Source: a virus. From it: a DNA stretch of 64,000 nt. Below, one piece after another: positions 1-64,000 of this stretch (its first letter is position 1; each line of letters begins with the position of its first letter). Location of the stretch: the IMG/VR virus record IMGVR_UViG_3300022602_000029, positions 124,001 to 188,000 of that record, one strand, 5' to 3'. Both the position numbers and the translations under genes were made by a program. The notes below the pieces were generated by a model. It was not told where the DNA came from. It was given only the letters and a program-made list of their open reading frames with translations, and made no database searches.

Positions 1-612
1 AGCTATCGAGCTAGTCATCCCGGCAGTCATCTACAAACTGCTGTAACTACTAAACCTAGCAAACTGAAAAAAGGGTCCAAAGCCAGCAAGAGACGCAAGA
101 GTTTCTGTGCCCGCATGAAGGGGATGAAGAAACATCGTACTGGTGCCAAGACCAAACACGATCCAAATTCACGCATTAACAAAAGTCTACGCAAATGGCA
201 TTGTGAAAGCATTGAAGAGATGCAGGATTTAATCTTAGCAGGAGATCTTTACATTGGCCTGTTAAAGGAAAATGCCGTATCAGATTTAGAAAAAGATCTC
301 AAGGACCCTAAGAGCTACGATGCTATAGATCATATGATGACGGCTATAGCTAAGAAGCATAATATATCTCCCAAAAAACTACACGATGAATTCGTAGAGA
401 AACACGGAGAACTGCCAGACGACTGGATCAGTGAAAACTTCGCAGATGGTAAAAAGCCCGGACGTAAAGGGTTGAGCAAACGCCTACATGTTAATACCAA
501 AGGCACTGCGGCAGAACTAGAAAAACGTGCCCATAATGCCACAGGTGAGAAACAACGTATGTTACACTTTGTGGCCAACATGAAAGCTGGCAAAAAGAAG
601 GCACATAAATAA
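1..612 (+). CDS. DUF6321-like phage protein, 5' end cut by window edge
   Basis: The frame is open from base 1, so the gene starts before the window and the ATG at 115 is probably internal. The visible protein is very basic: a Lys/Arg/Ser segment (KASKRRKSFCARMKGMKKH, then GAKTKHDPNSRINKSLRKW) is the signature I associate with DUF6321, common in marine T4-like phages. The C-terminal half (IDHMMTAIAKKHNISPKKLHDEFVEKHG, residues of the 115-start frame ~70-97) looks like a small helical domain, and the end is again Lys-rich. Role unknown; a nucleic-acid-binding virion or packaging-associated protein is possible. The next gene starts 5 bases after its stop, so the two are probably co-transcribed. 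Confidence 0.75.
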   Translation, partial: SYRASHPGSHLQTAVTTKPSKLKKGSKASKRRKSFCARMKGMKKHRTGAKTKHDPNSRINKSLRKWHCESIEEMQDLILAGDLYIGLLKENAVSDLEKDLKDPKSYDAIDHMMTAIAKKHNISPKKLHDEFVEKHGELPDDWISENFADGKKPGRKGLSKRLHVNTKGTAAELEKRAHNATGEKQRMLHFVANMKAGKKKAHK

Positions 613-616
613 AAGT

Positions 617-1195
617 ATGAGAATGAGCGAACTCCTGCCTGAAGTGAGAGATCACGGATCCGGCCACAACAATATGATGGATACCAATCCTACCGAGAGT
701 GGATTCTCTTACGATTCAGAACATGGCGGGATGATGCCTAATCGCGAAGATCCAGATGATGCTGAACACTGCATATGGGTAGATGGCAAGTTATTTCGCA
801 CCTACTGGGGTAAAGATGTCGCTATGCGAATGGCTCACGAACTACATCGTAAATATCCCCATAGACACATTGAAGTAAAGCCTAAGTTCCAAGCAGAACA
901 ACATGATAGTATGCGCATGACTAATAATACCATAGATGACTCAGAGGCTAGAGAAAATGACGAAGGTGGTAGTGTATCAGGTAAAGTGGTATCTAACTTT
1001 ATGGAGAAGACATCTCCTAAACTATGCAGAAGTCCCAAACGTCTAGGACGTAGTGATCATAGTAGCTGTGTAGCACAGGGTCTAAGACCACATCAATCAA
1101 AAGGTAAAGGCCATACTGATGGCAACGGGCATTACCTCAAAGGCCATAAGGCTAAATCCGTCAAATATGGCGGTAATGTTAAAGACTATAGTTAA
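617..1195 (+). CDS. Unknown phage protein with capsid-targeting-like N-terminus
   Basis: A 192-residue protein I cannot assign. It starts MRMSELLPE, a short leader ending in L-x-E, like the gp21-cleaved leaders of T4 internal head proteins and like several other proteins in this window. Residues ~45-90 (DDAEHCIWVDGKLFRTYWGKDVAMRMAHELHRKYP, given in part) read as a compact alpha/beta domain. The tail is rich in His, Gly and Lys and looks disordered. It follows the DUF6321-like gene directly and is followed by a strong sigma70-type promoter, which marks the end of this unit. Confidence 0.6.
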   Translation: MRMSELLPEVRDHGSGHNNMMDTNPTESGFSYDSEHGGMMPNREDPDDAEHCIWVDGKLFRTYWGKDVAMRMAHELHRKYPHRHIEVKPKFQAEQHDSMRMTNNTIDDSEARENDEGGSVSGKVVSNFMEKTSPKLCRSPKRLGRSDHSSCVAQGLRPHQSKGKGHTDGNGHYLKGHKAKSVKYGGNVKDYS

Positions 1196-1200
1196 AAAAT

Positions 1201-1228
1201 TTGACAGCCGCGTCTTAGGTAGTATAAT
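1201..1228 (+). promoter_or_regulatory. sigma70-type promoter for the 1250 gene
   Basis: TTGACA at 1201-1206 and TATAAT at 1223-1228 are both perfect consensus hexamers separated by 16 bases. The start codon of the sugar dehydrogenase lies 22 bases downstream of the -10, so the leader would be short. This points to expression by unmodified host polymerase, early in infection. Confidence 0.85.
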
Positions 1229-1249
1229 TACTACTAACACAGGACCACT

Positions 1250-1990
1250 ATGATCGGAATAATCGGATACGGAATGGTCGGCAAGGCAGTTGAATACGGA
1301 TTCCCAAACTGTAAATCACTGATCGTCGATCCACAATACTCAACATTGACAATAGAACAGCTCTGCGAATCAGAAGTTGAAGCTATATTTGTCTGCGTGC
1401 CAACACCTACAGATGACACAGATTATGCCGTCCTCAAGGATGTTCTAAACAGGATCAAACAATCCGCATACCGAGGATTGACTATAGTCAAAAGCACCAT
1501 ACTACCACATCATCTAGAAGGGTACGATGTAGTTTACAATCCAGAGTTCTTAAGTCGTGCTACAGCCAATAGCGATTTTGTTAATCCACCTTTAGTGTTA
1601 ATAGGAGGCGACAGGAGCGCGGCATTATTAGATATCTATAAGAAATATTCTATCGTCAATCTTAAAGTAGTGATATGCACAGATATCAAGACTGCGTCGC
1701 TGGCCAAATATACCATGAACAGTTTTTATGCTCTTAAGATAACCTATATGAATGCGATCTATGACATCGCTGAAAAGATGGGAGTTGACTATCAATCGAT
1801 CACTGAGATATTAAGATATCAATATTGGATGGGCACACATCATTTTGATGTGCCGGGTCCTGATGGAGATAGGGGGTTTGGTGGTCCTTGCCTTCCTAAA
1901 GACACCGAAGCACTAGCTAAAGAATTTGATGTTGAATTATTAAAAGTTGTATTATCAATTAACAGGAACTATCGAGATGGAACCATTTGA
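1250..1990 (+). CDS. UDP-glucose/GDP-mannose dehydrogenase family protein, short form
   Basis: The family oxidises C6 of a nucleotide sugar to the uronic acid in two NAD-dependent steps. Seen here: an N-terminal Rossmann motif GIIGYGMVGKAV; FVCVPTPTD (~45-53); NPEFLSRATANSDF (~100); a central helical region LAKYTMNSFYALKITYMN; and the active-site segment GFGGPCLPKD near residue 210 with the catalytic Cys. At 246 residues it lacks most of the C-terminal nucleotide-sugar-binding domain of cellular enzymes (usually 390-450), so the active site may be completed differently or the substrate may differ. It has its own sigma70-type promoter and its end overlaps the next gene by 14 bases. Exact substrate unknown. 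Confidence 0.85.
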   Translation: MIGIIGYGMVGKAVEYGFPNCKSLIVDPQYSTLTIEQLCESEVEAIFVCVPTPTDDTDYAVLKDVLNRIKQSAYRGLTIVKSTILPHHLEGYDVVYNPEFLSRATANSDFVNPPLVLIGGDRSAALLDIYKKYSIVNLKVVICTDIKTASLAKYTMNSFYALKITYMNAIYDIAEKMGVDYQSITEILRYQYWMGTHHFDVPGPDGDRGFGGPCLPKDTEALAKEFDVELLKVVLSINRNYRDGTI

Positions 1991-2609
1991 TTATAAAGTT
2001 GTTGAGATATTACAAGAAAAATATAAAAGCGAAAAACCAATAGTTAAAAAAATTCCAAAAGACTGCGATGTCTTGTATAATGGAGAACATGGTCTTTTAG
2101 TCGTACCTAGAACCGTTAAAGCTATAGCATCGCTTACTAAAAAGACTATATGGTGCATAAGTTATCCTATCGATAATCCAGATCATTCTTTCTACACCTA
2201 TTCATCAAATGCCTACGTATTCATTAGCGCATCTAAAGACATATATGGGTGGCATGTAGACTTAAAAACAGGATATGGTAAATTTATTACACAGTATTCT
2301 AATAAGTTACATGGAATTGGAAAGCAACAAATCATAGATTTACCTCCTATTAGAGAACTGTTTGATCTTATAGAAAATGAAATTCTTAAGAGTGCTAAAC
2401 TATCTTATTATTATTCTTTAACTATGATACAAGGAAGATGGCAGAAGTGTGAAGGGGTTATATTTGAGGACGACATATTTTCTAAAAAATATCTACATCT
2501 TCTTAGGAAGCATGGAGAAGAATTGCCAGAATATAAAGTTCATACAGATGATAAGTTTTTTTGGGGTTTTATAAGAAAGCAGTGGAACGTTATCAAATCT
2601 TGGTTTTAG
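1977..2609 (+). CDS. Unknown protein coupled to the sugar dehydrogenase
   Basis: About 210 residues, starting MEPFDYK at the ATG at 1977, which has AGGA upstream and overlaps the end of the dehydrogenase gene; the upstream in-frame ATG at 1947 would lie deeper inside that gene and is less likely. I recognise no family. The first half looks alpha/beta; the C-terminus is rich in Trp, Phe and Lys (FFWGFIRKQWNVIKSWF). The last 17 bases overlap tail-to-tail with the minus-strand gene. Coupling with a nucleotide-sugar enzyme suggests a sugar-related role, but that is only context. Confidence 0.5.
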   Translation: MEPFDYKVVEILQEKYKSEKPIVKKIPKDCDVLYNGEHGLLVVPRTVKAIASLTKKTIWCISYPIDNPDHSFYTYSSNAYVFISASKDIYGWHVDLKTGYGKFITQYSNKLHGIGKQQIIDLPPIRELFDLIENEILKSAKLSYYYSLTMIQGRWQKCEGVIFEDDIFSKKYLHLLRKHGEELPEYKVHTDDKFFWGFIRKQWNVIKSWF

Positions 2610-3141
2610 AAAAGTTTTTTTCAAAATTTCTTTGTTGCCTTACTGCTTCTTTATTGATTTTAGTAACATTGCCGACTGATATGGCAATACGTTTAGATTT
2701 AATATTTCTAACACCGTGCGGTTCTGAAGTGTTAAGTCTATGCCAAGTGGCTTTTGGAATAACAGCATCGTAGGTTATAGGAGATTCGTCGTCTGCTTGC
2801 TCTGTCCATATAGTATGAACATCTTCACCACCACACTCTAATAAGAAATTATAGGCATAAGTTCTTGTCGTATCTACATGTACAGCTAGGCTGTCATTGA
2901 TTGTTTGAACAATAGCATAATAAGATTCTTGTTCAAACAATGGACCTATATGTCGATCGATCCAATCTTTGATAATTCCGTCTACATTGTAGGTATTAAA
3001 GTTTCTATAGCTAGATTTTGAATTTTTAGAAAATCTATAAGTTGTATTTGATGTGTTTATTAAATCAAAAACCGATTGTATAACTTCATCTGAAGGTAAT
3101 GGTATTTCCGGATGATAGGTAAGAAATTTATCGTGCTCCAT
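2593..3141 (-). CDS. Putative Fe(II)/2-oxoglutarate oxygenase-like beta-helix protein
   Basis: A 182-residue minus-strand protein. HVD at residues 88-90, then HGVRN (His142) and Arg151 in RIAISV, have the order and spacing of the HxD...H metal triad and 2-oxoglutarate-binding Arg of double-stranded beta-helix oxygenases. The segment between (TYAYNFLLECGG, then WHRLNTSEPHGVRN) fits the core strands. Substrate unknown. It is divergently transcribed from the gene at 3180, with only 38 bases between start codons. The call rests on motif spacing only. Confidence 0.55.
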   Translation of the reverse strand: MEHDKFLTYHPEIPLPSDEVIQSVFDLINTSNTTYRFSKNSKSSYRNFNTYNVDGIIKDWIDRHIGPLFEQESYYAIVQTINDSLAVHVDTTRTYAYNFLLECGGEDVHTIWTEQADDESPITYDAVIPKATWHRLNTSEPHGVRNIKSKRIAISVGNVTKINKEAVRQQRNFEKNFSKTKI

Positions 3142-3169
3142 TGATCTTGTCTTTAGTTTATGCTATATT
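3141..3169 (+). promoter_or_regulatory. Probable sigma70-type promoter for the 3180 gene
   Basis: TTGATC (3141-3146) and TATATT (3164-3169) are separated by 17 bases and sit just before the ATG at 3180, giving a nearly leaderless transcript. The -35 touches the start codon of the divergent minus-strand gene, so the two could be co-regulated. Confidence 0.5.
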
Positions 3170-3179
3170 TACATGTAAC

Positions 3180-3788
3180 ATGTCGCCTATTATAAAAACT
3201 AAATTTCCAACAGATAATGTTCCCTGGGAAAAGATATATCAAGATTTTGTCGATTCTAACTTTTTAGATAAACCAGGTTCTGCTGGAACCGGGAATACTG
3301 ATACAACATATTTTAGTCATCTGCGTAGAGATTTAGAACCTTGGGCAGAGGGTTTTCGCAATCACTTATTGGAAATAGTATGTCCGTTGTTACATTGGGC
3401 ACAATCTCCGACTTGGAATGATCTTGTTCTTAGAACATGGATGAATAGATATCGGAAAACTGGTGGTACTGTAAAACACACACATAGATGGACTGAACTA
3501 GCAGTAGTTTGGTATCTAAAGGCTGAAGATGGTGCTGCCAACTTTGTATATGAACACAATGATCGACAATCAGAAATACCAGTTACGACCGGAGATATAT
3601 TGATATTTCCTGGTGATCTACCTCATCTAGCAAAAGAACAACTATCTGATGATTCAAGGATCATCATGGCAACAAATTTATCTTGGACGTATAGATGTAT
3701 AGATAAAGTAAGCATAGAAACATTTGACAAGATATTAAGCAGTAGACTAGCCTACCTACATTCAGTACTATCTAGCGGAAATGATTAA
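3180..3788 (+). CDS. Putative non-heme Fe oxygenase (HxH...H beta-helix), paralogue A
   Basis: About 202 residues from ATG 3180 (MSPIIKTKFPTDNVPW). KHTHR (His100, His102), FPGDLPHL (His149) and Arg160 give an HxH...H...R pattern in a double-stranded beta-helix layout (LAVVWYL, then TGDILIFPG), as in the phage-rich putative 2OG-Fe(II) oxygenase families. The gene at 21566 encodes a clear paralogue with the same residues at the same numbers. A start at 3141 would only add a hydrophobic 13-residue extension overlapping the promoter. Substrate unknown; neighbours suggest a sugar or peptide side chain. Confidence 0.6.
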   Translation: MSPIIKTKFPTDNVPWEKIYQDFVDSNFLDKPGSAGTGNTDTTYFSHLRRDLEPWAEGFRNHLLEIVCPLLHWAQSPTWNDLVLRTWMNRYRKTGGTVKHTHRWTELAVVWYLKAEDGAANFVYEHNDRQSEIPVTTGDILIFPGDLPHLAKEQLSDDSRIIMATNLSWTYRCIDKVSIETFDKILSSRLAYLHSVLSSGND

Positions 3789-3790
3789 TC

Positions 3791-3798
3791 TATAAATA
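3791..3798 (+). promoter_or_regulatory. T4-type late promoter (TATAAATA)
   Basis: A perfect T4 late -10 box lies 28 bases before the first radical-SAM gene, which also has AAGGAAC as ribosome-binding site. No other good promoter is visible for many kilobases, so this may drive the head of the long cluster late in infection, when virion proteins are made. Confidence 0.6.
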
Positions 3799-3826
3799 TT
3801 GCAAAGCATATTAAAAAGGAACTTTT

Positions 3827-4933
3827 ATGGTAATTGACTTAAACGTAACAAGTACATGCAATCTAGCGTGTACTTATTGCTCTGAGGGATACGAGTGCGG
3901 CCTATCAACTGCCTATGAAGAAAACACAGAAGTAACGCTGGATGATATAGAGCAATTTATGGCTAAGATAGATGATCCTAAACGAGACATATATTTCTGG
4001 GGAGGTGAACCTTTTGTAAACTGGGAATTCTGCCGAGGAGTGATGGAGAAATACAAGGATGATCCTAACTATAACTTTTTCTTTTATACCAACGGAGTCT
4101 ATCTAAAGAAATATCTAAAAGAGCTGGTACGTTTCCATGAAGCTATGCCAAATAGGTTAAAGATACAGGTTAGCTATGACGGTAAACCTGTTAATGATAT
4201 CACACGTATAGATAAAAAAGGAGATCCCAGCAGTAGATTGGTTAAGAGTAACTATCTAGCGGCTAAGAACGCAGGGTTGAATGTCAAAATGAAATCTGTA
4301 TTAACCGCAGAACATTTCCATCTTATATATGAGGCTTTTCTTGATGTAATCGAGCTGGACGATAACTACTTCCCTACGCCTGATATGTATAGCCAGCTTA
4401 CATGGGAAGAGTTTCAACCCAAATTAGAAATACTCAAGGAAGGACTGGCTAAGATAGCCAAATACATCTATGTGAACAAATTGCCTCCAGAGAAGTTTGG
4501 TTGGTTCACACAGTCACGTGCTCTATGCGCAAGCGGCATTAACTATGTGTCAGTTGATTTGAATGGCGATATCAGTCCATGTCATGGTTGTATGTATAAA
4601 GAATCACATGCGCATGTCATGGGCAATATATTACAAGCACCAGACATAGACGCTTTGATTAAAGAAAAGACTCAGATGTACAAAGATGCTCTGCAGAATC
4701 AACCTCTGGACTGCCAGTCATGCGACAGTCAGTTCTGCATGAAGTGTAATGCCGCTACGTTTGAAAAAAGTGCAGGCGAAACATATCTAGACAAATGGAG
4801 TGATCATACCAGTAACTGGCAGGTATGTAGAGTGTTCAAGGCTAACGAAGTTGTACATCATGCCCTACGCACAGCTTTAAAAAGTTATAAGAAACCAAGA
4901 TTTGAAATAAAGGCAGAACAATGTTCACTCTAG
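3827..4933 (+). CDS. Radical SAM/SPASM protein 1
   Basis: Radical-SAM enzymes cleave S-adenosylmethionine with a 4Fe-4S cluster to start radical chemistry. The canonical Cx3Cx2C is CNLACTYC (Cys11, 15, 18), and GGEP (59-62) is the SAM-binding motif. From Cys234 on there is a SPASM-like set: CASG, PCHGC, then CQSCDSQFCMKCNAATF and a late WQVC, enough for auxiliary clusters. SPASM enzymes typically modify peptides or sugars. 368 residues is a normal length. It opens the cluster and overlaps the next radical-SAM gene by 13 bases, so the two are probably made together. Substrate not known; the Cys-rich protein at 7608 is a candidate. Confidence 0.9.
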   Translation: MVIDLNVTSTCNLACTYCSEGYECGLSTAYEENTEVTLDDIEQFMAKIDDPKRDIYFWGGEPFVNWEFCRGVMEKYKDDPNYNFFFYTNGVYLKKYLKELVRFHEAMPNRLKIQVSYDGKPVNDITRIDKKGDPSSRLVKSNYLAAKNAGLNVKMKSVLTAEHFHLIYEAFLDVIELDDNYFPTPDMYSQLTWEEFQPKLEILKEGLAKIAKYIYVNKLPPEKFGWFTQSRALCASGINYVSVDLNGDISPCHGCMYKESHAHVMGNILQAPDIDALIKEKTQMYKDALQNQPLDCQSCDSQFCMKCNAATFEKSAGETYLDKWSDHTSNWQVCRVFKANEVVHHALRTALKSYKKPRFEIKAEQCSL

Positions 4934-6045
4934 AAATATCAGTAACAGAAAAATGTAACTTAGGATGTCCCTACTGTTACGTTGCTAATCGTCCTACATG
5001 GATGGAACCGGAAACATTTGACAGAGCTTTACCAGAGTTATACAAACTAATGAATCGCAGTGGGGATGTTGACTATCATGTCAGTTTCTTCGGCGGTGAA
5101 CCCTTGCTTAACTTTGATCTGATTAAACATGCTGTTCCTAAGCTAGCCGCTGATCCTAAATGTAAAGGGATCAACATCATAACCAACCTCACTATGATAG
5201 ATGAGGAAAAAGCCAAATACCTAAAAGAAAACAATGTCGGGGTCAGTTGGAGCTTTGATGGGATGAGCAGTAATGAAACACGACCATTATTGCCTTTGCT
5301 AGAAAATACAAATCCAGAAACAGGAGAACTGTTTAATGGTATCTTGGATATGTACAACTATAAAAAAGATCTAATCACTGATCTTACTAACGGCTGCAAG
5401 GTCATGATATGGCCGGGTAATACCAAAGACATGACTGAGAACTTTGAGTTCTTACTAGGCTGGGGAATCGAACATCCGGATTTTAGTATTGTTCGTGATG
5501 ATGTTTGGACTAGAGATGATATAGTTGAGTTCAGATATGAATGCGAGAGATTAGCCGACGCATGGATCATCAAGATCAAAGAAGGCATTCCTTGTAGTGT
5601 AGGATTCCTAAGACTAGCGATCCTAGATATATTATTTGGGTTAGTTAAAGGTAAGAGACAGTTTGGTTGTTTCGCAGGAACTAACGGCGGTGTGCTAATG
5701 AGCAGTGGAGAGTTTTATCCATGTGCTCGCTTCGCTAGTAAAAAGATAATGAAGATGGATGAGCAGTATGATTTCAAGTATTATCAAAACATATTTAATC
5801 CTGGAAGCTATGACAAATGTCAGCCTTGTGATCTTAAGCAGGTATGTAACGCAGGATGTACCTACAGCCAAGTTATGAATGATAATAAACCTTTAGATTC
5901 AGTTTGTGAACTATTTCACATCTATTATGAACAGGCTATGAGAGTAGTAGCCGCATGTAGGAATGAACCTATCTTCCAAGACCTAATATTACATTACATT
6001 GAAAACGTAGGTGTAGAATCAGAAGGTGTAGAATGCAGGAACTAA
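4921..6045 (+). CDS. Radical SAM/SPASM protein 2
   Basis: 374 residues. Cx3Cx2C is CNLGCPYC (Cys12, 16, 19), followed by GGEP at 58-61. The last ~130 residues carry a SPASM-type pattern: CFAGTNGGVL, YPCARF, CQPCDLKQVCNAGCTY and a final CELF. The layout resembles sulfatase- and peptide-maturing enzymes. It begins at ATG 4921 inside the end of the preceding radical-SAM gene and its own end overlaps the small 6033 gene by 13 bases. Reaction unknown: thioether, C-C or epimerisation chemistry are all possible for the family. Confidence 0.9.
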   Translation: MFTLEISVTEKCNLGCPYCYVANRPTWMEPETFDRALPELYKLMNRSGDVDYHVSFFGGEPLLNFDLIKHAVPKLAADPKCKGINIITNLTMIDEEKAKYLKENNVGVSWSFDGMSSNETRPLLPLLENTNPETGELFNGILDMYNYKKDLITDLTNGCKVMIWPGNTKDMTENFEFLLGWGIEHPDFSIVRDDVWTRDDIVEFRYECERLADAWIIKIKEGIPCSVGFLRLAILDILFGLVKGKRQFGCFAGTNGGVLMSSGEFYPCARFASKKIMKMDEQYDFKYYQNIFNPGSYDKCQPCDLKQVCNAGCTYSQVMNDNKPLDSVCELFHIYYEQAMRVVAACRNEPIFQDLILHYIENVGVESEGVECRN

Positions 6046-6350
6046 AAAAGAAAACCTATCGCAGTTTGGCAAGTATTCCTGTCAAGGTAGAGATGCAGCC
6101 CGTTGAACATGCTACTGATCGTGTATTGACTACAGAAGAACTACAAGAGCAGATAGAAGAAGCACGTAAAGGCAAGGCCAAGGTAGATAGTAAGTATGTA
6201 GGTTTCGAGTTAGATGAACGCGGACATCTATTTGAATATAAACTAGACTATGTTTCTTTTTTATCCGATATGAGTTATATCATCAAAGAAGCTAAAAAGA
6301 GACCAAAAGAAAACAGATACAAAAATACTCACGAGATGATTATACAATGA
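6033..6350 (+). CDS. Small charged protein between radical-SAM genes
   Basis: 105 residues, no family recognised. It is mostly charged and helical (TEELQEQIEEARKGKAK at ~34-50), with a short alpha/beta-like middle (YVGFELDERGHLFEYKLDYV) and a basic tail. It overlaps the genes on both sides (13 and 4 bases), so it is translationally coupled to two radical-SAM enzymes. A partner, peptide-presenting or precursor role is possible; the ~55-80 segment could be a small beta element, but I see no clear RiPP recognition element. Confidence 0.6.
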   Translation: MQELKKKTYRSLASIPVKVEMQPVEHATDRVLTTEELQEQIEEARKGKAKVDSKYVGFELDERGHLFEYKLDYVSFLSDMSYIIKEAKKRPKENRYKNTHEMIIQ

Positions 6351-7240
6351 TACCCATCATACAGGAAAATCCAGGATTAGGTTTCTATGTAGGAGATTCT
6401 ACAGATAAACCCACACCTGTAGGGTCTGGTGTGAATGTAATCTATTTTACGAATAAATGTAATCTGGCCTGTACCTACTGCTATGAAGATCTTCCAGGTC
6501 GTCCTCCGCAGATAATGACGCGAGAAGATATACGTAAATCAATAGATATGATATTATCCAGAGAGAATCCTGATAACCAGACCTTGATAGTATTATTTGG
6601 AGGAGAAGCTACTCTAGAATGGGAAAATGTCTGCTACTGCATGGAGTATGCCTACAGTAAAAAGACTAACATACACTTTAATCTCACTACTAATGGTATA
6701 AAATATCTCAGTCAAAAGTTTATCGACGAAACTAAAACTAACTTTTTCTACAGTATGGGCCTATTAAGCATAGATATCAGCTTTGATGGTGTTGGTAATG
6801 GGGACAGAGTATTCCACAACGGATCGGATTCTACCCTTTCTATGATCAGAGTTTTTGGAAATCTCTTGAAGAATAACGTGAAGTTTAGGATAAGATACAC
6901 TATGCATCATAGAAATATCAATAATATCTATGAAGATATATCTATGATCATCAATAAGTTCCGTCCTACGAGATTAATCACCAGTGTAGCCTGGGATACA
7001 TTACAAGACGGTGATAGATCTAAACTAGAGTCAGCAAAAGAACTGTTCAGAAAAGACTGGATAAATAAAAAAATAACTATTCCTGTCTGCGAATTCTTTT
7101 GTGATATGTGTAGCGGATGCGGAGAGAGGAAAGAATTGAAAACATACTACACAGATGAAGGTAACGTAACTACTTATGGTAACTATGAAAACGCTCCAAA
7201 GTTCCATGATTTTAAAGAAAAGGTAACAATATGTCAGTAA
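6347..7240 (+). CDS. Radical SAM protein 3
   Basis: 297 residues. CNLACTYC (Cys38, 42, 45) is the cluster motif and GGEA (85-88) takes the GGEP position. The C-terminus has a compact cysteine group, CEFFCDMCSGCGERK, able to hold an auxiliary cluster, shorter than a full SPASM domain. TTNGIKY and DISFDGVG are typical radical-SAM barrel segments. Starts with ATGA overlap with the previous gene, and its end overlaps the 7231 gene by 10 bases. Its two downstream neighbours are an acidic small protein and the Cys-rich S74 protein, so it is the enzyme nearest to that likely substrate. Confidence 0.9.
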   Translation: MIPIIQENPGLGFYVGDSTDKPTPVGSGVNVIYFTNKCNLACTYCYEDLPGRPPQIMTREDIRKSIDMILSRENPDNQTLIVLFGGEATLEWENVCYCMEYAYSKKTNIHFNLTTNGIKYLSQKFIDETKTNFFYSMGLLSIDISFDGVGNGDRVFHNGSDSTLSMIRVFGNLLKNNVKFRIRYTMHHRNINNIYEDISMIINKFRPTRLITSVAWDTLQDGDRSKLESAKELFRKDWINKKITIPVCEFFCDMCSGCGERKELKTYYTDEGNVTTYGNYENAPKFHDFKEKVTICQ

Positions 7241-7605
7241 TCGAAAAAATGAACCAAATAGCGTCTCTGATAGGTGAGATCAAACAGGAAGATGAAAATG
7301 CTGGAAATCTTCTGGCAGAAGGGTTTCTTCTATCAGCTAAACTAATGCAGGAGATAACAGAAGCTGGAAATAGAGACAAGATTGATATTTCAGAACATTT
7401 AGCGATGATCGGAAGAGTTTTTGGTTTCACCGTGGAAGACCTAGTAAAATTTGTATTACAGAATAACTTCCAAAGCGTCGAATCAGACAAAGAACCTGAT
7501 CCGGCCACATTAGAATTTATAACCAGCGATCTAGACGACTATGAAAAATTCTTAGCACAGAATAAAGCAAAGGAAGACCTAGATTTCCTATCTAAGGAGA
7601 TTTAA
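7231..7605 (+). CDS. Small acidic helical protein next to the Cys-rich gene
   Basis: 124 residues, acidic, no family recognised. Helical heptad-like stretches at the start (MNQIASLIGEIKQEDENAG) and at the end (DDYEKFLAQNKAKEDLDF). No cysteines. It lies between the third radical-SAM gene (10-base overlap) and the Cys-rich protein (2-base gap), so it could be a chaperone or adaptor for that protein, or an independent small protein. Start at ATG 7231 has AAGGTAAC upstream. Confidence 0.55.
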   Translation: MSVIEKMNQIASLIGEIKQEDENAGNLLAEGFLLSAKLMQEITEAGNRDKIDISEHLAMIGRVFGFTVEDLVKFVLQNNFQSVESDKEPDPATLEFITSDLDDYEKFLAQNKAKEDLDFLSKEI

Positions 7606-7607
7606 AA

Positions 7608-8396
7608 ATGACCTATTGTTCTTGCCTAGCCTGCGGTTCAGTTTGCTGTAACGCCACTGGCGGGGGTACTTGTGGACCTCAAGGATGTTGTGCTTCCTAC
7701 GCTACAGCCTCATTAAGTTATAGTACAGGTATATGTGGCGCCGGAAGTTGTTCCTACACACCTACTTCTCTATCAGGAGTGATCTGTGGAGCTTGTTTTT
7801 GCCAACTATTGACTAATGTCTGCTGTGAAATGTGTAGAAGGAATCGTAGTGCTCCTAGCGGATGGGGACAGAGTAATCCTATTAATCACTCTGATTTTAA
7901 CAGTTTGGTAAACTATATCAACCAATCTAGTTGTTGGCCTGCCGCTTGCTATCAAAGCTATTGTAATGGTAGTACGACTCCATGTAGTCAATCTAGTGCT
8001 GGAGCTCCATCGGGGGTTCCCGCAAACGCTAACGCAGGAGATGTAATTTATAGTAGCTGTATAAATGCCTTAGTCAGCGCCATAGTTACTGCTGGTAATG
8101 CCTGTACCTGTAACTGCAACTACTGTACATGTAACTGCAACTACTGTACCTGTAACTGTAACTATACATGTACCTGTAACTGTAACTACAGTGATATCAG
8201 ATTGAAAAAGAATATCAAACTATTGAAAACTATTAAGGGTATAAACATCTACAGTTTTAACTATGAATGGGATGACACAGAACAGATAGGAGTGATGGCA
8301 CAAGAATTATTAGAATCAGGACATGACTATGCTGTCACTACAGATTCGAATGGGTTTTATATGGTTGATTACAGCAAACTACCAGTGAAGATGTAA
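7608..8396 (+). CDS. Cys-rich repeat protein with C-terminal S74 intramolecular-chaperone domain
   Basis: 262 residues in two parts. Residues 1-194 hold about 33 cysteines, many as CxC, CC or CxxC, ending in CTCNCNY repeats (~165-194); no cysteine follows. Residue 195 starts SDIRLKKNI, the hallmark of the peptidase S74 intramolecular chaperone that trimerises phage fibres and then cuts itself off just before this Ser; Ser195 and Lys200 would be the catalytic dyad, and IGVMAQELLE follows. The domain is short (~68 residues) and lacks the usual C-terminal helix. No signal peptide or hydrophobic segment. A trimeric virion fibre or tip is the best reading; a metal-binding protein is possible. It follows radical-SAM genes and is a prime candidate substrate for thioether or other crosslinks. 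Confidence 0.8.
   Translation: MTYCSCLACGSVCCNATGGGTCGPQGCCASYATASLSYSTGICGAGSCSYTPTSLSGVICGACFCQLLTNVCCEMCRRNRSAPSGWGQSNPINHSDFNSLVNYINQSSCWPAACYQSYCNGSTTPCSQSSAGAPSGVPANANAGDVIYSSCINALVSAIVTAGNACTCNCNYCTCNCNYCTCNCNYTCTCNCNYSDIRLKKNIKLLKTIKGINIYSFNYEWDDTEQIGVMAQELLESGHDYAVTTDSNGFYMVDYSKLPVKM
8103..8189 (+). repeat. Tandem 21-base coding repeats (CTCNCNY)
   Basis: Three consecutive 21-base units (8103-8123, 8124-8144, 8145-8165) and a fourth with a 3-base insertion (8166-8189) encode CTCNCNY. Units differ by only a few silent or near-silent bases (tgc/tgt, acc/aca), so the array is recent or maintained by slippage. It ends exactly at the S74 cleavage serine. Confidence 0.9.
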
Positions 8397-8405
8397 GGAA
8401 GTAAA

Positions 8406-8804
8406 ATGGATTATAAAGAAGTAGAAGGAATAGATGCTAACACATACGCAGGTAAAGCCGCTCAGGCCTGTAAGGTAAAAGCGAGAGGTATATTGGGAGA
8501 TGATCTTTTAACTTTTAAACTTATTGATTTTGTATCATTTATTATGATAAACAATCGGTTTTTAAATAAAGGGATTATCATAACTGATGAAAACAAAGAA
8601 GAAGGATATATCAAGATTATAGAAACAGGAGATGAATCTCTAATATCCGATCTAGAAAAGTACCTAGATCTTAGGGATAGTATTAAGAGTATAGAAAATT
8701 CTAAGAATGAATACTCTGATATCATCAATAAACTTAAATCATTGCAGGATCATAATGATAGAGATTCAGTCAATGCTATAGTCGAAGAATATCTAAGACG
8801 ATAA
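8406..8804 (+). CDS. Unknown small protein after the Cys-rich gene
   Basis: 132 residues, no family recognised. It has an alpha/beta-looking N-terminal part (GDDLLTFKLIDFVSFIMINN) and a long predicted coiled C-terminal helix (DLRDSIKSIENSKNEYSDII). One Cys (residue 19). Starts at ATG 8406 with GGAAGT upstream, 9 bases after the S74 protein, and ends 16 bases before the next gene. It could be a chaperone of the Cys-rich protein, but nothing in the sequence proves that. Confidence 0.5.
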   Translation: MDYKEVEGIDANTYAGKAAQACKVKARGILGDDLLTFKLIDFVSFIMINNRFLNKGIIITDENKEEGYIKIIETGDESLISDLEKYLDLRDSIKSIENSKNEYSDIINKLKSLQDHNDRDSVNAIVEEYLRR

Positions 8805-8820
8805 GTTATAGGAAAAATCA

Positions 8821-9828
8821 ATGTTAATAATAGTAAATACGATCGATTCAATCAATAGAAATCTTATAGGATTACGACTATTAGAAACATTCAACGACTT
8901 TAAGATAGACAACTTGACTGTGAAGATTGAAGGAATGGCCAGCAGTTTAACTAACTATGTTCTATATAACGAACAAGGATCAATAGTATATCCTACAGAA
9001 CCAGTTGATACAGATGCTTTGGAAAAACTTATATCTTTCCAAAACGATAGACTGTCAATAACTAGATCAGACCTACTAATCAAATTAGATTTTGCTTCTG
9101 TTGAGCATGATTATGGAATATTAAATAATCCTATCATGGAAAATCTAGATCAACCGTTAAACACTTACGAAGCTCAGTTAGATGCTTATCGTAATGATAG
9201 CAATAGTTGCAGAGTGATCGTTGGTATTTTTGGAAAATGGTTCATAGACAAGATGAGACAAGATATAGGAGCCGATAAGGTCAAGGTCCTAAATATTGTC
9301 AGGAATCCATCTGTTTGTTTTGTCTTAAATCAGACTCAAAATAAACAAAACGATCTATTTAAAGAATATAAACATTTAAGAAAATCAATATTAAATGCCG
9401 TAAGTTTATCTAGATTTGATGATATCACCACAGTCAAGTTTGAAGATATGTTATCATCAGGATCGATAATCTTTGATGGTGTTACTATCACATTACCTGA
9501 ATCGTATCAAAACCATAATAATCTGTTGACAGCATACGAATATCATAATCTGATATCTAAAGCTACTGATCAAAATCTAGATCAGTTTAACCAAGAGTAT
9601 TCAAACTACGAATTAGATCATTTTGTAGATATTACCGCAGAAGAAAAAACACAACAGACTCCGCCTCCAATCGGACTTTACGGATTTGTAAAAATTAAAG
9701 ATCATATCACTTTTACAAATCAAAAACTTGGATTAAATATTGCCGAGGAGACATTGACTCCTTTAAGCATGAACATTTTTACATCTCTCGGATATAATCC
9801 GTTATCACTTTCTCAAATATCTAGTTGA
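8821..9828 (+). CDS. Unknown protein, weak sulfotransferase-like motifs
   Basis: 335 residues. I cannot assign it. A central NIVRNPSVCF (~160) followed later by TTVKFEDMLSSG (~200) is reminiscent of the 3'-phosphate-binding RNP and the downstream K-x-E-D-L strand of sulfotransferases, but the N-terminal PAPS loop is not visible, so this is only a hint. The C-terminal quarter (YGFVKIKDHITF) is beta-rich. Starts at ATG 8821, just after a GGAAAAATCA leader, and its stop overlaps a TTG that could start the next gene. Confidence 0.4.
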   Translation: MLIIVNTIDSINRNLIGLRLLETFNDFKIDNLTVKIEGMASSLTNYVLYNEQGSIVYPTEPVDTDALEKLISFQNDRLSITRSDLLIKLDFASVEHDYGILNNPIMENLDQPLNTYEAQLDAYRNDSNSCRVIVGIFGKWFIDKMRQDIGADKVKVLNIVRNPSVCFVLNQTQNKQNDLFKEYKHLRKSILNAVSLSRFDDITTVKFEDMLSSGSIIFDGVTITLPESYQNHNNLLTAYEYHNLISKATDQNLDQFNQEYSNYELDHFVDITAEEKTQQTPPPIGLYGFVKIKDHITFTNQKLGLNIAEETLTPLSMNIFTSLGYNPLSLSQISS

Positions 9829-9854
9829 GATTTAAAAATATCGAGCAGTACAAA

Positions 9855-10769
9855 ATGTCTAAGATATTTAATCTCAAGCAATATGATCTAGTCTTCACTA
9901 CTTCGTTTTATATCAAACACGGAGTGTCTGGACACATGTATGAGTTGATTGATTATTATTATATTTGTAAAAAGTCTGGAATCAACTGTGCTATCCTTTT
10001 AGCAGACGGCGTTGACAAACAAACATTTTTCAATGCGATCAAATACAAATACAACTTTGACATAGATATCCTAAAGGATACACACCAATGTCATAACCCT
10101 AGAATTATTAGAACTAAGAATATCTGCATCGTAGATGGTTCCTGGAGAGTTAATGACTGTACAATATATGCAGACAACGCATTCTTATTAAGATGCTCAG
10201 AAGACGACTATACTTGGTTTGATACCAGTAAGTCAATTAAGCAAACACATCTTATGCAGGACTTTAAACTGTATCCAGAACGATACCGAGACTTAAACAT
10301 TAAGGTTGTTGATTATGTTAAGAAAATACTTTGGAGCAAATATGTACAGCCCAAACCGACTAATAACGATACCGGTTTGTTTTATCTAACAACTAACTGT
10401 AGAGCAATCCCTGCAGAAGAAGTTAAAGCTATTATGGATAAGGGTATATGTACAAATTATATTATAGTCACTGACCGTCCTAATCTTTACCAACCTCTGT
10501 TGGCTGATAATGTATCTATAGCACAGGCTCCATTACAGAATATATTTGAACATTTTGACACCTACATATATACTAAGACAGAATTACAGTCTGATTGCAG
10601 TCCTAGGTTTATTGTTGAGTGTGCTATGTTTGGTAAAAACGTTGTTTACGAAATTGATTATCTATGCGCAGGTGTAGAACGTAGAAAACAGGACATAGAT
10701 GCAGACTTATCAAGTTTAGAATTAACTACAGATGATTACTTTGTAGAATACGTAAAACAGTTTATATGA
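9855..10769 (+). CDS. Putative GT-B-like glycosyltransferase
   Basis: About 304 residues from ATG 9855; the in-frame TTG at 9825, overlapping the upstream stop, is an alternative start. The N-terminus (YDLVFTTSFYIKHGVSGH) and the C-terminal segment (DTYIYTKTELQSDCSPRFIV then ECAMFGKNVVYE) fit the two Rossmann-like halves of GT-B transferases, with SPRFIVECAMFGK near where the donor sugar binds. It lies between an unknown protein and a radical-SAM gene, which it overlaps by 4 bases. Donor and acceptor unknown; a glycan on a virion or host protein is possible. Confidence 0.5.
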   Translation: MSKIFNLKQYDLVFTTSFYIKHGVSGHMYELIDYYYICKKSGINCAILLADGVDKQTFFNAIKYKYNFDIDILKDTHQCHNPRIIRTKNICIVDGSWRVNDCTIYADNAFLLRCSEDDYTWFDTSKSIKQTHLMQDFKLYPERYRDLNIKVVDYVKKILWSKYVQPKPTNNDTGLFYLTTNCRAIPAEEVKAIMDKGICTNYIIVTDRPNLYQPLLADNVSIAQAPLQNIFEHFDTYIYTKTELQSDCSPRFIVECAMFGKNVVYEIDYLCAGVERRKQDIDADLSSLELTTDDYFVEYVKQFI

Positions 10770-11818
10770 TACCTATTAGAACAGAGTCCAATCATCTCGC
10801 TGAATTAAGTTCCGCAGGGCTAGAGCTTGATCTTATAACACAACCCTGTGTTCGTGCTAGATTAGATACAGGTACATTTTGTAATTACGACTGTGAGTTT
10901 TGTTACTACAGAGATAAACTAGATGTTAAGACAGAGTTTGATATTGTAAAAGAACGTGCAGACTATTTGCTTGCCTACGGTATCAAACAAGTAGACCTAA
11001 GTGGAGGAGAAAGCTCTGTAAGCCCTGATTGGTTTAAGATACTAGACTATTGTAATGAACGCTTTGAACACGTTAGTTGCCTAAGTCACGGAGGTAGATT
11101 TGCCAATATTGAATTCCTACAGGAGTCAATGGAGCATGGACTAAAAGAAATCTTGTTTAGCCTACACGGAGCAACAGCAGAAACACATGATGCTATTACC
11201 AATCGTAAAGGATCCTTCAAACGTATCCTTCAAGCAATCAAGAATGCACAAGAGCTAGGATGTGTAGTACGAATTAACTGTACTGTCTATCACAAGAACT
11301 ATCATCAACTGGTAAACATCTATGCTGACCTAATTAATGGAATCAAACCTTTAGAAGTTAATTTTATTACATTAAACTATTGGGATGATGTTTACATTGA
11401 TAATGTTACCTACAAAGATATGACTGACAACATTAAAAGTTGTATTGATATCTTAGACAAGGGTATGATCATCAATGTCCGTTATGTGCCTTATTGTTAC
11501 ATGAAAGGCTATGAGAAATATGTGTGTGATCAATATCAACACATATACGATATCTATGATTGGAATAAGGAAATGTATTCTAATGTGATTGATGTTAGTA
11601 AAACCTATACACAGGAACAAAAGATACAGTTTGCCTATGATGCTTGTAAGAAGTTTCGTGCTAGGTTTTATCGTAAACAAGTTGATTGCCTGAAGTGCAA
11701 ACACTTCTATATTTGTGATGGTATTGAAAGAGAAATAGCTGACAAGAATCCTGTGTTTCCAGAAGCAGGAGATAAGATCAAACAGGTTAATTTTTATAGA
11801 GCAGTACATTTCAAATGA
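10766..11818 (+). CDS. Radical SAM protein 4
   Basis: 350 residues. The cluster motif is CNYDCEFC (Cys39, 43, 46); GGES (80-83) takes the GGEP place. ILFSLHGATAETHD is a typical barrel strand and helix seen in MoaA-like and B12-independent radical-SAM enzymes. The C-terminus carries CKKF, then CLKCKHFYICDG, an incomplete SPASM-like set. Starts ATGA-style inside the previous gene and overlaps the GT2 gene by 4 bases. A radical-SAM gene flanked by two transferases suggests sugar chemistry for this copy, but no substrate is identifiable. Confidence 0.88.
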   Translation: MIPIRTESNHLAELSSAGLELDLITQPCVRARLDTGTFCNYDCEFCYYRDKLDVKTEFDIVKERADYLLAYGIKQVDLSGGESSVSPDWFKILDYCNERFEHVSCLSHGGRFANIEFLQESMEHGLKEILFSLHGATAETHDAITNRKGSFKRILQAIKNAQELGCVVRINCTVYHKNYHQLVNIYADLINGIKPLEVNFITLNYWDDVYIDNVTYKDMTDNIKSCIDILDKGMIINVRYVPYCYMKGYEKYVCDQYQHIYDIYDWNKEMYSNVIDVSKTYTQEQKIQFAYDACKKFRARFYRKQVDCLKCKHFYICDGIEREIADKNPVFPEAGDKIKQVNFYRAVHFK

Positions 11819-12426
11819 AACTGTCTATATTAATTCTTACACACAATCGTCCTAAATTATTCAAACGTTGTTTGGAAAGTGTTCTCACACAGATAACTCC
11901 AGAAGTTGAAGTGTTGGTTAATAATGACAGTTGCGATATTGAAGAGATTGTTCATTCGCAGGTACAATATTTTTATAACAAGTTTGATAGCCTATGTGAG
12001 ATATATCAATTCCTACTATCAAAGGCGCAGGGAACCTATGTGTACTATTTAGAAGATGATGATTATCTTGTTACTGATTTTCTAGAACAAACATTAGATG
12101 CAGATTTGATTGTTGGTAATTACTGTCCTAAATATGCAACAGAAGACATGCTGACTTTTATGACTATGTATAACAACAACAGAGTAACATCGGCTGAGTT
12201 TTTATCTAATCTTAATACAGAACATCTGCAACTATCGCAACACATATACAAGCGTGAACATATAGTAGATTTTAATTTTCCAAATGACAGTAACGTACAC
12301 AACGATATTAAACTAACAATACACGCGGCTAACAAAGCAAGGGCTATTAGAACAGTAAACAAAGTGTTTTACTTTCAAACAATAGATGGTGGAGATAATA
12401 TCTCTTTTCCTAAACATGAACTATAG
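11815..12426 (+). CDS. Family 2 glycosyltransferase
   Basis: 203 residues. SILILTHNRPKLFKRCLESV at the N-terminus is the GT2 nucleotide-binding start, and YLEDDDYL (EDDD 80-83) carries the DxD-type metal/nucleotide-sugar site. It is shorter than many GT2 enzymes (220-300), missing part of the acceptor region. Overlaps the genes on both sides, so it is coupled to radical-SAM genes 4 and 5. A role in decorating a virion protein or host polysaccharide is inferred. Confidence 0.8.
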   Translation: MKLSILILTHNRPKLFKRCLESVLTQITPEVEVLVNNDSCDIEEIVHSQVQYFYNKFDSLCEIYQFLLSKAQGTYVYYLEDDDYLVTDFLEQTLDADLIVGNYCPKYATEDMLTFMTMYNNNRVTSAEFLSNLNTEHLQLSQHIYKREHIVDFNFPNDSNVHNDIKLTIHAANKARAIRTVNKVFYFQTIDGGDNISFPKHEL

Positions 12427-13318
12427 CAAGCAACATCACATCGACCAAGACCCTGATCATATCAACGTGCATTGGGATGTTCTTACGATCTGTCAGTTAA
12501 AGTGTAGCTATTGTTATGCTCGTAATGAGTATGGAAAGAAGTGGGGTAAGCTGGGCAGTCGTGAAATCGCCGACGGAGTATTAGAAGCACTGAACAGAAG
12601 TAGCTTACCATTTAACCTAGGATTGTTGGGCGGAGAGCCTACACTAAGCCCGCACTATTATTACATCTTAAATCGTATTAGTGAGATGGAAAAGTTTAAT
12701 AAAGTTTATGTTGTAACTAATGGAGAAAAGGACTTTGCTACGCACCCAGACTATGAAAAGATTGCTTTCTTGTTTAGTTATCATCCTGCTGATTGTACAA
12801 ATAGGGATCGGTTTGTTTCTAATGTAAAACTAATGAAGGATCGTGGCTATAAAGTTAAAGTTAACGTAATGTTACATCACGGCAAGCAGTATTGGCCATT
12901 GATCAAAGAAATGTTTGAAATATGCGATGCTATAGGTGTCAAAGCACATCCACACTTTATATATGGTAAAAGTGTACACCAACTGTTTAACTATCGTAAA
13001 GCCTTTTGGGATTACTTTAGTTTCTTAAAAGAAAGAGACAGAGAACTAGTCTATGGCGATGAACTTAAGAACGATTACGAAATCTTTAGCGAACGTCTAA
13101 CAAACTTCGAAGGCTGGAGTTGTTACAACAACAACTATGAGCTAGATGTCTACGGTCAAGTGATTAAGTTCTGCTTAGACAATGAGCGTAAGAGCCTTCT
13201 TGAGAATCCAGACTTCTTTAAAAACATAACCAAGACCGTACCTATGACATGCCCTCACAAGGCCTGCAACTGTGATGGCTTACTCAAACAACTTAAGGTG
13301 AATCCAAATGCAAGTTGA
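12416..13318 (+). CDS. Radical SAM protein 5
   Basis: 300 residues from ATG 12416 (MNYSKQHHID); an upstream ATG at 12386 would extend further into the GT2 gene and is less likely. CQLKCSYC (Cys26, 30, 33) and LLGGEPTL (GGEP 72-75) define the family. The C-terminus has SCYNNNYELDVYG with a Cys, KFCLDNE and a final CPHKACNCDG, a compact auxiliary-cluster candidate. FLFSYHPAD fits a barrel strand. Overlaps radical-SAM 6 by 11 bases. Substrate unknown. Confidence 0.9.
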   Translation: MNYSKQHHIDQDPDHINVHWDVLTICQLKCSYCYARNEYGKKWGKLGSREIADGVLEALNRSSLPFNLGLLGGEPTLSPHYYYILNRISEMEKFNKVYVVTNGEKDFATHPDYEKIAFLFSYHPADCTNRDRFVSNVKLMKDRGYKVKVNVMLHHGKQYWPLIKEMFEICDAIGVKAHPHFIYGKSVHQLFNYRKAFWDYFSFLKERDRELVYGDELKNDYEIFSERLTNFEGWSCYNNNYELDVYGQVIKFCLDNERKSLLENPDFFKNITKTVPMTCPHKACNCDGLLKQLKVNPNAS

Positions 13319-14054
13319 ATGGGAAGTCACAATGAAGTGTAACTACAACTGTTACTATTGCTCTAACCTAGACAAGAGCATACACCATATCACTGATCAC
13401 GAAGTCCTGCGCAACTTTATCAAAATTTTGGGAGAAACTTATCCAGGTGTGGAGATATTCCTGTTTGGAGGAGAGCCATTTGTGCATCCTGAAATAGGTT
13501 TCATCATTAAATGCTTTAACGAATTTAATATTCCATTTGTAATACAAACTAATCTAAGCAAATACAGTATTGAAGTTATGAAAACTATCGATTCTCCTTA
13601 TATACTACAGGCTAGCATACATCCTACAGAAATATCACACCAAGACCTCGAAGACATCCTTAAAGAAAATATCGTATGTAGAGTTGTTGATGTAATGTTC
13701 AGTGGCAAGGAAGCCTTGTGGTACTATTTTAAAGTAAAAGAAAGCACAACTGGTAAAGTATATCTTACTCCAGTTACAGATTTTGGAGATGGCCGCAGTG
13801 ATACCGCTTTACAGGAATACTTGAGTTTAAAAAATGATCCTAACTATAATAAGATAATAAAATTTGAGGAAATAGAAAGGCTAGGCAAGCCTAGATCAGA
13901 ACTGTGGGCTACAATATCCTTTAGTCCTAAAGGAAAGCCCTGTCTATACAAAGACAAATACTTTCTGTACAGTCCACAACTAGAGATGTACAACTGTTGC
14001 TATAGAATTAAAACGGACGGCATCTGCCCAAAAAGCAAATGCTTCTTAATGTAA
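13308..14054 (+). CDS. Radical SAM protein 6
   Basis: 248 residues, the shortest of the set. CNYNCYYC (Cys11, 15, 18) and FGGEPF (GGEP 54-57). ILQASIHPTEI fits a barrel strand. The C-terminal cysteines (CLYKDKYF, YNCCYR, CPKSKCF) are enough for one auxiliary cluster. VWYYFKVK and TTGKVYLTPVTDF are unusual inserts. It stops in TAA overlapping the ATG of the next gene by one base. Sits directly after radical-SAM 5, so the pair may act in sequence or as a heteromer. Confidence 0.88.
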   Translation: MQVEWEVTMKCNYNCYYCSNLDKSIHHITDHEVLRNFIKILGETYPGVEIFLFGGEPFVHPEIGFIIKCFNEFNIPFVIQTNLSKYSIEVMKTIDSPYILQASIHPTEISHQDLEDILKENIVCRVVDVMFSGKEALWYYFKVKESTTGKVYLTPVTDFGDGRSDTALQEYLSLKNDPNYNKIIKFEEIERLGKPRSELWATISFSPKGKPCLYKDKYFLYSPQLEMYNCCYRIKTDGICPKSKCFLM

Positions 14055-14494
14055 TGTTTAAGAATATATTTGACGGATACTCGGAAGCAATATCAAATGG
14101 CGCAGAAACTACGCTAGCATTCATATTGGATAACAAAAGAGCTATTGTTAATGAAGTAGGGTTTTTTGGATTTAAACAGTTTACCTTAAACTATCGTATA
14201 TATTTTGATAACAAACGCAAAGACAGAATAATAAAAGACCTACACAAATATGTGTTAAGTAAAGAAGAGGAACATAAGAGCGACCTAGCAATAGGACATA
14301 ATGCTATTACCAAACTACACTTGCCAAGAGAGTTAGAAATACAGATTGTTGAATTTATGTTTGATCGTATGAAAGACACATATCTGGTAAAGTATAAACA
14401 TCTTGAAAATTTACCTAACTCATTTGTTGTTAAAAAGCATTTAGTAATAGATTATGTCTACACAAAGATTCTAAGAAAGAAGGAGATAAGATGA
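14054..14494 (+). CDS. Unknown basic protein
   Basis: About 146 residues from ATG 14054 (MFKNIFDGYS), one base overlapping the previous stop; a start at 14039 inside the radical-SAM gene is less likely. No family recognised. Basic, helical (RIIKDLHKYVLSKEEEHKSD, then LPRELEIQIVEFMFDRMKD). Its end overlaps the U32-like gene by 4 bases. Could be a partner of the neighbouring enzymes; no evidence. Confidence 0.5.
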   Translation: MFKNIFDGYSEAISNGAETTLAFILDNKRAIVNEVGFFGFKQFTLNYRIYFDNKRKDRIIKDLHKYVLSKEEEHKSDLAIGHNAITKLHLPRELEIQIVEFMFDRMKDTYLVKYKHLENLPNSFVVKKHLVIDYVYTKILRKKEIR

Positions 14495-15303
14495 GATACT
14501 TAATTGCCGGAGCATTTAGCAAGTCAATTCCTATAATCAAGTTCCTTGGACAGCGTATTGTAGACAGCACACAGTTAGTTGTCTATGACGGAATCAATAA
14601 ATGTCGTTGGAATGGAGGACGCATTAATAGAGATGTTTATTACAAAGACTCTCTTATCGACTATTATTACAGTAAAGGTATTAGTATCGCATTAACATTT
14701 AGTAATCATAAGATTAACATTGATGATCCTTTAGGTAATGAGTTATTGAAAAAGTTTCATAGGAAAGGCAATGCGCTTATTATCATCAATGATGATCTGC
14801 GTAGACATGTGCGTGAGAACTTTCCTAAGTACGATTTAATCTACAGCATTACAGGTATGGGCTTACTCAATATTCCATTGCAGGATGAAGATATTGCTTT
14901 TTATAAACAACTTGAACAAGATTATGACTGGATAGTTCCTCGATTTGAGCATATATTTGATCCTCGATCCTCTGAGCTTGACAAAACCAAATGGGAAGTT
15001 ATGTTAAACGATACATGTGTTTATGGGTGTAAACATTGGGACGAACATTTTAAGGCTATCGCAGATGAAAACACTGCTGGCCGTCCTTACAGCAAAGAAG
15101 TAGAAGAGTGTTGGTTACCAAAGTTTGATTTTAACAAAGACAGCAAATATGAATGCATGGATATCAAACCAGAGGCCATGCGCAAGTTACTAGAATCTGG
15201 AGTCAAAAGTTTCAAGATTACAGGTAGGGAAATGACTGATGAGGAATACTATGGTGAGTTGACTAGATTTGTAGATCGAAGCTTGACGGCACTAAAGGAA
15301 TAA
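14491..15303 (+). CDS. U32-like protein, paralogue A
   Basis: 270 residues, clearly related to the 17552 gene product along its length: WNGGRINR (~43-50), IYSITGMG (~120), DWIVPRFEHI (~150), NDTCVYGCKHWDEHF (~175), and C-terminal SGVKSFKITGREM (~235-248). The last motif, a Gly-Val-x-x-h-Lys-Ile-x-Gly-Arg, resembles the GVDSLKIEGR of peptidase family U32 (now known to include Fe-S-dependent hydroxylases such as UbiU/UbiV and RlhA). The conserved Cys pair with EHF could bind metal. It is shorter than cellular U32 enzymes. Function unknown; a hydroxylation or Fe-S role is speculation. Confidence 0.5.
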   Translation: MRYLIAGAFSKSIPIIKFLGQRIVDSTQLVVYDGINKCRWNGGRINRDVYYKDSLIDYYYSKGISIALTFSNHKINIDDPLGNELLKKFHRKGNALIIINDDLRRHVRENFPKYDLIYSITGMGLLNIPLQDEDIAFYKQLEQDYDWIVPRFEHIFDPRSSELDKTKWEVMLNDTCVYGCKHWDEHFKAIADENTAGRPYSKEVEECWLPKFDFNKDSKYECMDIKPEAMRKLLESGVKSFKITGREMTDEEYYGELTRFVDRSLTALKE

Positions 15304-15316
15304 GATATAATAACAT

Positions 15317-16390
15317 ATGGCAGACTGGAAAAAACTAAAGATAGTTAGAGATAAAGAGGACATGCAGGTCGGGCAGATTAGACCGATGCGTTCTTATAAC
15401 GTGCTCAGCGAAATAGAACAGGGCGGTATTGACTATGACTATATGGTTACTTTCCGTATCACAGAAGCTTGCGATCTAAAGTGTAACTACTGCCATTGGC
15501 ATAGCGGAGCACATTACAAATATGAAGACATCATAACCACTATTGATAGATTATTTGATTTTTTTATCAAACAAGATTTTAAATCTGTACTATTTTATTA
15601 TCATGGCGGAGAACCTACTCGACATCCTAGATGCCTAGATATCCTAAAATATATACACCAAAAAGGTATAGACAAAGGAATAGATGCCTATAACGAGATG
15701 CAGACCAATCTTACCATTAAAGAAGATAAACTTCGTGCTATGCTCCCTTATTGCGATCAGTTTAATGCCAGTTTTCATTATTTAGAATTAAAAAGATTAA
15801 ACAAACTTAAAGACTTTGACCACAACTGGGAAGTTATTAAGCAGTTAGAAATACCTATCCATAATATGGATATAATGATGGAGAATGTTGAACGAGGGGA
15901 TAGATGGTATCAAGGTAAGACTGTAGAGGTCATACCTGAAGAGTTTTATAATAAAGTAGTCGATTATCTTAAGTATGACAAGATCCAAAACTGCGAGATG
16001 ATCTATGGATTTTGCCATTATGTTTATCCGGAAGATGTAGCCGAAAAGCATATGGCATTTTATAAACAGCATAACAAAACAGAACAACGATACGAGATAG
16101 ATGATATTATATATACCACCAACGACCTATTCAAACTAGGTATAGATGCACGCGGATGGAAATGTGCGGCAGGTCAGGAATCTATCACTATCAATGGAGA
16201 TGGTAATGTTTTCCATTGCGGAATACATATGACAAATTTTATACGTGATAGCCAGCCCGAGACTCCTTATACCAATCTAGTTAATGACAAACTCGCGATC
16301 ACCAAACTATCAGTGCTGTATAAAACAGGTACTATCTGTCGCTGGGATTATTGTGGCGGAGATTTCTATCTCAGTAGGGGCCCAAAATGA
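15317..16390 (+). CDS. Radical SAM protein 7, SPASM-like
   Basis: 357 residues. The core motif CDLKCNYC (Cys52, 56, 59) starts after a longer N-terminal extension than the others, and YYHGGEPT gives GGEP at 97-100. The C-terminal region carries GWKCAAGQESITINGDGN, VFHCGIHM and CRWDYCGGDF, the Gly-rich and Cys pattern of SPASM/twitch domains. It starts 13 bases after the U32-like gene and overlaps the oxygenase-like gene by 4. Substrate unknown. Confidence 0.9.
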   Translation: MADWKKLKIVRDKEDMQVGQIRPMRSYNVLSEIEQGGIDYDYMVTFRITEACDLKCNYCHWHSGAHYKYEDIITTIDRLFDFFIKQDFKSVLFYYHGGEPTRHPRCLDILKYIHQKGIDKGIDAYNEMQTNLTIKEDKLRAMLPYCDQFNASFHYLELKRLNKLKDFDHNWEVIKQLEIPIHNMDIMMENVERGDRWYQGKTVEVIPEEFYNKVVDYLKYDKIQNCEMIYGFCHYVYPEDVAEKHMAFYKQHNKTEQRYEIDDIIYTTNDLFKLGIDARGWKCAAGQESITINGDGNVFHCGIHMTNFIRDSQPETPYTNLVNDKLAITKLSVLYKTGTICRWDYCGGDFYLSRGPK

Positions 16391-16980
16391 AAACCATATC
16401 ATTATTTCCTATAGATGTTTATACTAAGAAAATAGATGTCGACTGGAACCAATCTCAGATATTAGAAAGACTAGACAGGTATTTTCTAGATCAAAAACAT
16501 AACGGAGTAGTGGATAATGATCTACATAAGGAAGTTTTGTTCAAACCCCTAGTAGAATTTATGGATGTGGCTGTTGCTGAATATTGGAAAATATTAGACT
16601 ACGATACTGGATATCCAGTATCGATAAGTCAGCTTTGGGCGAATAGATATGACCAGGGCGATCTCTATCCTCATAATCTGGACAATGATAGTCCTGCTAT
16701 CGTAACCTGCGTATTCTATGTTAGCAAGGATTCTGCAGAACAAGGCAATCTGTTTTTCGGAGACCCTAACCATTTATTGATTAAGACACAACCGCTCAGT
16801 ACTAATCGTAGGTACCAGAGCCAACCGGAGTTCGATGGAAGGACTGGGGACCTAATCTGTTTCCCGAGCTGGCTACAGCATGGCATAAAACCTAATCACA
16901 CTGATATCCCTAGACTGTCTATAGCGGCTAACTATGAGCTTAAAGGTTTGAATACGATTAAAAAGGCTATGACCAAATGA
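16387..16980 (+). CDS. Putative 2OG-Fe(II) oxygenase, PF13759-like
   Basis: 197 residues. SQLWANRYDQGDLYPHNLDN, GNLFFGDP, then GDLICFPSWLQHGIKPNHTD and RLSIAANY closely follow the layout of the phage-rich putative 2OG-Fe(II) oxygenase family (which reads ppHiHp...FPSWLqHsV.pn). His96, His165 and Arg176 are likely metal and co-substrate residues; the usual HxH is replaced by HNLD (His96, Asp99), so the ligand set may differ. Overlaps radical-SAM 7 and the next gene by 4 bases each. Confidence 0.7.
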   Translation: MKTISLFPIDVYTKKIDVDWNQSQILERLDRYFLDQKHNGVVDNDLHKEVLFKPLVEFMDVAVAEYWKILDYDTGYPVSISQLWANRYDQGDLYPHNLDNDSPAIVTCVFYVSKDSAEQGNLFFGDPNHLLIKTQPLSTNRRYQSQPEFDGRTGDLICFPSWLQHGIKPNHTDIPRLSIAANYELKGLNTIKKAMTK

Positions 16981-17555
16981 AAGTAAAACTAACAGGATGG
17001 AATGGATTCCTTTCGACCAAACTGAGAGAAAACAATAGCATAGAATGGGTAGACGATGGTCTATGTGATATACTCTTTCTCATGGGAGGACCTACATTCA
17101 CAGAGAGCGAGTTAGGACAACATGATGCACAGGTAATGCATCAATACGTACGAGAGACGATAAAGATCATAGATAGATTTCCAGGGCATATTATTTTTGC
17201 TAGTTCAACAGGAGTAGATGATATTAGATTGGATCACAAAGGATCTACCTGTTATAATCTAGCTAAACTGTATTTAGAAAACTATCTTATTAATAACACC
17301 GATCGATATACTATCTTGAGGATAGGAACTATTATATCAAACTCTCTCGATGATATAGCTAAGATGAAATCTGACCGGATCCAACCGCAGATACAGAATG
17401 GTATATTTCCGTCTGAATGGGAAGATTACTATTTGGACATCGATCAGTTTGTAAATACAACTATAGATGTTATCCTTGGCGAGACTTATGGTATTGTAGA
17501 ATATCCCTTGATTAAACTAACGACAGCACAACTAACTAAAATGAGCAAAAAATGA
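16977..17555 (+). CDS. Extended-SDR NAD(P)-binding protein
   Basis: 192 residues. TGWNGFLSTKL at the N-terminus is the TGxxGF nucleotide-binding loop of extended short-chain dehydrogenases; IIFASSTGVDD and YNLAKLYLENY give the Ser and YxxxK catalytic elements. It is short compared with ~300-residue sugar epimerases, lacking most of the substrate domain, much like the 22192 gene product. Probably a nucleotide-sugar epimerase or reductase derivative. Overlaps both neighbours by 4 bases. Confidence 0.7.
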   Translation: MKVKLTGWNGFLSTKLRENNSIEWVDDGLCDILFLMGGPTFTESELGQHDAQVMHQYVRETIKIIDRFPGHIIFASSTGVDDIRLDHKGSTCYNLAKLYLENYLINNTDRYTILRIGTIISNSLDDIAKMKSDRIQPQIQNGIFPSEWEDYYLDIDQFVNTTIDVILGETYGIVEYPLIKLTTAQLTKMSKK

Positions 17556-18433
17556 TAAACGTCAAAATCGGAGGAGCAGTACAAAAATATGAATTGATAT
17601 TGTTGTGGAATATCAAAAATAAAACTCTGATTAAAGATCTCCAGGTTACTTATTATGACATGCCTAATAACTGTGCATGGAATGGTGGACGTGTGAATCG
17701 CACTATCGACTTGACTGAAAAAATCGTTTCTACCTATAATAAGTTTAAGTATGGAATATGTTTAGGATTCACAAATAATGTTATATTAGATGTCGGTGAT
17801 GAAATAGGAAATATGTTATTAAAAATGGTAACAGGTGAAAACAATCCTAACAAACTACACGGAGTCGTTTTATGTAGCGAGACATTGCGTAGGTACCTTC
17901 GTAAGAATTATCCGGAGTTAATATTAACCTATAGCATAACAGGACACCCTACGACTGATCAGTTGAACTTCGAGGGATATTACAAAGAGCTCGAAGCCAA
18001 ATATGATGTCATTGTTCCTAAATATAGTCATTTGAATAATGTCCTTGACCTATTAGAAGCAGGCAAGCTAACCGGTAGCAAATATGAAATATTAATCAAT
18101 GATAACTGTAACGTTACTTGCCAGTTCTATTCCGAGCATTTCGCACAGATATCACACTTGAATAGTTCTATAAAACATCCTTGGGAAGAAGATCATGAAA
18201 GGTCATACCATATAGAGATCAAACCAAAGATCAAGGCAGGTCCTATCACTAAAGAAGCTAACTGCGTACAAGATGATGTGAGAGTATCTCTACTACAGAG
18301 ATTTTATGATACAGGAGTTAGGCATTTTAAGATAAGTGGAAGAGATCTAGAAGATATAGAATTTGAACACAGGTTGCCTGAACATCTTAGAGAGATACAA
18401 AAAATTGAAGTACGCAATAATCTTCTCAGTTGA
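17552..18433 (+). CDS. U32-like protein, paralogue B
   Basis: 293 residues, paralogous to the 14491 gene product: WNGGRVNR (~48-55), LTYSITGHP (~130), DVIVPKYSHL (~155), INDNCNVTCQFYSEHF (~185) and GVRHFKISGRDLED near the end. It has an extra acidic and basic stretch (IKHPWEEDHERSYHIEIKPK). As for its paralogue, the C-terminal motif recalls family U32, but the assignment is weak. Two copies around one radical-SAM enzyme suggests each acts on a different substrate or they form a heterodimer like UbiU/UbiV. Confidence 0.5.
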   Translation: MINVKIGGAVQKYELILLWNIKNKTLIKDLQVTYYDMPNNCAWNGGRVNRTIDLTEKIVSTYNKFKYGICLGFTNNVILDVGDEIGNMLLKMVTGENNPNKLHGVVLCSETLRRYLRKNYPELILTYSITGHPTTDQLNFEGYYKELEAKYDVIVPKYSHLNNVLDLLEAGKLTGSKYEILINDNCNVTCQFYSEHFAQISHLNSSIKHPWEEDHERSYHIEIKPKIKAGPITKEANCVQDDVRVSLLQRFYDTGVRHFKISGRDLEDIEFEHRLPEHLREIQKIEVRNNLLS

Positions 18434-19202
18434 GAATAATAATGATGTAACCTATGAGAAGATGTCCATAGCGTTAGCCTGTAGTATAAGAGATTATCTA
18501 CCCGACATCGATATCTACTGCGGAACCTTCACTAATCCGGTAACGTCATATACACGTCTGTGGTTCCATAGATTAAAAGTAAAATATATAGAAGATTTAA
18601 TCTTTAAGGATTTGCCTCCCGCTAATCCTAAGATGTTCCTACGGACATTTACCAAAGACTATTTTGCCAAAAAACTTTTAGATCATTATGACTATCTAAT
18701 ATATCTGGACGTAGATGTATTGATGTTAGGTATTCCAAACTTTGATTTTGATCCTACTGGTCCTATGGTACTAGTGGATACTATGCCTAACTGGATAGTA
18801 AACTTCCATAGACGATACCTAGATGATTTAGAGGAAAGTCTCTACTATAACTGGATAGAAATCATCAACCAACACAACAAAAAAATATTTGATCTAGATT
18901 ATAAAGATCCCTATGTGTTAGATATACATAATGCTGATGTTCTAATATCTAATAGGATCAATAGTTCTAACTTAATCTTGATAGAACAAAATATAGGAGG
19001 ATATCATTGCGCAAAAATATCCAAACCTACACATGTTTTTTATCACTATGACTCACTAGGCGATGCGGGTAGTTTACATAACATAGAAAGCACACATCCT
19101 GTCCAATATCAAAAATATTTAAAACTATTTGAAGAGACCTTAAATATCAGGGTAATATCTATAGTTGGTTATTGGGAAAAAGTAGCAAAGGAATATTCAT
19201 GA
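18405..19202 (+). CDS. Putative GT-A glycosyltransferase (GT8-like)
   Basis: About 265 residues. Best start is TTG 18405, which has AGAGAGAT upstream and gives KYAIIFSVENN as the first beta strand; TTG 18363 is an alternative. YDYLIYLDVDVLMLG carries the DxD motif (LDVDV) of GT-A transferases that use UDP-sugars, and VEQNIGGYH-like text (ILIEQNIGGYHC) and the C-terminal HYDSLGDAGS fit the family fold. It shares its first ~28 bases with the end of the U32-like gene. Acceptor unknown. Confidence 0.6.
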   Translation: MKYAIIFSVENNNDVTYEKMSIALACSIRDYLPDIDIYCGTFTNPVTSYTRLWFHRLKVKYIEDLIFKDLPPANPKMFLRTFTKDYFAKKLLDHYDYLIYLDVDVLMLGIPNFDFDPTGPMVLVDTMPNWIVNFHRRYLDDLEESLYYNWIEIINQHNKKIFDLDYKDPYVLDIHNADVLISNRINSSNLILIEQNIGGYHCAKISKPTHVFYHYDSLGDAGSLHNIESTHPVQYQKYLKLFEETLNIRVISIVGYWEKVAKEYS

Positions 19203-19897
19203 ATCTAAGAGAAGAACTGCTCAGGCACAGTTATAAGTACCGATTGACACATATAGCTTCTGCTCTATCCCAGTTAGATTATCTAGAAGAACTGTTTACG
19301 AAACAACTAGTTGTTCCTTATAGAGATAAAATTGTTATAGGAAAAGTTTTTGGAGGGCAATCTTATTTCCTGGTTTGGAAAAAACTAGGTTACCTAGATA
19401 ACTTACCTAATCTTGAATGCTTACCTGTAGTTAAACATGATGAAATACCTTTCATTGATTTCGCTGAGTTTTCTATAGGAAATGCTTTGGGTGTAGCAGC
19501 CGGTATAGCAATGACAACAGATAAAATGATTTGGACTAATATATCAGATAGTGCCCTACAGATGGGCAATACACTAGAAGCCATACAGTTTTGTGGTCAC
19601 AATAGATTAAAAAACATGTTAGTCACAGTTGATATGAATAATGGACAGGTAACAGGAAAGACCGAAGATATATTACCTGTAGAACCTGTAGTTGATTTTT
19701 TTAGAAACTATGGATGGGATGTGAATTTTGATCTAGAAAACTTCAAAGTAGGAGATCGCCCTAAAGTATTCATTTTAAGGAATAAAAAAGGCAAGGGTAT
19801 TAAATCGATAGAAAAGGATATAAGGAAATGGCATTACAAGAAAATAGAAACATACGCAGAATTACAATCGTTGGTGGAGGAACTTCGGGATACCTAG
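19199..19897 (+). CDS. Transketolase-like, thiamine-diphosphate domain (N-terminal half)
   Basis: About 232 residues from ATG 19199, which overlaps the previous stop as ATGA and has AAAGGAAT upstream. FSIGNALGVAAGIAM, TLEAIQFCGHNRLKNMLVTV and VDMNNGQVTG are the PP domain of transketolases, which normally partners a separate pyrimidine domain. The usual GDG of the TPP motif is SDS here (NISDSALQMGNT), retaining only the Asp; the Asn pair of DMNN is kept. So cofactor binding may be altered. The second half is encoded at 21096, with a halogenase gene between. Product may be a keto-sugar, as in sugar-pathway transketolases. Confidence 0.75.
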   Translation: MNLREELLRHSYKYRLTHIASALSQLDYLEELFTKQLVVPYRDKIVIGKVFGGQSYFLVWKKLGYLDNLPNLECLPVVKHDEIPFIDFAEFSIGNALGVAAGIAMTTDKMIWTNISDSALQMGNTLEAIQFCGHNRLKNMLVTVDMNNGQVTGKTEDILPVEPVVDFFRNYGWDVNFDLENFKVGDRPKVFILRNKKGKGIKSIEKDIRKWHYKKIETYAELQSLVEELRDT

Positions 19898-21099
19898 CCG
19901 CATTTTATCTATCTAAAAACTATCCTGAAAAAGAAATCACTTGGATATTTCCAGAAGAAAATAATCCCATTGGAGTCGGAGAAGCGTTGGTTCCTAAAAG
20001 TAGCGATTTTCTATTGTCTATAGGAATTAGTCATAAAGATATTTTAAAATACTGTAATGGAACTTTAAAGCTAGGAATACTTTTTGATGGATTCAATAAA
20101 AAAGGAGAGGATTTCTTTTTTCCTTTTGGTATTGGAGTAGATGATAAACACAACGGGTCTAGCATCAACTATATCATGCAGAAAGATCTAATACCTGATA
20201 CTATATTAGAATATAGAGATATGGCCACACATTTTAATACTGTAGAGTTCGCAAAATATCTAGATACAAAGACACATGAGCTCGATAATCTTAAAATACT
20301 AAGAAATGAAGTAACCCTAACTGACTTAGAAGGTACATATGATCTATTGATAGATAGCACAGGATTTAAAAGACATATGAGTAAACAACCGGATAACTTT
20401 GAGGATATAAGTCATATCATTCCAAATAATCGGGCGTTGACCTGTAGAATCAAATACACTGATAAAAGTAAACAATGTAAACCATACAGTCTATTCAAAG
20501 CTATGGATTATGGATGGTGTTGGCATATTCCTTTAGGAGATAAGTTATCTTTTGGATATGTCCACGATAATAAGTTCGATGTAAGAGAAGAGTTTATTTC
20601 TCATGTTAAAGACTATATGGGTATCGATCCTTTAGAAATAAATGTGATTGACTTTATCACAGGAAGAAATAAAGTGCACCTCAAGGATAATATCGTGAGC
20701 ATCGGTCTCGCTAGTACTTTTGTAGAACCGATAGAATCTACAGGTATATATCTGATAATATCAGCTATAGAAAGATTAAAACTCTATATCGATGGAGGAA
20801 TAACAGAACATGAATATAATCTACAAACCAACGAAACATTTGATGGCATAGTTAACTTTATTGCGGCACATTACAAATATTCTAAGAGAGATAACGAATA
20901 TTGGAATCATTATAAAAATCTAAAGGTTGAAAATTATAAAGAGACTAGGTTATTTCCTGTAGAAGCATGGAGATATGTCCTTAGTGGATTTGGATTGAAT
21001 GAATATCCTAAAGAAAGCATGGATCCTAGAGAGTTCATTAACATACAGAAAGGAACTCCTTATGTGAAATGGTTAGAAAGTATAAGGAGTGAACCATGA
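19828..21099 (+). CDS. Flavin-dependent halogenase
   Basis: 423 residues. Seen: GGGTSGYLAA (FAD-binding GxGxxG), GVGEALVP (~49-56), CNGTLKLG with Lys81 aligning with the catalytic Lys79 of RebH/PrnA, GWCWHIPLG (the GWxWxIP signature of flavin-dependent halogenases) and EPIESTGIYLI (the Glu/Ser pair near the halide site). These are the key residues, so I expect an active enzyme making hypohalous acid and a Lys-haloamine. The family halogenates tryptophan, pyrroles, phenols and, for the marine viral enzyme VirX1, other aromatics. It shares 70 bases with the end of the transketolase gene and 4 with the next. Substrate unknown. Confidence 0.9.
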   Translation: MALQENRNIRRITIVGGGTSGYLAAFYLSKNYPEKEITWIFPEENNPIGVGEALVPKSSDFLLSIGISHKDILKYCNGTLKLGILFDGFNKKGEDFFFPFGIGVDDKHNGSSINYIMQKDLIPDTILEYRDMATHFNTVEFAKYLDTKTHELDNLKILRNEVTLTDLEGTYDLLIDSTGFKRHMSKQPDNFEDISHIIPNNRALTCRIKYTDKSKQCKPYSLFKAMDYGWCWHIPLGDKLSFGYVHDNKFDVREEFISHVKDYMGIDPLEINVIDFITGRNKVHLKDNIVSIGLASTFVEPIESTGIYLIISAIERLKLYIDGGITEHEYNLQTNETFDGIVNFIAAHYKYSKRDNEYWNHYKNLKVENYKETRLFPVEAWRYVLSGFGLNEYPKESMDPREFINIQKGTPYVKWLESIRSEP

Positions 21100-21578
21100 G
21101 AAAAACCCTTCACAAGTTGTTATCGAGATTAAATCATCCTGATGTTTATCTCCTGCATTCCGATATGTGGAAATGGGATAATACAAAATATAATTGTATT
21201 AACTGCGGGGTACAAGAACCCAATATGGTTAATATGGCCGCGGGTCTAGCTAGCCAGGGTAAGACTGTGTTCGTCTATGGAGTCTGCGGTTATGTTCTCT
21301 ATAAATGCTATGAGCAGATGAAATATAATGTACGAGGTTGGGCTGACACCAAAGGATCTGTGATATTTGTTAACGCAGGACATAACGGGGCGTATGCCCA
21401 TCAAGGAAAGGGCGGATTCATTCCAGAAGATGCTGATTTATGCACTCTATTACAAATACCTGTTTATACTCCTGAAGATCGAAGTACCTTTGTAAAATAT
21501 GTAAAAGATTCTATTAGACAACCTCACGGATCTCGCCTCATAAGATTAGGATGGGATGATGAAGTATGGAAGAAGTAA
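21096..21578 (+). CDS. Transketolase-like, pyrimidine domain (C-terminal half)
   Basis: 160 residues. GVQEPNMVNMAAGLASQG has the catalytic Glu of the Pyr domain and the following AAGLA helix; VIFVNAGHNGAYAHQGKGG and the proline-rich IPVYTPEDR fit the same domain. Together with the 19199 product it would form a two-subunit transketolase, an arrangement used by several sugar and secondary-metabolite pathways. The C-terminal third domain of classic transketolases is missing. It overlaps the halogenase gene by 4 bases and the next by 13. Confidence 0.75.
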   Translation: MRKTLHKLLSRLNHPDVYLLHSDMWKWDNTKYNCINCGVQEPNMVNMAAGLASQGKTVFVYGVCGYVLYKCYEQMKYNVRGWADTKGSVIFVNAGHNGAYAHQGKGGFIPEDADLCTLLQIPVYTPEDRSTFVKYVKDSIRQPHGSRLIRLGWDDEVWKK

Positions 21579-22195
21579 AACTACCTCTCTATAGAAGTTT
21601 CATACCTACTGACAGTATCCCTTGGAAGCAAATAAATGCCGATCTTGATAGAGGAGATACTGATTATAGAGATGTAGAGAAAGGAGTCACTACCGCTGGA
21701 TTAGGCCTCAGAGTTGACTTAGAACCTTGGGCATCGGGCTATAAGTCTGCAGTAATAGATGTCGTAAATAGATTTATTCCCTCGTCTATAAAACAAGAAT
21801 ATAATAGTTGGACTGATATGCATTGGATCAATAGAACATGTAGAGACGGACATGTTAGGAAACATATACATTACCCTTGTGATCTAGCTGTGGTTTGGTA
21901 TTTGGATATTCCCGAAAGAAGCGGGCATTTCGTTATGCATTTTGACAACAAAGATCATGTAATCCCTGTATCGACTGGAGATTTCATAGCCTTTCCTGGA
22001 AGTATACTACATTATTCTCAACCTAGTCAAACTGATTCTCCGAGATATGTTATGGCATCTAATGTGCTTTGGACTGAATCGACTTTATATTCCCTCAGAG
22101 ATAAATTATCAAATCATGAAATAAATTCCTATATTGAAAAAGTATTTTATGAAAGACAAGAACACCTAATAAGAGATATGATGGAAAAGTTATGA
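21566..22195 (+). CDS. Putative non-heme Fe oxygenase (HxH...H), paralogue B
   Basis: 209 residues, a paralogue of the 3180 product: DLEPWASGY, KHIHYPCDLAVVWYL (His100, His102), GDFIAFPGSILHY (His149) and Arg160 are at matching positions. The HxH...H...R set marks a putative non-heme Fe enzyme of the double-stranded beta-helix class. The order at this end is transketolase halves, halogenase, oxygenase, epimerases; oxygenase and halogenase may modify the same molecule. It overlaps neighbours by 13 and 4 bases. Confidence 0.65.
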   Translation: MEEVKLPLYRSFIPTDSIPWKQINADLDRGDTDYRDVEKGVTTAGLGLRVDLEPWASGYKSAVIDVVNRFIPSSIKQEYNSWTDMHWINRTCRDGHVRKHIHYPCDLAVVWYLDIPERSGHFVMHFDNKDHVIPVSTGDFIAFPGSILHYSQPSQTDSPRYVMASNVLWTESTLYSLRDKLSNHEINSYIEKVFYERQEHLIRDMMEKL

Positions 22196-22800
22196 ATGTT
22201 GCTGTAACAGGACTAAACGGATTTATTGGCAGATATCTAGTCAAAGCCCTGACTGAAAAAGGATTTATCGTAGACAACAACGCTAAACATATTAGTCGTG
22301 TTTACCACCTGGCTTGTCCTGCTACAACTGAACGAATCAACTCAGATCCTCTAGCAGTAATGGATACTATACTGGATATGACGAGGAGGACCATTAAGAT
22401 GTGGCCAAATGCAAGATTCATAAATGCCAGTTCTATAGGAGCTTCTCAGATTGATGATGTTGACACCAGTCCACAAACAGCGTACAATATAGCTAAGAGG
22501 TGTATGGAAATTTATCTCATACATAGTAACATCATGTTTACCAACTATAGATTACCTGCGGTATACGGAGAAGGTATGCATGATGATCATTTTATTAAGA
22601 GGTGTGTGGATCATACAGCTTATAAGCCAGAGGATCCTGATAAGCCCTATTGGATCGCCCACGTAGAAGATGTGGTAGAATCTATGGTAGCTTTAGAACC
22701 CATTAAGATGGAAAAAATAACAGTAGGTGAAATATATGAATTATTTAATTCTGGGAGGCGCGGGCTTCATAGGCCAACACCTAACCCGAGCATTGTTTGA
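22192..22800 (+). CDS. Short NAD-dependent epimerase-like protein
   Basis: 202 residues. AVTGLNGFIGRYLVKAL is a clean TGxxGFxG; FINASSIGAS, YNIAKRCMEIY (YxxxK) and YRLPAVYGEGMHDD are extended-SDR elements. It stops short of the full substrate domain; the last ~25 residues are read from the same bases that begin the next gene in another frame (22736-22800), so the true C-terminus may be of little importance. Family role: epimerising, dehydrating or reducing a nucleotide sugar. Related to the 16977 product in length and motifs. Confidence 0.7.
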   Translation: MNVAVTGLNGFIGRYLVKALTEKGFIVDNNAKHISRVYHLACPATTERINSDPLAVMDTILDMTRRTIKMWPNARFINASSIGASQIDDVDTSPQTAYNIAKRCMEIYLIHSNIMFTNYRLPAVYGEGMHDDHFIKRCVDHTAYKPEDPDKPYWIAHVEDVVESMVALEPIKMEKITVGEIYELFNSGRRGLHRPTPNPSIV

Positions 22801-23671
22801 GCAGAAGGAAAGGCATGTTGGAGTTACAGTAATAGACAACTTAAAGACTTCTAATAGAGAATGTCTAGAACAGTTCAGAGAATATAAAAATCTATTTAGA
22901 TTCATAGAAGCTGACCTTACGACCATAGACGACGAAGAATTTTTAAAGATAGCTCGCAAGCACGATAAGATATTTCATCTAGCAGGAAGTGTAGGAGTCG
23001 AGAATGTAGATAAAAATCCTAGCGAAACTCTGTTCAATAACCTAGCTCTAGCTAACAAGCTCATTCCTTTATTTCAAAAATTAAGGAATAGACACATTAC
23101 ATTCGCTAGTACTAGCGAGATATACGGTGAAGGTCCATTCTATGAAGAAGCAAATGCCAGTATTGGTCCAAGCAGTAAACTACGATGGGGATATGCCAGT
23201 GCTAAACTCACTACAGAGTTTATGATACGGGCCAGCGAGTTTCCTTATACTATCGTAAGGTTCTTCAATATAGTAGGTCCAGGACAGTTAGGAGATTATG
23301 GCATGGTATTGCCCCGTATGATATATGCGGCCAAAAATAACAAAGACATAATAGTTTACGGAGACGGTAATCAAGTACGTAGTTTTTGTCATGTATATGA
23401 CGCCGTCGATGGATTGATCAAACTGTCTGATACTAATGGAGAATTGTTCAACATAGGTAACGACCTTCCTATCAGTATCAAAGATTTGGCACAACGGGTT
23501 ATCGACTTATCAGGATCTCAATCTAAAATACAACTAGTTCCTTATGAACAGGTGTTCAGCAAACATCATGGGGATATCTACAAACGTATTCCTGATTTAA
23601 CAAAGATAAAAAATGCCATAGGATATCAACCCAAATACGGATTAGATGATATTATTAAAGATATGTTATGA
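22736..23671 (+). CDS. NAD-dependent sugar epimerase/dehydratase
   Basis: About 311 residues from ATG 22736 (MNYLILGGAGFIGQH), with AGGTGA upstream; a GTG at 22727 is less likely. GGAGFIG, HLAGSVGVENV, TFASTSEIYGEG, WGYASAKLTTEF (YxxxK), VRFFNIVGPGQ and VRSFCHVYDAVDG are all typical of UDP-glucuronate decarboxylase and UDP-glucose 4-epimerase-type SDRs at full length. Substrate could be UDP-glucuronate, made by the dehydrogenase at 1250. Overlaps the upstream gene by 65 bases and the next by 4. Confidence 0.85.
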   Translation: MNYLILGGAGFIGQHLTRALFEQKERHVGVTVIDNLKTSNRECLEQFREYKNLFRFIEADLTTIDDEEFLKIARKHDKIFHLAGSVGVENVDKNPSETLFNNLALANKLIPLFQKLRNRHITFASTSEIYGEGPFYEEANASIGPSSKLRWGYASAKLTTEFMIRASEFPYTIVRFFNIVGPGQLGDYGMVLPRMIYAAKNNKDIIVYGDGNQVRSFCHVYDAVDGLIKLSDTNGELFNIGNDLPISIKDLAQRVIDLSGSQSKIQLVPYEQVFSKHHGDIYKRIPDLTKIKNAIGYQPKYGLDDIIKDML

Positions 23672-24351
23672 TTTATACATACAAAGCCAAGGTCAAGGCC
23701 ACTACGAGGTCTAGATGTCTAGATCCCTACACAGAAGAATTCTTGCGAGGAGCAGGTAACTTCTTCTTGGCTAGATGGTTTTATTATTTTAATCATGATT
23801 TATATGATCCTGTATTGATATGGAATATGACGGATTTATCAAAGATAGTTTTAGAGTTTGGGAATAATCGATATATAGGTAAGATGATACGTGCCGAAAG
23901 AGGAGAAGAAATTTGGTTAGATGCTAATTTTATATCTCCCTACCCTTGGAATAAAACAATAGATGATCTAGAAGTAGGTGATCTTATTAGGACCACCGAT
24001 CGTGTAGATTTCCCTACTAATATGGAGGACCTTATGACTGTAGGACGATTTCAAGGTAAACTCTATGAAGAAGTAGTAAGACCTACATTAAGGAATGCTA
24101 ATCTAAGTTCGAGATTTTTTAACATATCTGCTCCTGGTAAACCGTTGTTACCTGAAGGATACACAGTAGCGAAGGCTTTTGCTAAACGTGTACTACCTCA
24201 TCATTATATTATAAGGATGGATGGTAAGGATTGTGATATGCTAGGAGAAGGATCTCGTCCTTTGAAAAAAATATACACAGTAGAAGAATATGGCGGAATT
24301 ATTCCTGCTGTTACAGAAATGTTTTTTGATGCTAAGGAAACGATGAAATGA
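23668..24351 (+). CDS. Unknown protein in the sugar cluster
   Basis: 227 residues, no family recognised. TIDDLEVGDLIRTTDRVDFP and a Trp/Tyr-rich start (NFFLARWFYYFNHDLYDPVL) stand out, and SAPGKPLLPEGYTVAKAFAK is well formed. No clear catalytic motif. It begins as ATGA at the end of the epimerase gene and overlaps the CMP-sugar synthetase gene by 4 bases, so it is coupled to both. Could be a sugar-binding or transfer protein; that is context only. Confidence 0.45.
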   Translation: MIYTYKAKVKATTRSRCLDPYTEEFLRGAGNFFLARWFYYFNHDLYDPVLIWNMTDLSKIVLEFGNNRYIGKMIRAERGEEIWLDANFISPYPWNKTIDDLEVGDLIRTTDRVDFPTNMEDLMTVGRFQGKLYEEVVRPTLRNANLSSRFFNISAPGKPLLPEGYTVAKAFAKRVLPHHYIIRMDGKDCDMLGEGSRPLKKIYTVEEYGGIIPAVTEMFFDAKETMK

Positions 24352-25010
24352 AAATAACAGCTATGGTTCCAGTAAGAAAAGGATCGCAGAGGGTCAAATC
24401 TAAAAATTCTAAATCTTTCTCAGATACAAGTTTATTAGATATAAGACTAAATCTATTAAAAAACGTCAATGGGCTAGATCAGATTATAGTTAGCACGGAT
24501 TGCGAAGAATGTACCAGCATAGCAAAATCACATAACGTAGAAGTGATAGCGAGAGATCCTTACTATGCTGGAGACATTCCTAATAATGAATTCCTTAAGA
24601 ATCTAGCAGAATGCTGTCCAGGAGATGCTATGATGTATTCAGTAGTAACAAATCCATTCCTAAGAAAATCAACGATAGAAAAGAATTTAAACTTGTTTAG
24701 GCAAGGTGGAATGGATAGCATAATGTCAGTCTCTCTAGAAAAGAAGTTCCTATGGTTAGATGGAAAACCGATCAACTATGAAGCTACCAGGGCTCCCAGG
24801 AGTCAGTTACTTCCAGAGATAGTATCTCTTAACTTTGCTATGTCGATCATAGAAACAAAAAAGATGATAGAGAAAGAAAATCTAATAGGAGATAATCCAC
24901 TGCTCATCACTTTAGATAAAATACAAAGCATAGATATAGATGACGAGGAAGATTTTATGATAGCAGAGACACTTTATGAAAAACTAGGATTTGATTGGAT
25001 ATTACAATGA
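24348..25010 (+). CDS. CMP-sugar synthetase-like cytidylyltransferase
   Basis: 220 residues. MVPVRKGSQRVKSKNSKSF is the CTP-binding loop of N-acylneuraminate/KDO cytidylyltransferases; IIVSTDCEE, APRSQLLPEI and a C-terminal SIDIDDEEDFMIAE follow the family. It would activate a nine- or eight-carbon keto-sugar as a CMP sugar. Such sugars are made from keto-acids by aldol chemistry, and a deacetylase (25007) and transketolase are nearby. The specific acid sugar is not knowable. Overlaps both neighbours by 4 bases. Confidence 0.85.
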   Translation: MKITAMVPVRKGSQRVKSKNSKSFSDTSLLDIRLNLLKNVNGLDQIIVSTDCEECTSIAKSHNVEVIARDPYYAGDIPNNEFLKNLAECCPGDAMMYSVVTNPFLRKSTIEKNLNLFRQGGMDSIMSVSLEKKFLWLDGKPINYEATRAPRSQLLPEIVSLNFAMSIIETKKMIEKENLIGDNPLLITLDKIQSIDIDDEEDFMIAETLYEKLGFDWILQ

Positions 25011-25663
25011 AAATACTTTTCATATTTGCTCATCCTGATGATGAGGTTTTTGGTCCTGCCGGGACTATTACAGATCTAGCTACTAACAATAATGTCCTAG
25101 TAGTTTCTTTATGTAACGGAGCTCGTCCGGGTAATCCAGAAGTCGCTGAAGGTAGGATAGAGGCCTTTAAAAAATCTTGTGAAACTATGGGAGCGGAGTG
25201 GAGAATATATTCTACTCCAGATTGCGCACTAAGTTATGACGATACTTTAAAGACTATTGAAAATATTGTCAGCCAAGAAATACCCGATATAGTATATACG
25301 CACAACATATCCGATATACACAGAGATCACAGATTAGTAGCAGAGTGTTGCATGGTTGCCTGTAGACCTAAACCATCTAGCACAGTTAAAGAGTTGTATA
25401 TGTGCGAACTACCTGCTAGTACAGACTGGAGCTTTGGACAGATAGAACCTATCTTTAATCCTAATGTCTATAAAGATGTTTCAGATCTTATAGGAATAAA
25501 AGAACAAGTCATGATGTTATATGGAACAGAAGTATATGAACATCCGGACGCTAGATCTATAGAAAGTATGAAAACGATGGCCAAAAATCGAGGAAGACAA
25601 TCAGGAGTCAGTTACGCAGAAGCGTTTCAACTGGTATTCTCTCTTGACCGTAAAAATCGCTGA
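25007..25663 (+). CDS. PIG-L/LmbE-family N-deacetylase
   Basis: 218 residues from ATG 25007 (MKILFIFAHPDDEVFG). AHPDDE (His9 to Glu13) is the zinc-binding and catalytic motif; THNISDIHRDH supplies the second His-rich motif. The family removes acetyl from N-acetyl-amino sugars. It overlaps the CMP-sugar gene start-to-end and ends tail-to-tail with a minus-strand gene (56 bases shared). Fits an amino-sugar pathway for glycan decoration. The first in-frame ATG at 24995 is inside the upstream gene and not favoured. Confidence 0.85.
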   Translation: MKILFIFAHPDDEVFGPAGTITDLATNNNVLVVSLCNGARPGNPEVAEGRIEAFKKSCETMGAEWRIYSTPDCALSYDDTLKTIENIVSQEIPDIVYTHNISDIHRDHRLVAECCMVACRPKPSSTVKELYMCELPASTDWSFGQIEPIFNPNVYKDVSDLIGIKEQVMMLYGTEVYEHPDARSIESMKTMAKNRGRQSGVSYAEAFQLVFSLDRKNR

Positions 25664-26156
25664 TTCCGAAAGTTTTAAGGAGAGAGGTATACATACCATT
25701 CTGGTCATCGTTATAAGGATAACAAAACTTGTGAGGTTTGAATCCTAGATTCTTATCAAACTCTAGAAGCATCTTTTTAGTATCTTCAATAATATAGGAC
25801 ATTTTATCAATGATCTTATTAAAATCTTTCAGCTTTTTATGCTCGTGACCATGTCCGCCTATAGTAACTTGTGGATCATTCATAAGTTCTTTTATCTGTT
25901 TCCAAGTCATATAATCTTCTTTATTTCCTTTGAATGCTTTCTCATGGGCCTCGTGGCAGGTGGGAAAATCTAGAGATTGTGTATTCTCGCAGATTATGTT
26001 GGTTGAGATAAAGAATATCTTTTCAGTATCGATCTTACTTAATCGATCAAAATAATAGTATTGGCTATACAATCCATCATCGAAGGTCAGTATATAATCC
26101 TTTAATGGCAGTTTAAATATCTCTTCTGAGATATGATGTATCATGAGTACTTCCAT
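25608..26156 (-). CDS. NodB-like polysaccharide deacetylase
   Basis: About 182 residues from ATG 26156 (MEVLMIHHISEEI), which overlaps the stop of the upstream sulfotransferase gene as TGATG. YILTFDDGLY (Asp-Asp at 26-27), IGGHGHEHK and HKFCYPYNDD match the catalytic motifs of polysaccharide deacetylases (TFDDG, HxxxH and the C-terminal strand). It is somewhat short. Substrate could be an amino-sugar polymer of the host envelope. The longer frame start at 26198 (MARRRPR) would run over the sulfotransferase end. Confidence 0.8.
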   Translation of the reverse strand: MEVLMIHHISEEIFKLPLKDYILTFDDGLYSQYYYFDRLSKIDTEKIFFISTNIICENTQSLDFPTCHEAHEKAFKGNKEDYMTWKQIKELMNDPQVTIGGHGHEHKKLKDFNKIIDKMSYIIEDTKKMLLEFDKNLGFKPHKFCYPYNDDQNGMYTSLLKTFGISDFYGQERIPVETLLRN

Positions 26157-26824
26157 CAAAATGTATATCCAAATATATCTAGGTCTTCTTCTAGCCACCT
26201 GTAGGCGATCGCCTGTGTTTCGCTATCATAATATTCTCTATAGTTATTATGCAGACTAGTATTAGTATGTTGCATGGGCGCATAACATTTTAGCAGGTCC
26301 TGTATCTTGACAAAATCTCTTTCTATATATTCTAGTTTAACTACGATATCAGGAATAATATTATTAAAGAAAAAGCATTGGGTTTCTTTGTCTTTCTTGT
26401 TAAACATAGACAATCTCAGGAGATCGGAATCTCTAGAAACAGCATTCTTGATCCAATACCGGAAACCCTTATTATAGTTTATTAACAGTTTAAGATCTTC
26501 TTCTACATCGTAGCTAACGACCTCTTCAGATCCTTGATTATTCTTCCTACGATGAATCCTTTTTTTTGAATCCTGTCCTAGGAAATGGAATATACTTACC
26601 AGCCTATCATAGGGATTACGGACAAACCCAAAAGTAGTTCCATAATCCGGCCACATTTTTTTTATTTCGTCTAGAGATTCGTGAGTAAGCATATTAGGAT
26701 ATCTAGGATCTGTAGGTAAATCTCTATCGGTGATATTGGCCAAGGCCCAAAACTTGAAGCTAGTTGAGCCTACTCTAGGCACATTCCTAAACGTAGCAGG
26801 AACTGCTGGAAAATGTATGGGCAT
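26156..26824 (-). CDS. Carbohydrate sulfotransferase
   Basis: About 222 residues. I choose ATG 26824, one base after the stop of the Fe-S carrier gene and with AGGG six bases upstream; longer starts would run up to 70 bases into that gene. NVPRVGSTSFKFWAL is the 5'-phosphosulfate loop of Golgi-type and bacterial sulfotransferases, FGFVRNPYDRLVSIF the 3'-phosphate motif, and YDSETQAIAYRWLEEDLDIF the C-terminal family helix. It would transfer sulfate from PAPS to a sugar. No PAPS-making gene is in the window, so PAPS would come from the host. Confidence 0.85.
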   Translation of the reverse strand: MPIHFPAVPATFRNVPRVGSTSFKFWALANITDRDLPTDPRYPNMLTHESLDEIKKMWPDYGTTFGFVRNPYDRLVSIFHFLGQDSKKRIHRRKNNQGSEEVVSYDVEEDLKLLINYNKGFRYWIKNAVSRDSDLLRLSMFNKKDKETQCFFFNNIIPDIVVKLEYIERDFVKIQDLLKCYAPMQHTNTSLHNNYREYYDSETQAIAYRWLEEDLDIFGYTF

Positions 26825-26825
26825 T

Positions 26826-27152
26826 TTAGACCCTAAAACTTTCTCCACATCCGCAACGATCTCTCTCATTTGGATTTTGGAATTCAAATCCTTCATTAAG
26901 TCCGTTGCGCACGAAATCTACAGTCATATTCAAAAGATATGGTTCGTGCTTTTTATCTACCAGAACTACGAAATCATCTTGGGCATAGTTTATGGTACTA
27001 TCATCGTCTTTATACTCGTCTACGTATTCTAATACATAAGCCAGTCCGCTACATCCGGTAGTCTTGACTCCGATCCTTATTCCTGCGCCTTTACCTCTCT
27101 TAAGGAGGTAGTTTTTGATTTTCTTTTTTGCTTGCTCTGTTATGGTAATCAT
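26826..27152 (-). CDS. A-type Fe-S carrier (IscA/HesB-like)
   Basis: 108 residues, complete. KTTGCSGLAYVLEY (Cys34) and RCGCGESF (Cys100, Cys102) are the three cluster-binding cysteines of A-type carriers. It starts on the minus strand with the NodB and sulfotransferase genes downstream. A-type proteins hand 4Fe-4S or 2Fe-2S clusters to client enzymes, and the phage has at least seven radical-SAM clients a few kilobases away. A second A-type gene lies at 28020. Confidence 0.9.
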   Translation of the reverse strand: MITITEQAKKKIKNYLLKRGKGAGIRIGVKTTGCSGLAYVLEYVDEYKDDDSTINYAQDDFVVLVDKKHEPYLLNMTVDFVRNGLNEGFEFQNPNERDRCGCGESFRV

Positions 27153-27164
27153 GCTATTATTTAA

Positions 27165-27172
27165 GATAAATA
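27165..27172 (+). promoter_or_regulatory. Late-type promoter (GATAAATA)
   Basis: GATAAATA at 27165-27172 matches the T4 late box pattern seen before many virion genes here. ATG of the small exported protein lies 19 bases downstream with GGAG in between. Confidence 0.5.
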
Positions 27173-27191
27173 TAACTCTAGGAGAACTTAT

Positions 27192-27503
27192 ATGAAGAAA
27201 CTACTCTTTACACTTATACTAGCATCTTTAGCCACAGCTTCGCAAGCCTGTTGTTATCGTGGTTATTATCATCACGGCGGATATTATGGTCCAGGAGTGG
27301 GGTGGGTCGCTCCTGCACTAGTGGGCGGAGTTATCGGATATGAAATAGCTCGCCCAAATACAATAGTTGTAGAACAACAGCAACCCCCTGTAGTTTATGT
27401 ACAGCCACAGCCTGTAGTACAACAGCCTCCTGTGGGATATCACTGGCAACAGATGATTGATCCGCAAACTAACACAACAAAAATAGTATTGGTGCCAAAT
27501 TGA
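27192..27503 (+). CDS. Small exported Gly/Tyr-, Gln/Pro-rich protein
   Basis: 103 residues. MKKLLFTLILASLATASQA is a clear signal peptide, with cleavage most likely after SQA. The mature part starts CCYRGYYHHGGYYGPG (Cys, Gly, Tyr, His), then a glycine-zipper-like stretch (VAPALVGGVIGYEIA) and a Gln/Pro-rich region before TNTTKIVLVPN. It looks like bacterial small envelope proteins rather than a virion part. The position of the cysteines after the cleavage site does not fit a standard lipobox. May act on the host envelope during infection. Confidence 0.7.
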   Translation: MKKLLFTLILASLATASQACCYRGYYHHGGYYGPGVGWVAPALVGGVIGYEIARPNTIVVEQQQPPVVYVQPQPVVQQPPVGYHWQQMIDPQTNTTKIVLVPN

Positions 27504-27634
27504 TGAAACTACGCAAACTAAGAAAAAAACTATATAAGGCTATCTTTAAACATGATCTAGCCAAAGAGAAAAAAGTTTGGTTTAAGATCCTTAAGAAGTC
27601 CGTTCGACATAAACATACAGAGGATATTAGATAA
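27503..27634 (+). CDS. 43-residue basic micro-protein upstream of IscU
   Basis: ATG 27503 overlaps the preceding stop as TGATG, and the TAA stop overlaps the IscU start by one base, so the phase is set by both neighbours. The product is highly basic (MKLRKLRKKLYKAIFKHDLA, then KEKKVWFKILKKSVRHK). No family recognised. Coupled translation with IscU on both sides supports a real gene; it could bind nucleic acid or membrane. Confidence 0.55.
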   Translation: MKLRKLRKKLYKAIFKHDLAKEKKVWFKILKKSVRHKHTEDIR

Positions 27635-28020
27635 TGGCATATTCTGAGAAAGTTATTGATCACTATGAGAATCCCCGCAATGTAGGTAGCTTCGGAAAAG
27701 ACGATGCTGATGTTGGAACCGGCATGGTTGGTGCTCCTGCTTGTGGTGATGTAATGAAACTACAGATAAAGGTTGAAGATGGAATCATCACAGACGCCCG
27801 ATTCAAGACATACGGTTGTGGTTCAGCGATTGCGTCAAGCTCTCTTGTTACAGAATGGGTTAAAGGCAAGACACTGGACGAAGCCAGAGCTCTTAAGAAT
27901 AGCACGATTGCTGAAGAGCTTGCTCTCCCCCCAGTTAAAATCCACTGTTCAATCCTTGCCGAAGACGCAATCAAAGCGGCAGTAGATGACTATCGAAACA
28001 AACATAAGGAGACGGTATAA
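27634..28020 (+). CDS. iscU: IscU-type Fe-S cluster scaffold
   Basis: 128 residues, full length. The cluster ligands Cys37, Asp39, Cys62, His104, Cys105 are all present (APACGD, YGCGS, KIHCS), and LPPVK at 98-102 is the HscA-recognition motif. IscU assembles a cluster from cysteine-desulfurase sulfur and iron, then HscA helps hand it on. The phage lacks visible IscS, HscA and HscB, so it would plug into the host machinery. It is followed without a gap by a second A-type carrier. Phage iscU is uncommon, and the many radical-SAM genes give it a purpose. Confidence 0.95.
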
Positions 28021-28355
28021 TGGAAATAATGACTATAACTGAATCAGCCGCAGGTAAGATAGCTGAGTTATTAGCAGAAGAAAACGAACCTAATCTAAAG
28101 ATACGTTGTTTCGTACAAGGTGGTGGATGTAGTGGTATGCAGTATGGATTTGATTTCGATGAAGATCAAAACGAAGACGATTTCGTTATTGAATCAAACG
28201 GTGCTACATTATTAGTAGACAGCATGAGCTATCAATACCTAACTGGCGCTACGATTGACTATAAAGAAGACCTACAAGGTAGCCAATTCGTTATTAAAAA
28301 TCCAAATGCCCAAACAACTTGCGGATGCGGTAGCTCATTTAGTGTGGCGGAATAA
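28020..28355 (+). CDS. A-type Fe-S carrier (ErpA/IscA-like)
   Basis: 111 residues, complete. [13 protein letters not shown] (Cys37) and TTCGCGSSF (Cys101, Cys103) give the three ligands. The acidic middle ([14 protein letters not shown]) is characteristic of ErpA-like members. The ATG starts on the last base of the IscU stop. Together with IscU and the minus-strand carrier it makes a small phage Fe-S set. Cannot tell IscA from ErpA specificity by eye. Confidence 0.93.
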
Positions 28356-28361
28356 CAACAG

Positions 28362-28390
28362 TTGACAAAGTTGGTAAAATCCTGTACAAT
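28362..28390 (+). promoter_or_regulatory. sigma70-type promoter for DNA ligase
   Basis: TTGACA (28362-28367) and TACAAT (28385-28390) are separated by exactly 17 bases, 30 bases upstream of the ligase start. Only one mismatch to consensus in the -10. Fits early, host-polymerase-driven expression. Confidence 0.85.
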
Positions 28391-28419
28391 AGTAGCATGA
28401 CAACACACAGGAGTACCAG

Positions 28420-29742
28420 ATGAGCGACAACTGCGACAGAGTTATTAGGTCATTAGAAGAACATGCCAGCCGCCTTAATAAAGAACAGATCTTAGAAGCA
28501 GAGGCATCGTCTAGTAACACCGAACTATTTGACGGTATGAGATTAGCATTAGATAATCTTATCACTTTCGGTGTAAAGAAAGTACCTACACACGGAGGCC
28601 CTGACGGACAGGGATTACCGTGGGTCGCTTTCGTAGAACTAGCAGAACTATTGGCCAAACGACAACTAACAGGTGATGATGCTAAGACTGCTATCGAACT
28701 AGCGTTGTCAGCCAGTACTAAATCACAATGGAATGATTGGTATAGGCGCATCCTTATCAAAGACCTGCGTTGTGGTGTATCAGAAAAAACAGTTAATAAA
28801 GTTCTAAAAGCATTTCCAGATATCAAACCAGTACCTGTATTTGAATGCATGTTGGCACATGATGGTGCCAATCACGAGAAAAAGATAGCAGGTAAGAAGA
28901 TACTAGAACCTAAACTAGATGGTGTCCGTGTGATCACTGTGGTTAACTATGAACTACGCACAGTACAACAGTTCAGTCGTAATGGTAAAGAACTGGTAAA
29001 CTTTTCTCATATCACTGAAGCCCTAACTAAACATATCGATGATTTTGGTCGCAGTTATATTTTAGACGGAGAAATCATCAGTAGCAGTTTCCAAGACCTC
29101 ATGAAACAGGTACATAGGAAAGATGATGTTAAGGCAGATGATGCCAAGTTAATGTTATTTGATATCTTACCACTTAGCGAGTTCCGTAACGGTAAGAGCG
29201 TGATGACACAAAAGGTCCGCAGTAATCTCTTAAAGACATTCAGCAAAGTATGGGAACAGGTTCCTAGCATTGGTATAGTTCCACAGACAGAGGTAGATCT
29301 TGATGGAGCCGTTGGGGAAATACAGTTCAAACAGTTTAATAAAGATGCTATTGATGCCGGCTACGAAGGTATAATGATCAAAGATCCAAAAGCCCTTTAT
29401 GAATGTAAGCGTAGCACAGCCTGGTTAAAACAGAAACCATTTATCGAAGTATCATTGACCGTAACAGCGATTGAAGAAGGAACGGGAAGAAATGAAGGAA
29501 AACTTGGTGCTCTTATCTGTGATGGTACCGATGATGGTCGGCGCATCATCGTTAATGTTGGCAGTGGATTTAGTGATGAACAACGGGAGACTTTCTGGGC
29601 TGATCAAGAAGCTATGGTCGGACAGGTGGTCGAAGTCCGAGCAGATGCGGCGACTAGGAGCCAGGACAGCGAAGATATCTACTCGCTCAGGTTTCCTAGG
29701 TTTCTTCGATTCCGTGGTTTTGCGAAAGGTGAAAAGATCTAA
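28420..29742 (+). CDS. ATP-dependent DNA ligase
   Basis: 440 residues. EPKLDGVRVIT places the adenylated Lys at 165 (motif I, KxDGxR); YILDGEIIS is motif III; KLMLFDILPL IIIa; YEGIMIKDP motif IV; WLKQKP motif V. The C-terminal OB fold ends RFPRFLRFRGF. It seals nicks in phage replication and repair. Length and order fit phage ATP ligases related to T4 gp30. The start at ATG 28420 lies at the correct distance from the sigma70-type promoter. No unusual residue seen. Confidence 0.93.
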   Translation: MSDNCDRVIRSLEEHASRLNKEQILEAEASSSNTELFDGMRLALDNLITFGVKKVPTHGGPDGQGLPWVAFVELAELLAKRQLTGDDAKTAIELALSASTKSQWNDWYRRILIKDLRCGVSEKTVNKVLKAFPDIKPVPVFECMLAHDGANHEKKIAGKKILEPKLDGVRVITVVNYELRTVQQFSRNGKELVNFSHITEALTKHIDDFGRSYILDGEIISSSFQDLMKQVHRKDDVKADDAKLMLFDILPLSEFRNGKSVMTQKVRSNLLKTFSKVWEQVPSIGIVPQTEVDLDGAVGEIQFKQFNKDAIDAGYEGIMIKDPKALYECKRSTAWLKQKPFIEVSLTVTAIEEGTGRNEGKLGALICDGTDDGRRIIVNVGSGFSDEQRETFWADQEAMVGQVVEVRADAATRSQDSEDIYSLRFPRFLRFRGFAKGEKI

Positions 29743-29743
29743 T

Positions 29744-29986
29744 ATGGATAAAGGCGCAATCAAAGAATTCATGTATGGTGGGCTCAAAGAGATCCTGTCT
29801 AATAGGCATTATTACTATTCTAGCGGAGCAGGAACAGACTACAGCCATCTAACAGAAGTGGGAGAAATAGTGGTGGTAGATTTTGTAAATCTAGTGGCTA
29901 GAACCATGTTAGAGTCCGAAGAGAAAGAGTTAAATACCCGTGCTAAAGAACTAGTAGTTAAAGGATTAAAAGGAGAATCAATCTAA
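29744..29986 (+). CDS. 80-residue protein between ligase and IF-1
   Basis: ATG 29744 lies two bases after the ligase stop, and a longer frame reading back into the ligase is only a shadow. The product is helical and acidic ([20 protein letters not shown], then [13 protein letters not shown]). No family recognised. It has no strong ribosome-binding site (GAAAAGATC lies upstream), so it may be coupled to the ligase. The IF-1 gene follows after one base. Confidence 0.55.
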
Positions 29987-29987
29987 A

Positions 29988-30206
29988 GTGGCAAAAGAAG
30001 ATGTTATAGAGATGACCGGAGTAGTCGAAGAAGTATTACCCAACGCTATGTTTCGCGTTAAGATAAATGAAACACACAAGATCACAGCAGTGATCAGTGG
30101 CAAGATGCGCCAACACCGTATACAGATCCTGCAAGGGGATCGAGTAAAGATCGAAATGAGTCCATACGATCTTACTCGCGGGCGTGTAGTTTATAGAGAA
30201 AAATAA
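29988..30206 (+). CDS. infA: Translation initiation factor IF-1
   Basis: 72 residues, the normal IF-1 length, with GTG start at 29988 and AAAGGAGAATC upstream. The OB-fold sequence is intact: [51 protein letters not shown]-1 binds the 30S A site and helps form the initiation complex. A phage copy could shift start-site choice or replace the host factor as host translation falls. Function of the phage copy is inferred from the family. Confidence 0.93.
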
Positions 30207-30208
30207 TC

Positions 30209-30724
30209 TTATTGCCCTAGATAGGGAGCCCAGCTGGGGTGATGGATATCAAAAGGCAGTTTCTTGCGGCGATCTACCAGCTGATAATAGCTGGGTTTAA
30301 ATGGCTTGAACTTAGGAACGATCTTGCGATTATTTCCTTTTTTGCTATTACAATCAGCGCAGGCAGTTACAGTATTCTCAAAAGTAGTCTTTCCACCATG
30401 TGATACAGGTAGCACATGATCTAACGTAGCTGTCTTGCGGTCTACTTGATCTTCGCAATAGACGCATTTCCATCCGTCCCTTAAGAAAACATTCTGTTTT
30501 GAGAAACGAACAGTGGTTTTGGTCTTTTGATATTCAGTCAACATGATAACAGCAGGAACACGGGTTTCCCATCGGGCGCTGTGGACTACCCAATCTTCGT
30601 ACCATTCTAGTACGTGGGCCTTTTCTAATACCATATATTTGATACTTTCTTCCCAGCTGATTATACTTAGAGGAAGCAGACTAACTGGGTTAGCGTCTGA
30701 ATTTAAAACTAAAACACCGTTCAT
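30209..30724 (-). CDS. HNH endonuclease
   Basis: 171 residues. WKCVYCEDQV (first zinc Cys pair), TLDHVLPVSHGG (the DH of HNH), ENTVTACADCNSKKGN (Asn and second Cys pair) are a complete, zinc-stabilised HNH. The N-terminus (GVLVLNSDANPVSLLPLSII) is typical of free-standing bacterial and phage HNH proteins of the so-called 5-methylcytosine-like group. It is convergent with IF-1. A CATAAATA box lies five bases upstream of the start on the minus strand, suggesting late, nearly leaderless expression. Confidence 0.9.
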   Translation of the reverse strand: MNGVLVLNSDANPVSLLPLSIISWEESIKYMVLEKAHVLEWYEDWVVHSARWETRVPAVIMLTEYQKTKTTVRFSKQNVFLRDGWKCVYCEDQVDRKTATLDHVLPVSHGGKTTFENTVTACADCNSKKGNNRKIVPKFKPFKPSYYQLVDRRKKLPFDIHHPSWAPYLGQ

Positions 30725-30729
30725 GATAA

Positions 30730-30737
30730 TATTTATG
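30730..30737 (-). promoter_or_regulatory. Late-type promoter (CATAAATA) for the HNH gene
   Basis: On the minus strand CATAAATA ends five bases before the ATG at 30724. With a usual T4 late start point, transcription would begin at or next to the start codon, so the messenger could be leaderless. Confidence 0.45.
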
Positions 30738-30778
30738 GTTGAGTTGATTACCGTTTTATTATAGCAGTTTCCAGGAAA

Positions 30779-32389
30779 ATGAGCAATACTAGTTCTGGAA
30801 TAAATACCTGTATGACCACTGCAACCATACTCGTTATCAATACAGGCACATCTCCAAACGCTGGGGATGGAGATACGCTAAGAACAGCCTTTAATAAAGT
30901 AAACTACAACTTCTCCCTAGTGGAAGAACAGATCAACTCCATAGTGGCCTTTACGGGCACAGTGACGGTAGTAGCCAATCTAGGTGATATCACCATAACC
31001 GGTCCTGTGATCAGCACCACAGGAACTAATGAATCTATTGTGCTAGCGCCTAACGGAACTGGAACAGTTATAGTTAACGGAACGCTAGAACCTTTATCGG
31101 GAATCCAGTTTCCTAACGGAACCATATTAACTACAGCTATTAATACCAGTAGCATAACGGTCAGCGAAATGTATACCAGCACTGGGGTGACCTATATACA
31201 GAATCAAGTCAACAATGTGACTACATTGAGATTCGACACAGACGCTGGCTTTACTGTGAGCGATATAGGATCTGGACAGGCCTTTGTCAGCATGAACAGT
31301 ACTTTCAAGTATTGGGTCATAGACGGAGAACCTACCTTAATAGCCAACGGATTAGATACCATGCACTTCAAAAAGGGCACAGGTATCAACATAATCAGTA
31401 GCGCCACAGATGTACCACAGAGCATACAGTTTAATCTAGCACCTGCTACGACCAGCACCTTAGGTGGTATAATAGTGGGACAGGGATTGGCAATAAATGC
31501 TCAAGGTATATTAACAGCCACTAACCTTGCCAGCACGGGAGAAGTAGTGTTTAGCCAAACTACTATGTATCCTCAGGCCAATAATCTAGACCTAGTAATA
31601 TCTAATCAATATGCCACGGTAGGAAACTACATCTTAGTACCAGCAGTGAATGACAATGTTACAGCATTGACCTTGCTAGGACAAAATGGATTGTTGATCA
31701 CTACCACGACATCTAGCAATGCTCCTATAGTGATAAGTCCAAACGATGACCTAAACGGTCCCGGGGATGTTCAGATATATGCCCAGGGTGCCTATGATTA
31801 TACTGCTGGAGTTTATATGGCCAGCACAGTATCTCAAGTGTTCCTATATCCTAGCGATGTGCTGCCGTCATTGGTATCTGCTTCTACAAATGAAACCGTG
31901 GGCACTTTAGATCTGGCCACTAGGCGTAATCACAGTATCAGTATCAGGCCGGGCGGTATAGACAGCAGTACAGGCACAGTCTATATGAATGGTACTCTTG
32001 TGGTCAACAGCGTCAATATATTAAATGGCAGCAAGATAGGAAATGCCACTACAGGAACATCCGCCGGTGGAAGCGGTGTTACCAGCAGTACCTATCTCAC
32101 CCAAGCTGTACAGTTAAATCTATCTGCTTTCGTGCAGAAGCTGACTAGCGGTGCCTACTACTTACCTCCTGGTATTGAAGGACAACAGGTATATTTTGCA
32201 CCAGTGACTGGCGCCACTAGCGGAACTAATATCGCTGTATGGATGCAGGTCATACGCAGTTTTTCAAACAACACAGCTTCAACATCAACTAATAGAGAAT
32301 GGTTCCCGTTCTATAGTTCAAGCGTAGGGTTACCGTATGCTATCTATACAGACGGTGCGTGGAATCTCAGTACCAATAACATAGTATAA
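30779..32389 (+). CDS. Tail fibre or adhesin protein
   Basis: 536 residues, rich in Thr, Ser, Val, Gly and Asn. TSPNAGDGDTLRTAFNKVNY at the N-terminus is a common start of phage tail-fibre proteins (the virion-attachment part). The rest is low-complexity beta-type sequence with repeated TNESIVLAPNGTGTVIV-like segments and a C-terminal globular end (YYLPPGIEGQQVYFAP). Begins the virion adhesion cluster. AGGAAA precedes the ATG. No enzyme motif. Confidence 0.75.
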   Translation: MSNTSSGINTCMTTATILVINTGTSPNAGDGDTLRTAFNKVNYNFSLVEEQINSIVAFTGTVTVVANLGDITITGPVISTTGTNESIVLAPNGTGTVIVNGTLEPLSGIQFPNGTILTTAINTSSITVSEMYTSTGVTYIQNQVNNVTTLRFDTDAGFTVSDIGSGQAFVSMNSTFKYWVIDGEPTLIANGLDTMHFKKGTGINIISSATDVPQSIQFNLAPATTSTLGGIIVGQGLAINAQGILTATNLASTGEVVFSQTTMYPQANNLDLVISNQYATVGNYILVPAVNDNVTALTLLGQNGLLITTTTSSNAPIVISPNDDLNGPGDVQIYAQGAYDYTAGVYMASTVSQVFLYPSDVLPSLVSASTNETVGTLDLATRRNHSISIRPGGIDSSTGTVYMNGTLVVNSVNILNGSKIGNATTGTSAGGSGVTSSTYLTQAVQLNLSAFVQKLTSGAYYLPPGIEGQQVYFAPVTGATSGTNIAVWMQVIRSFSNNTASTSTNREWFPFYSSSVGLPYAIYTDGAWNLSTNNIV

Positions 32390-32393
32390 TATT

Positions 32394-35300
32394 ATGACCA
32401 TAAGAAAAATAGCATCGGGGCAGGTAAACACAACACTAGCAAACTATGTGGGAGAAAACGGACATCTTTTCTATGATCCTACTTCCAGGATAATACGAAT
32501 AAGTGATGGACATACTCCCGGCGGAGTACAGTTTAATTTTCAGTTCGCAACTACTACAACCACTGGAGCTGTTAAAATAGGATCTGGAATAGCAGTAGAC
32601 TCTAGCGGTACTATCAGCGTAGATATAGCACAGCTTGATATAGACATACAGGCACTGACTACTGATGTATTACCTGCTACTAACTTGGCATATAATCTAG
32701 GTAGTCCAACAAAGCAATGGAAAAGTCTCTATGTAGGCACCAGCACAATATATCTCGGTGGTATTTCATTGAGTGTCAATACTAGCACAGGTCAGTTGAT
32801 TATCAATAATACCAGCACAGCTATCTATTCAGCAGAAGATGGAACTGTGGTTTTTCCTACAGGAATTGTTTTTAATACCGCGAGCTCTATCGTACTACCT
32901 ATTGGCGGTTATATTACATCCGTAGATGGTGGCAGTCCTTCTTTAGTGGCATCACAAGGTAATGCCGCAGTGATCAGCAACGCTAGCTCTTTTAATCAAC
33001 TATATGCTTGGGATAACGGGGTTTCTATCCAAACTAGCGCTAATAACAGCGGAACTACCTTTACCACATGGGCTTTTAATAATAATGGTAGTTTAACAGC
33101 ACCGGGCAATATCAATTGGTCTACAAACTATACCATAGATGGAAGTAGCGCCACTAATGGTATTGCCATGACCACCGATCGTGGAACTATATTGTTTGGT
33201 AATCATCCTGAAGTTGGGGGTGTCACCCACTTCCACATCATGAAGCAAAATCCCGAAGCTGTTGATCTTATATTTGGAGATGATTCTAATAATGTTACAA
33301 TGCTATCAGGGTCTGGTCCTGGCAGTGGCGGGGTTAAGGTTACTACGCAAGATTATTATGGAACAGGTAATCTATATAATTGGAATTTTGATAGTTCTGG
33401 TAGTTTGACCGTTCCTGGTAATATTTCAATGCCCTATCAATCTTGGATAGACCTTAACGGCGATGACACTAACTGGCGTATAGGAATGAATTTGAATGCT
33501 TATTCCAAATCATTCGCAACAAGTACTATCGATATTGTAGTTGGCCAAGGTTCGGTAGGACCAGATGGATTTTCAGTTGGACAAACAGGAGGCCAAAGCA
33601 TATTTGAACTCAACGGATATGATAGATCAGCCTACTTCTTGGGGTCAGTAAATATCAGTGACACATTAAATTTACAAGGTAATACTTCAAACATTAATTT
33701 TGCCAATAATGTTTCTATATATAGTAGTAGTAATGGACTCATTGATATCAGTTCAGGTGCCGCAGATATAACGGTTCAAAACGGTGTAGTATCTATAGTA
33801 GTAAACAATCAAAATGCTCAAAGCAAAACTTGGATTTTTGATTACTCTAGTGCCACTGGTGCCACTATAACATTTCCTGACACTTCAGTACAATCTACAG
33901 CCTGGACTGGATCCACAAGTACCTTAGTAAACGGCACATGGACCGCAGTATTGAGTAACACCGGAACTTTGCGTGTACAAAATCTCCAGGTACTAGGTAC
34001 ATTAACTACCATCAATAAAGAAAGCGTTACCGTTGAAACCGTAGGAACCCTAAACTTTACCGATACTACTGTACAAACCACAGCGTGGAATACAGCAACA
34101 ACTGTTTATTATAACCAGATCAGGAATACTCCTAATTTTATATCTAGTTCCAGTATTAGTGTCAACACCGGCAGTGCTATCACAACAGGTAGCCTAGCTT
34201 ACAATCCATTAACCAGCGTATTCACGTTCAATCCAACTGCGCCTTTCAACACCGCTACCTTAGTAGCCACTGCCGTAACTGCCAACAGCTTAGGCAATGG
34301 TGTTATCTCCATTGCTAACACCAGTGCGTCTACTAGCACCAATACTGGTGCTCTGGTAGTAGCAGGTGGTGCGGGTATAAACGGCAACGTAAACATAGGG
34401 GGTGCGGTACTAATAGGTACCAATACCAATCTTTATGTTAACGCCCAGGGACTTTCTCCATTAGGTGGCGGGTATTTCAATGTATCACCAGTACAATCAA
34501 AATATCCATTTAATAATATATTTGGAGGAGTGAATACTGCCAATACTTCTGTGATACAGGCGCTATCTCTAGGTGGAACACTTATAGGTACTACTATCAC
34601 ACAATACTCATATCTGATGCAGAATGGGGGTAGCTGGAATCCGCCTGCTAATGGTATAATGAATGGTGGAAATAGCACATATCTATTTGGTCTAGATCAG
34701 CAACCTACATGGGGTAATACAGCTACATCGGCAGTGGGAACACCATTTGGTATCTATCTCAATCGTATTTTCTTAAACGCAGGCCCGTCTTCCACCGGCA
34801 CGGTAACCAATGTCTATCACATTGGAATTAATAATATAAATGCTGATGCCGCATCTAGTGCTACTATAACTAATGTCTATGGTATCTATCAAGCAAACTT
34901 TGCCCAATCAAATAATGTAAGTATAACCAATGCTTATGGATTCTATGGTAGACAGACTACAACTGGTGCCACAGCTACCAACTGGAACTTGTACATGCAG
35001 GGCAATGCTCCTAACTATATGGCGGGGAACCTATATATAGGAACTACAGCGCAAAGCGGCGGAGCGATATTAACAGTCAACGGTGGAGTATATGTCAACG
35101 GCATACTGACTGCTACTACTATAGCTGCCACATCTAGTATCACTATCAATGGATATGCTGTATCTACCGCAACATCATTTAATACAGCTACCTTGGTAGC
35201 TAACGCAGTAAATGCACAGATAGCCACTACAACTACTAACTTTAACACAGCTACTTTGGTAGCCAACGCGGTAAATGCGCAGATAGCCACTACAACTACT

Positions 35301-36947
35301 AACTTTAACACAGCTACTTTGGTAAACATAGCACAAAACGTAGTAGGTGGTATTGGTGTTAGTTCGCTAGTAGCAGGCACTGGAACAAATATCAGCGCAT
35401 CGAGCGGTACTGTTACTATTTGGACGACTGCTACAGGCGGAACATTTAATACATCAACATTAGTAGCCAACGCAGTAAATGCACAGATAGCGACTACAGC
35501 TACTAACTTCAATACCGCTACCTTGGTAGCTAATTCCGTTAATGCACAGATAGCGACTACAGCTACTAACTTCAACACAGCAACGCTGGTCAATATAGCA
35601 CAAAACGTAGTAGGTGGTATTGGTGTTAGTTCGTTAACTGCTGGTACAGGAACCGTAGTATCGGCTAGTTCAGGAAGTGTAACTATATGGATCAACACCG
35701 CTACATTGATGGCGACAGCCGTCACAGCTCTTAACGCTAGCGGAGTCAGCGCTACTACTACCAGCACACTAACCGCTGGTACATATACAGCCGTGTTAAG
35801 TTCAGCTACAGGAGTATTGAGTGTTCCGGGCACCATAGCAGGTACGGCTAACACCAGCACGGTACAGATACAGTCTACCTATAACAACAGCACAGGTACT
35901 TGGTCGTTTAACTACAATGGTACTACAGGTACAGTCACATTCCCAGATGGTACTGTTCAAACCACGGCCTACAGCACCGGTTCTTTGACCGTTAATACAG
36001 CCAGTTTCACTGGAGGTATAGTTAATATAGGCAGCGGAAGCAGTGGTGCTATATTCCAGACACTAGTAGGTGGTTCTTCGTTCGCTTTGTATTCGAGCAA
36101 TCTAGTACAGTCAGCACAAAACTACGCATTGGCTTATAATGGCGCTTCATTGAATCTCAATGCTCCAACTAGTGGCGGTATCTACAGCAGTATCAACAAT
36201 TCGATTATTACTACCTTAAACTCTACCGGACTGCAGATAAATTCTGCCACTGCTAGCACATCGACTACGACTGGTGCTTTACAGGTAACTGGTGGCGTTG
36301 GTGTCGGTGGTACTGTTACAGCCAGCAAGTTTGTTGGTGATGGGTCAAGTCTAACCAATATAACATTGAATCAGGCGGGAAATATTATTGGTACACAGAC
36401 GAACGTGACCCTAGTGGCTGGTACTTCGACATACCTATTTGACAATACCGGAACATTGACCATGCCTTACAATGGCGACATTGTGATGACAGGTACTAAT
36501 GCTAATATTATAGTAGGTGGCAATATAACAATGCCTAACCGTCCAGCGTTCCGTGTATATGGCAATAGTAACACAGGCATAAGTTCTACAACAACAATTA
36601 CCAGCAGTAATTTTACACTTGATTATCAACAAGGTTCGGCTCTAAATACATCAACTGGTATATTCACTGCTCCTGTTGCTGGCTTGTACATGGTAACTCT
36701 AGACATTAGAACCAACAGTAATACTAACGGCTCTATTGGACAAGGAATAGTTAGAAAAACTGTGGCCATAGGCGGTGCAACATCAACCCAAATCATGGTT
36801 GAGTTTGGTGCAAATACTACTATGAATCATGCGGGCGGTAGTACTATTGTTAAGATGGCATTAAATGATACTCTTCAAGTTATTGTTACTAGCGGAACAC
36901 TGAATTTTGACAGTAATGATAGTTGGGCAGTAGCCTTCATGGGATAA
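32394..36947 (+). CDS. Giant tail fibre with internal duplications
   Basis: 1517 residues, the longest protein here. The N-terminus (YVGENGHLFYDPTSRIIRIS then DGHTPGG) resembles the head of the 42376 product, so the two fibres share an attachment or scaffold domain. The long middle is Thr/Asn/Ser/Val-rich beta-helical or triple-stranded type, with repeats of FNTATLVANAVNAQIATT (residues ~930-1100; see repeat entry). The C-terminus (APVAGLYMVTLDIRTNSNTN then NMHAGGSTIVKMALND-like text) resembles a C1q/TNF-like head, commonly a receptor-binding tip. No S74 domain. Confidence 0.8.
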   Translation: MTIRKIASGQVNTTLANYVGENGHLFYDPTSRIIRISDGHTPGGVQFNFQFATTTTTGAVKIGSGIAVDSSGTISVDIAQLDIDIQALTTDVLPATNLAYNLGSPTKQWKSLYVGTSTIYLGGISLSVNTSTGQLIINNTSTAIYSAEDGTVVFPTGIVFNTASSIVLPIGGYITSVDGGSPSLVASQGNAAVISNASSFNQLYAWDNGVSIQTSANNSGTTFTTWAFNNNGSLTAPGNINWSTNYTIDGSSATNGIAMTTDRGTILFGNHPEVGGVTHFHIMKQNPEAVDLIFGDDSNNVTMLSGSGPGSGGVKVTTQDYYGTGNLYNWNFDSSGSLTVPGNISMPYQSWIDLNGDDTNWRIGMNLNAYSKSFATSTIDIVVGQGSVGPDGFSVGQTGGQSIFELNGYDRSAYFLGSVNISDTLNLQGNTSNINFANNVSIYSSSNGLIDISSGAADITVQNGVVSIVVNNQNAQSKTWIFDYSSATGATITFPDTSVQSTAWTGSTSTLVNGTWTAVLSNTGTLRVQNLQVLGTLTTINKESVTVETVGTLNFTDTTVQTTAWNTATTVYYNQIRNTPNFISSSSISVNTGSAITTGSLAYNPLTSVFTFNPTAPFNTATLVATAVTANSLGNGVISIANTSASTSTNTGALVVAGGAGINGNVNIGGAVLIGTNTNLYVNAQGLSPLGGGYFNVSPVQSKYPFNNIFGGVNTANTSVIQALSLGGTLIGTTITQYSYLMQNGGSWNPPANGIMNGGNSTYLFGLDQQPTWGNTATSAVGTPFGIYLNRIFLNAGPSSTGTVTNVYHIGINNINADAASSATITNVYGIYQANFAQSNNVSITNAYGFYGRQTTTGATATNWNLYMQGNAPNYMAGNLYIGTTAQSGGAILTVNGGVYVNGILTATTIAATSSITINGYAVSTATSFNTATLVANAVNAQIATTTTNFNTATLVANAVNAQIATTTTNFNTATLVNIAQNVVGGIGVSSLVAGTGTNISASSGTVTIWTTATGGTFNTSTLVANAVNAQIATTATNFNTATLVANSVNAQIATTATNFNTATLVNIAQNVVGGIGVSSLTAGTGTVVSASSGSVTIWINTATLMATAVTALNASGVSATTTSTLTAGTYTAVLSSATGVLSVPGTIAGTANTSTVQIQSTYNNSTGTWSFNYNGTTGTVTFPDGTVQTTAYSTGSLTVNTASFTGGIVNIGSGSSGAIFQTLVGGSSFALYSSNLVQSAQNYALAYNGASLNLNAPTSGGIYSSINNSIITTLNSTGLQINSATASTSTTTGALQVTGGVGVGGTVTASKFVGDGSSLTNITLNQAGNIIGTQTNVTLVAGTSTYLFDNTGTLTMPYNGDIVMTGTNANIIVGGNITMPNRPAFRVYGNSNTGISSTTTITSSNFTLDYQQGSALNTSTGIFTAPVAGLYMVTLDIRTNSNTNGSIGQGIVRKTVAIGGATSTQIMVEFGANTTMNHAGGSTIVKMALNDTLQVIVTSGTLNFDSNDSWAVAFMG
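35178..35695 (+). repeat. Nested coding duplication in the giant tail fibre
   Basis: A 63-base unit coding for about FNTATLVANAVNAQIATTTTN starts at 35178, 35241 and 35304, with near-identical DNA. The set plus its downstream VGGIGVSSLVAGTGT segment (35178-35444, 267 bases) is repeated with changes from 35445 to about 35695 (units at 35445, 35508, 35571). Two levels of duplication point to recombination or slippage altering fibre length. Confidence 0.85.
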
Positions 36948-36950
36948 CAT

Positions 36951-37454
36951 ATGGCAATTAAGAAACACGATTTAAAAAACTGGAAACCTGTTGATACAAC
37001 TAATCCATTAGCTAGTCTAGCATCTGAAATTAATGATAACTTAGCTGATATCGATGCTCGTCTTAATTCATTAGGTGTTGTGGGCAAAGGATTTGCATCA
37101 GGTTATGTAGATGCTGGACAGTTTGTTATATTAGACAATCTTAAGTTTAGTGTAACAACGGGCGGGCAAAGAGGTTTAAGTTGTGCTACGGTAACAGGTA
37201 CATCAATGCTCGCTATATCTGCCAGCTATGCTATGATTAACGGCGGTCGAGGTGGTGACGCAACAAACTGGGCATCAATGCCAATATACACAACAACTCC
37301 AAGTAGTTCGTGGTTTGGTTGGAGTTTTCCTAACGCGGGCGACGGTTCTACATATAACATACAAGAAGTTGCTACACAGCGTTTCTACAGAGTTACACTA
37401 ATGATTGGCCCGGGTTACACAAAGAACTTCATCAGCATTGAAAGATTAATATGA
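36951..37454 (+). CDS. Small virion-type protein
   Basis: 167 residues. The start (MAIKKHDLKNWKPVDTTNPL) then ASEINDNLADIDARLNSLG is a short coiled segment, followed by a beta-rich globular part (VILDNLKFSVTTGGQRGLSC and FYRVTLMIGPGYTKNFISIE). No family recognised. Overlap with the next gene by 4 bases and position among fibre genes suggest a fibre tip or chaperone. Confidence 0.6.
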   Translation: MAIKKHDLKNWKPVDTTNPLASLASEINDNLADIDARLNSLGVVGKGFASGYVDAGQFVILDNLKFSVTTGGQRGLSCATVTGTSMLAISASYAMINGGRGGDATNWASMPIYTTTPSSSWFGWSFPNAGDGSTYNIQEVATQRFYRVTLMIGPGYTKNFISIERLI

Positions 37455-38149
37455 TATTACAAGGTGTAACAGTAAAAGGAACATCAATAGTTGATTCTTA
37501 CATCACCACACAGAATCTGGCAATATGGATTGATGCCAATAACTCATCTAGCTATCCAGGTACAGGCACTACTATAACTGATTTATCTGGCAATGGTAGC
37601 ACACAGAATCTAGGTACAGCCGCCCAGTTTGTCACGGTTGGCGGAGCTAAATGCTTTGACTGTTCTGCTACTTATGGCATAGCAGCCGCATCAATAGGTC
37701 CTACTTTACCCACCACGGGCTTTACCTATATCGCCTGGGCTCGAATGATAGCCAGCTCAGCTACTTTTAGAACTTTATTTAGAGCTAGTCCCAACGATCA
37801 TCCCCTGCTGATTAATTCTGGAACTAACGATCTAGGCATGTGGGATAATAACGTCTCTACCTTTTATCCTAGCGGATATTCAGTAGCTAATTTGGCCAAT
37901 ACTTGGGTTCAATGGGCAGTTACCGGAGACAGCGCAGGCGAGAGTTTTTACATCAATGGACAGTATGTAGGGCAAGTTACTGCACAAACCGCCGCAGGCA
38001 ATAGCCACAATATTACAGGCAATGTAAGTGGTACTAGTGGCGCACAACCTTTCGGATACATCGCAAACACATTTTTGTACACCGCCAAATTGTCTCAAAT
38101 ACAGATACAGCAGAACTACGGTGCTTATAAAACACAGTTCGGGGTATAA
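37451..38149 (+). CDS. LamG/concanavalin-like lectin-fold protein
   Basis: 232 residues. LAIWIDANNSSSYPGTGTTI, FTYIAWARMIAS, WVQWAVTGDSAGESFYINGQ and YTAKLSQIQIQQNY follow the LamG (laminin-G-like) jelly-roll pattern used by many marine phages for carbohydrate or host-surface binding. The ATG overlaps the previous gene by 4 bases. A receptor-binding or decoration role on the tail is likely; the ligand is unknown. Confidence 0.7.
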   Translation: MILQGVTVKGTSIVDSYITTQNLAIWIDANNSSSYPGTGTTITDLSGNGSTQNLGTAAQFVTVGGAKCFDCSATYGIAAASIGPTLPTTGFTYIAWARMIASSATFRTLFRASPNDHPLLINSGTNDLGMWDNNVSTFYPSGYSVANLANTWVQWAVTGDSAGESFYINGQYVGQVTAQTAAGNSHNITGNVSGTSGAQPFGYIANTFLYTAKLSQIQIQQNYGAYKTQFGV

Positions 38150-38213
38150 TAACTCAGTAAATATATTTGAAAAACAATACAAAATATTTCATTTCCTAGG
38201 TCAAAAATAATAT

Positions 38214-39737
38214 ATGGCAATTTATACTCCGGGCACAATAATACAGGCCACTTATACTGCAACTGGTGTCCCACCTAGTGCTCCTATTTCTATAAAAACT
38301 TCATTTGTCAGCAATAGCCTAGCGGGCAGTTTACAGTTCACTGGTGGGGCTACAAGCCATAGCGCACCTTATCTAAGTCTAGTTCCGGGTATATCAATAG
38401 CAGGAGGCGCCTATACCGTAGAGGGATGGTTTCAACTGCCAAACTTTACACAGGCCTATGGTTTAATGGGAGCTAACGCATCTGCTGGTATGAGTTTATT
38501 TGTAGTTAGTAATACTGCTTTTACTACTGACAGTTATGGTGGTCTCGGCCAGAGGACCTATACCGTGCCTACTATGTTGCCCAATGTTTGGTATTATTTT
38601 GCTTTGACTCGAAATGCTGGCCAGACAGAAACACTTTTTATTGGATCAGCGACAAGTACCTTAGCCTATAAGGCCACAGGAGCCGCGGGAGGAACTAATG
38701 TTAACGGAGGACAGCAAACTAATACTTTGAACTATGGAGCTAACCCTACTAATGATATCGGTACCTATTATGGACAGGCTTGGCCTGGTTATCTGACAAA
38801 TATAAGAGCGACTGTTGGAACCAGTGTCTATGACCCGACACAACCTAGCATACCAGTTCCAAATGCTCCGCTGGCTGTGGTAACTAATACGCAGTATTTG
38901 ATGCTAGGCAGCTCAGTGACCGGTGATGCTAGCGGCACACAGACCGTTACTAATCACAGTGTAACCACATCGGCTCTTAAACCTTTATTAACTACAGTTA
39001 TTGGCAATCCAATGATGGTAGGTGCTGTAGGTACCTATACCGGATCATTGATAACTAGTGGACTCGTTTATAATCTGGACATGGTCAATTATTCGCCAAC
39101 GACATCTACTTGGACTGATACTGTTAACAGTTATAGTTTCCAGTTTTTTAATGGTAACGGGACAACCAGTCCAGGAGCTCCTCCAGTAACCAACACAGGA
39201 ACTAACCAAGCCTATTTTCTTACAACTAACACTTGGTGGGCCAAGTGTCAAAGTGGTGGCATAATGCCCAGTGCAGCCAGTTATACTAAGGGAGCAGTCA
39301 TACGTGGACTGAACACACCATCAGCTCCAATGGGCGCAGGATATTTGCAATGCAGTTTTGAAGCTAGAGATACTACATGGTTTAATAATGGACTTGCGAC
39401 ATTTGCCGCAGGTAATCACTATAACGGAGCATCCTACAGTGATGTCACACAGACTGTGGGATCAGAAAGCTCAAGTACTTGGTACTATGTGAGTGTGTCT
39501 TACGATACTGGTAACGGTTGGACGCTGTATGTAAACGGCCGTCTAGTGGGTACGTCTAGTACAAAATTGCCTTCGCAGGGCGGCACTACCCCAGTTATTG
39601 GTGCTACTCAAACTGTTCCAGGATTTAACGGTAATATTGCCGCGGCTCACGCATATAATAGGACTTTGACTCCAGTAGAACATTCAAACAATGCCTACTA
39701 TTGGCTGACTAGATACAATGGCCCTAACCCTGCTTGA
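38214..39737 (+). CDS. Tail protein with two LamG-like domains
   Basis: 507 residues with a short N-terminal strand part (MAIYTPGTIIQATYTATGVP) and two LamG-type domains. Domain 1 runs from about 60 to 230 (YTVEGWFQLPNFTQAYGLMG then VWYYFALTRNAGQTETLFIG), domain 2 from about 285 to 505 (YTKGAVIRGL and STWYYVSVSYDTGNGWTLYV then NGRLVGTSS, ending HAYNRTLTPVEHSNN). Several paralogous surface domains in a row are typical of host-range regions. A short GTAAATAT lies upstream but is a weak late box. Confidence 0.75.
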   Translation: MAIYTPGTIIQATYTATGVPPSAPISIKTSFVSNSLAGSLQFTGGATSHSAPYLSLVPGISIAGGAYTVEGWFQLPNFTQAYGLMGANASAGMSLFVVSNTAFTTDSYGGLGQRTYTVPTMLPNVWYYFALTRNAGQTETLFIGSATSTLAYKATGAAGGTNVNGGQQTNTLNYGANPTNDIGTYYGQAWPGYLTNIRATVGTSVYDPTQPSIPVPNAPLAVVTNTQYLMLGSSVTGDASGTQTVTNHSVTTSALKPLLTTVIGNPMMVGAVGTYTGSLITSGLVYNLDMVNYSPTTSTWTDTVNSYSFQFFNGNGTTSPGAPPVTNTGTNQAYFLTTNTWWAKCQSGGIMPSAASYTKGAVIRGLNTPSAPMGAGYLQCSFEARDTTWFNNGLATFAAGNHYNGASYSDVTQTVGSESSSTWYYVSVSYDTGNGWTLYVNGRLVGTSSTKLPSQGGTTPVIGATQTVPGFNGNIAAAHAYNRTLTPVEHSNNAYYWLTRYNGPNPA

Positions 39738-39767
39738 TTTGGACTTTAATCATTACTAGCCCAACTG

Positions 39768-39775
39768 CATAAATA
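39768..39775 (+). promoter_or_regulatory. Late-type promoter (CATAAATA)
   Basis: CATAAATA at 39768-39775 is followed by AAAATAACGAATTTAAGGAA and the ATG of the 749-residue structural gene at 39803, an arrangement like other late units here. Confidence 0.55.
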
Positions 39776-39802
39776 TAAAATAACGAATTTAAGGAATAAC
39801 TG

Positions 39803-42052
39803 ATGTCACGCAATCTAACTACGAACTATAGATATCAAGACGCTATGCCACAGCGTGTACGAGATGTACTAGGCAGACTAAAAGTATCTATTCATCAAAA
39901 TATATATGAAGCTGACTTCGAGTATGGCCCCCAACCTTTACGTTGGGAACAATATGTACAGACTTTCGATGGAGTCAGTGGAATCACAGCTATTCCTAGC
40001 AGCGGCGGTGTGCGTATGCGTGTAGGTACTACACTAGGTGATATTACCATACGTCAAAGCCGTCCTTATCACAGATATCAACCAGGTAAGACCATGTTCA
40101 TGGCTACCGGTCTAAACCTAGGAACTGCTCTTACAGGTAACCTACAACGAGTGGGATTCTTTGATGATTCAAACGGTGTGTTCTTTGAACAGGGAGTATC
40201 TACACCTGGTAATCCATTTGGTATGCACACAGTGGTACGCACTGACGTAGGCGGAACAGTTTATGAAACACGTACTCCTTTAGATCAATGGTCAGGAGAT
40301 CCGTCATTGATCAATAAGCTAGATTTTGCCAAGATACAGATGTTTTGGATAGAATATGGATGGTACGGTGCAGGTGCAACACGTTGGGGCTTCTGGCTAG
40401 ATGGTGAGCCATTCATCGCTCATCAGATTGGTTGGGGTAACTATCAGAATCCTTACAATCTAAATTCACAGACTACACCTTGGGCACGTACAGGTAACTT
40501 ACCAGTTCGCTATGAACAACGTAACACAGCAGGTACAGCAGTATTAAATGACATGTACCACTATGGCGTATCAGTTATCGTAGAAGGACGCACAGATGAC
40601 CAACGCGGATTTACCTACGCATATGGATTACCAAACACAGTACAGACCCGTGTCGTAGCACCAAGCACCAATAGATTTCCATTGTTGACCATACGCGGAC
40701 GTCAGCTAGGTACCCAGGAATATGGCACAGTATACGCTACCAGCGGCACCAATACCCCTATCACCAGCTTATCGAGTGCTACCACAGCATTCACTATCGT
40801 TAACGCTTCTACTATCAGCAATATCATAACAGTAAGCACGTTAACACAGGGAACTGTCCAAACTGGTATGCAGATACAGGGAACAGGTATGCCCTGGGGA
40901 GTCTCTGTAGTTACACAGCTTACCGCCAATAACAATCCTGCCGCTACTATCACTACAACTAACACAGTCGCAGTAGGATCTGGAACTATATTCTTGTCAA
41001 CATGGACAGGAGTAGCCACGGGGCAGCTGGTATCTGCTGCCGGCATACCTAACGGCACGTTCGTGGGAACCACAGCCAGTGGCGTGATCACTCTAGTAGA
41101 TAAGTTTGGTATCAGCGTATCGATCACACAGCAGATATCCAGTGCTACTACTGTAAGTTTCTATACGCCCGGAGTAGCCGGAACCTACCAGCTAAGCCAG
41201 ACACCGTCTTTGCTAGTTTATTCTACACAGACATCGGTACAGGGATTCGTACAGCAGTTTAATATCGCCAGTGCTAATCTTCCTGTAAACTATTATCAAG
41301 GACGTGTGGTATTTTTCCCCTATCTAGGTACACAGGGTAACGGAATGATGGCACGTATAACCGCTAATAGCAGTAGCACATTATATTGCGTAGATAACGT
41401 AGTTGGCCTACAACTGAGCGCACTACCTACTGTTGGTACCATAGCTACACCATCTATGACAGCCGGCACGATTGGCAACAATACATTCACTGTATCTAGC
41501 ATATCAGGCATAGTAGCAGGATTGGCAGTAAGTGGTACAGGTATATCCTCCGGAAGCCTAGTGACCTATGTTACCGGTACCACAGTTACAGTCAACCTAC
41601 CCTTATACAGTAATGTCAGCGGTAATGCTACTTTCGTACAGGGCTACTGCATAGGATTAGCCAATCGTGGACAGCTATTACCCAAGCGATTGATGGTCAG
41701 TTCTGATTATCGTTGTGTGGTTGAGCTGATCAGCGGAGGGACTACCAATCCAGTAGTTTTCAATGGACAGCAACCAAACTATGTTCCTATGTCACAAATC
41801 GGTAGTCCCAACTCATTCGCTGAACGAGATTATATATCTACAGCTACAGTGAACAACACCGGTGAGGTGGTATTTGCCTTTACACTAGCGGCTGGATCAG
41901 GATTACAAGATATCGATCTCAGCTACTTCTTCCCCTTATACAACAACATCCGCGGTAATCAGATCGATACGCTAACACTAGCGATCACCACGGTACCGGG
42001 TACGACTGCTACAGTAGGTGGACACTTGATTTGCCAGGAGGCTATGAGTTAA
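39803..42052 (+). CDS. Large virion structural protein
   Basis: 749 residues. The first ~300 (LTTNYRYQDAMPQRVRDVLG, YEADFEYGPQPLRWEQYVQT, WYGAGATRWGFWLDGEPF) form a dense beta-rich domain that I associate with structural proteins of marine T4-like phages, with no enzymatic motif. Residues ~310-620 are Thr/Ser-rich and hold three loose repeats of a GTGMPWGVSVV / AAGIPNGTFVG / GTGISSGSLV type. The end (FAFTLAAGSGLQDIDLSYFF) returns to the globular style. Has its own late box and AAGGAATAAC. Likely a tail or baseplate-attached adhesion protein. Confidence 0.75.
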   Translation: MSRNLTTNYRYQDAMPQRVRDVLGRLKVSIHQNIYEADFEYGPQPLRWEQYVQTFDGVSGITAIPSSGGVRMRVGTTLGDITIRQSRPYHRYQPGKTMFMATGLNLGTALTGNLQRVGFFDDSNGVFFEQGVSTPGNPFGMHTVVRTDVGGTVYETRTPLDQWSGDPSLINKLDFAKIQMFWIEYGWYGAGATRWGFWLDGEPFIAHQIGWGNYQNPYNLNSQTTPWARTGNLPVRYEQRNTAGTAVLNDMYHYGVSVIVEGRTDDQRGFTYAYGLPNTVQTRVVAPSTNRFPLLTIRGRQLGTQEYGTVYATSGTNTPITSLSSATTAFTIVNASTISNIITVSTLTQGTVQTGMQIQGTGMPWGVSVVTQLTANNNPAATITTTNTVAVGSGTIFLSTWTGVATGQLVSAAGIPNGTFVGTTASGVITLVDKFGISVSITQQISSATTVSFYTPGVAGTYQLSQTPSLLVYSTQTSVQGFVQQFNIASANLPVNYYQGRVVFFPYLGTQGNGMMARITANSSSTLYCVDNVVGLQLSALPTVGTIATPSMTAGTIGNNTFTVSSISGIVAGLAVSGTGISSGSLVTYVTGTTVTVNLPLYSNVSGNATFVQGYCIGLANRGQLLPKRLMVSSDYRCVVELISGGTTNPVVFNGQQPNYVPMSQIGSPNSFAERDYISTATVNNTGEVVFAFTLAAGSGLQDIDLSYFFPLYNNIRGNQIDTLTLAITTVPGTTATVGGHLICQEAMS

Positions 42053-42053
42053 T

Positions 42054-42365
42054 ATGAAAGCAAGCGAAATACTACGAGGACTAGCTGATCTACTATCTGG
42101 CCTTGAACTTAAATCAGCACAACCGGTAGAACAACCACAGCAGGGTGTGTCTCTGATACAGGTCACTGCCGATAACACAGATCACAGCGATGCCAACAAG
42201 TTCCTTCCTCCTCTGCAGGCTAAACTAGAGCTACTGAAAAAAGCTACTGGAGTAGAAAGCGTATACGATCAACAAGGTGACGATCTAGATCGCATGAAAC
42301 AGATGGCAGGTATACATCCTGTAGCACTCGACGCAGCCGGTGATTCTGAACCACTAGACATCTAA
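42054..42365 (+). CDS. Small phage protein with leader-like N-terminus
   Basis: 103 residues. MKASEILRGLADLLSGLELK resembles the short helical leaders seen on putative internal proteins here, without an obvious L-x-E cut. The middle is PVEQPQQGVSLIQVT and DANKFLPPLQAKLELLKKAT, a helical part; the tail is acidic. It starts two bases after the big structural gene and ends ten before the next fibre. A scaffold, chaperone or internal protein; no family recognised. Confidence 0.6.
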   Translation: MKASEILRGLADLLSGLELKSAQPVEQPQQGVSLIQVTADNTDHSDANKFLPPLQAKLELLKKATGVESVYDQQGDDLDRMKQMAGIHPVALDAAGDSEPLDI

Positions 42366-42375
42366 GGAGCTCTCG

Positions 42376-44718
42376 ATGGGAACTCCTATACAGAAGTTAT
42401 TTACAGATAGAAAAAACGCAAATGGTTCTACCTACGTAGGTGAGATAAATCGCCTGTGGTATGATCCACAAACAGGGTTCCGTGTCAGCGATGGAGTCAC
42501 TCCAGGAGGACAACCTGCCGTAGTGGCAGTCTCTACTGCTAGCATCGGGGATCTAGTCATTACTGGTTCCACTATCTCAACAATCAATACTAACGAACCT
42601 CTCAATTTGAATAGCAACGGTACTGGTACTGTTAGTGTGTCTGGGGCTTTTAACGTAAGAACACCGACAGGTATATTAGTCATGGAGGTGCCTCAGAATG
42701 GATTTGTTAATTTCTATGCCGCACAACAAAATGTAAGTGATACAGCATTTGAGATCATTGGTAGTGCTGATGGCGCAAGTTTTCATCCAACTAACACGGG
42801 TGTTATGCTCCAGGTAACTGGTAATCCAGGTGTTAGCAGTCGTATATATAATGATAGCGAAGGTAGCTACCCAGTTTATACTGGTCGTAGATATAATGGT
42901 ACCGCCAGTAGTCCTTCGGCAGTACAGGACGGTGAAGATATAGTTCGATATGGCGGAGCTGCTTACAATGGCTCCGTGTTACCGTCATTGGGTAATGCTC
43001 GTATGACATACAATGCCATCGGCGCACAAACTCCTTCAAACGGCGGTAGTTCAATAACATTCTTTACTACTCCTGTTAATAATGCCACTAGTGCTATCGC
43101 ACCGGTCATGACCTTGACCAATAGTGTGATCACTGTGGCCGCCAATTTTGTGCCCAGCATGGACGTGGCTTATGATCTTGGTATGCCATCTAGTAGATGG
43201 CGTACCATATATGTAGGTACTGGATCGGTATATATTCAAGATGCTATATTGGGAACTAACGCTGAAATCACAGTTAGTAATGGTGTTATGCAGATCAACG
43301 GTGCTAACCAACTACAGGTTGGACAGTTAAAGTTCATCAATAACACTATTGAATCTACCTCTACTAACATCAATATTCAGTTGGGCTATGCAGGAGATTC
43401 GGGTAACTTTACCATTAATCGCTCGATGGTATTGTCCAACGCAGGCGGATTGACATTCTCAGATGGTACCACACAGACCACAGCGGCCATCCCGTTGACC
43501 ACCAAAGGAATCAGTTTAGGGGTAGCCACACTAGGAGTAGATGGCAAGCTGTTGTCTACTCAGATTCCCACAAGTTTGACCAGTGCTGTGACATTTGCTG
43601 GTGGATGGAACGCCAGCACAAACTCTCCCTATTTAACTAACAATACTAGCACGTATACGACAGGCACAGAATTCGTAATTACAGTCGGCGGTACGCAGAA
43701 TTTAGGCGGAGGCAGTGTATATTATTCAACTGGCTCGTTTATTCTCTATGGTGGCGGAGTTTGGAACTACAGCCCACAGATTTCAAACTTTACCAGCATA
43801 ACTGGCACTAACCACATCAGTGTCAATTCACCAACTGGCGCTATACAGGTCACCAGTGATGCTACCAGTGGTAATACTCCATTAACAATAGTATCAAGAG
43901 ATAGTAGTGGAAACTTCCAAGCAAATACCATAACTGCTAACCTATCAGGAAATGTCACCGGTAACGTTACCGGGTCTTTAACGGGCAATGCACAGACAGC
44001 AAATAAATTAAGTTCAGCGGTCAGTATCAATGGAGTGAGCTTCGACGGATCCACGAACATTCAAGTCAATAATACAGCTACACTGACATTTGGTACAGGT
44101 ATCAATGGCGGTAGTTATAATGGATCGACTCCTGTAACTATCACTTTGAATACAGCTACCTTGATGGCTAATGCTTTAAACGCAAGTAATGCAAGTAATA
44201 TAACTGGCGGATATGTTAGCAGTATTACCGCAGGTACAAGCACAGCGATTTCAACAGGAACTGGAGCTATTACTATATGGAATACATATTCACTACCTGT
44301 AGCAACTACATCAACCTTGGGTGGTGTTGAAGTTGATGGGACAACTATATCAGTTAATGGTAGCGGAGTTATTAGCTCATTACAATCTTTAACAACAAGT
44401 TCAACTAGTGCTACGGCTATTACAGTACCTCTTAATGGTCCAGGTATGTTTATATACAACCCAAGCACTAATGGTAACTCAACTATAACATTGGCTAATT
44501 TTACACCAGGTCGTATTGTTCGTATGTTTATCACTCCAAATGGCGGTAGCAATACACAACAATTTATTTTTAATAACGTGCCGGCTGGGCAAACAAGTAT
44601 TGGAAAAAACAACCCTGTATTACAACATCCTGGCGGATATAGTATGATATTAGCTGAAATATATTGTACATCGTCGGCAGTAGGCGGAGTTTACATTAAC
44701 TTCGCGGGCGCACAATAA
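42376..44718 (+). CDS. Tail fibre protein
   Basis: 780 residues. The N-terminus (YVGEINRLWYDPQTGFRVSD then GVTPGGQ) matches the start of the giant fibre at 32394, evidence of shared ancestry. The rest is Thr/Asn/Ser/Gly-rich with FSDGTTQTTAAIPLTTKGIS and QIPTSLTSAVTFAGGWNAST, motifs frequent in phage fibres that bear fused modules, and a C-terminal globular domain (GRIVRMFITPNGGSNTQQFI ... IYCTSSAVGGVYINFAG). The protein has no enzymatic motif. AGGAGCTCTCG precedes the ATG. Confidence 0.8.
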   Translation: MGTPIQKLFTDRKNANGSTYVGEINRLWYDPQTGFRVSDGVTPGGQPAVVAVSTASIGDLVITGSTISTINTNEPLNLNSNGTGTVSVSGAFNVRTPTGILVMEVPQNGFVNFYAAQQNVSDTAFEIIGSADGASFHPTNTGVMLQVTGNPGVSSRIYNDSEGSYPVYTGRRYNGTASSPSAVQDGEDIVRYGGAAYNGSVLPSLGNARMTYNAIGAQTPSNGGSSITFFTTPVNNATSAIAPVMTLTNSVITVAANFVPSMDVAYDLGMPSSRWRTIYVGTGSVYIQDAILGTNAEITVSNGVMQINGANQLQVGQLKFINNTIESTSTNINIQLGYAGDSGNFTINRSMVLSNAGGLTFSDGTTQTTAAIPLTTKGISLGVATLGVDGKLLSTQIPTSLTSAVTFAGGWNASTNSPYLTNNTSTYTTGTEFVITVGGTQNLGGGSVYYSTGSFILYGGGVWNYSPQISNFTSITGTNHISVNSPTGAIQVTSDATSGNTPLTIVSRDSSGNFQANTITANLSGNVTGNVTGSLTGNAQTANKLSSAVSINGVSFDGSTNIQVNNTATLTFGTGINGGSYNGSTPVTITLNTATLMANALNASNASNITGGYVSSITAGTSTAISTGTGAITIWNTYSLPVATTSTLGGVEVDGTTISVNGSGVISSLQSLTTSSTSATAITVPLNGPGMFIYNPSTNGNSTITLANFTPGRIVRMFITPNGGSNTQQFIFNNVPAGQTSIGKNNPVLQHPGGYSMILAEIYCTSSAVGGVYINFAGAQ

Positions 44719-44730
44719 TCAATCTCGAAT

Positions 44731-44738
44731 AATAAATA
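44731..44738 (+). promoter_or_regulatory. Late-type promoter (AATAAATA)
   Basis: AATAAATA at 44731-44738 lies 24 bases before the secreted nuclease start, with TTTAAGGAAG as ribosome-binding site. Confidence 0.45.
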
Positions 44739-44762
44739 ATATACCAACTTTAAGGAAGTAAA

Positions 44763-45596
44763 ATGAAAAAACTAGTAACATCGCTTTTTATTGCTCTAGT
44801 AGCATTAATCAGCACACAAGCACACGCTTGGAATCAACGTGCTCCATTTCCAGTAGAACAGTGTAAAGTACACGCACCCTATGGATTTCCACAATCAGCA
44901 AGACCCATCCAACCTCTATGCCAACAGGCCTATCTAGTAGGATACGATGCTCCTGCTAAACTACCAGAGTTCGTTATGTATGAACTACTGCCACAGAACG
45001 CACTAGGCTGTGTAGCACGCACCAACGCTTTCGCTGCCAACCAGTTCGTACCTAACGGTGCTACACCCAAGGACTATGCGGCTACTGGCTACGACAAAGG
45101 ACACATGGCTCCGGATGGTGATCTATCTTGGGACACACAGGTAGAGTTTGAAAGTTTCCTAATGACTAACATGAGCCCACAAGCTGGTTCATTAAACAGA
45201 GGTATCTGGAAACTGCTAGAAACTTCAGTACGAGGATGGGCGGTACAAGGTAACAACTCATACACAGTTATCGCAGGTGGCGTTTATGCTCCAGGCGACA
45301 AAACTATTGGTGCCGGTGTTGTAGTTCCACATGCGTTCTACAAGATCGTTATCAATAATCAGACAGGACAAGTAGCAGGTTGGATGTTTCCACACGTAGC
45401 ACCTTATCCTAACCTAGGCAATGATCTAACCAAGTTCCGTATGCCAATCGCACAGATAGAACAACAGGGCGGGGTCAAGTATCCATTACCAGCAAACGCT
45501 CAAGAACTACAGCCAGGCAAAGAATGGCCCGTGGATTTTGGAAAACTAACACAGGCGAAACGTGCTAAATGCGGTGCTAACGCCAGTGACGATTAA
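44763..45596 (+). CDS. Secreted DNA/RNA non-specific endonuclease (NucA family)
   Basis: 277 residues. [20 protein letters not shown] plus HA is a clean signal peptide (cleavage after AHA, leaving WNQRAPF). [17 protein letters not shown] carries the catalytic DRGH-type motif as DKGH, and [20 protein letters not shown] supplies the metal-binding Asn and the following helix. The family degrades both DNA and RNA with one divalent metal. Cysteines in the mature part would favour disulfides outside the cytoplasm. Unusual in a phage: it could clear host or rival DNA in the periplasm or outside the cell. Followed by cspA after 11 bases. Confidence 0.9.
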
Positions 45597-45607
45597 AGAG
45601 AAAAGAA

Positions 45608-45814
45608 ATGGCAACAGGAACAGTAAAATGGTTTAACACAGTTAAGGGCTTTGGATTTATAACACCCGATAGTGGTGGGGCAGATGTATTCGTACATTAC
45701 TCGCAGATACAGTCAGAAGGTTATAAAAATCTAAAAGAAAACGAAAAAGTACAGTTTGATCTAGTAAGCACACCCAAAGGCGATCTAGCTAATAATGTAA
45801 CTATCCTAAACTAA
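45608..45814 (+). CDS. cspA: Cold-shock-type RNA chaperone
   Basis: 68 residues. [20 protein letters not shown] has both RNP1 (KGFGFI) and the leading strand; VFVHYSQI is RNP2; [20 protein letters not shown] completes the five-stranded barrel. CspA-type proteins bind single-stranded RNA and DNA and melt RNA hairpins. The phage copy likely aids translation of structured late messengers. It ends in a strong hairpin terminator. Confidence 0.95.
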
Positions 45815-45821
45815 AATAAAT

Positions 45822-45850
45822 AAAGGATACGCCTAAAAAACGTATCCTTT
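45822..45850 (+). terminator. Rho-independent terminator after cspA
   Basis: AAAGGATACG (45822-45831), a nine-base loop, and CGTATCCTTT (45841-45850) form a ten-pair hairpin. It is followed by ATCTTTGG, a weak T tail, so read-through is possible. The AATAAATA at 45815 just before it may serve as the promoter of the next unit. Confidence 0.7.
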
Positions 45851-45867
45851 ATCTTTGGCAGGAATTT

Positions 45868-46692
45868 ATGAAAACATTTAGAGATTATCTCAAAGAAGCA
45901 GAACAGGCAGCCGCCGCTGATGAGCCGCCAGAGAAAAAGACTAAAACTAAAGTTCGTCCCGATACATCAGCGTTTGATAGAGCCTTCGCAGGACCTAGCC
46001 AAGATAATCCATTAGCGAATAGAGAACCAGAGCGCAGAAATCAAGAACCAGAGGCGCCTAGAGATCCTAGAACCAATCAAAGTAGTAAAGTCAACACTAG
46101 AAATAAGACCTCTGGACTAAGCACACCTGGCATGTCCGCTAAACTAGCAGGTATGCGTGACATAGCACCACACCCAGATGATGTGCCTGCTAATCCAGAA
46201 GAACCTACTACGGATATAGCTCATAGAGTAGATCCAGATAACTTGCCATCAGTGGCAGGCCAGGCTCTACAAGCGGCCGGTGTAGTAAATCCAGAATGGC
46301 ACAAGGTAGCTAATCTACCAGGTAACATGAAACGTGCTATACAGTCATTAGGTCGCCATCTGTTTGGATCTATGACACGTACTAGGACAGAAGACATACA
46401 GATGATTGCCAACCTAGGCGGACAGGGACCTAACAGCACAGCTGAAGTCCGTGCCGTGGCTAACTGGATACGGGACAACGGAGATGATCTAGGTCCGGGC
46501 GATATCGATTTCGCGACCAGCATACCTGGATACAACGCAGAGATACATAACTATGTAGCCGCAGGAATACATTGGCTATTAGTAAGAGATGAGTTTGGAC
46601 AGTATATATACAGCTGGCCAGAACAGGACAGCATAGGATACCAAGGGCAGGAAAGATTAGGTCGTCCAGAACAACGCAGATTAGGTAGGTAA
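45868..46692 (+). CDS. Putative internal head protein with capsid-targeting leader
   Basis: 274 residues. It starts MKTFRDYLKEAE, close to the MKTYQEFIAEA leader of T4 internal proteins, with an LKE site that fits the gp21 prohead protease pattern (L/I-x-E). The rest is disordered and charged up to ~135, then VVNPEWHKVANLPGNMKRAI and YNAEIHNYVAAGIHWLLVRD look like a small folded domain. No enzymatic motif seen. The unit (45868, 46700, 47575, 48719) may encode proteins packaged in the head and injected. Confidence 0.6.
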   Translation: MKTFRDYLKEAEQAAAADEPPEKKTKTKVRPDTSAFDRAFAGPSQDNPLANREPERRNQEPEAPRDPRTNQSSKVNTRNKTSGLSTPGMSAKLAGMRDIAPHPDDVPANPEEPTTDIAHRVDPDNLPSVAGQALQAAGVVNPEWHKVANLPGNMKRAIQSLGRHLFGSMTRTRTEDIQMIANLGGQGPNSTAEVRAVANWIRDNGDDLGPGDIDFATSIPGYNAEIHNYVAAGIHWLLVRDEFGQYIYSWPEQDSIGYQGQERLGRPEQRRLGR

Positions 46693-46699
46693 ATAGATC

Positions 46700-47578
46700 A
46701 TGAGACCAGAACGATTAAGATTATTCGCACAGCTAGCAGAAGGACTGATGGAAGTTAGCTCTACTAGCGAAAAACTATGGAACCATCCAGGTGCCATACA
46801 GATAATGAAACATCTACATAGCGAGATGGAACTAGCACATGACACAGAGTGGGAAGACCTTCCACGTATATTCTGGAGCGAATTCAAAGATACACGCACA
46901 GGCAAGTGGGTGCTTATCAAAGGAACCAAAGGCACAGGTGCTATCAAATCACTAGGTAATGGCACTTATCTAGCCGTAGGTAGCAATGGTGCCCAGGTAC
47001 AAAGCCAAGAAGAAACCAAAGGTGGTAGGGTAGAAGCTTTTCTCAAACCTATCATAGGTAATCCTGGTGCTATGTTTAGTGCAGAACAAGGCACAGCGGT
47101 AAAAGATAAACAACAGGCCCGTGCTCGCAATGCTGTTCCGCCAGAAGGTCAACAGGTCAGTGCTGAGACCATAGTGAAGAAATTCAAACCCATGTGGAAG
47201 AAAGCCATAGAGCATGCCATATCTGACATGCGAGGATTCGTCGTGATCCAAGTCAAGAATGGAGCTTTTGAGAAAGCACAGAGAAAACTGAAACAGCTAA
47301 TGGCATTACGTGCTCTAGATGATTCACTGGACGAAGGAGATGAAGCACCAGAATTAATAAAGAAGGCTGTAGGTAGTGCTATAACTCTAGCAGCCGGGCA
47401 TTTCTATCCCGAAGAGACAGGTGAGATAACAAGGGGATACGGTGGTTATGGTGGCACATATGGTTTAAGAGCAGAGAATCCAGAAGGTGTTAAAATGCTA
47501 TTAGCAGACCTAAGCAACGGAGATACTACCAAGATGGGAGTGATCCTAGGATTTTTTAAGAGGAGCCTCTTACAATGA
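46700..47578 (+). CDS. Putative internal head protein
   Basis: 292 residues with no assigned family. The start MRPERLRLFAQLAEGLMEVS has an L-A-E site after a short helical leader. Then a charged and mostly globular protein: WEDLPRIFWSEFKDTRTGKW, VGSNGAQVQSQEETKGG, KKAIEHAISDMRGFVVIQVK. The C-terminal GYGGYGGTYGLRAENPEGVK is Gly/Tyr-rich. Overlaps the next gene by four bases. Could be a packaged effector; no domain identified. Confidence 0.5.
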   Translation: MRPERLRLFAQLAEGLMEVSSTSEKLWNHPGAIQIMKHLHSEMELAHDTEWEDLPRIFWSEFKDTRTGKWVLIKGTKGTGAIKSLGNGTYLAVGSNGAQVQSQEETKGGRVEAFLKPIIGNPGAMFSAEQGTAVKDKQQARARNAVPPEGQQVSAETIVKKFKPMWKKAIEHAISDMRGFVVIQVKNGAFEKAQRKLKQLMALRALDDSLDEGDEAPELIKKAVGSAITLAAGHFYPEETGEITRGYGGYGGTYGLRAENPEGVKMLLADLSNGDTTKMGVILGFFKRSLLQ

Positions 47579-48633
47579 AACTAAGCCAAGTAATGGCGGA
47601 AGCAAACGCCGCAGTCAAAGTATTAAGAGATCCCAAGCGGGTCGAGAAACTAGCCCTCGCCTTCAGACACGATCACAGCGTTCCACATAATGCGGTAGCT
47701 AAACTAGGATCGAAACCAACTGATGAAGACATAGTTAAATTATGGAGTTCACTTTTAGATCAAAGTTTAGACCTCAGCAGAAAGAGCCCCACTAAACCTA
47801 ATCTATCAGCTGATGGTAGGTTCGATGATTGGTTGACTAAATTATATATTAATGGTGCTGTGGATTTCGAAGACATAAGTGGAGAAGGCGGAGACGCATT
47901 GTGGAAATGGTTAACCCTATCTAGAGGTCGTGTATTAAAACCACAGGACCAAGACTTCAATAGATTTGAGAGCATCCAACAACTTAGTAATAGGATGAAT
48001 AGTGGGTATTACAGAGGCGCCCTTGAACGCCTTAAGAACCAAGGCGAAATACAGAAGCTTAAGAAGTTCGCCAAGATGATCACCGTATATAAAGACGATA
48101 GGTTTACCTGTATAATTCCCTTAAACTATGGAGCTACCGCTGTGTTCAATAACGCAGAAGGATTCCAGGCTAACTTCTGCACAGGTGGCAGCAGTGGAAT
48201 AACCTGGTTTAGACGATACGCACCGGATGGTATCATAGTCTGCGTATTGGATGCCAAAAATGTAGATACTAAAAACGGTAAATGGCAATTCCATGCCCCT
48301 ACACGCCAGATAGTTAACGCCCAACAGGACGATAGGGGGGATGTCAGCGGCAATGATCAAAGGTTTGCTGAACTGTTTCCAGGACTAATGAAGAAAATCA
48401 TAGCAGGCATAGAAGCCAAGGCAGATGAGATAAAACAGGCCAGCGATACTGTAGACAATGGATTTACTGATGCTCGCGATAGGCCAAGCAAACTAGTCGA
48501 TGGTGGATATGATATACCTAGAGAAATACAGAGGATAGAACGCACCTTTCCTATCAGCACAGCTTCTACCGAACCAGGTGCAGGCAGATTACCGGGAACA
48601 CGAGAACAGCCAGGCGGAGAAGAGCTAAGATAA
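47575..48633 (+). CDS. Putative internal protein with a phage-common Cys/Trp domain
   Basis: 352 residues. MKLSQVMAEANAAVKVLRDP starts with a leader ending in M-A-E. Residues ~190-260 (QANFCTGGSSGITWFRRYAP, then DGIIVCVLDA, KWQFHAPTRQIVNAQQDDRG) match a domain I have seen in other phage proteins with the pattern CT..W..Y...G.lYv.....KyqfH...q...D..D; its function is unknown to me. A 3' unstructured tail (TASTEPGAGRLPGTREQPGG). A structured non-coding stretch and a late box follow. Confidence 0.5.
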   Translation: MKLSQVMAEANAAVKVLRDPKRVEKLALAFRHDHSVPHNAVAKLGSKPTDEDIVKLWSSLLDQSLDLSRKSPTKPNLSADGRFDDWLTKLYINGAVDFEDISGEGGDALWKWLTLSRGRVLKPQDQDFNRFESIQQLSNRMNSGYYRGALERLKNQGEIQKLKKFAKMITVYKDDRFTCIIPLNYGATAVFNNAEGFQANFCTGGSSGITWFRRYAPDGIIVCVLDAKNVDTKNGKWQFHAPTRQIVNAQQDDRGDVSGNDQRFAELFPGLMKKIIAGIEAKADEIKQASDTVDNGFTDARDRPSKLVDGGYDIPREIQRIERTFPISTASTEPGAGRLPGTREQPGGEELR

Positions 48634-48705
48634 CACGTACCTTAGGACCGTGTGCCCGGCTGCTGGGCTATCATTAGAACCGCCATTCGGATGATAGAAG
48701 TGAGC
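48634..48705 (+). other. Structured non-coding stretch with inverted repeats
   Basis: Seventy-two bases without a start or frame. GCCC-GGCTGCT-GGGC forms one short hairpin; a few bases on, CTATCAT ... ATGATAG is a perfect seven-base inverted repeat enclosing CCGCCATTCGG, which itself can fold. No tRNA or T-run is visible. It could be a terminator-like or stabilising RNA element, or the upstream part of the late promoter region. Nothing else is recognisable. Confidence 0.4.
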
Positions 48706-48713
48706 TATAAATA
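48706..48713 (+). promoter_or_regulatory. Late promoter (TATAAATA), nearly leaderless gene
   Basis: A perfect TATAAATA ends five bases before the ATG of the metallopeptidase gene. With the usual T4 late start point this would make a leaderless or almost leaderless messenger. The same spacing occurs at 53086, 61199 and 30730 (minus). Confidence 0.6.
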
Positions 48714-48718
48714 TTATT

Positions 48719-49144
48719 ATGAGATTATACCAAATACTAAAAGAAGATCATAGAAAGATAAAGATGACCGGACTACAGCAGTTCGTTGATATCATGCGTG
48801 ATTTCTTACCCTTGGCTATGGAAGAGCTTAAGATCAAAGAGCTACCTCACATACGCTTAGAAAAGTATATATCAGACTCATCACAGCCTACTTTTGGTAA
48901 ATTTGTTCACACCGAGAATGTTATACATCTAGGAATAGAAAACAGGCATCCCCTCGATGTAATGAGAACTCTAGCACACGAGCTAACACATTTCAAACAA
49001 GGTAGAGAGAATAGGCTTAACGATACTAGCGGACAAACAGGTAGCCCCATAGAAAACGAAGCCCACGAAGTCGCAGGTATCATCATGCGTAACTTTGGTA
49101 AACGCTATCCTCATTACTTCACAGACGATCCTATCATACTATAG
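48719..49144 (+). CDS. Small zinc metallopeptidase, probably packaged
   Basis: 141 residues. TLAHELTHFKQGRENR is an HExxH zinc-protease motif with a downstream Glu (ENEAHEVAGIIMRNFG) that could be the third ligand, as in SprT/gluzincin-like peptidases. The leader MRLYQILKEDHRK resembles capsid-targeting leaders (LKE). A packaged protease would be injected with the DNA. Substrate unknown. Its stop is followed by the terminator for the opposite-strand gene. Confidence 0.75.
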   Translation: MRLYQILKEDHRKIKMTGLQQFVDIMRDFLPLAMEELKIKELPHIRLEKYISDSSQPTFGKFVHTENVIHLGIENRHPLDVMRTLAHELTHFKQGRENRLNDTSGQTGSPIENEAHEVAGIIMRNFGKRYPHYFTDDPIIL

Positions 49145-49148
49145 TCGT

Positions 49149-49175
49149 AAAAAAAGGACTGTATCTCTACAGTCC
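49149..49175 (-). terminator. Rho-independent terminator for the minus gene
   Basis: On the minus strand GGACTGTA (49175-49168), a four-base loop and TACAGTCC (49163-49156) form an eight-pair hairpin followed by seven U (from A at 49149-49155). It ends the gene at 49198 and also marks the end of the plus-strand metallopeptidase unit. Confidence 0.85.
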
Positions 49176-49197
49176 CCAGTGGCTCTATGAGCAAGGT

Positions 49198-49464
49198 TTA
49201 TTTCTTGGTATTGCCATTTACAAAACTATACATTTTCTCTGCTGTTTCTAAGATTGTTTCTAATCCGGGAAATGTTGGCATAGACACAGTTGTTTTTAAC
49301 TGTCCGTCTTTGTCTTTTTCAGCAGTCATCTGCCATCCTGCAAATTTAGTCTGAAAATCTTCTGTTACATAGTCCTTGGCCATTCCTAGAATATCTGCGC
49401 GGATCTCGTAACCGTTCTTGTTGAATTTAACTTCTGGTAATTTTGGTGTTTCAAATGTTGACAT
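49198..49464 (-). CDS. Small phage protein, minus strand
   Basis: 88 residues starting MSTFETPKLPEVKFNKNGYE, with AAGGAG ahead of the ATG. Helical and acidic/basic mix, ends VNGNTKK. No family recognised. A late-like CTAAATA lies at 49526-49520 upstream. The strong ribosome-binding site and dedicated terminator suggest abundant expression, perhaps a scaffold or DNA-binding-like protein. Confidence 0.6.
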   Translation of the reverse strand: MSTFETPKLPEVKFNKNGYEIRADILGMAKDYVTEDFQTKFAGWQMTAEKDKDGQLKTTVSMPTFPGLETILETAEKMYSFVNGNTKK

Positions 49465-49536
49465 GTTTTTCTCCTTGTGTGTTAATGTCTGTGTATAAAC
49501 AGCAACTTCGCTGTCTATGTATTTAGTATACAGTTA

Positions 49537-50094
49537 TTAGGCCAGTAAAGCAAATGGTCTGGTTATTCTCTTAGTGAGATAATCAGCCATACCTAGATTA
49601 TTTTCAGCTACTTCATTCACATAGGTCATAGGAGTAGCTATAGGTAACTTTATCTCTGCTAGAGTCTCTCCTGAACAGTTTTCCATAGTAATACCGTATT
49701 TCTTACAGAGATGCTTGATCCTAGTGTTGCTGGTCAAACAAACCATAGAACCTTTTAATATATGATGTGTACGACAATATTGTATACAACGTTTCATGAG
49801 TAGATTTCCTAAGCCCTGTCCTTGATAGTCTTCTAGGACGCTGAATGCCAGTTCCATCTCTCCCTCTAAGGCTATATGCCCTACCGCTATAAACTCTAAA
49901 CTATCATTCTCTATAGCAAAGAGAACATGCTGATCACTACAGGTTTCAAACTTATCACAAAGTGTGTCGATGACTTGATCGCTAACTGGAATGCCAAAGC
50001 GAAGTATCTTAGATTCTGTGCCAAGAAGTTTAAGGTGCGAGCGATACTTAGGATATTCATGAGGCAATACCCTACGAACTGTTTGATAAGACAT
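49537..50094 (-). CDS. GNAT acetyltransferase
   Basis: 185 residues. EFIAVGHIALEGEMELAFSV and LEDYQGQGLGNLLMKRCI, with the QGxGxG acetyl-CoA loop, and CLTSNTRIKHLCKKYG identify an N-acetyltransferase fold. The N-terminus (YPKYRSHLKLLGTESKIL) could be the substrate side. It overlaps the small TM gene by none (stop to start one base). Substrate not known: an antibiotic-, protein- or polyamine-acetylating role are all possible. Confidence 0.85.
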   Translation of the reverse strand: MSYQTVRRVLPHEYPKYRSHLKLLGTESKILRFGIPVSDQVIDTLCDKFETCSDQHVLFAIENDSLEFIAVGHIALEGEMELAFSVLEDYQGQGLGNLLMKRCIQYCRTHHILKGSMVCLTSNTRIKHLCKKYGITMENCSGETLAEIKLPIATPMTYVNEVAENNLGMADYLTKRITRPFALLA

Positions 50095-50095
50095 A

Positions 50096-50197
50096 TTATC
50101 TTGTTAGTGTTAGGTAAACAAGTATAGCTACAACTGATAGTATAGCAAATTTTGGACCGTATTCTCGTTCTTCCCATTTTTTAATCAGCTTGGCCAT
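50096..50197 (-). CDS. 33-residue single-membrane-span micro-protein
   Basis: Start 50197, stop 50096. The N-terminal MAKLIKKWEEREY is charged, followed by one hydrophobic span (FAILSVVAILVYLTLT) and a short basic end. It sits one base before the GNAT start on the minus strand, in a run of tightly spaced micro-ORFs. Could be a membrane-active or regulatory peptide; no family. Confidence 0.55.
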   Translation of the reverse strand: MAKLIKKWEEREYGPKFAILSVVAILVYLTLTR

Positions 50198-50199
50198 GA

Positions 50200-50295
50200 T
50201 CAGCTGCCTCGAGTGCCTTTGATGATCATTTCAGCTTTTGCCATGCGTGCGGCAACTACAGCTTCCATTAAATTTTTAAAAAAACGTTTAATCAT
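50200..50295 (-). CDS. 31-residue basic micro-protein
   Basis: Start 50295, whose A is also the last base of the upstream stop (TAATG), and stop 50200, just two bases before the next start. MIKRFFKNLMEAVVAARMAK then AEMIIKGTRGS is amphipathic and basic. Tight coupling on both sides supports expression. No family recognised. Confidence 0.45.
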   Translation of the reverse strand: MIKRFFKNLMEAVVAARMAKAEMIIKGTRGS

Positions 50296-50456
50296 TATAC
50301 ATTCCCCCAAACGTTGCCGCGACGTTGATCATAGTAACGGGCCCAGTGCTCTACTTCTGCGCCATTTGTAGGACGCTTACTAGCAATAAATGCTTCTAGC
50401 CCACTTTGTGGACGAATTTCAAAAAACTTGATAAGTTTTGTTAATAGTTTTGACAT
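50295..50456 (-). CDS. 53-residue protein starting the minus micro-operon
   Basis: Start 50456 with AAAGGAGACAC upstream, a strong ribosome-binding site. MSKLLTKLIKFFEIRPQSGL then EAFIASKRPTNGAEVEHWAR and YYDQRRGNVWGNV: a helix followed by a short Trp/Tyr-rich segment. Similar short proteins occur next to baseplate or regulatory genes in phages, but I have no firm family. The promoter and a hairpin lie just upstream. Confidence 0.55.
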   Translation of the reverse strand: MSKLLTKLIKFFEIRPQSGLEAFIASKRPTNGAEVEHWARYYDQRRGNVWGNV

Positions 50457-50480
50457 TTTGTGTCTCCTTTTGATGTGTGT

Positions 50481-50510
50481 CTATTAGTGTTTTCACTAAT
50501 AGTATTTATA
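50481..50510 (-). promoter_or_regulatory. Late promoter (TATAAATA) and hairpin before the minus operon
   Basis: On the minus strand TATAAATA lies at 50510-50503. Immediately after it, CTATTAGTG (50502-50494 complement side), four-base loop and CACTAATAG (50489-50481) make a perfect nine-pair hairpin, partly inside the promoter and partly at the expected start of the transcript. This could be a binding site or a 5' structure. Confidence 0.5.
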
Positions 50511-50587
50511 CTAGTATATGTGCGACCGCACAAGAATACAAGGTTTTATTAATCCAAATATTTTATTATAATAGCGATACACGAAAC

Positions 50588-50595
50588 CATAAATA
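50588..50595 (+). promoter_or_regulatory. Late-type promoter (CATAAATA)
   Basis: CATAAATA at 50588-50595 is 16 bases upstream of the GTG start at 50612, with AAAAGGGATA as the ribosome-binding site. It lies between divergent units. Confidence 0.55.
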
Positions 50596-50611
50596 CCAAA
50601 AGGGATAAAAA

Positions 50612-50914
50612 GTGCAAAGAAAAACCCGTAGCCTGTTAGAAGAACTCAATGACATCTCGATCAAGAAAGATCAAGAAGCTTTTATTGAAGCCCGTGCAGG
50701 TCATGTTATAGACAGTGCTATAAATCTGTTGACCTTGATTAGAGAAAACTTTAGCCCTGATGAAGCCTACGAGCTAGAACGTAGATTGATCAATAGCATC
50801 AAGGGATCTGATCCCGCCAAGTTTACCCGAGGAATCCGTAAGCTACGCGACAGCAAAGAAACTGCTAAACATCTCACATTGATAGAGGGTGATGTTAAAC
50901 CCGAAGAAAACTAA
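50612..50914 (+). CDS. Small helical phage protein
   Basis: 100 residues, GTG start (MQRKTRSLLEELNDISIKKD). AGHVIDSAINLLTLIRENFS then PDEAYELERRLINSIKGSDP, mostly helical. I associate this kind of protein with marine T4-like phages, but I know no function. Ends GDVKPEEN. The following ~85 bases hold a hairpin and the late box of the next gene. Confidence 0.6.
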   Translation: MQRKTRSLLEELNDISIKKDQEAFIEARAGHVIDSAINLLTLIRENFSPDEAYELERRLINSIKGSDPAKFTRGIRKLRDSKETAKHLTLIEGDVKPEEN

Positions 50915-50960
50915 TACATTACGGGCTATTTTTTCCAAACTGGCTAAATAGTTGTACACC

Positions 50961-50977
50961 GACCTCGGAGCGAGGTC
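50961..50977 (+). other. Short perfect hairpin in a 5' leader
   Basis: GACCTCG (50961-50967), three-base loop, CGAGGTC (50971-50977) form a seven-pair GC-rich hairpin right before TATAAATT (50978) and TTAAGGAGAA. A CTAAATA at 50944-50950 would start a transcript whose 5' end carries the hairpin, as seen with stabilised messengers for abundant proteins. Alternatively it ends the previous unit. Confidence 0.45.
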
Positions 50978-50999
50978 TATAAATTTAAGGAGAACTAAA

Positions 51000-51467
51000 A
51001 TGGGTGGAATTTCAAGAGTACATGGTGGCTTACTAGCACCAAAAAACTTCGCAGGCGTTAATCTACAAGACTTCACACTAACTTTCTGGGTTGGCGATGC
51101 AGCCGTTGTATGGAGCGACTATACATATAATGGTGTCGTTAACACAGGCGCCAGTATCTATGCTACACAAGGTACAAGTCCAGGTGGCGCATTTGATCAG
51201 ATCTTCCGTAATGCTACAGGCAATATCGGAACAGTTAGCCGTGTTGGTACACTACAAAGCACAAGCACATCAGCTACATTAAACTTCGCAGTTGAAGTAC
51301 TAGGTTCTGACTATCTAAGCACAGGTACATTAGGTACAGGTAGCTCAGAAGATTCAACATATGCTTATGCTACAATCGCTGCCGCATTACAAGGTCGTAT
51401 CCAAGCACTAGGAACAGTTAATAACGTTCACTTATCAAGTGCCACAGTTGCTAACTTTGTATATTAA
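51000..51467 (+). CDS. Virion structural protein with strong expression signals
   Basis: 155 residues from ATG 51000 (MGGISRVHGGLLAPKNFAGV), with TAAGGAGAACT ahead; a start at 50952 would add an odd leader reading through the hairpin. Thr/Ser/Gly/Ala-rich beta-type sequence: VSRVGTLQSTSTSATLNFAV, GTGSSEDSTYAYATIAAALQ. It has a strong ribosome-binding site, leader hairpin and strong terminator, all signs of abundant late protein. Fits a decoration or tail protein; no family. Confidence 0.7.
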   Translation: MGGISRVHGGLLAPKNFAGVNLQDFTLTFWVGDAAVVWSDYTYNGVVNTGASIYATQGTSPGGAFDQIFRNATGNIGTVSRVGTLQSTSTSATLNFAVEVLGSDYLSTGTLGTGSSEDSTYAYATIAAALQGRIQALGTVNNVHLSSATVANFVY

Positions 51468-51495
51468 TCGGTAACTAACAGTTTACTTACTGTAG

Positions 51496-51526
51496 AAAGG
51501 CATCTTTTTTAGATGCCTTTTTCTTT
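51496..51526 (+). terminator. Rho-independent terminator
   Basis: AAAGGCATCT (51496-51505), loop TTTTT, AGATGCCTTT (51511-51520) and TTCTTT: ten-pair hairpin with a U tract. It ends the 51000 structural gene. Confidence 0.9.
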
Positions 51527-51529
51527 GGC

Positions 51530-51537
51530 CATAAATA
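51530..51537 (+). promoter_or_regulatory. Late-type promoter (CATAAATA)
   Basis: CATAAATA at 51530-51537 directly follows the terminator and lies 17 bases before the ATG at 51555. Confidence 0.5.
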
Positions 51538-51554
51538 TCATAAAGTAGGTAGTT

Positions 51555-51980
51555 ATGGAAATAATAGAAATAAAAACACTGATCGATGTCACGAACACAA
51601 ACAAAAGCCGGCCGAATCAAGGTAAAGCGCTTGAACATGATCAGTATAGGAATTACACAACATTGATGCAGACGATAGGGCTACGGTGTATAATACAGTA
51701 CGATAGCAATCCCACGGTAGAAAATCTAGACCTAAAGAATCAGGGATTTGGATCTGCTTATAAAGGCAAACACAATATCTGGACATTTCGATTCCGTCCG
51801 GATCGCACGGGAGCTTTTGAAGAGAATGGCGATCCAGTAGGCCTACTCAAGAATGATATGAACGAGATACCTATCATAGGAAAACTAACTGAGACGATAA
51901 ATATTGATAAGGCTGTTTTTTACACATGTGAATCTCAGCATAAAAATACAATCATCAAGGCAATCACAGGCAACTCTTAG
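51555..51980 (+). CDS. Unknown phage protein
   Basis: 141 residues. MEIIEIKTLIDVTNTNKSRP, then a YKGKHNIWTFRFRPDRTGAF and PIIGKLTETINIDKAVFYTC. Looks like a compact alpha/beta fold; I associate it with marine T4-like phages but no function. The following 36 bases hold only AAGGAGAG for the next gene. Confidence 0.6.
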   Translation: MEIIEIKTLIDVTNTNKSRPNQGKALEHDQYRNYTTLMQTIGLRCIIQYDSNPTVENLDLKNQGFGSAYKGKHNIWTFRFRPDRTGAFEENGDPVGLLKNDMNEIPIIGKLTETINIDKAVFYTCESQHKNTIIKAITGNS

Positions 51981-52016
51981 GCAACTATATAGCAGTAAAA
52001 ACGTTTAAGGAGAGCC

Positions 52017-52379
52017 ATGATGGCTACAGCGACATTTAAAAAACCACGAACTAGTATAGAAGCAGTACCGCAACTTGCGACCCTACCTGAGAGAGTAGCC
52101 GTGGTCGAAATTAAAGTCCAGACTATCGAAATAAAGATAGATGATCTTAAAGGTGATGTGAAGGAAATGCACGATTGCCTAGACAGGACTAGAGATGGTA
52201 TCATGGAACAGTTGAAATCTATGAGTGACGAAGCTGAAAGAGCACATCAAGCATTAGGAACTAAGATCAGTTCCCTAGAAAAATTCAAAGAAAAATGGAC
52301 CTATATGGCTATCGGTGCCGCTGGCATACTAGGTTTCGCTAGTGGACATTTAACAACTTTACTCAAAGCCCTAGCATGA
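52017..52379 (+). CDS. Coiled-coil plus membrane-span protein (holin- or spanin-like?)
   Basis: 120 residues. Start ATG 52017 or 52020, with AAGGAGAGCC upstream. Residues ~25-85 are a long coiled-coil (ERVAVVEIKVQTIEIKIDDL then KGDVKEMHDCLDRTRDGIME), and the C-terminus has one membrane span (WTYMAIGAAGILGFASGHLT). This shape is found in class-III holin-like and other small phage membrane proteins. No lysis enzyme is adjacent, so the role is open. Overlaps the next gene by 4 bases. Confidence 0.6.
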   Translation: MMATATFKKPRTSIEAVPQLATLPERVAVVEIKVQTIEIKIDDLKGDVKEMHDCLDRTRDGIMEQLKSMSDEAERAHQALGTKISSLEKFKEKWTYMAIGAAGILGFASGHLTTLLKALA

Positions 52380-53080
52380 GAGCAAGAGAATTCGTAGTAC
52401 AAGAACAGCGCACAGATGAGTTTATACAGGCTCTGGCTCCTATAGCCGCAAGAGGTGCGAAGATAGCAGGAGATGCGTTAGCTGCCGGAGCTAAGACAGC
52501 GGTCCAGGTCGGTGGCAAGGTAGCACAAACAGTCGGCAACGCTGTCTCTGGGACAGCAAAGACCGTAGGTAATCTAGCATCAAATAGGTCTCAAGATATA
52601 GTTTATGGAATATATGGCAACGCTCAAAATATAGGTCAAGGAATAAAAACTACAGCCCAACAGGCATCTGATGGTTACGAATCAGGACAACAGATGGGGC
52701 AGAAACTAGCTGGACAGATAACCCCTCAATCACAACAGCAACGTCAGAATACTGTCAATAAGATAGTTAGGGATCAAGGAAACAAACAGATCGGAGCTGT
52801 TAGGAACGATCTTAATAAAATAAAAAATCAAATACCGGATATGGATGTGCAGAAAACTGTACAGGCATTGAAGGCTACGCAAGATGGTAAGAAACTGAAT
52901 CCTGTCGATAACCAGAATCTTGCCGCTATAGGTAAAGAAGTCGCTACCGCAGTGTTAGATGATCCTGCGGCAACTACTCGTTTAAATGCTATGCTTGGAA
53001 AAGGCAACGCAGAAAACGATAAAGAACAGCAAACACTCACCAACAAGATAGCTACAAACGGCCAAACAAGATCTCGGTAA
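52376..53080 (+). CDS. Ala/Gly/Gln-rich phage protein with leader-like start
   Basis: 234 residues. MRAREFVVQEQRTDEFIQAL starts like the capsid-targeting leaders (V-Q-E). Then an Ala/Gly/Thr-rich region (ARGAKIAGDALAAGAKTAVQ then VGGKVAQTVGNAVSGTAKTV), amphipathic and possibly membrane-active, and a Gln/Asn-rich C-terminus. No enzyme motif. May be an internal head protein; the ATG overlaps the membrane protein gene by 4 bases. Confidence 0.55.
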   Translation: MRAREFVVQEQRTDEFIQALAPIAARGAKIAGDALAAGAKTAVQVGGKVAQTVGNAVSGTAKTVGNLASNRSQDIVYGIYGNAQNIGQGIKTTAQQASDGYESGQQMGQKLAGQITPQSQQQRQNTVNKIVRDQGNKQIGAVRNDLNKIKNQIPDMDVQKTVQALKATQDGKKLNPVDNQNLAAIGKEVATAVLDDPAATTRLNAMLGKGNAENDKEQQTLTNKIATNGQTRSR

Positions 53081-53085
53081 AACAC

Positions 53086-53093
53086 AATAAATA
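53086..53093 (+). promoter_or_regulatory. Late-type promoter (AATAAATA), leaderless gene
   Basis: AATAAATA at 53086-53093 ends five bases before the ATG at 53099, the same spacing as at 48706. Confidence 0.45.
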
Positions 53094-53098
53094 TCAGT

Positions 53099-53314
53099 AT
53101 GAGAATACATCACATACTCGACGGCATATCTATTATCATCACTAACGAAGAGCGCGGCTTTATGTCTAAGAACGACGACCGTAGCATCAACATAGAATCA
53201 TTAGATGATCACGAACAATGGATAGCCCAAAACCTAGTACGCAAAGGTGTTTATACACTAAGTAAAGATAAGAAACATATCACTAGGATAGATAATGCTA
53301 GACAAAGTTTATAA
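53099..53314 (+). CDS. Small unknown phage protein
   Basis: 71 residues. MRIHHILDGISIIITNEERG then FMSKNDDRSINIESLDDHEQ and WIAQNLVRKGVYTLSKDKKH. Looks like a small winged or alpha/beta fold; no family. Overlaps the next gene by 20 bases. The late box lies immediately in front. Confidence 0.5.
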   Translation: MRIHHILDGISIIITNEERGFMSKNDDRSINIESLDDHEQWIAQNLVRKGVYTLSKDKKHITRIDNARQSL

Positions 53315-53747
53315 AAAACTAGAGCCTCTCGCTAAAGGTATAGAGAAAAACCTTAGAAATAAAGGATTCGTCGTACCTACAGAAAACTCTGATGGCACCA
53401 TCACTGTAGGCCGCTATACTATACAGAAAAAGCGTTCAGGATTTTACAAGATATCAAATATCCTAGGAGAGACCATAGTTGATCATATAAACTTGCCCCA
53501 GACTGCGGCATTATTAGCAAATAATCTAGCCCTAGGACGCTGGGTAGATGATCGACTACTCACGCAGGATAGGCAATATGGGTATAATCTGTTTGAAGAG
53601 CAACAGGCCAAACGTATAATAGAAAATCACAAAGACTGGGATAAAGTCGATGTCATGCATACCAAGTTGGACATAGTGAGCAGGAAGAAGATATCAGCTA
53701 AACAAAGCATCATGTTTAGTTTTGAGAAACTGCGTAATGTGAGATAA
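53295..53747 (+). CDS. Unknown phage protein
   Basis: 150 residues. VYKKLEPLAKGIEKNLRNKG, GTITVGRYTIQKKRSGFYKI, and NLALGRWVDDRLLTQDRQYG: basic alpha/beta protein with an acidic/basic helical C-terminus. No family recognised. It overlaps the previous gene and its stop overlaps the next late box (GATAAATA at 53743). Virion-associated by context only. Confidence 0.5.
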   Translation: MLDKVYKKLEPLAKGIEKNLRNKGFVVPTENSDGTITVGRYTIQKKRSGFYKISNILGETIVDHINLPQTAALLANNLALGRWVDDRLLTQDRQYGYNLFEEQQAKRIIENHKDWDKVDVMHTKLDIVSRKKISAKQSIMFSFEKLRNVR

Positions 53748-53750
53748 ATA
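53743..53750 (+). promoter_or_regulatory. Late-type promoter (GATAAATA)
   Basis: GATAAATA at 53743-53750 overlaps the stop of the previous gene and precedes the 548-residue structural gene by 24 bases. Confidence 0.5.
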
Positions 53751-53774
53751 TATTATCATTTTCTGGAACCTAGC

Positions 53775-55421
53775 ATGATTACATCAGATTTAAATAGTAA
53801 GTTATCGGCCGCCGCACTGAACGAAAACATGTTCAAAAAGTTTGGCACTAAGATAAACTTTGACAAGTATACGAGAGAAGAACTTGAGAACTATCGTAAC
53901 CTACTTCGAACCAATATACATCAAATAGAAACCACTAGTAACTTTAACGATCTACTGAGCAATGAAGATTACCAGAAAGACAAATACATGGTAGGAGTCA
54001 TCAATACCAAGATCAAAGAGATGCTAGGCGAAAGTAGACTGCTAGCAGAAAAAAGTAAGAGTCCAAAACAAGCAAGAACCATGGCCGCCGCCGCACATGA
54101 TCCCGAATTCGCTAAGAAGGTAGGAATCAAACAGAGTGTCGCTAAGGAGTTTAACAAGGCCGACAAAGGCACCAAACAACTCAGCCATGCTATGAAGAAA
54201 AAGAAAACTAAAGAAAGTTACGAAGAAAAAGATCGCCCGGCAGTAGATCGTAAGAATGAAAAAACACAAGGAAAGCCAAAACAATCTCCGAGTCCCGAAG
54301 AGCGTTTTAAAGATGTCGGCAGTAACAAGCCAGCATTTCTAAGAAAGAAACATATCCCCAAGGAAAGTATCATGAAAACAACAGAAGCTTCTAAGAAGAA
54401 AAAAGGCGATGGTAACCTAGCCAACAACTATCCTCCCTATGACAAAGTAACACGCGGTGATGTTATTGCCGGAGCTAAAGGTGAAGACCAAATGGGTGGC
54501 AAGAAGAAGACCAAAGAAGCCACAGCCAGCAAGTTTGATAAGAAAGAAGTTACTTGGACTGACAAGAGTGGCAAGAAGAATCCGGCCACACGCTATACAC
54601 GTAAGAGTAGCACGTTCTCTAATGGCACAGATGATAAGAAAAAAGAAAAAGATGTAAAAGAACTTTTTGATTATTCCTCTGGACCAAACAAAGGTGGTAG
54701 AAGCAATCCTTCAAAAGACAAACTAGCACAACGTGGAGGCCGTAATACTCCAGCTGGAGATCCAACGGGATATAAAGCCATAGCTTCGGGTGAAGACAAA
54801 AAAGCCAAAGGCATGTATGGCATCAATGGACCAAAGGGTAAACTACCTAAAGAGTCTATGAGAGAAGCACAGCAGATCTTCCGCAACCATGTTAAGATCG
54901 TTAACGAAAGTCTACGCACACTACTACGCGAAGACGAAGAAGGCAAAGCAAAAGCTATCACAGCGGCCAGTGATATGGTAAATGACTTTACAACATGGAT
55001 GCAACGTGTTGGACAGTATCAGACTAAGAGCATGATAGAACTAGCAGATACTATCCGCGGTGAGTTTGGCCAGGCAGAAGCCGAAGCATTTAAATCTGCA
55101 GTGGCTCCGGCGCTACAGGCTACATTAGAAACTATGACACAACAACGTGAAGCTATCAGCCACGCTGTAGCTGTCCTAGCTGGCGAAGCCACTGGTGAAG
55201 AAATGGGCGGAATGAGTGGCGGGGAAGTTCCTGACATGTCAGGTGGTGGTGCCGCTGATACCATGAATCCAGAAGTAGGTGGCGATGAGTTTGGCGCTAG
55301 TGATGCGGCAGCAGGCGGAATGGAGGCCAGTGGTCGTGAGCTACGTGAACAACATAGACTCGCACAGGTTAAACAAAAAATCGCTGAATCACAAGCTCTA
55401 ATGGCCATACTTAGCAAATGA
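53775..55421 (+). CDS. Large charged phage structural protein
   Basis: 548 residues. The first ~80 residues form a helical domain (MITSDLNSKLSAAALNENMF, KYTREELENYRNLLRTNIHQ). AAAAHDPEFAKKVGIKQSVA is a segment I have seen in other T4-like marine phages. Then a very long Lys/Glu/Gly-rich, disordered region (~120-330), and a helical C-terminus with AGEATGEEMGGMSGGEVPDM, ending QVKQKIAESQALMAILSK. No enzyme motif. Could be a scaffold-like, internal or packaging protein. Overlaps the next gene by 4 bases. Confidence 0.65.
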   Translation: MITSDLNSKLSAAALNENMFKKFGTKINFDKYTREELENYRNLLRTNIHQIETTSNFNDLLSNEDYQKDKYMVGVINTKIKEMLGESRLLAEKSKSPKQARTMAAAAHDPEFAKKVGIKQSVAKEFNKADKGTKQLSHAMKKKKTKESYEEKDRPAVDRKNEKTQGKPKQSPSPEERFKDVGSNKPAFLRKKHIPKESIMKTTEASKKKKGDGNLANNYPPYDKVTRGDVIAGAKGEDQMGGKKKTKEATASKFDKKEVTWTDKSGKKNPATRYTRKSSTFSNGTDDKKKEKDVKELFDYSSGPNKGGRSNPSKDKLAQRGGRNTPAGDPTGYKAIASGEDKKAKGMYGINGPKGKLPKESMREAQQIFRNHVKIVNESLRTLLREDEEGKAKAITAASDMVNDFTTWMQRVGQYQTKSMIELADTIRGEFGQAEAEAFKSAVAPALQATLETMTQQREAISHAVAVLAGEATGEEMGGMSGGEVPDMSGGGAADTMNPEVGGDEFGASDAAAGGMEASGRELREQHRLAQVKQKIAESQALMAILSK

Positions 55422-55804
55422 GATTATTTGAAGTAGAAGACAACGTAGCACAAAATCTCGTTGTCTTGCTTAGACAGCAGGTTGGTCGTACAGACAGCGT
55501 GAGCCACGACAAGGCTCCGCAGACACTAACTTATCCTGCTCTGGCCCATATGTTGAACATGATGGGATTCCCTGGCTTAACCAAAGAAAGCCTTAAACAG
55601 CTCTACGATAAAAATGATGAGTTGAAAAAAGTCATACGCGATCCTATGCCTGCCGGACAAGACCCCAATGGTAAAGAAGCTGATTTGATAGTATTAAAAA
55701 CAGCAGAAGAAAAAGAAAAAGATGTGCCAGCGACAGCAGGTGGCGGAAAGAGTGTAGACGCTATGGCTAAGTCTGGTGCTAACTATAAACCAGAATTGAG
55801 TTGA
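55418..55804 (+). CDS. Small phage protein with leader-like start
   Basis: 128 residues. MRLFEVEDNVAQNLVVLLRQ, then a helical globular part (TLTYPALAHMLNMMGFPGLT, KESLKQLYDKNDELKKVIRD) and a disordered Lys/Gly tail. The first residues (MRLFE) fit the L-x-E leader pattern. Overlaps the preceding structural gene by 4 bases. No family recognised; stop TGA overlaps the next promoter. Confidence 0.55.
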   Translation: MRLFEVEDNVAQNLVVLLRQQVGRTDSVSHDKAPQTLTYPALAHMLNMMGFPGLTKESLKQLYDKNDELKKVIRDPMPAGQDPNGKEADLIVLKTAEEKEKDVPATAGGGKSVDAMAKSGANYKPELS

Positions 55805-55829
55805 CAAACCAATAAAAATGTAGTATATT
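55801..55829 (+). promoter_or_regulatory. sigma70-type promoter for the nuclease gene
   Basis: TTGACA (55801-55806) and TATATT (55824-55829) with a 17-base spacer, six bases before the ATG at 55835. The -35 overlaps the previous stop codon. Another early-type promoter in front of a DNA-metabolism gene, as for the ligase. Confidence 0.75.
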
Positions 55830-55834
55830 CATGT

Positions 55835-56557
55835 ATGACATATACTCCACCTCCGTTCATCGAACGGTTCCAATACAAAAACTGTAAACAGATTAATGAT
55901 CCCATAACACATAAACGTGTTTACCTTACTCCTGATGGAGAGAAACTACCTAGTGTAACCACGATCCTGAGTGCTACTAAAGACATGACCCATCTTAATG
56001 AATGGAAGAAACGTGTTGGGGTAGAGAACGCACAACGGATCACTACAGAAGCCGCAGGAGTAGGAACAGCCATGCATGCTAACCTAGAACGATTCCTTAT
56101 AGGCGAACAGAGACAGCCTGGAAACAATGTGGTACATGTTCAGGCCAACAAGATGGCCGATCAGATCATCGAACAAGGATTAAAAGATGTAGATGAAGTA
56201 TGGGCTATGGAACAGAGTTTATATTTTCCAGGGCTTTATAGCGGAACTACAGATCTAGTGGCCGTGTACAAAGGAAATCCTAGCGTATGCGATTACAAAC
56301 AAACCAACAAACCTAAGAAAGAAGAATGGGTAGAAGACTACTATATGCAGTTGATGGCCTATATATTAGCACATAATGAAATCTACGGCACTGATATAAG
56401 AGAAGGACATATTTTTATGTGCAGTAGAGATTTCCAATATCAACAGTTTGATCTTTGGCCCAAAGATTTCAATCGCTGGCAAGATGCCTGGCTAAACAAG
56501 GTAGAAGAATATTATACTACAGGATTGCAAGGCCTAAAGCAAATGCTCACACAGTAA
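55835..56557 (+). CDS. PD-(D/E)XK exonuclease-like protein
   Basis: 240 residues. TGVGTAMHANLERFL-like text (AGVGTAMHANLERFLIG) supplies the early His/Glu helix, YSGTTDLVAVYKG the metal-binding Asp and PSVCDYKQTNK the D-x-K; YYMQLMAYILAHNEIYG is the Gln-containing helix. This is the order of RecB/Cas4/MGME1-type nucleases. No Cys cluster of the Cas4/AddB type is seen. It probably trims single-stranded or recombining DNA in phage replication. Confidence 0.85.
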   Translation: MTYTPPPFIERFQYKNCKQINDPITHKRVYLTPDGEKLPSVTTILSATKDMTHLNEWKKRVGVENAQRITTEAAGVGTAMHANLERFLIGEQRQPGNNVVHVQANKMADQIIEQGLKDVDEVWAMEQSLYFPGLYSGTTDLVAVYKGNPSVCDYKQTNKPKKEEWVEDYYMQLMAYILAHNEIYGTDIREGHIFMCSRDFQYQQFDLWPKDFNRWQDAWLNKVEEYYTTGLQGLKQMLTQ

Positions 56558-56565
56558 GATAAATA
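56558..56565 (+). promoter_or_regulatory. Late-type promoter (GATAAATA)
   Basis: GATAAATA at 56558-56565 directly follows the nuclease stop, 19 bases before the tailspike start. Confidence 0.5.
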
Positions 56566-56584
56566 TCAAACTAGGGGATATTAT

Positions 56585-58324
56585 ATGGCTGTTATAGAGA
56601 TTGCTAAGATACAGGTAAGAAGAGGTCAAGAAGGCCAAGTAGGAATGCCACAGTTAGATAGTGGTGAGTTTGGTTGGGCTATAGATACACAGACCCTTTA
56701 TATCGGTAATGGCAGTGTAGATGAAGGTGCTCCTGCTGTAGGCAATACCGAAGTAGTTACAGCCAATAACATATCAAACTTTTTCAATATCAAGGCTGCC
56801 TACAACTATGGTAGTAGCGCAGGAACTCCTTATAGCGTTGTAGGAACTTTTCCTATCAACAATACTGTAACAAGGACCGTAGCCGGCAAACTAGATGATT
56901 TCGTAAATGTTATAGATTTTGGAGCCATAGCAGATTGGAATGGCACATCTGGCACTGATAACACAGCGGCGTTCCAAGCGGCTATATATAATATATATCT
57001 ACAGAATCCTACTAACTCTATCAGTGACAAACCTCTAAGGATTCCTGCAGGACGTTATTATTTTAGTAGCACTGTCTATATCCCCCCTAATGTAACCATA
57101 GTGGGAGATGGTCCCGATAAAACTATCTTAGTCACTTCTTCAACGAATGCCAATCTATTACAGTTGTGTGATGGAACCAGCTTAGGTTATGGAAACAATC
57201 CCTATATAGTTTTTATTCCTGGACAGAATAATATAACCAGCAGTGGACGTCCTCAAAACATCCACATAGAAGGTATGACGCTGTCGTACAGCACAGCAGG
57301 TGCTTTACCTAACTATGTACCGTTGTTAAGCCTAGATTGCGCAACTAACTCTCAGATAATCAACTGTAAGTTTGCGGGAGCCTACAACGCCGGTAATATC
57401 GCCAACAGCGATTTTAATAATCAATATGATGGCTATGTGGGTATAGATATACGTAGCCAAGGAAATTCTCCTAATGTGGTGGTAACTGAAAAAATCTTGA
57501 TCGAGAACTGTGTTTTCTCAGGATTGAAATACGGAATCAAATCTACATATGACTGCTATGATATTATTATCAACAACAATATATTTGAAATATTGAATAG
57601 AGGTATCAACTGGGCTCCTAGCCTAGCGGTCTATGCTACACAAGGTCCTTTTAGATCTAGAATCACATCTAATATCTTCAATAACATCTATAATGAAGGA
57701 ATATATGTAGGAGGCAGTAACGGAATATCAACCGATCATGTATCGAGTTTCAACTCATTCAATGGTGTAGGCATACACCTAAGCCAGAATGGCTATAGCG
57801 ATCTAAATGCTGCCACTCCTGTGATAAGATTCCTGAGCCCTGGTAACGTTTCTATCGAAGATAAGTTTTATAGAGACGATGCTATTAAAAAGACCAGTGT
57901 CATTCCTACTCTATATCTTCCTAATGTAGCAGGAAAAAATCTAGTTAGCAGTAATGTAGCTTATACGGCAACACTAGTTAATTCTCCAGGAACAAGTATT
58001 ACACTAGTTAATATTCCGTATGCGTCTAACGATCAAATGATCAACCTACAGTATCTATATAGTGGAGCAGGAGTGAGTGGACATCCTCAATCCTTTGTCA
58101 GCAGGAAAGGTTCATTGAGTCTAGGTATATCTAGCATCATACAGTCAGCTACTGTGACAGACAACTTTACCTATTCTATATCTGGAGGTGGTTATGATCC
58201 AGAACCACTAGCAGGTCTACAGTTTACAGCATCGTTAAATACTATCACAAACTATATAAACATTTCTTACACAGGCGCTTACATAGCCGGAACGATTGAA
58301 TATCAATATAACTATATCGGTTAA
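56585..58324 (+). CDS. Pectate-lyase-fold tailspike-like protein
   Basis: 579 residues. The N-terminus (AKIQVRRGQEGQVGMPQLDS then GEFGWAIDTQTLYIGNG) is the virion-attachment domain shared with phage fibres. NVIDFGAIADWNGTSGTDNT plus AAFQAAI begins the right-handed beta-helix of pectate lyase 3 type (~110-400), as in tailspike depolymerases; DGPDKTILVTSSTNANLL and repeated IINNNIFEIL-type coils follow. The C-terminus is a small beta-domain. It may bind or cut a host polysaccharide; catalytic residues cannot be assigned by eye. Confidence 0.8.
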   Translation: MAVIEIAKIQVRRGQEGQVGMPQLDSGEFGWAIDTQTLYIGNGSVDEGAPAVGNTEVVTANNISNFFNIKAAYNYGSSAGTPYSVVGTFPINNTVTRTVAGKLDDFVNVIDFGAIADWNGTSGTDNTAAFQAAIYNIYLQNPTNSISDKPLRIPAGRYYFSSTVYIPPNVTIVGDGPDKTILVTSSTNANLLQLCDGTSLGYGNNPYIVFIPGQNNITSSGRPQNIHIEGMTLSYSTAGALPNYVPLLSLDCATNSQIINCKFAGAYNAGNIANSDFNNQYDGYVGIDIRSQGNSPNVVVTEKILIENCVFSGLKYGIKSTYDCYDIIINNNIFEILNRGINWAPSLAVYATQGPFRSRITSNIFNNIYNEGIYVGGSNGISTDHVSSFNSFNGVGIHLSQNGYSDLNAATPVIRFLSPGNVSIEDKFYRDDAIKKTSVIPTLYLPNVAGKNLVSSNVAYTATLVNSPGTSITLVNIPYASNDQMINLQYLYSGAGVSGHPQSFVSRKGSLSLGISSIIQSATVTDNFTYSISGGGYDPEPLAGLQFTASLNTITNYINISYTGAYIAGTIEYQYNYIG

Positions 58325-58759
58325 ATGCAATACACAGAAGTAGAACATCAGCTCGATGATTGGGTCAGGTTTAGGCATGGCCTCGAGCAATCAGCCAATC
58401 CATTAGAAGAGATAGCAAACTATTGGAGCCGTATCAGGCTTATACAATACAATCATAATATCGATCCATACTATGCCGCCAGTTGGCCAAATCCTTGGCA
58501 GATAATAGCAGAAGGACAATATGATGATTTAACCATAGCTATTATAATCGGTTATACCATCAAGCTCACAGATAGATATAGAGATAGCAAGGTCGAAGTT
58601 AGGATACAAGTTGACCAAGACCGAACTAAAGTATATAATCTAGTATACGTGGATGACACTTACGTACTAAATTATGACAGGTACAAAGTAGTTAAAGCCC
58701 AAGATATCGATGATTCGTTTTTCATAGAAAATCAGGTTGTGCTAGCAAGGCCTAGGTAA
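58325..58759 (+). CDS. Unknown protein after the tailspike
   Basis: 144 residues starting one base after the previous stop (MQYTEVEHQLDDWVRFRHGL). Alpha/beta with WSRIRLIQYNHNIDPYYAAS, GQYDDLTIAIIIGYTIKLTD and YRDSKVEVRIQVDQDRTKVY. No family recognised. It ends in a CCTAGG repeat that forms a weak hairpin (58751-58756 with 58767-58772). May be the tailspike's chaperone or a head protein. Confidence 0.5.
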   Translation: MQYTEVEHQLDDWVRFRHGLEQSANPLEEIANYWSRIRLIQYNHNIDPYYAASWPNPWQIIAEGQYDDLTIAIIIGYTIKLTDRYRDSKVEVRIQVDQDRTKVYNLVYVDDTYVLNYDRYKVVKAQDIDDSFFIENQVVLARPR

Positions 58760-58814
58760 ATATTTTCCTAGGTAAGTCGATCCCAAAAGAATAATAACAC
58801 ACAAAAGGTAAAGT

Positions 58815-61163
58815 ATGACTACAGTTGTTAAGCGCAACGGAGAGAGAGTTCCATTAGATATTAGTAAAATACAGAGACAGGTGGCACACGCATGCAGGGG
58901 GATAGACGGAGTAAGTCCTAGCATGATAGAGATCAAGGCACAGATAGAAATACACGATGGCATGACCACAGAGACTATAGACGAGCTGTTGCTCAAGGCC
59001 ATGGTAGACCTAATAGACGAAACAGAAAATCCAGAAATCAATAATGTAAACTATCAATATGTGGCCGGACGACAACGTGTCAGCATGTTGAGAAAAGAAG
59101 TATACGGTAGTTATGATCCTCCTAAACTTTATCAAATAGTTAAAACAAATGTTGACGCAGGCATGTATACCACAGATCTCCTGACGTGGTACACGGAGGA
59201 TGAATGGAACATCATTGATCTATTCATCGATCATACCAAAGATGAAGAATATACCTATGCCGCTATAGCACAGCTGACAGAAAAATATTTGGTGCAGAAT
59301 CGTGCAACAGGACAGATATACGAAACACCGCAGGTGCGTTACGCTATCGCGGCCGCTACTGCCTTCCATAATGAACCACAAGAAAAGAGATTGAAGTATG
59401 TTAAAGAATATTATGAATGCGCTAGTGATGGACATTTCACTCTTGCTACTCCTGTGCTCGCTGGGCTTGGTACTACTACTAAGCAGTTTAGCTCTTGTGT
59501 GCTTATTACTAGTGATGATACTCTTGACAGCATTTTTGCCGCCGGAGAAATGATGGCCAAGTATGCCAGCAAGCGTGCCGGCATAGGATTAGAGATTGGA
59601 CGCATACGCCCATTAGGAAGCCCCATAAGGAATGGAGAGATCAAACACACTGGTCTAATCCCATTCCTGAAGAAATGGTTTGCTGATCTGCGTTCATGTA
59701 GCCAAGGTGGTATCCGTAATGCCAGCTGTACTGTTACATTCCCAGTCTGGCACGCACAGTTCGAAGATTTGATCGTTCTAAAGAATAATCAAGGAACAGA
59801 GGAAGTACGTGTAAGGCAAATGGACTATTCAGTAGTGGTCAACAAAATGTTTTGGAATCGTTACAAGAAGGGAGAGAATATCACCCTATTCGATCCACAT
59901 GAAGTGCCGGATCTGTATCAAGCCTATTATAGAGATAGTGAAGAGTTTGAAAGGTTGTATACAAACTATGAGAAGCATCCGACGATTAAAAAGAAAGTCC
60001 TATCAGCAGATGAGATATTCAAAAATGGAATACTTAAAGAGAGGACTGATACTGGGCGCATATATCTTGTCAATATCGACAATGTCATCAGCCAGGGTCC
60101 ATTTGATACAACGACAGATCCGATTTATCAATCAAATCTATGCCAAGAAATACTTTTACCCACGAAGCCTTTCCAACGTATTGAAGATCCAGAGGGACGA
60201 ATTGCTCTTTGCACTCTTGGCAGTATAAACTGGGGAGCTTTTAAAAATCCCCAGGATATGCGCAAGGCCAGCCGTATGCTGGTCCGTAGCCTTAGCAATC
60301 TATTGAACTATCAGGATTTCCTCAGCATACAGAGTGAACTAGCTAATAAAGAGTTTGAACCATTGGGAGTTGGTATCACTAATCTAGCCTACTGGCATGC
60401 CAAGCGTAATCTAAAATATGGACAAAGCGAAGCACTGACAGAAGTAAAACGATGGATGGAACATCAGGCCTATTATCTAACCGAAGCCAGTGTAGAGCTA
60501 GCTGAAGAACGCGGAGCCTGCCAACGTAGTGAATATACCTACTATGGTAAGGGAGTATTTCCCTGGGAACGGCGCAATCCAGGAGTCGATGAACTAGTGG
60601 ATTTCGCACCTAGCATGGATTGGGAACCACTGCGTGAAAGGATGAAACTACACGGTATCCGTAACGCAACACTAATGGCTGTAGCACCAGTAGAATCTAG
60701 TTCGGTAGTGTTGAACTCTACCAATGGCATAGAAATGCCGATGGAATTGATCAGCGTTAAAGAATCAAAGGCCGGATCGTTCGTGCAGGTAGTTCCAGAG
60801 TACAAACGTCTAAAGAGCCGTTACCAGTTGATGTGGGACCAAACTGACTGTCTAGGATATTTGAAGACAGCCTGTGTGTTGGCAGCCTATATCGATCAAA
60901 GTTTGAGTACAAATACTTTTTACAATCCTGCCCATTATTCCGGCAATAAGGTACCGGCGACTTTAATCGCCAAAAACCTTATGTTGGCTTACAAATGGGG
61001 ATTGAAAACCATCTATTACAGCCTTATTAATAAGGTTGGTGCGAAATCATCAGTAACTGGAACGGTAGCTGTAAATGGCGGTCATTCAGTACCGGTACTT
61101 ACGAGTGAACCAATTACTGTGTATGCCGAAGAAGAAGAGGATTGTCTTGCCTGCAAATTGTAA
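58815..61163 (+). CDS. nrdA: Class Ia ribonucleotide reductase, large subunit
   Basis: 782 residues. An N-terminal ATP-cone (VVKRNGERVPLDISKIQRQV), the active-site SSCVLITSDDTLDSI (first redox Cys), SNLCQEI (radical Cys), CTLGSINWG (second redox Cys), LKTIYYSLINKVGAK (the Tyr-Tyr relay) and a C-terminal EDCLACKL CxxC tail are all present. It reduces NDPs to dNDPs with NrdB and glutaredoxin, which follow. Full length, intact. An HNH gene separates it from nrdB. AAAGGTAAAG precedes the ATG. Confidence 0.97.
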   Translation: MTTVVKRNGERVPLDISKIQRQVAHACRGIDGVSPSMIEIKAQIEIHDGMTTETIDELLLKAMVDLIDETENPEINNVNYQYVAGRQRVSMLRKEVYGSYDPPKLYQIVKTNVDAGMYTTDLLTWYTEDEWNIIDLFIDHTKDEEYTYAAIAQLTEKYLVQNRATGQIYETPQVRYAIAAATAFHNEPQEKRLKYVKEYYECASDGHFTLATPVLAGLGTTTKQFSSCVLITSDDTLDSIFAAGEMMAKYASKRAGIGLEIGRIRPLGSPIRNGEIKHTGLIPFLKKWFADLRSCSQGGIRNASCTVTFPVWHAQFEDLIVLKNNQGTEEVRVRQMDYSVVVNKMFWNRYKKGENITLFDPHEVPDLYQAYYRDSEEFERLYTNYEKHPTIKKKVLSADEIFKNGILKERTDTGRIYLVNIDNVISQGPFDTTTDPIYQSNLCQEILLPTKPFQRIEDPEGRIALCTLGSINWGAFKNPQDMRKASRMLVRSLSNLLNYQDFLSIQSELANKEFEPLGVGITNLAYWHAKRNLKYGQSEALTEVKRWMEHQAYYLTEASVELAEERGACQRSEYTYYGKGVFPWERRNPGVDELVDFAPSMDWEPLRERMKLHGIRNATLMAVAPVESSSVVLNSTNGIEMPMELISVKESKAGSFVQVVPEYKRLKSRYQLMWDQTDCLGYLKTACVLAAYIDQSLSTNTFYNPAHYSGNKVPATLIAKNLMLAYKWGLKTIYYSLINKVGAKSSVTGTVAVNGGHSVPVLTSEPITVYAEEEEDCLACKL

Positions 61164-61172
61164 TTCTGTAAC

Positions 61173-61206
61173 AAAAGAATAGTATATTATTCTTTTATGA
61201 TAAATA
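61173..61206 (+). promoter_or_regulatory. AT-rich hairpin and late box before the HNH gene
   Basis: AAAAGAATA (61173-61181), six-base loop, TATTCTTTT (61188-61196) form a weak nine-pair hairpin that could end the nrdA transcript. GATAAATA (61199-61206) then sits five bases before the ATG of the HNH gene at 61211, the same nearly leaderless spacing as elsewhere. Confidence 0.45.
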
Positions 61207-61210
61207 AAGT

Positions 61211-61924
61211 ATGGATTACAAAAAACATTACGATCTGCTTATAGAAAGAAGTCAAAATAGGGTTTTAGAAGGATATACTGAAAGGCATCATATAATTCCT
61301 AAATGCCTTAATGGATCTGATGATGTATCTAATATTGCTATTTTATCCCCTGAAGAGCATTTTTTAGCGCATCTACTTTTGGTAAAAATTTATCCAAACT
61401 GCCAGCCTTTAGTAAATGCCGCAATCATCATGACTACTCATCATACTACGCAGAGAGCCAATAACAAATTGTTTGGGTGGTTAAGACGACGAGCATCAGA
61501 AGCAATGAAACAGCGAATAAAAGAAAACGGTCATCCCAGAGGCTTTTTAGGAAAAAAACATACAGGTGATGCTCTAGAAAAAGTAAAGTCTGCACAAAGG
61601 TCATCTGCTATTGCTAAAAGAGTTAAGATCTATGCGTATAATATGGACGGAACTTTTTACAAAGACTATGACTCTATTAATGAGTGTGCTGACGATTTAC
61701 AAACAAGCCCATCTAATGTAAAATATACAGCAGATGGAGAATTTAAGCACTGCCGAGGAAAACAGCTTAGGTACAATTATCAAGAGGTTATTGAAAAATA
61801 CATTCATCCAAACTCTAATAAAAAATTAGAAAGTATTTGCCCGCATTGTAGTAAAATAGGATCAGGACCTATAATGAAGCGTTTTCACTTTGATAAATGT
61901 AAACATAAAAGAGATAAAAAATGA
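61211..61924 (+). CDS. HNH homing-type endonuclease between nrdA and nrdB
   Basis: 237 residues. TERHHIIPKCLNGSDDVSNI and LSPEEHFLAHLLLVKI are the HNH with the following EHFxAH helix of phage HNH genes; YAYNMDGTFYKDYDSINECA and DDLQTSPSNVKYTADGEFKH fit a NUMOD-type DNA-recognition repeat. The end has CPHCSKIGSGPIMKRFHFDK with a Cys/His pair and could hold zinc. It sits between two essential genes and overlaps nrdB by 4 bases, typical of a mobile intron-less homing endonuclease. Codon use looks AT-richer than nrdA and nrdB. Confidence 0.9.
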   Translation: MDYKKHYDLLIERSQNRVLEGYTERHHIIPKCLNGSDDVSNIAILSPEEHFLAHLLLVKIYPNCQPLVNAAIIMTTHHTTQRANNKLFGWLRRRASEAMKQRIKENGHPRGFLGKKHTGDALEKVKSAQRSSAIAKRVKIYAYNMDGTFYKDYDSINECADDLQTSPSNVKYTADGEFKHCRGKQLRYNYQEVIEKYIHPNSNKKLESICPHCSKIGSGPIMKRFHFDKCKHKRDKK

Positions 61925-63018
61925 GTAAAGAACAATACGACCTATCCACACCCACCAACTACTTAAAGAGACGCATGTTCCTTGATGGAACAGTTACAGT
62001 ACAACGTTTCGAAGAATACCGACAACCTAAGGTAGCCAAATACGAAGAATTGGCAAGAGGTTTCTTCTGGGTGCCAGAAGAGATATCACTTACTAAAGAT
62101 AAGATCGACCACAAGGAGGCCAGTGATGCTGTCAAGCATATTTTTACTAGTAATCTACTCCGTCAGACTGCTCTGGATAGTATCCAAGGCCGCGCACCAA
62201 ATCAGGTCTTTGGACCAGTAGTAAGCATTCCAGAGTTGGAAGCATTGATCAGTAACTGGAGTTTCTTTGAAACGAATATTCATAGCAAGTCTTATAGTCA
62301 TATCATCCGTAACGTCTATGGTGTACCAAAGGATGAATTCAACAAGATACACGATACAGCAGAGATAATCAGCATGGCCTCGAACATAGGCAAATACTAT
62401 GAAGACCTGCATATACTAAACTGTTTTAAACAGGTCAGTCCCGGAACTGTACAGGAAGACAGCCATATTAAAGCAATCTGGCTAGCACTTAATGCCAGCT
62501 ACGCCTTAGAAGCACTGCGCTTTATGGTGTCATTTGCTACAAGCCTGGCTATGGTAGAGAACAAGATCTATATCGGTAATGGCAATATCATCAGTTTGAT
62601 ACTGCAGGATGAGATATTACACGCAGAGTGGACTGCCTTTATCATCAATCAAGTGGTTAAAGAGGATGAGCGGTTTGTCAAGGCCAAAGCTGAGTGCGAA
62701 CAGGAAGTATATGACATGTATATGAGTGTTATCTCGGAGGAAAAGGCTTGGGCTGATTATCTGTTTATCAAAGGTCCTGTCATCGGATTGAATGCGGCTA
62801 TATTAAAAGATTTCGTTGATTACACAGCATTCGCCCGATTGAAAGAGATAGGAATCAAATATGAAGCCGATCATCCTCGCCAAAGTCCTATACCTTGGTT
62901 CAACAAGCACGTAAATATCAATAAGAAACAATCAGCACTGCAGGAGACCGAAAGCACCAACTATGTGATCGGTGTCATGAGCGATGCTGTTGAGTATGAC
63001 GATCTACCAGATCTATAA
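61921..63018 (+). CDS. nrdB: Class Ia ribonucleotide reductase, small subunit
   Basis: 365 residues. ALDSIQGRAPN (metal Asp), FFETNIHSKSYSHIIRN (Glu, His and the radical Tyr), SYALEALRFMVSFATSL (Glu) and ILQDEILHAEW (Glu and His) are the di-iron and tyrosyl-radical site. Compared with E. coli, where the segment reads SETIHSRSY, there is one extra residue (ETNIHSKSY) between the Glu and His ligands. The radical Tyr is kept. The ATG overlaps the HNH stop as ATGA and has only a weak ribosome-binding site, so translation may depend on coupling. Confidence 0.96.
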   Translation: MSKEQYDLSTPTNYLKRRMFLDGTVTVQRFEEYRQPKVAKYEELARGFFWVPEEISLTKDKIDHKEASDAVKHIFTSNLLRQTALDSIQGRAPNQVFGPVVSIPELEALISNWSFFETNIHSKSYSHIIRNVYGVPKDEFNKIHDTAEIISMASNIGKYYEDLHILNCFKQVSPGTVQEDSHIKAIWLALNASYALEALRFMVSFATSLAMVENKIYIGNGNIISLILQDEILHAEWTAFIINQVVKEDERFVKAKAECEQEVYDMYMSVISEEKAWADYLFIKGPVIGLNAAILKDFVDYTAFARLKEIGIKYEADHPRQSPIPWFNKHVNINKKQSALQETESTNYVIGVMSDAVEYDDLPDL

Positions 63019-63027
63019 GGAGTTAAA

Positions 63028-63258
63028 ATGAAAGCAATAGTTTGGTCCAAATATCATTGTCCGTATTGTGAGCAGGCAAAAAACCTGCTCAAGACAAAAG
63101 GATATGCTATCGAAGAGCGCAAAATCGGAGATGGCTATACGAAAGAAGAGTTATTAGAATCAGTGCCTAACGCTAGGACGGTGCCTCAGATATTCTTAGA
63201 TGGAGCACTTATAGGCGGCTTCGATGACCTACGCAAACATTTCAATACGGTGATATGA
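63028..63258 (+). CDS. Glutaredoxin
   Basis: 76 residues. SKYHCPYCEQAKNLLKTKGY has the CPYC redox pair, RTVPQIFLDGALIGGFDDLR the cis-Pro loop and the GGFDDL helix. It would re-reduce NrdA, whose gene is just upstream. Normal length and intact residues. AAGGAGTT precedes the ATG. Overlaps the next gene by 4 bases. Confidence 0.95.
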   Translation: MKAIVWSKYHCPYCEQAKNLLKTKGYAIEERKIGDGYTKEELLESVPNARTVPQIFLDGALIGGFDDLRKHFNTVI

Positions 63259-63776
63259 TGACCTGGTGGCCCACCGTGACCGATGGAAACAAAATCACCG
63301 TGACTGATAAGAGCGATGATAGTGCTACGGGTTTAATAGCTCAGAATGTCAGTGACGTTTTACCAGAAGCGATCTTAGAAGATCTATTAACTATATCATC
63401 TACTACCGGTTCAGGATCAGGCAGCCTTTTAGGTAGTGGATTAAATTCAACTTACCAGTGGAATACAGCTAATAACTATCATCAGGTAGTAGTCAATAAT
63501 CAGCCTTCCTATGTCTATCAAACGAATGGTTATAGTAACATAACAACCGGTACGCCCGGTATACGAGTCACAGGCGATGCTGAGTTTGATGGAGATGTCA
63601 AAATCAAAGGCGTCAACATCACTGAGACCATAGAAAAGATAAACGCTAGATTGGGTATACTGGTTCCTGACCCTGACAAGCTAGAACATTTTGAAGCACT
63701 CAAGAAAGCCTACGCACACTACAAAACTTTGGAAGCCTTATGCGAACTTCCGATAGAAGAAAAAGATGACAAGTGA
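63255..63776 (+). CDS. Virion-type protein
   Basis: 173 residues; ATG 63255 or 63258 (MMTWWPTVTDGNKITVTDKS). GLIAQNVSDVLPEAI is loosely similar to the GxxAQEL segment of S74 and other fibre chaperone domains. Then a Ser/Gly/Tyr/Asn-rich part (TGSGSGSLLGSGLNSTYQWN) and a helical C-terminus (KINARLGILVPDPDKLEHFE). It may be a small fibre or chaperone; I cannot prove the S74 link. Overlaps glutaredoxin and the next micro-gene. Confidence 0.55.
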   Translation: MMTWWPTVTDGNKITVTDKSDDSATGLIAQNVSDVLPEAILEDLLTISSTTGSGSGSLLGSGLNSTYQWNTANNYHQVVVNNQPSYVYQTNGYSNITTGTPGIRVTGDAEFDGDVKIKGVNITETIEKINARLGILVPDPDKLEHFEALKKAYAHYKTLEALCELPIEEKDDK

Positions 63777-63921
63777 AGAGTTGAAAAAAATCACCGATCT
63801 AGAAAGACAGTTGAAACTTTTAACCCAACAGGTCTTTGAGTTAAATAAACGCATGCAGTGGCTTGAGCGAGAAAATGGTCGCCGTAAAGCCGAGATACAA
63901 CAAGCACAACGCAAAGGATAA
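63766..63921 (+). CDS. 51-residue coiled-coil protein
   Basis: ATG 63766, overlapping the previous gene end by 11 bases. MTSEELKKITDLERQLKLLT then QQVFELNKRMQWLERENGRR and KAEIQQAQRKG is one long coiled-coil helix, which would form a dimer or trimer. No family recognised. The next gene starts two bases later, so it is coupled. Confidence 0.55.
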   Translation: MTSEELKKITDLERQLKLLTQQVFELNKRMQWLERENGRRKAEIQQAQRKG

Positions 63922-63922
63922 T

Positions 63923-64000
63923 ATGCTTTTACAAAAACAGATAGCACCAAATGATGTAGTAAGCATCAAACTGATCAATGGAGATGAGTTGATCGCACGC
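63923..64000 (+). CDS. LSm-like phage protein, 3' end beyond the window
   Basis: Twenty-six residues visible (MLLQKQIAPNDVVSIKLING then DELIAR). The VVSIKLINGDELIAR pattern is typical of Sm-like barrel starts and of small proteins in marine T4-like phages. ATG 63923 follows the previous stop by two bases. Only the beginning can be seen. Confidence 0.6.
   Translation, partial: MLLQKQIAPNDVVSIKLINGDELIAR

Follow-up and report, generated by a model that had tools for sequence, protein, structure and literature searches.

A phage cysteine-repeat protein with an S74 chaperone domain is linked to radical-SAM enzymes and may be their substrate

The CTCNCNY protein is encoded in the window, a stretch of 64,000 nucleotides that covers positions 124001-188000 of a 193,746-base virus record, and falls within a wider, undescribed class of phage Cys-repeat proteins. 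The link of these repeats to radical-SAM genes is real and specific. The genetic tie, found here and in many unrelated phages, between a fibre-like protein and radical-SAM enzymes of the peptide-crosslinking kind suggests a hitherto undescribed chemical modification that viruses carry out on components of their own particles. The components are of known kinds (RiPP-type enzymes and S74 fibres); their combination, the heptad repeat, a split form of the S74 domain and the spread across phages are new relative to the literature searched. An earlier note, made from the sequence of the window, knew of no phage fibre matured in this way, and the open-access literature agrees: no paper was found on CTCNCNY or on phage radical-SAM genes linked to fibres, although such a search is weak evidence. 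Radical-SAM modification is known to us from small secreted peptides and a few enzymes, and we know of no case in virus particles.

All 33 Cys residues of the precursor, as we call the protein, lie within residues 1-194, with 21 before the repeats and 12 inside them (Table 1). The chance of finding 33 Cys in 194 residues is approximately 5e-27 under a binomial model with a background of 1.25%, the mean over the other plus-strand ORFs of at least 150 aa in the window. Four CTCNCNY heptads, with one extra residue (T) between the third and the fourth, run straight into the S74 domain, which matches PF13884 and whose first residue, 195, opens the motif SDIRLKKNI. Thus, the earlier description of about 33 Cys in the first 194 residues, followed without a gap by S74, is exact. 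A structure model of the precursor predicts three helices in the N-terminal part (residues 61-77, 94-104 and 149-164) and gives no confident fold for the repeats (pLDDT approximately 32). With this model, a PDB fold search returned no significant match, and a viral fold search returned only S74 domains, that is, phage intramolecular chaperone domains.

Table 1. Positions of the precursor, its neighbors and related features in the window and in other phage loci
Feature	Record	Positions	Strand	Basis or remark
rSAM1, radical SAM + SPASM, 368 aa	Window	3827-4933	+	PF04055, PF13186; CteB 5wgg E 7e-25
rSAM2, radical SAM/SPASM, PapB/SCIFF-maturase-like, 374 aa	Window	4921-6045	+	NF047865 E 9e-37 (below cut-off); CteB 5wgg E 2.5e-32
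orf105, small protein kept beside the enzymes	Window	6033-6350	+	
rSAM3, radical SAM, 297 aa, C-terminal CxxxCxxCxxC	Window	6347-7240	+	PF04055, alignment; CteB 5wgg E 4e-19
orf124, small protein directly before the precursor, conserved C-terminus DLDDYEKFLAQN	Window	7231-7605	+	
Precursor, fibre-like protein with Cys-rich repeat and C-terminal S74, 262 aa, 33 Cys	Window	7608-8396	+	Open frame, ATG start
Precursor N-terminal part, residues 1-165, INxLxxxINxExxRRG modules, 21 Cys	Window	7608-8102	+	Alignment
Precursor core, four CTCNCNY repeats, residues 166-194, 12 Cys	Window	8103-8189	+	
Precursor Peptidase_S74 intramolecular chaperone domain, residues 195-262	Window	8190-8396	+	PF13884, fold match
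orf132 (PHROG 25260), after the precursor	Window	8406-8804	+	
orf335, kept in freshwater cassettes	Window	8821-9828	+	
orf314 (PHROG 24441), kept in cassettes	Window	9825-10769	+	
rSAM4 (PHROG 27238), kept further along the cassette	Window	10766-11818	+	
Glycosyltransferase-like protein, kept in cassettes	Window	11815-12426	+	Name from sequence only
rSAM5	Window	12386-13318	+	
rSAM6	Window	13308-14054	+	
rSAM7	Window	15317-16390	+	
Second IscA-type Fe-S carrier	Window	26826-27152	-	PF01521 E 2e-19
IscU/NifU-type Fe-S scaffold	Window	27634-28020	+	PF01592 E 3e-53
IscA/ErpA-type Fe-S carrier	Window	28020-28355	+	PF01521 E 1e-21
Split S74	L009	7704-7954		
Split S74	L024	7731-7981		
Split S74	L010	6372-6712		
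Split S74	L014	6486-6776		
Split S74	L016	6309-6600		
Split S74	L027	5887-6210		
Split S74	L075	2751-3050		
Split S74	L102			
Cys-rich ORFs of Salmonella phage SPN3US	L243	9192-9398, 9414-9818, 9829-10221	-	NC_027402 about 143191-144220
Cys-rich ORF of Erwinia phage Asesino	L239	5070-5863		

The repeat block is the shared Cys element among relatives. A search of IMG/VR with the precursor protein yielded 36 loci, and the block is near letter-perfect in 17 relatives whose whole proteins are only 32-46% identical to that of the window. It always comprises 29 residues with 12 Cys and the extra residue before the fourth repeat, and its Asn and Tyr positions are conserved as strongly as the Cys. The N-terminal parts of these relatives are almost Cys-free, so the 21 N-terminal Cys, which we considered as a conserved feature, are peculiar to the window phage among the sequences seen, and the Cys richness that the earlier note saw along the whole region is not a general trait. 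Selection acts on the protein rather than on the DNA, because synonymous codons for Cys, Asn, Tyr and Thr are interchanged freely within and between repeat genes (pS approximately 1, saturated) while pN is 0.03 (136 pairs). For rSAM2 in the same phages pN is 0.17, which places the repeat block under the stronger constraint. Because synonymous sites are saturated, recent tandem expansion at the DNA level is rejected for the CTCNCNY group.

The tie between Cys-repeat proteins and radical-SAM/SPASM enzymes is borne out in both directions of search, which together give dozens of phages with the pairing, among them the isolates CP220, CPt10 and CP21. A search blind to the enzymes, for DNA of two adjacent CTC(N/D)CNY repeats, yielded 37 stretches from viral contigs and a single one from GTDB genomes; the GTDB stretch is on a 3-kb contig that also bears radical-SAM genes together with a split S74. 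Full-length rSAM2 (E below 1e-120) is present in 16 of the 20 records that hold repeats. The other four comprise two short contig fragments bearing one and the same gene, a contig whose start falls within the gene and a record with a weak match, in which an rSAM3-like gene adjoins the repeat gene. Thus, when we looked for the case that the earlier note had named as contrary to its proposal, the same fibre with no radical-SAM genes nearby, we found only fragment or edge contigs and the one record with a weak rSAM2 match.

In the reverse direction, a Cys-rich ORF is present at 42 of 50 loci around close relatives of rSAM2, although these 42 are not fully independent and represent 32 distinct ORFs. 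Several of the remaining eight are contig edges, a deletion copy (L088) or the Campylobacter phages CP220 and CPt10, in which the repeat gene is elsewhere in the same genome as the rSAM2-type gene. We discounted L088 as a relative that lacks the gene: it duplicates L002 except for a deletion that runs through the repeats and may be an assembly fault. Among 80 control loci, chosen around the nrdA gene of the phage, none has a sense-strand Cys-rich ORF (Fisher 2e-26 versus 42 of 50); eight raw matches in these controls are all antisense shadow ORFs. The linkage persists even though phage groups differ in gene order, and in distant phages only rSAM1 and rSAM2, with or without rSAM3, are kept with the repeat protein in an otherwise altered cassette. 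A link between S74 and radical-SAM genes was also considered and is rejected: the Cys repeats carry the association, and S74 is absent or split in many relatives. Searching annotated phages with the precursor protein by tblastn gave no match, probably through the low-complexity filter, and these phages were reached instead via DNA patterns and the enzyme.

The rSAM1, rSAM2 and rSAM3 genes precede the precursor, as the earlier note had it, with one 124-aa ORF in between; all three match PF04055. In rSAM1 and rSAM2 this match is above the cut-off and the CxxxCxxC radical-SAM motif is present, and the SPASM Cys of rSAM2 are invariant among 22 sequences (C250, C268, C300xxC303x5C309x3C313 and C329). 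The best solved match for all three profiles is PDB entry 5wgg, which we take to be CteB, a thioether-forming SCIFF maturase; rSAM1 and rSAM3 also have the epimerase YydG as one of their weaker structural matches. The best NCBIfam match is the PapB ranthipeptide maturase, and other peptide maturases are also matched, all below cut-off; for PapB (NF047865, cut-off 340 bits) the scores are 127 bits for rSAM2, 72 for rSAM1 and 81 for rSAM3. These matches place rSAM1-3 among peptide-modifying enzymes and do not fix the reaction, which is not readable from sequence because the scores are far below the cut-offs of the named maturase families. Both rSAM1 and rSAM2 begin with the radical-SAM domain. 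No RiPP recognition element (RRE) was identified. The small protein orf105, considered as a stand-alone recognition element, gained no support: its model is of low confidence and lacks an RRE fold.

Four further radical-SAM genes are found within approximately 9 kb downstream of the precursor. The nearest group of relatives, largely freshwater phages judging from the samples, has the conserved order rSAM1, rSAM2, orf105, rSAM3, orf124, precursor, orf132, orf335, orf314 and rSAM4, followed by the glycosyltransferase-like gene, rSAM5 and rSAM6, with few insertions overall. Because orf132 also follows the precursor in distant phages, it is a possible assembly partner. The IscU/NifU-type scaffold encoded by the phage may supply its [4Fe-4S] enzymes; IscU is present in 5 of 20 related records. 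The cassette also holds a UDP-sugar dehydrogenase, 2OG oxygenases, epimerases and a halogenase family protein, and no transporter or immunity gene was recognized in it. This flavoprotein of the tryptophan-halogenase family and several proteins resembling 2OG-Fe(II) oxygenases are at 19828-21099, 3141-3788, 16387-16980 and 21566-22195, the first three of which were included in the Pfam run.

The S74 domain of the precursor is supported as an intramolecular chaperone domain, as proposed earlier. Pfam Peptidase_S74 (PF13884) matches residues 195-236 with E 2.8e-8 and 34.4 bits, above the gathering score of 22, and PHROG virion-structural and tail-fibre families match the same region. Both residues of the Ser/Lys dyad are present, S195 and K200, five positions apart; the dyads S911/K916 of endoNF and S587/K592 of MyRF occupy equivalent positions with the same spacing (PMC8326128). 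Cleavage is thus predicted between Y194 and S195. The C-terminal trimerizing helix is absent from this S74 domain, and the protein ends in VDYSKLPVKM. The short form is not unique, because the precursor's match to the 392-position PHROG 6121 profile extends near the end of the profile. Trimerization of the fibre, part of the earlier proposal, is therefore an assumption, as the domain stops before the helix that drives it in MyRF.

S74 is not a fixed part of the layout, contrary to what the earlier note took it to be. Eight distinct proteins have a fused S74 domain, and at least eight loci have a split one (Table 1), in which the precursor stops 12-18 residues into S74 with the Ser and Lys kept (for example, SDERVKAEVEYM), and the next ORF encodes the remainder of the domain and the helix. 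L009 has three tandem precursors, two with this tag, followed by one separate S74 ORF. L024 has four tandem precursors, all with the tag (one ending in SDEQVKTNIEYI), and one separate S74 ORF common to the four. Because an automatic scan for split S74 overlooked some examples and returned a false match (the third copy in L024), the cases cited were read by eye. The arrangement looks like a chaperone serving a set of tagged proteins in trans, for which we know of no description. Some relatives have the tag alone or no S74 at all. Because S74 is absent or split in so many, it is an accessory, with the Cys block as the heart of the system. In L026 (6453-6892) and L029 (6516-6979), another ORF takes the place of S74; its product has hydrophobic stretches and may be a membrane protein.

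Placement of the precursor in a virion appendage is suggested by S74, which is known mainly from fibres and spikes, and by genomic context. The repeat gene in L238 begins 1 base after giant fibre genes, an RNA ligase/tail-fibre attachment gene directly follows the repeat gene in Campylobacter phages, and some phages, from the gut and elsewhere, have Cys repeats fused to proteins of 850-1470 aa that are tail-like in appearance. Counting against this placement, the published gel bands of CP220 do not include the Cys-repeat protein (PMC2853527); for IBB_35 a list of 38 virion proteins has been published.

We consider it moderately probable that the precursor is a virion appendage whose Cys repeats are a substrate of the phage radical-SAM enzymes. 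The gene product would then be a fibre or tip protein in which the CTCNCNY block forms a C-terminal rod. At least rSAM1 and rSAM2, perhaps helped by rSAM3, would modify the block while the helper parts are still attached. The E..RR helical modules would probably be the region at which the enzymes dock and recognize their substrate, because neither enzyme has a leader-binding domain of its own. Thioethers from Cys to neighboring Thr, Asn or Tyr positions would be the most likely chemistry, since the nearest solved relatives are thioether-forming RiPP maturases; provided that the repeats are modified at all, we give this chemistry about an even chance. S74 would then organize the chains in the window phage, and the Ser195/Lys200 dyad would cut before Ser195, so that the modified repeats become the fibre's free distal end. 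The analysis itself shows the gene order, the conservation, the specific co-occurrence, the enzyme families and the dyad residues; the role of the repeats as substrate, the thioether chemistry, trimerization, cleavage and the virion placement are inferred. Points that weigh against the proposal are the CP220 gel bands, the search for a recognition element that identified none, the low scores to named maturase families, the missing trimerizing helix, the many relatives that manage without S74 and the low-confidence model of the repeats.

The CxC patterns resemble those of metal-binding proteins, so perhaps the repeats instead form an unmodified metal-binding or disulfide-rich virion rod, with a CxCxC pattern like that of metallothionein or with metal centres of the kind found at certain spike tips, in which case the radical-SAM enzymes would have other targets, for example surface sugars. 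The sugar, oxygenase, epimerase and halogenase family genes of the cassette indicate that some radical-SAM genes may indeed serve other tasks. However, sugar chemistry does not predict that Cys-rich ORFs of varied repeat types are found beside related radical-SAM genes in unrelated phages, and the peptide-maturase/SPASM type of the enzymes and their retention with the repeat protein when the rest of the cassette differs in distant phages make an unmodified rod unlikely. The layout of a precursor with radical-SAM genes and a core beside a cleavage site also recalls a phage RiPP in the narrow sense, in which the repeat peptide is freed as a small effector, secreted or kept inside the cell and aimed, for example, at competitors or the host, and S74 is a mere protease trailer. 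Some precursors are short enough (125-230 aa), and tandem paralogues occur in some phages (L009 and L024). Such an effector is nonetheless distinctly improbable, given that the cassette has no recognized transporter or immunity gene, that S74 is otherwise found mainly in fibres and spikes, that in other phages the gene adjoins or is fused to fibre or tail genes, and that a cleavage site behind the core is missing in many relatives.

A radical modification of another sort, such as D-amino acids at alternate positions or carbon-carbon links at Asn and Tyr, with the Cys left free or metal-bound, would be a chemical variant of the preferred explanation, and its likelihood overlaps with that one. 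The strict C-T-C-N-C-N-Y alternation suits chemistry at alternate residues, as do the YydG relationship of rSAM1 and rSAM3 and the conservation of Asn and Tyr on a par with Cys. Set against these, the best matches are to CteB and PapB-type thioether enzymes with SPASM clusters, and Cys is the constant residue in the wider class whereas T, N and Y vary; we therefore regard this variant as rather doubtful.

An appendage modified by radical-SAM enzymes would share features with several known systems. In SCIFF and ranthipeptide systems (CteB and PapB), a radical-SAM/SPASM enzyme of the same subfamily neighborhood is likewise encoded beside a Cys-rich precursor with short repeated Cys motifs. In contrast to these, the system described here is in phage genomes, has a precursor of 140-530 aa with helical modules, heptad CTCNCNY repeats and often S74, and uses two to three enzymes rather than one, with scores well below cut-offs. 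S74 fibres (endosialidase endoNF, the T5 L-shaped fibre and GA-1 gp12) also have a C-terminal Ser/Lys-dyad domain directly after the mature part. However, the precursor has a Cys-repeat block in place of any recognized triple-beta-helix or enzyme domain, it lacks the C-terminal helix, and its relatives divide the domain between a tag and a separate ORF. For radical-SAM thioethers within a protein that remains in a larger assembly, QhpD and quinohemoprotein amine dehydrogenase provide a precedent, with a profile match below cut-off; that system differs in that the substrate is a bacterial enzyme subunit, with no repeats and no virus particle.

The Campylobacter phages CP220, CPt10 and CP21 (Firehammervirus) encode proteins with the same CTC(D/N)CNY repeats (CPT_0180, CPt10_1891 and CP21_105; PHROG 26958), as does IBB_35, with AEF56812 (contig 3, 8498-10102) as the gene of interest. 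Rather like the window phage, CP220, CPt10 and CP21 carry rSAM1- and rSAM2-type genes, but they lack S74, have a longer N-terminal part and have their enzymes scattered in the genome. The abundance of radical-SAM genes in CP220 has reportedly been a puzzle since 2010. In the searched text of Timms et al. 2010, a 21-bp repeat and many radical-SAM genes are noted and are not connected (PMC2853527).

Radical-SAM genes further from rSAM2 and rSAM3 also adjoin genes of Cys-repeat proteins, at 14 of 26 and 29-30 of 37 loci. The other repeat types include CPCNCNF, CTCTCTC, CHSNCHSDC, CSGCSGC and CQTCQSC; across them Cys stays constant, and T, N and Y are replaced by S, G, Q and others. The E..RR motif, part of a helical module H.NELR..IN.E..RRG, is found in 55 of 87 phage Cys-rich ORFs versus 21 of 799 background ORFs. 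On a tree of rSAM2 relatives the repeat types group with the enzyme clades, with 16 label changes versus 30 when labels are shuffled (0 of 200 shuffles as low). The heptad type occupies mostly one supported clade and the other types mostly its sister clade, on a tree whose deep branches are long and whose deeper joins are unsure. In the jumbo phages Erwinia Asesino and Salmonella SPN3US, Cys-rich ORFs lie between virion genes and two radical-SAM genes, and in SPN3US the neighboring gp168 belongs to the virion. The SPN3US annotation places SPN3US_0166 in the wrong frame across one of these ORFs and omits the rest, so published proteomics were probably unable to see them.

More broadly, many phage lineages (T4-like Campylobacter phages, freshwater phages, jumbo Salmonella and Erwinia phages and gut phages) might build tail-fibre or tip parts from Cys-repeat polymers that dedicated radical-SAM enzymes lock covalently, some with a split S74 chaperone serving multiple tagged fibre proteins in trans. 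We hold this view tentatively, at a little under an even chance; if correct, it would represent a general, so far unseen form of virion maturation. Modification of the repeats would introduce a covalent, oxygen-sensitive step into fibre assembly and could help to explain why some phages have approximately ten radical-SAM genes and their own Fe-S scaffold proteins. It would also give a testable role to Cys-rich phage ORFs that are unannotated or wrongly annotated, and provide a new repeat scaffold for peptide engineering, and with the split S74, fibre assembly would gain a maturation factor that works in trans.

Several smaller observations concern individual phages. CP21_105 (L236, 6992-8596) is annotated as a putative N-acetylneuraminate pyruvate lyase, for which no support was seen in its sequence. 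The two giant fibre genes directly before the Cys-repeat gene in L238 (33-9932) consist largely of GSAGSAG repeats. In gut and other phages, Cys-repeat proteins of CSGC, CTCT or CQTC type adjoin radical-SAM genes, and some are fused to large tail-like proteins; these loci include L139, L143, L149, L198, L201, L202, L206, L218, L220, L224 and L230. Finally, the "sole intragenic 21-bp repeat" described for CP220 and CPt10 in 2010 corresponds to the codons of the CTC(D/N)CNY heptad (L077, 8965-9088; CPt10 gp145).
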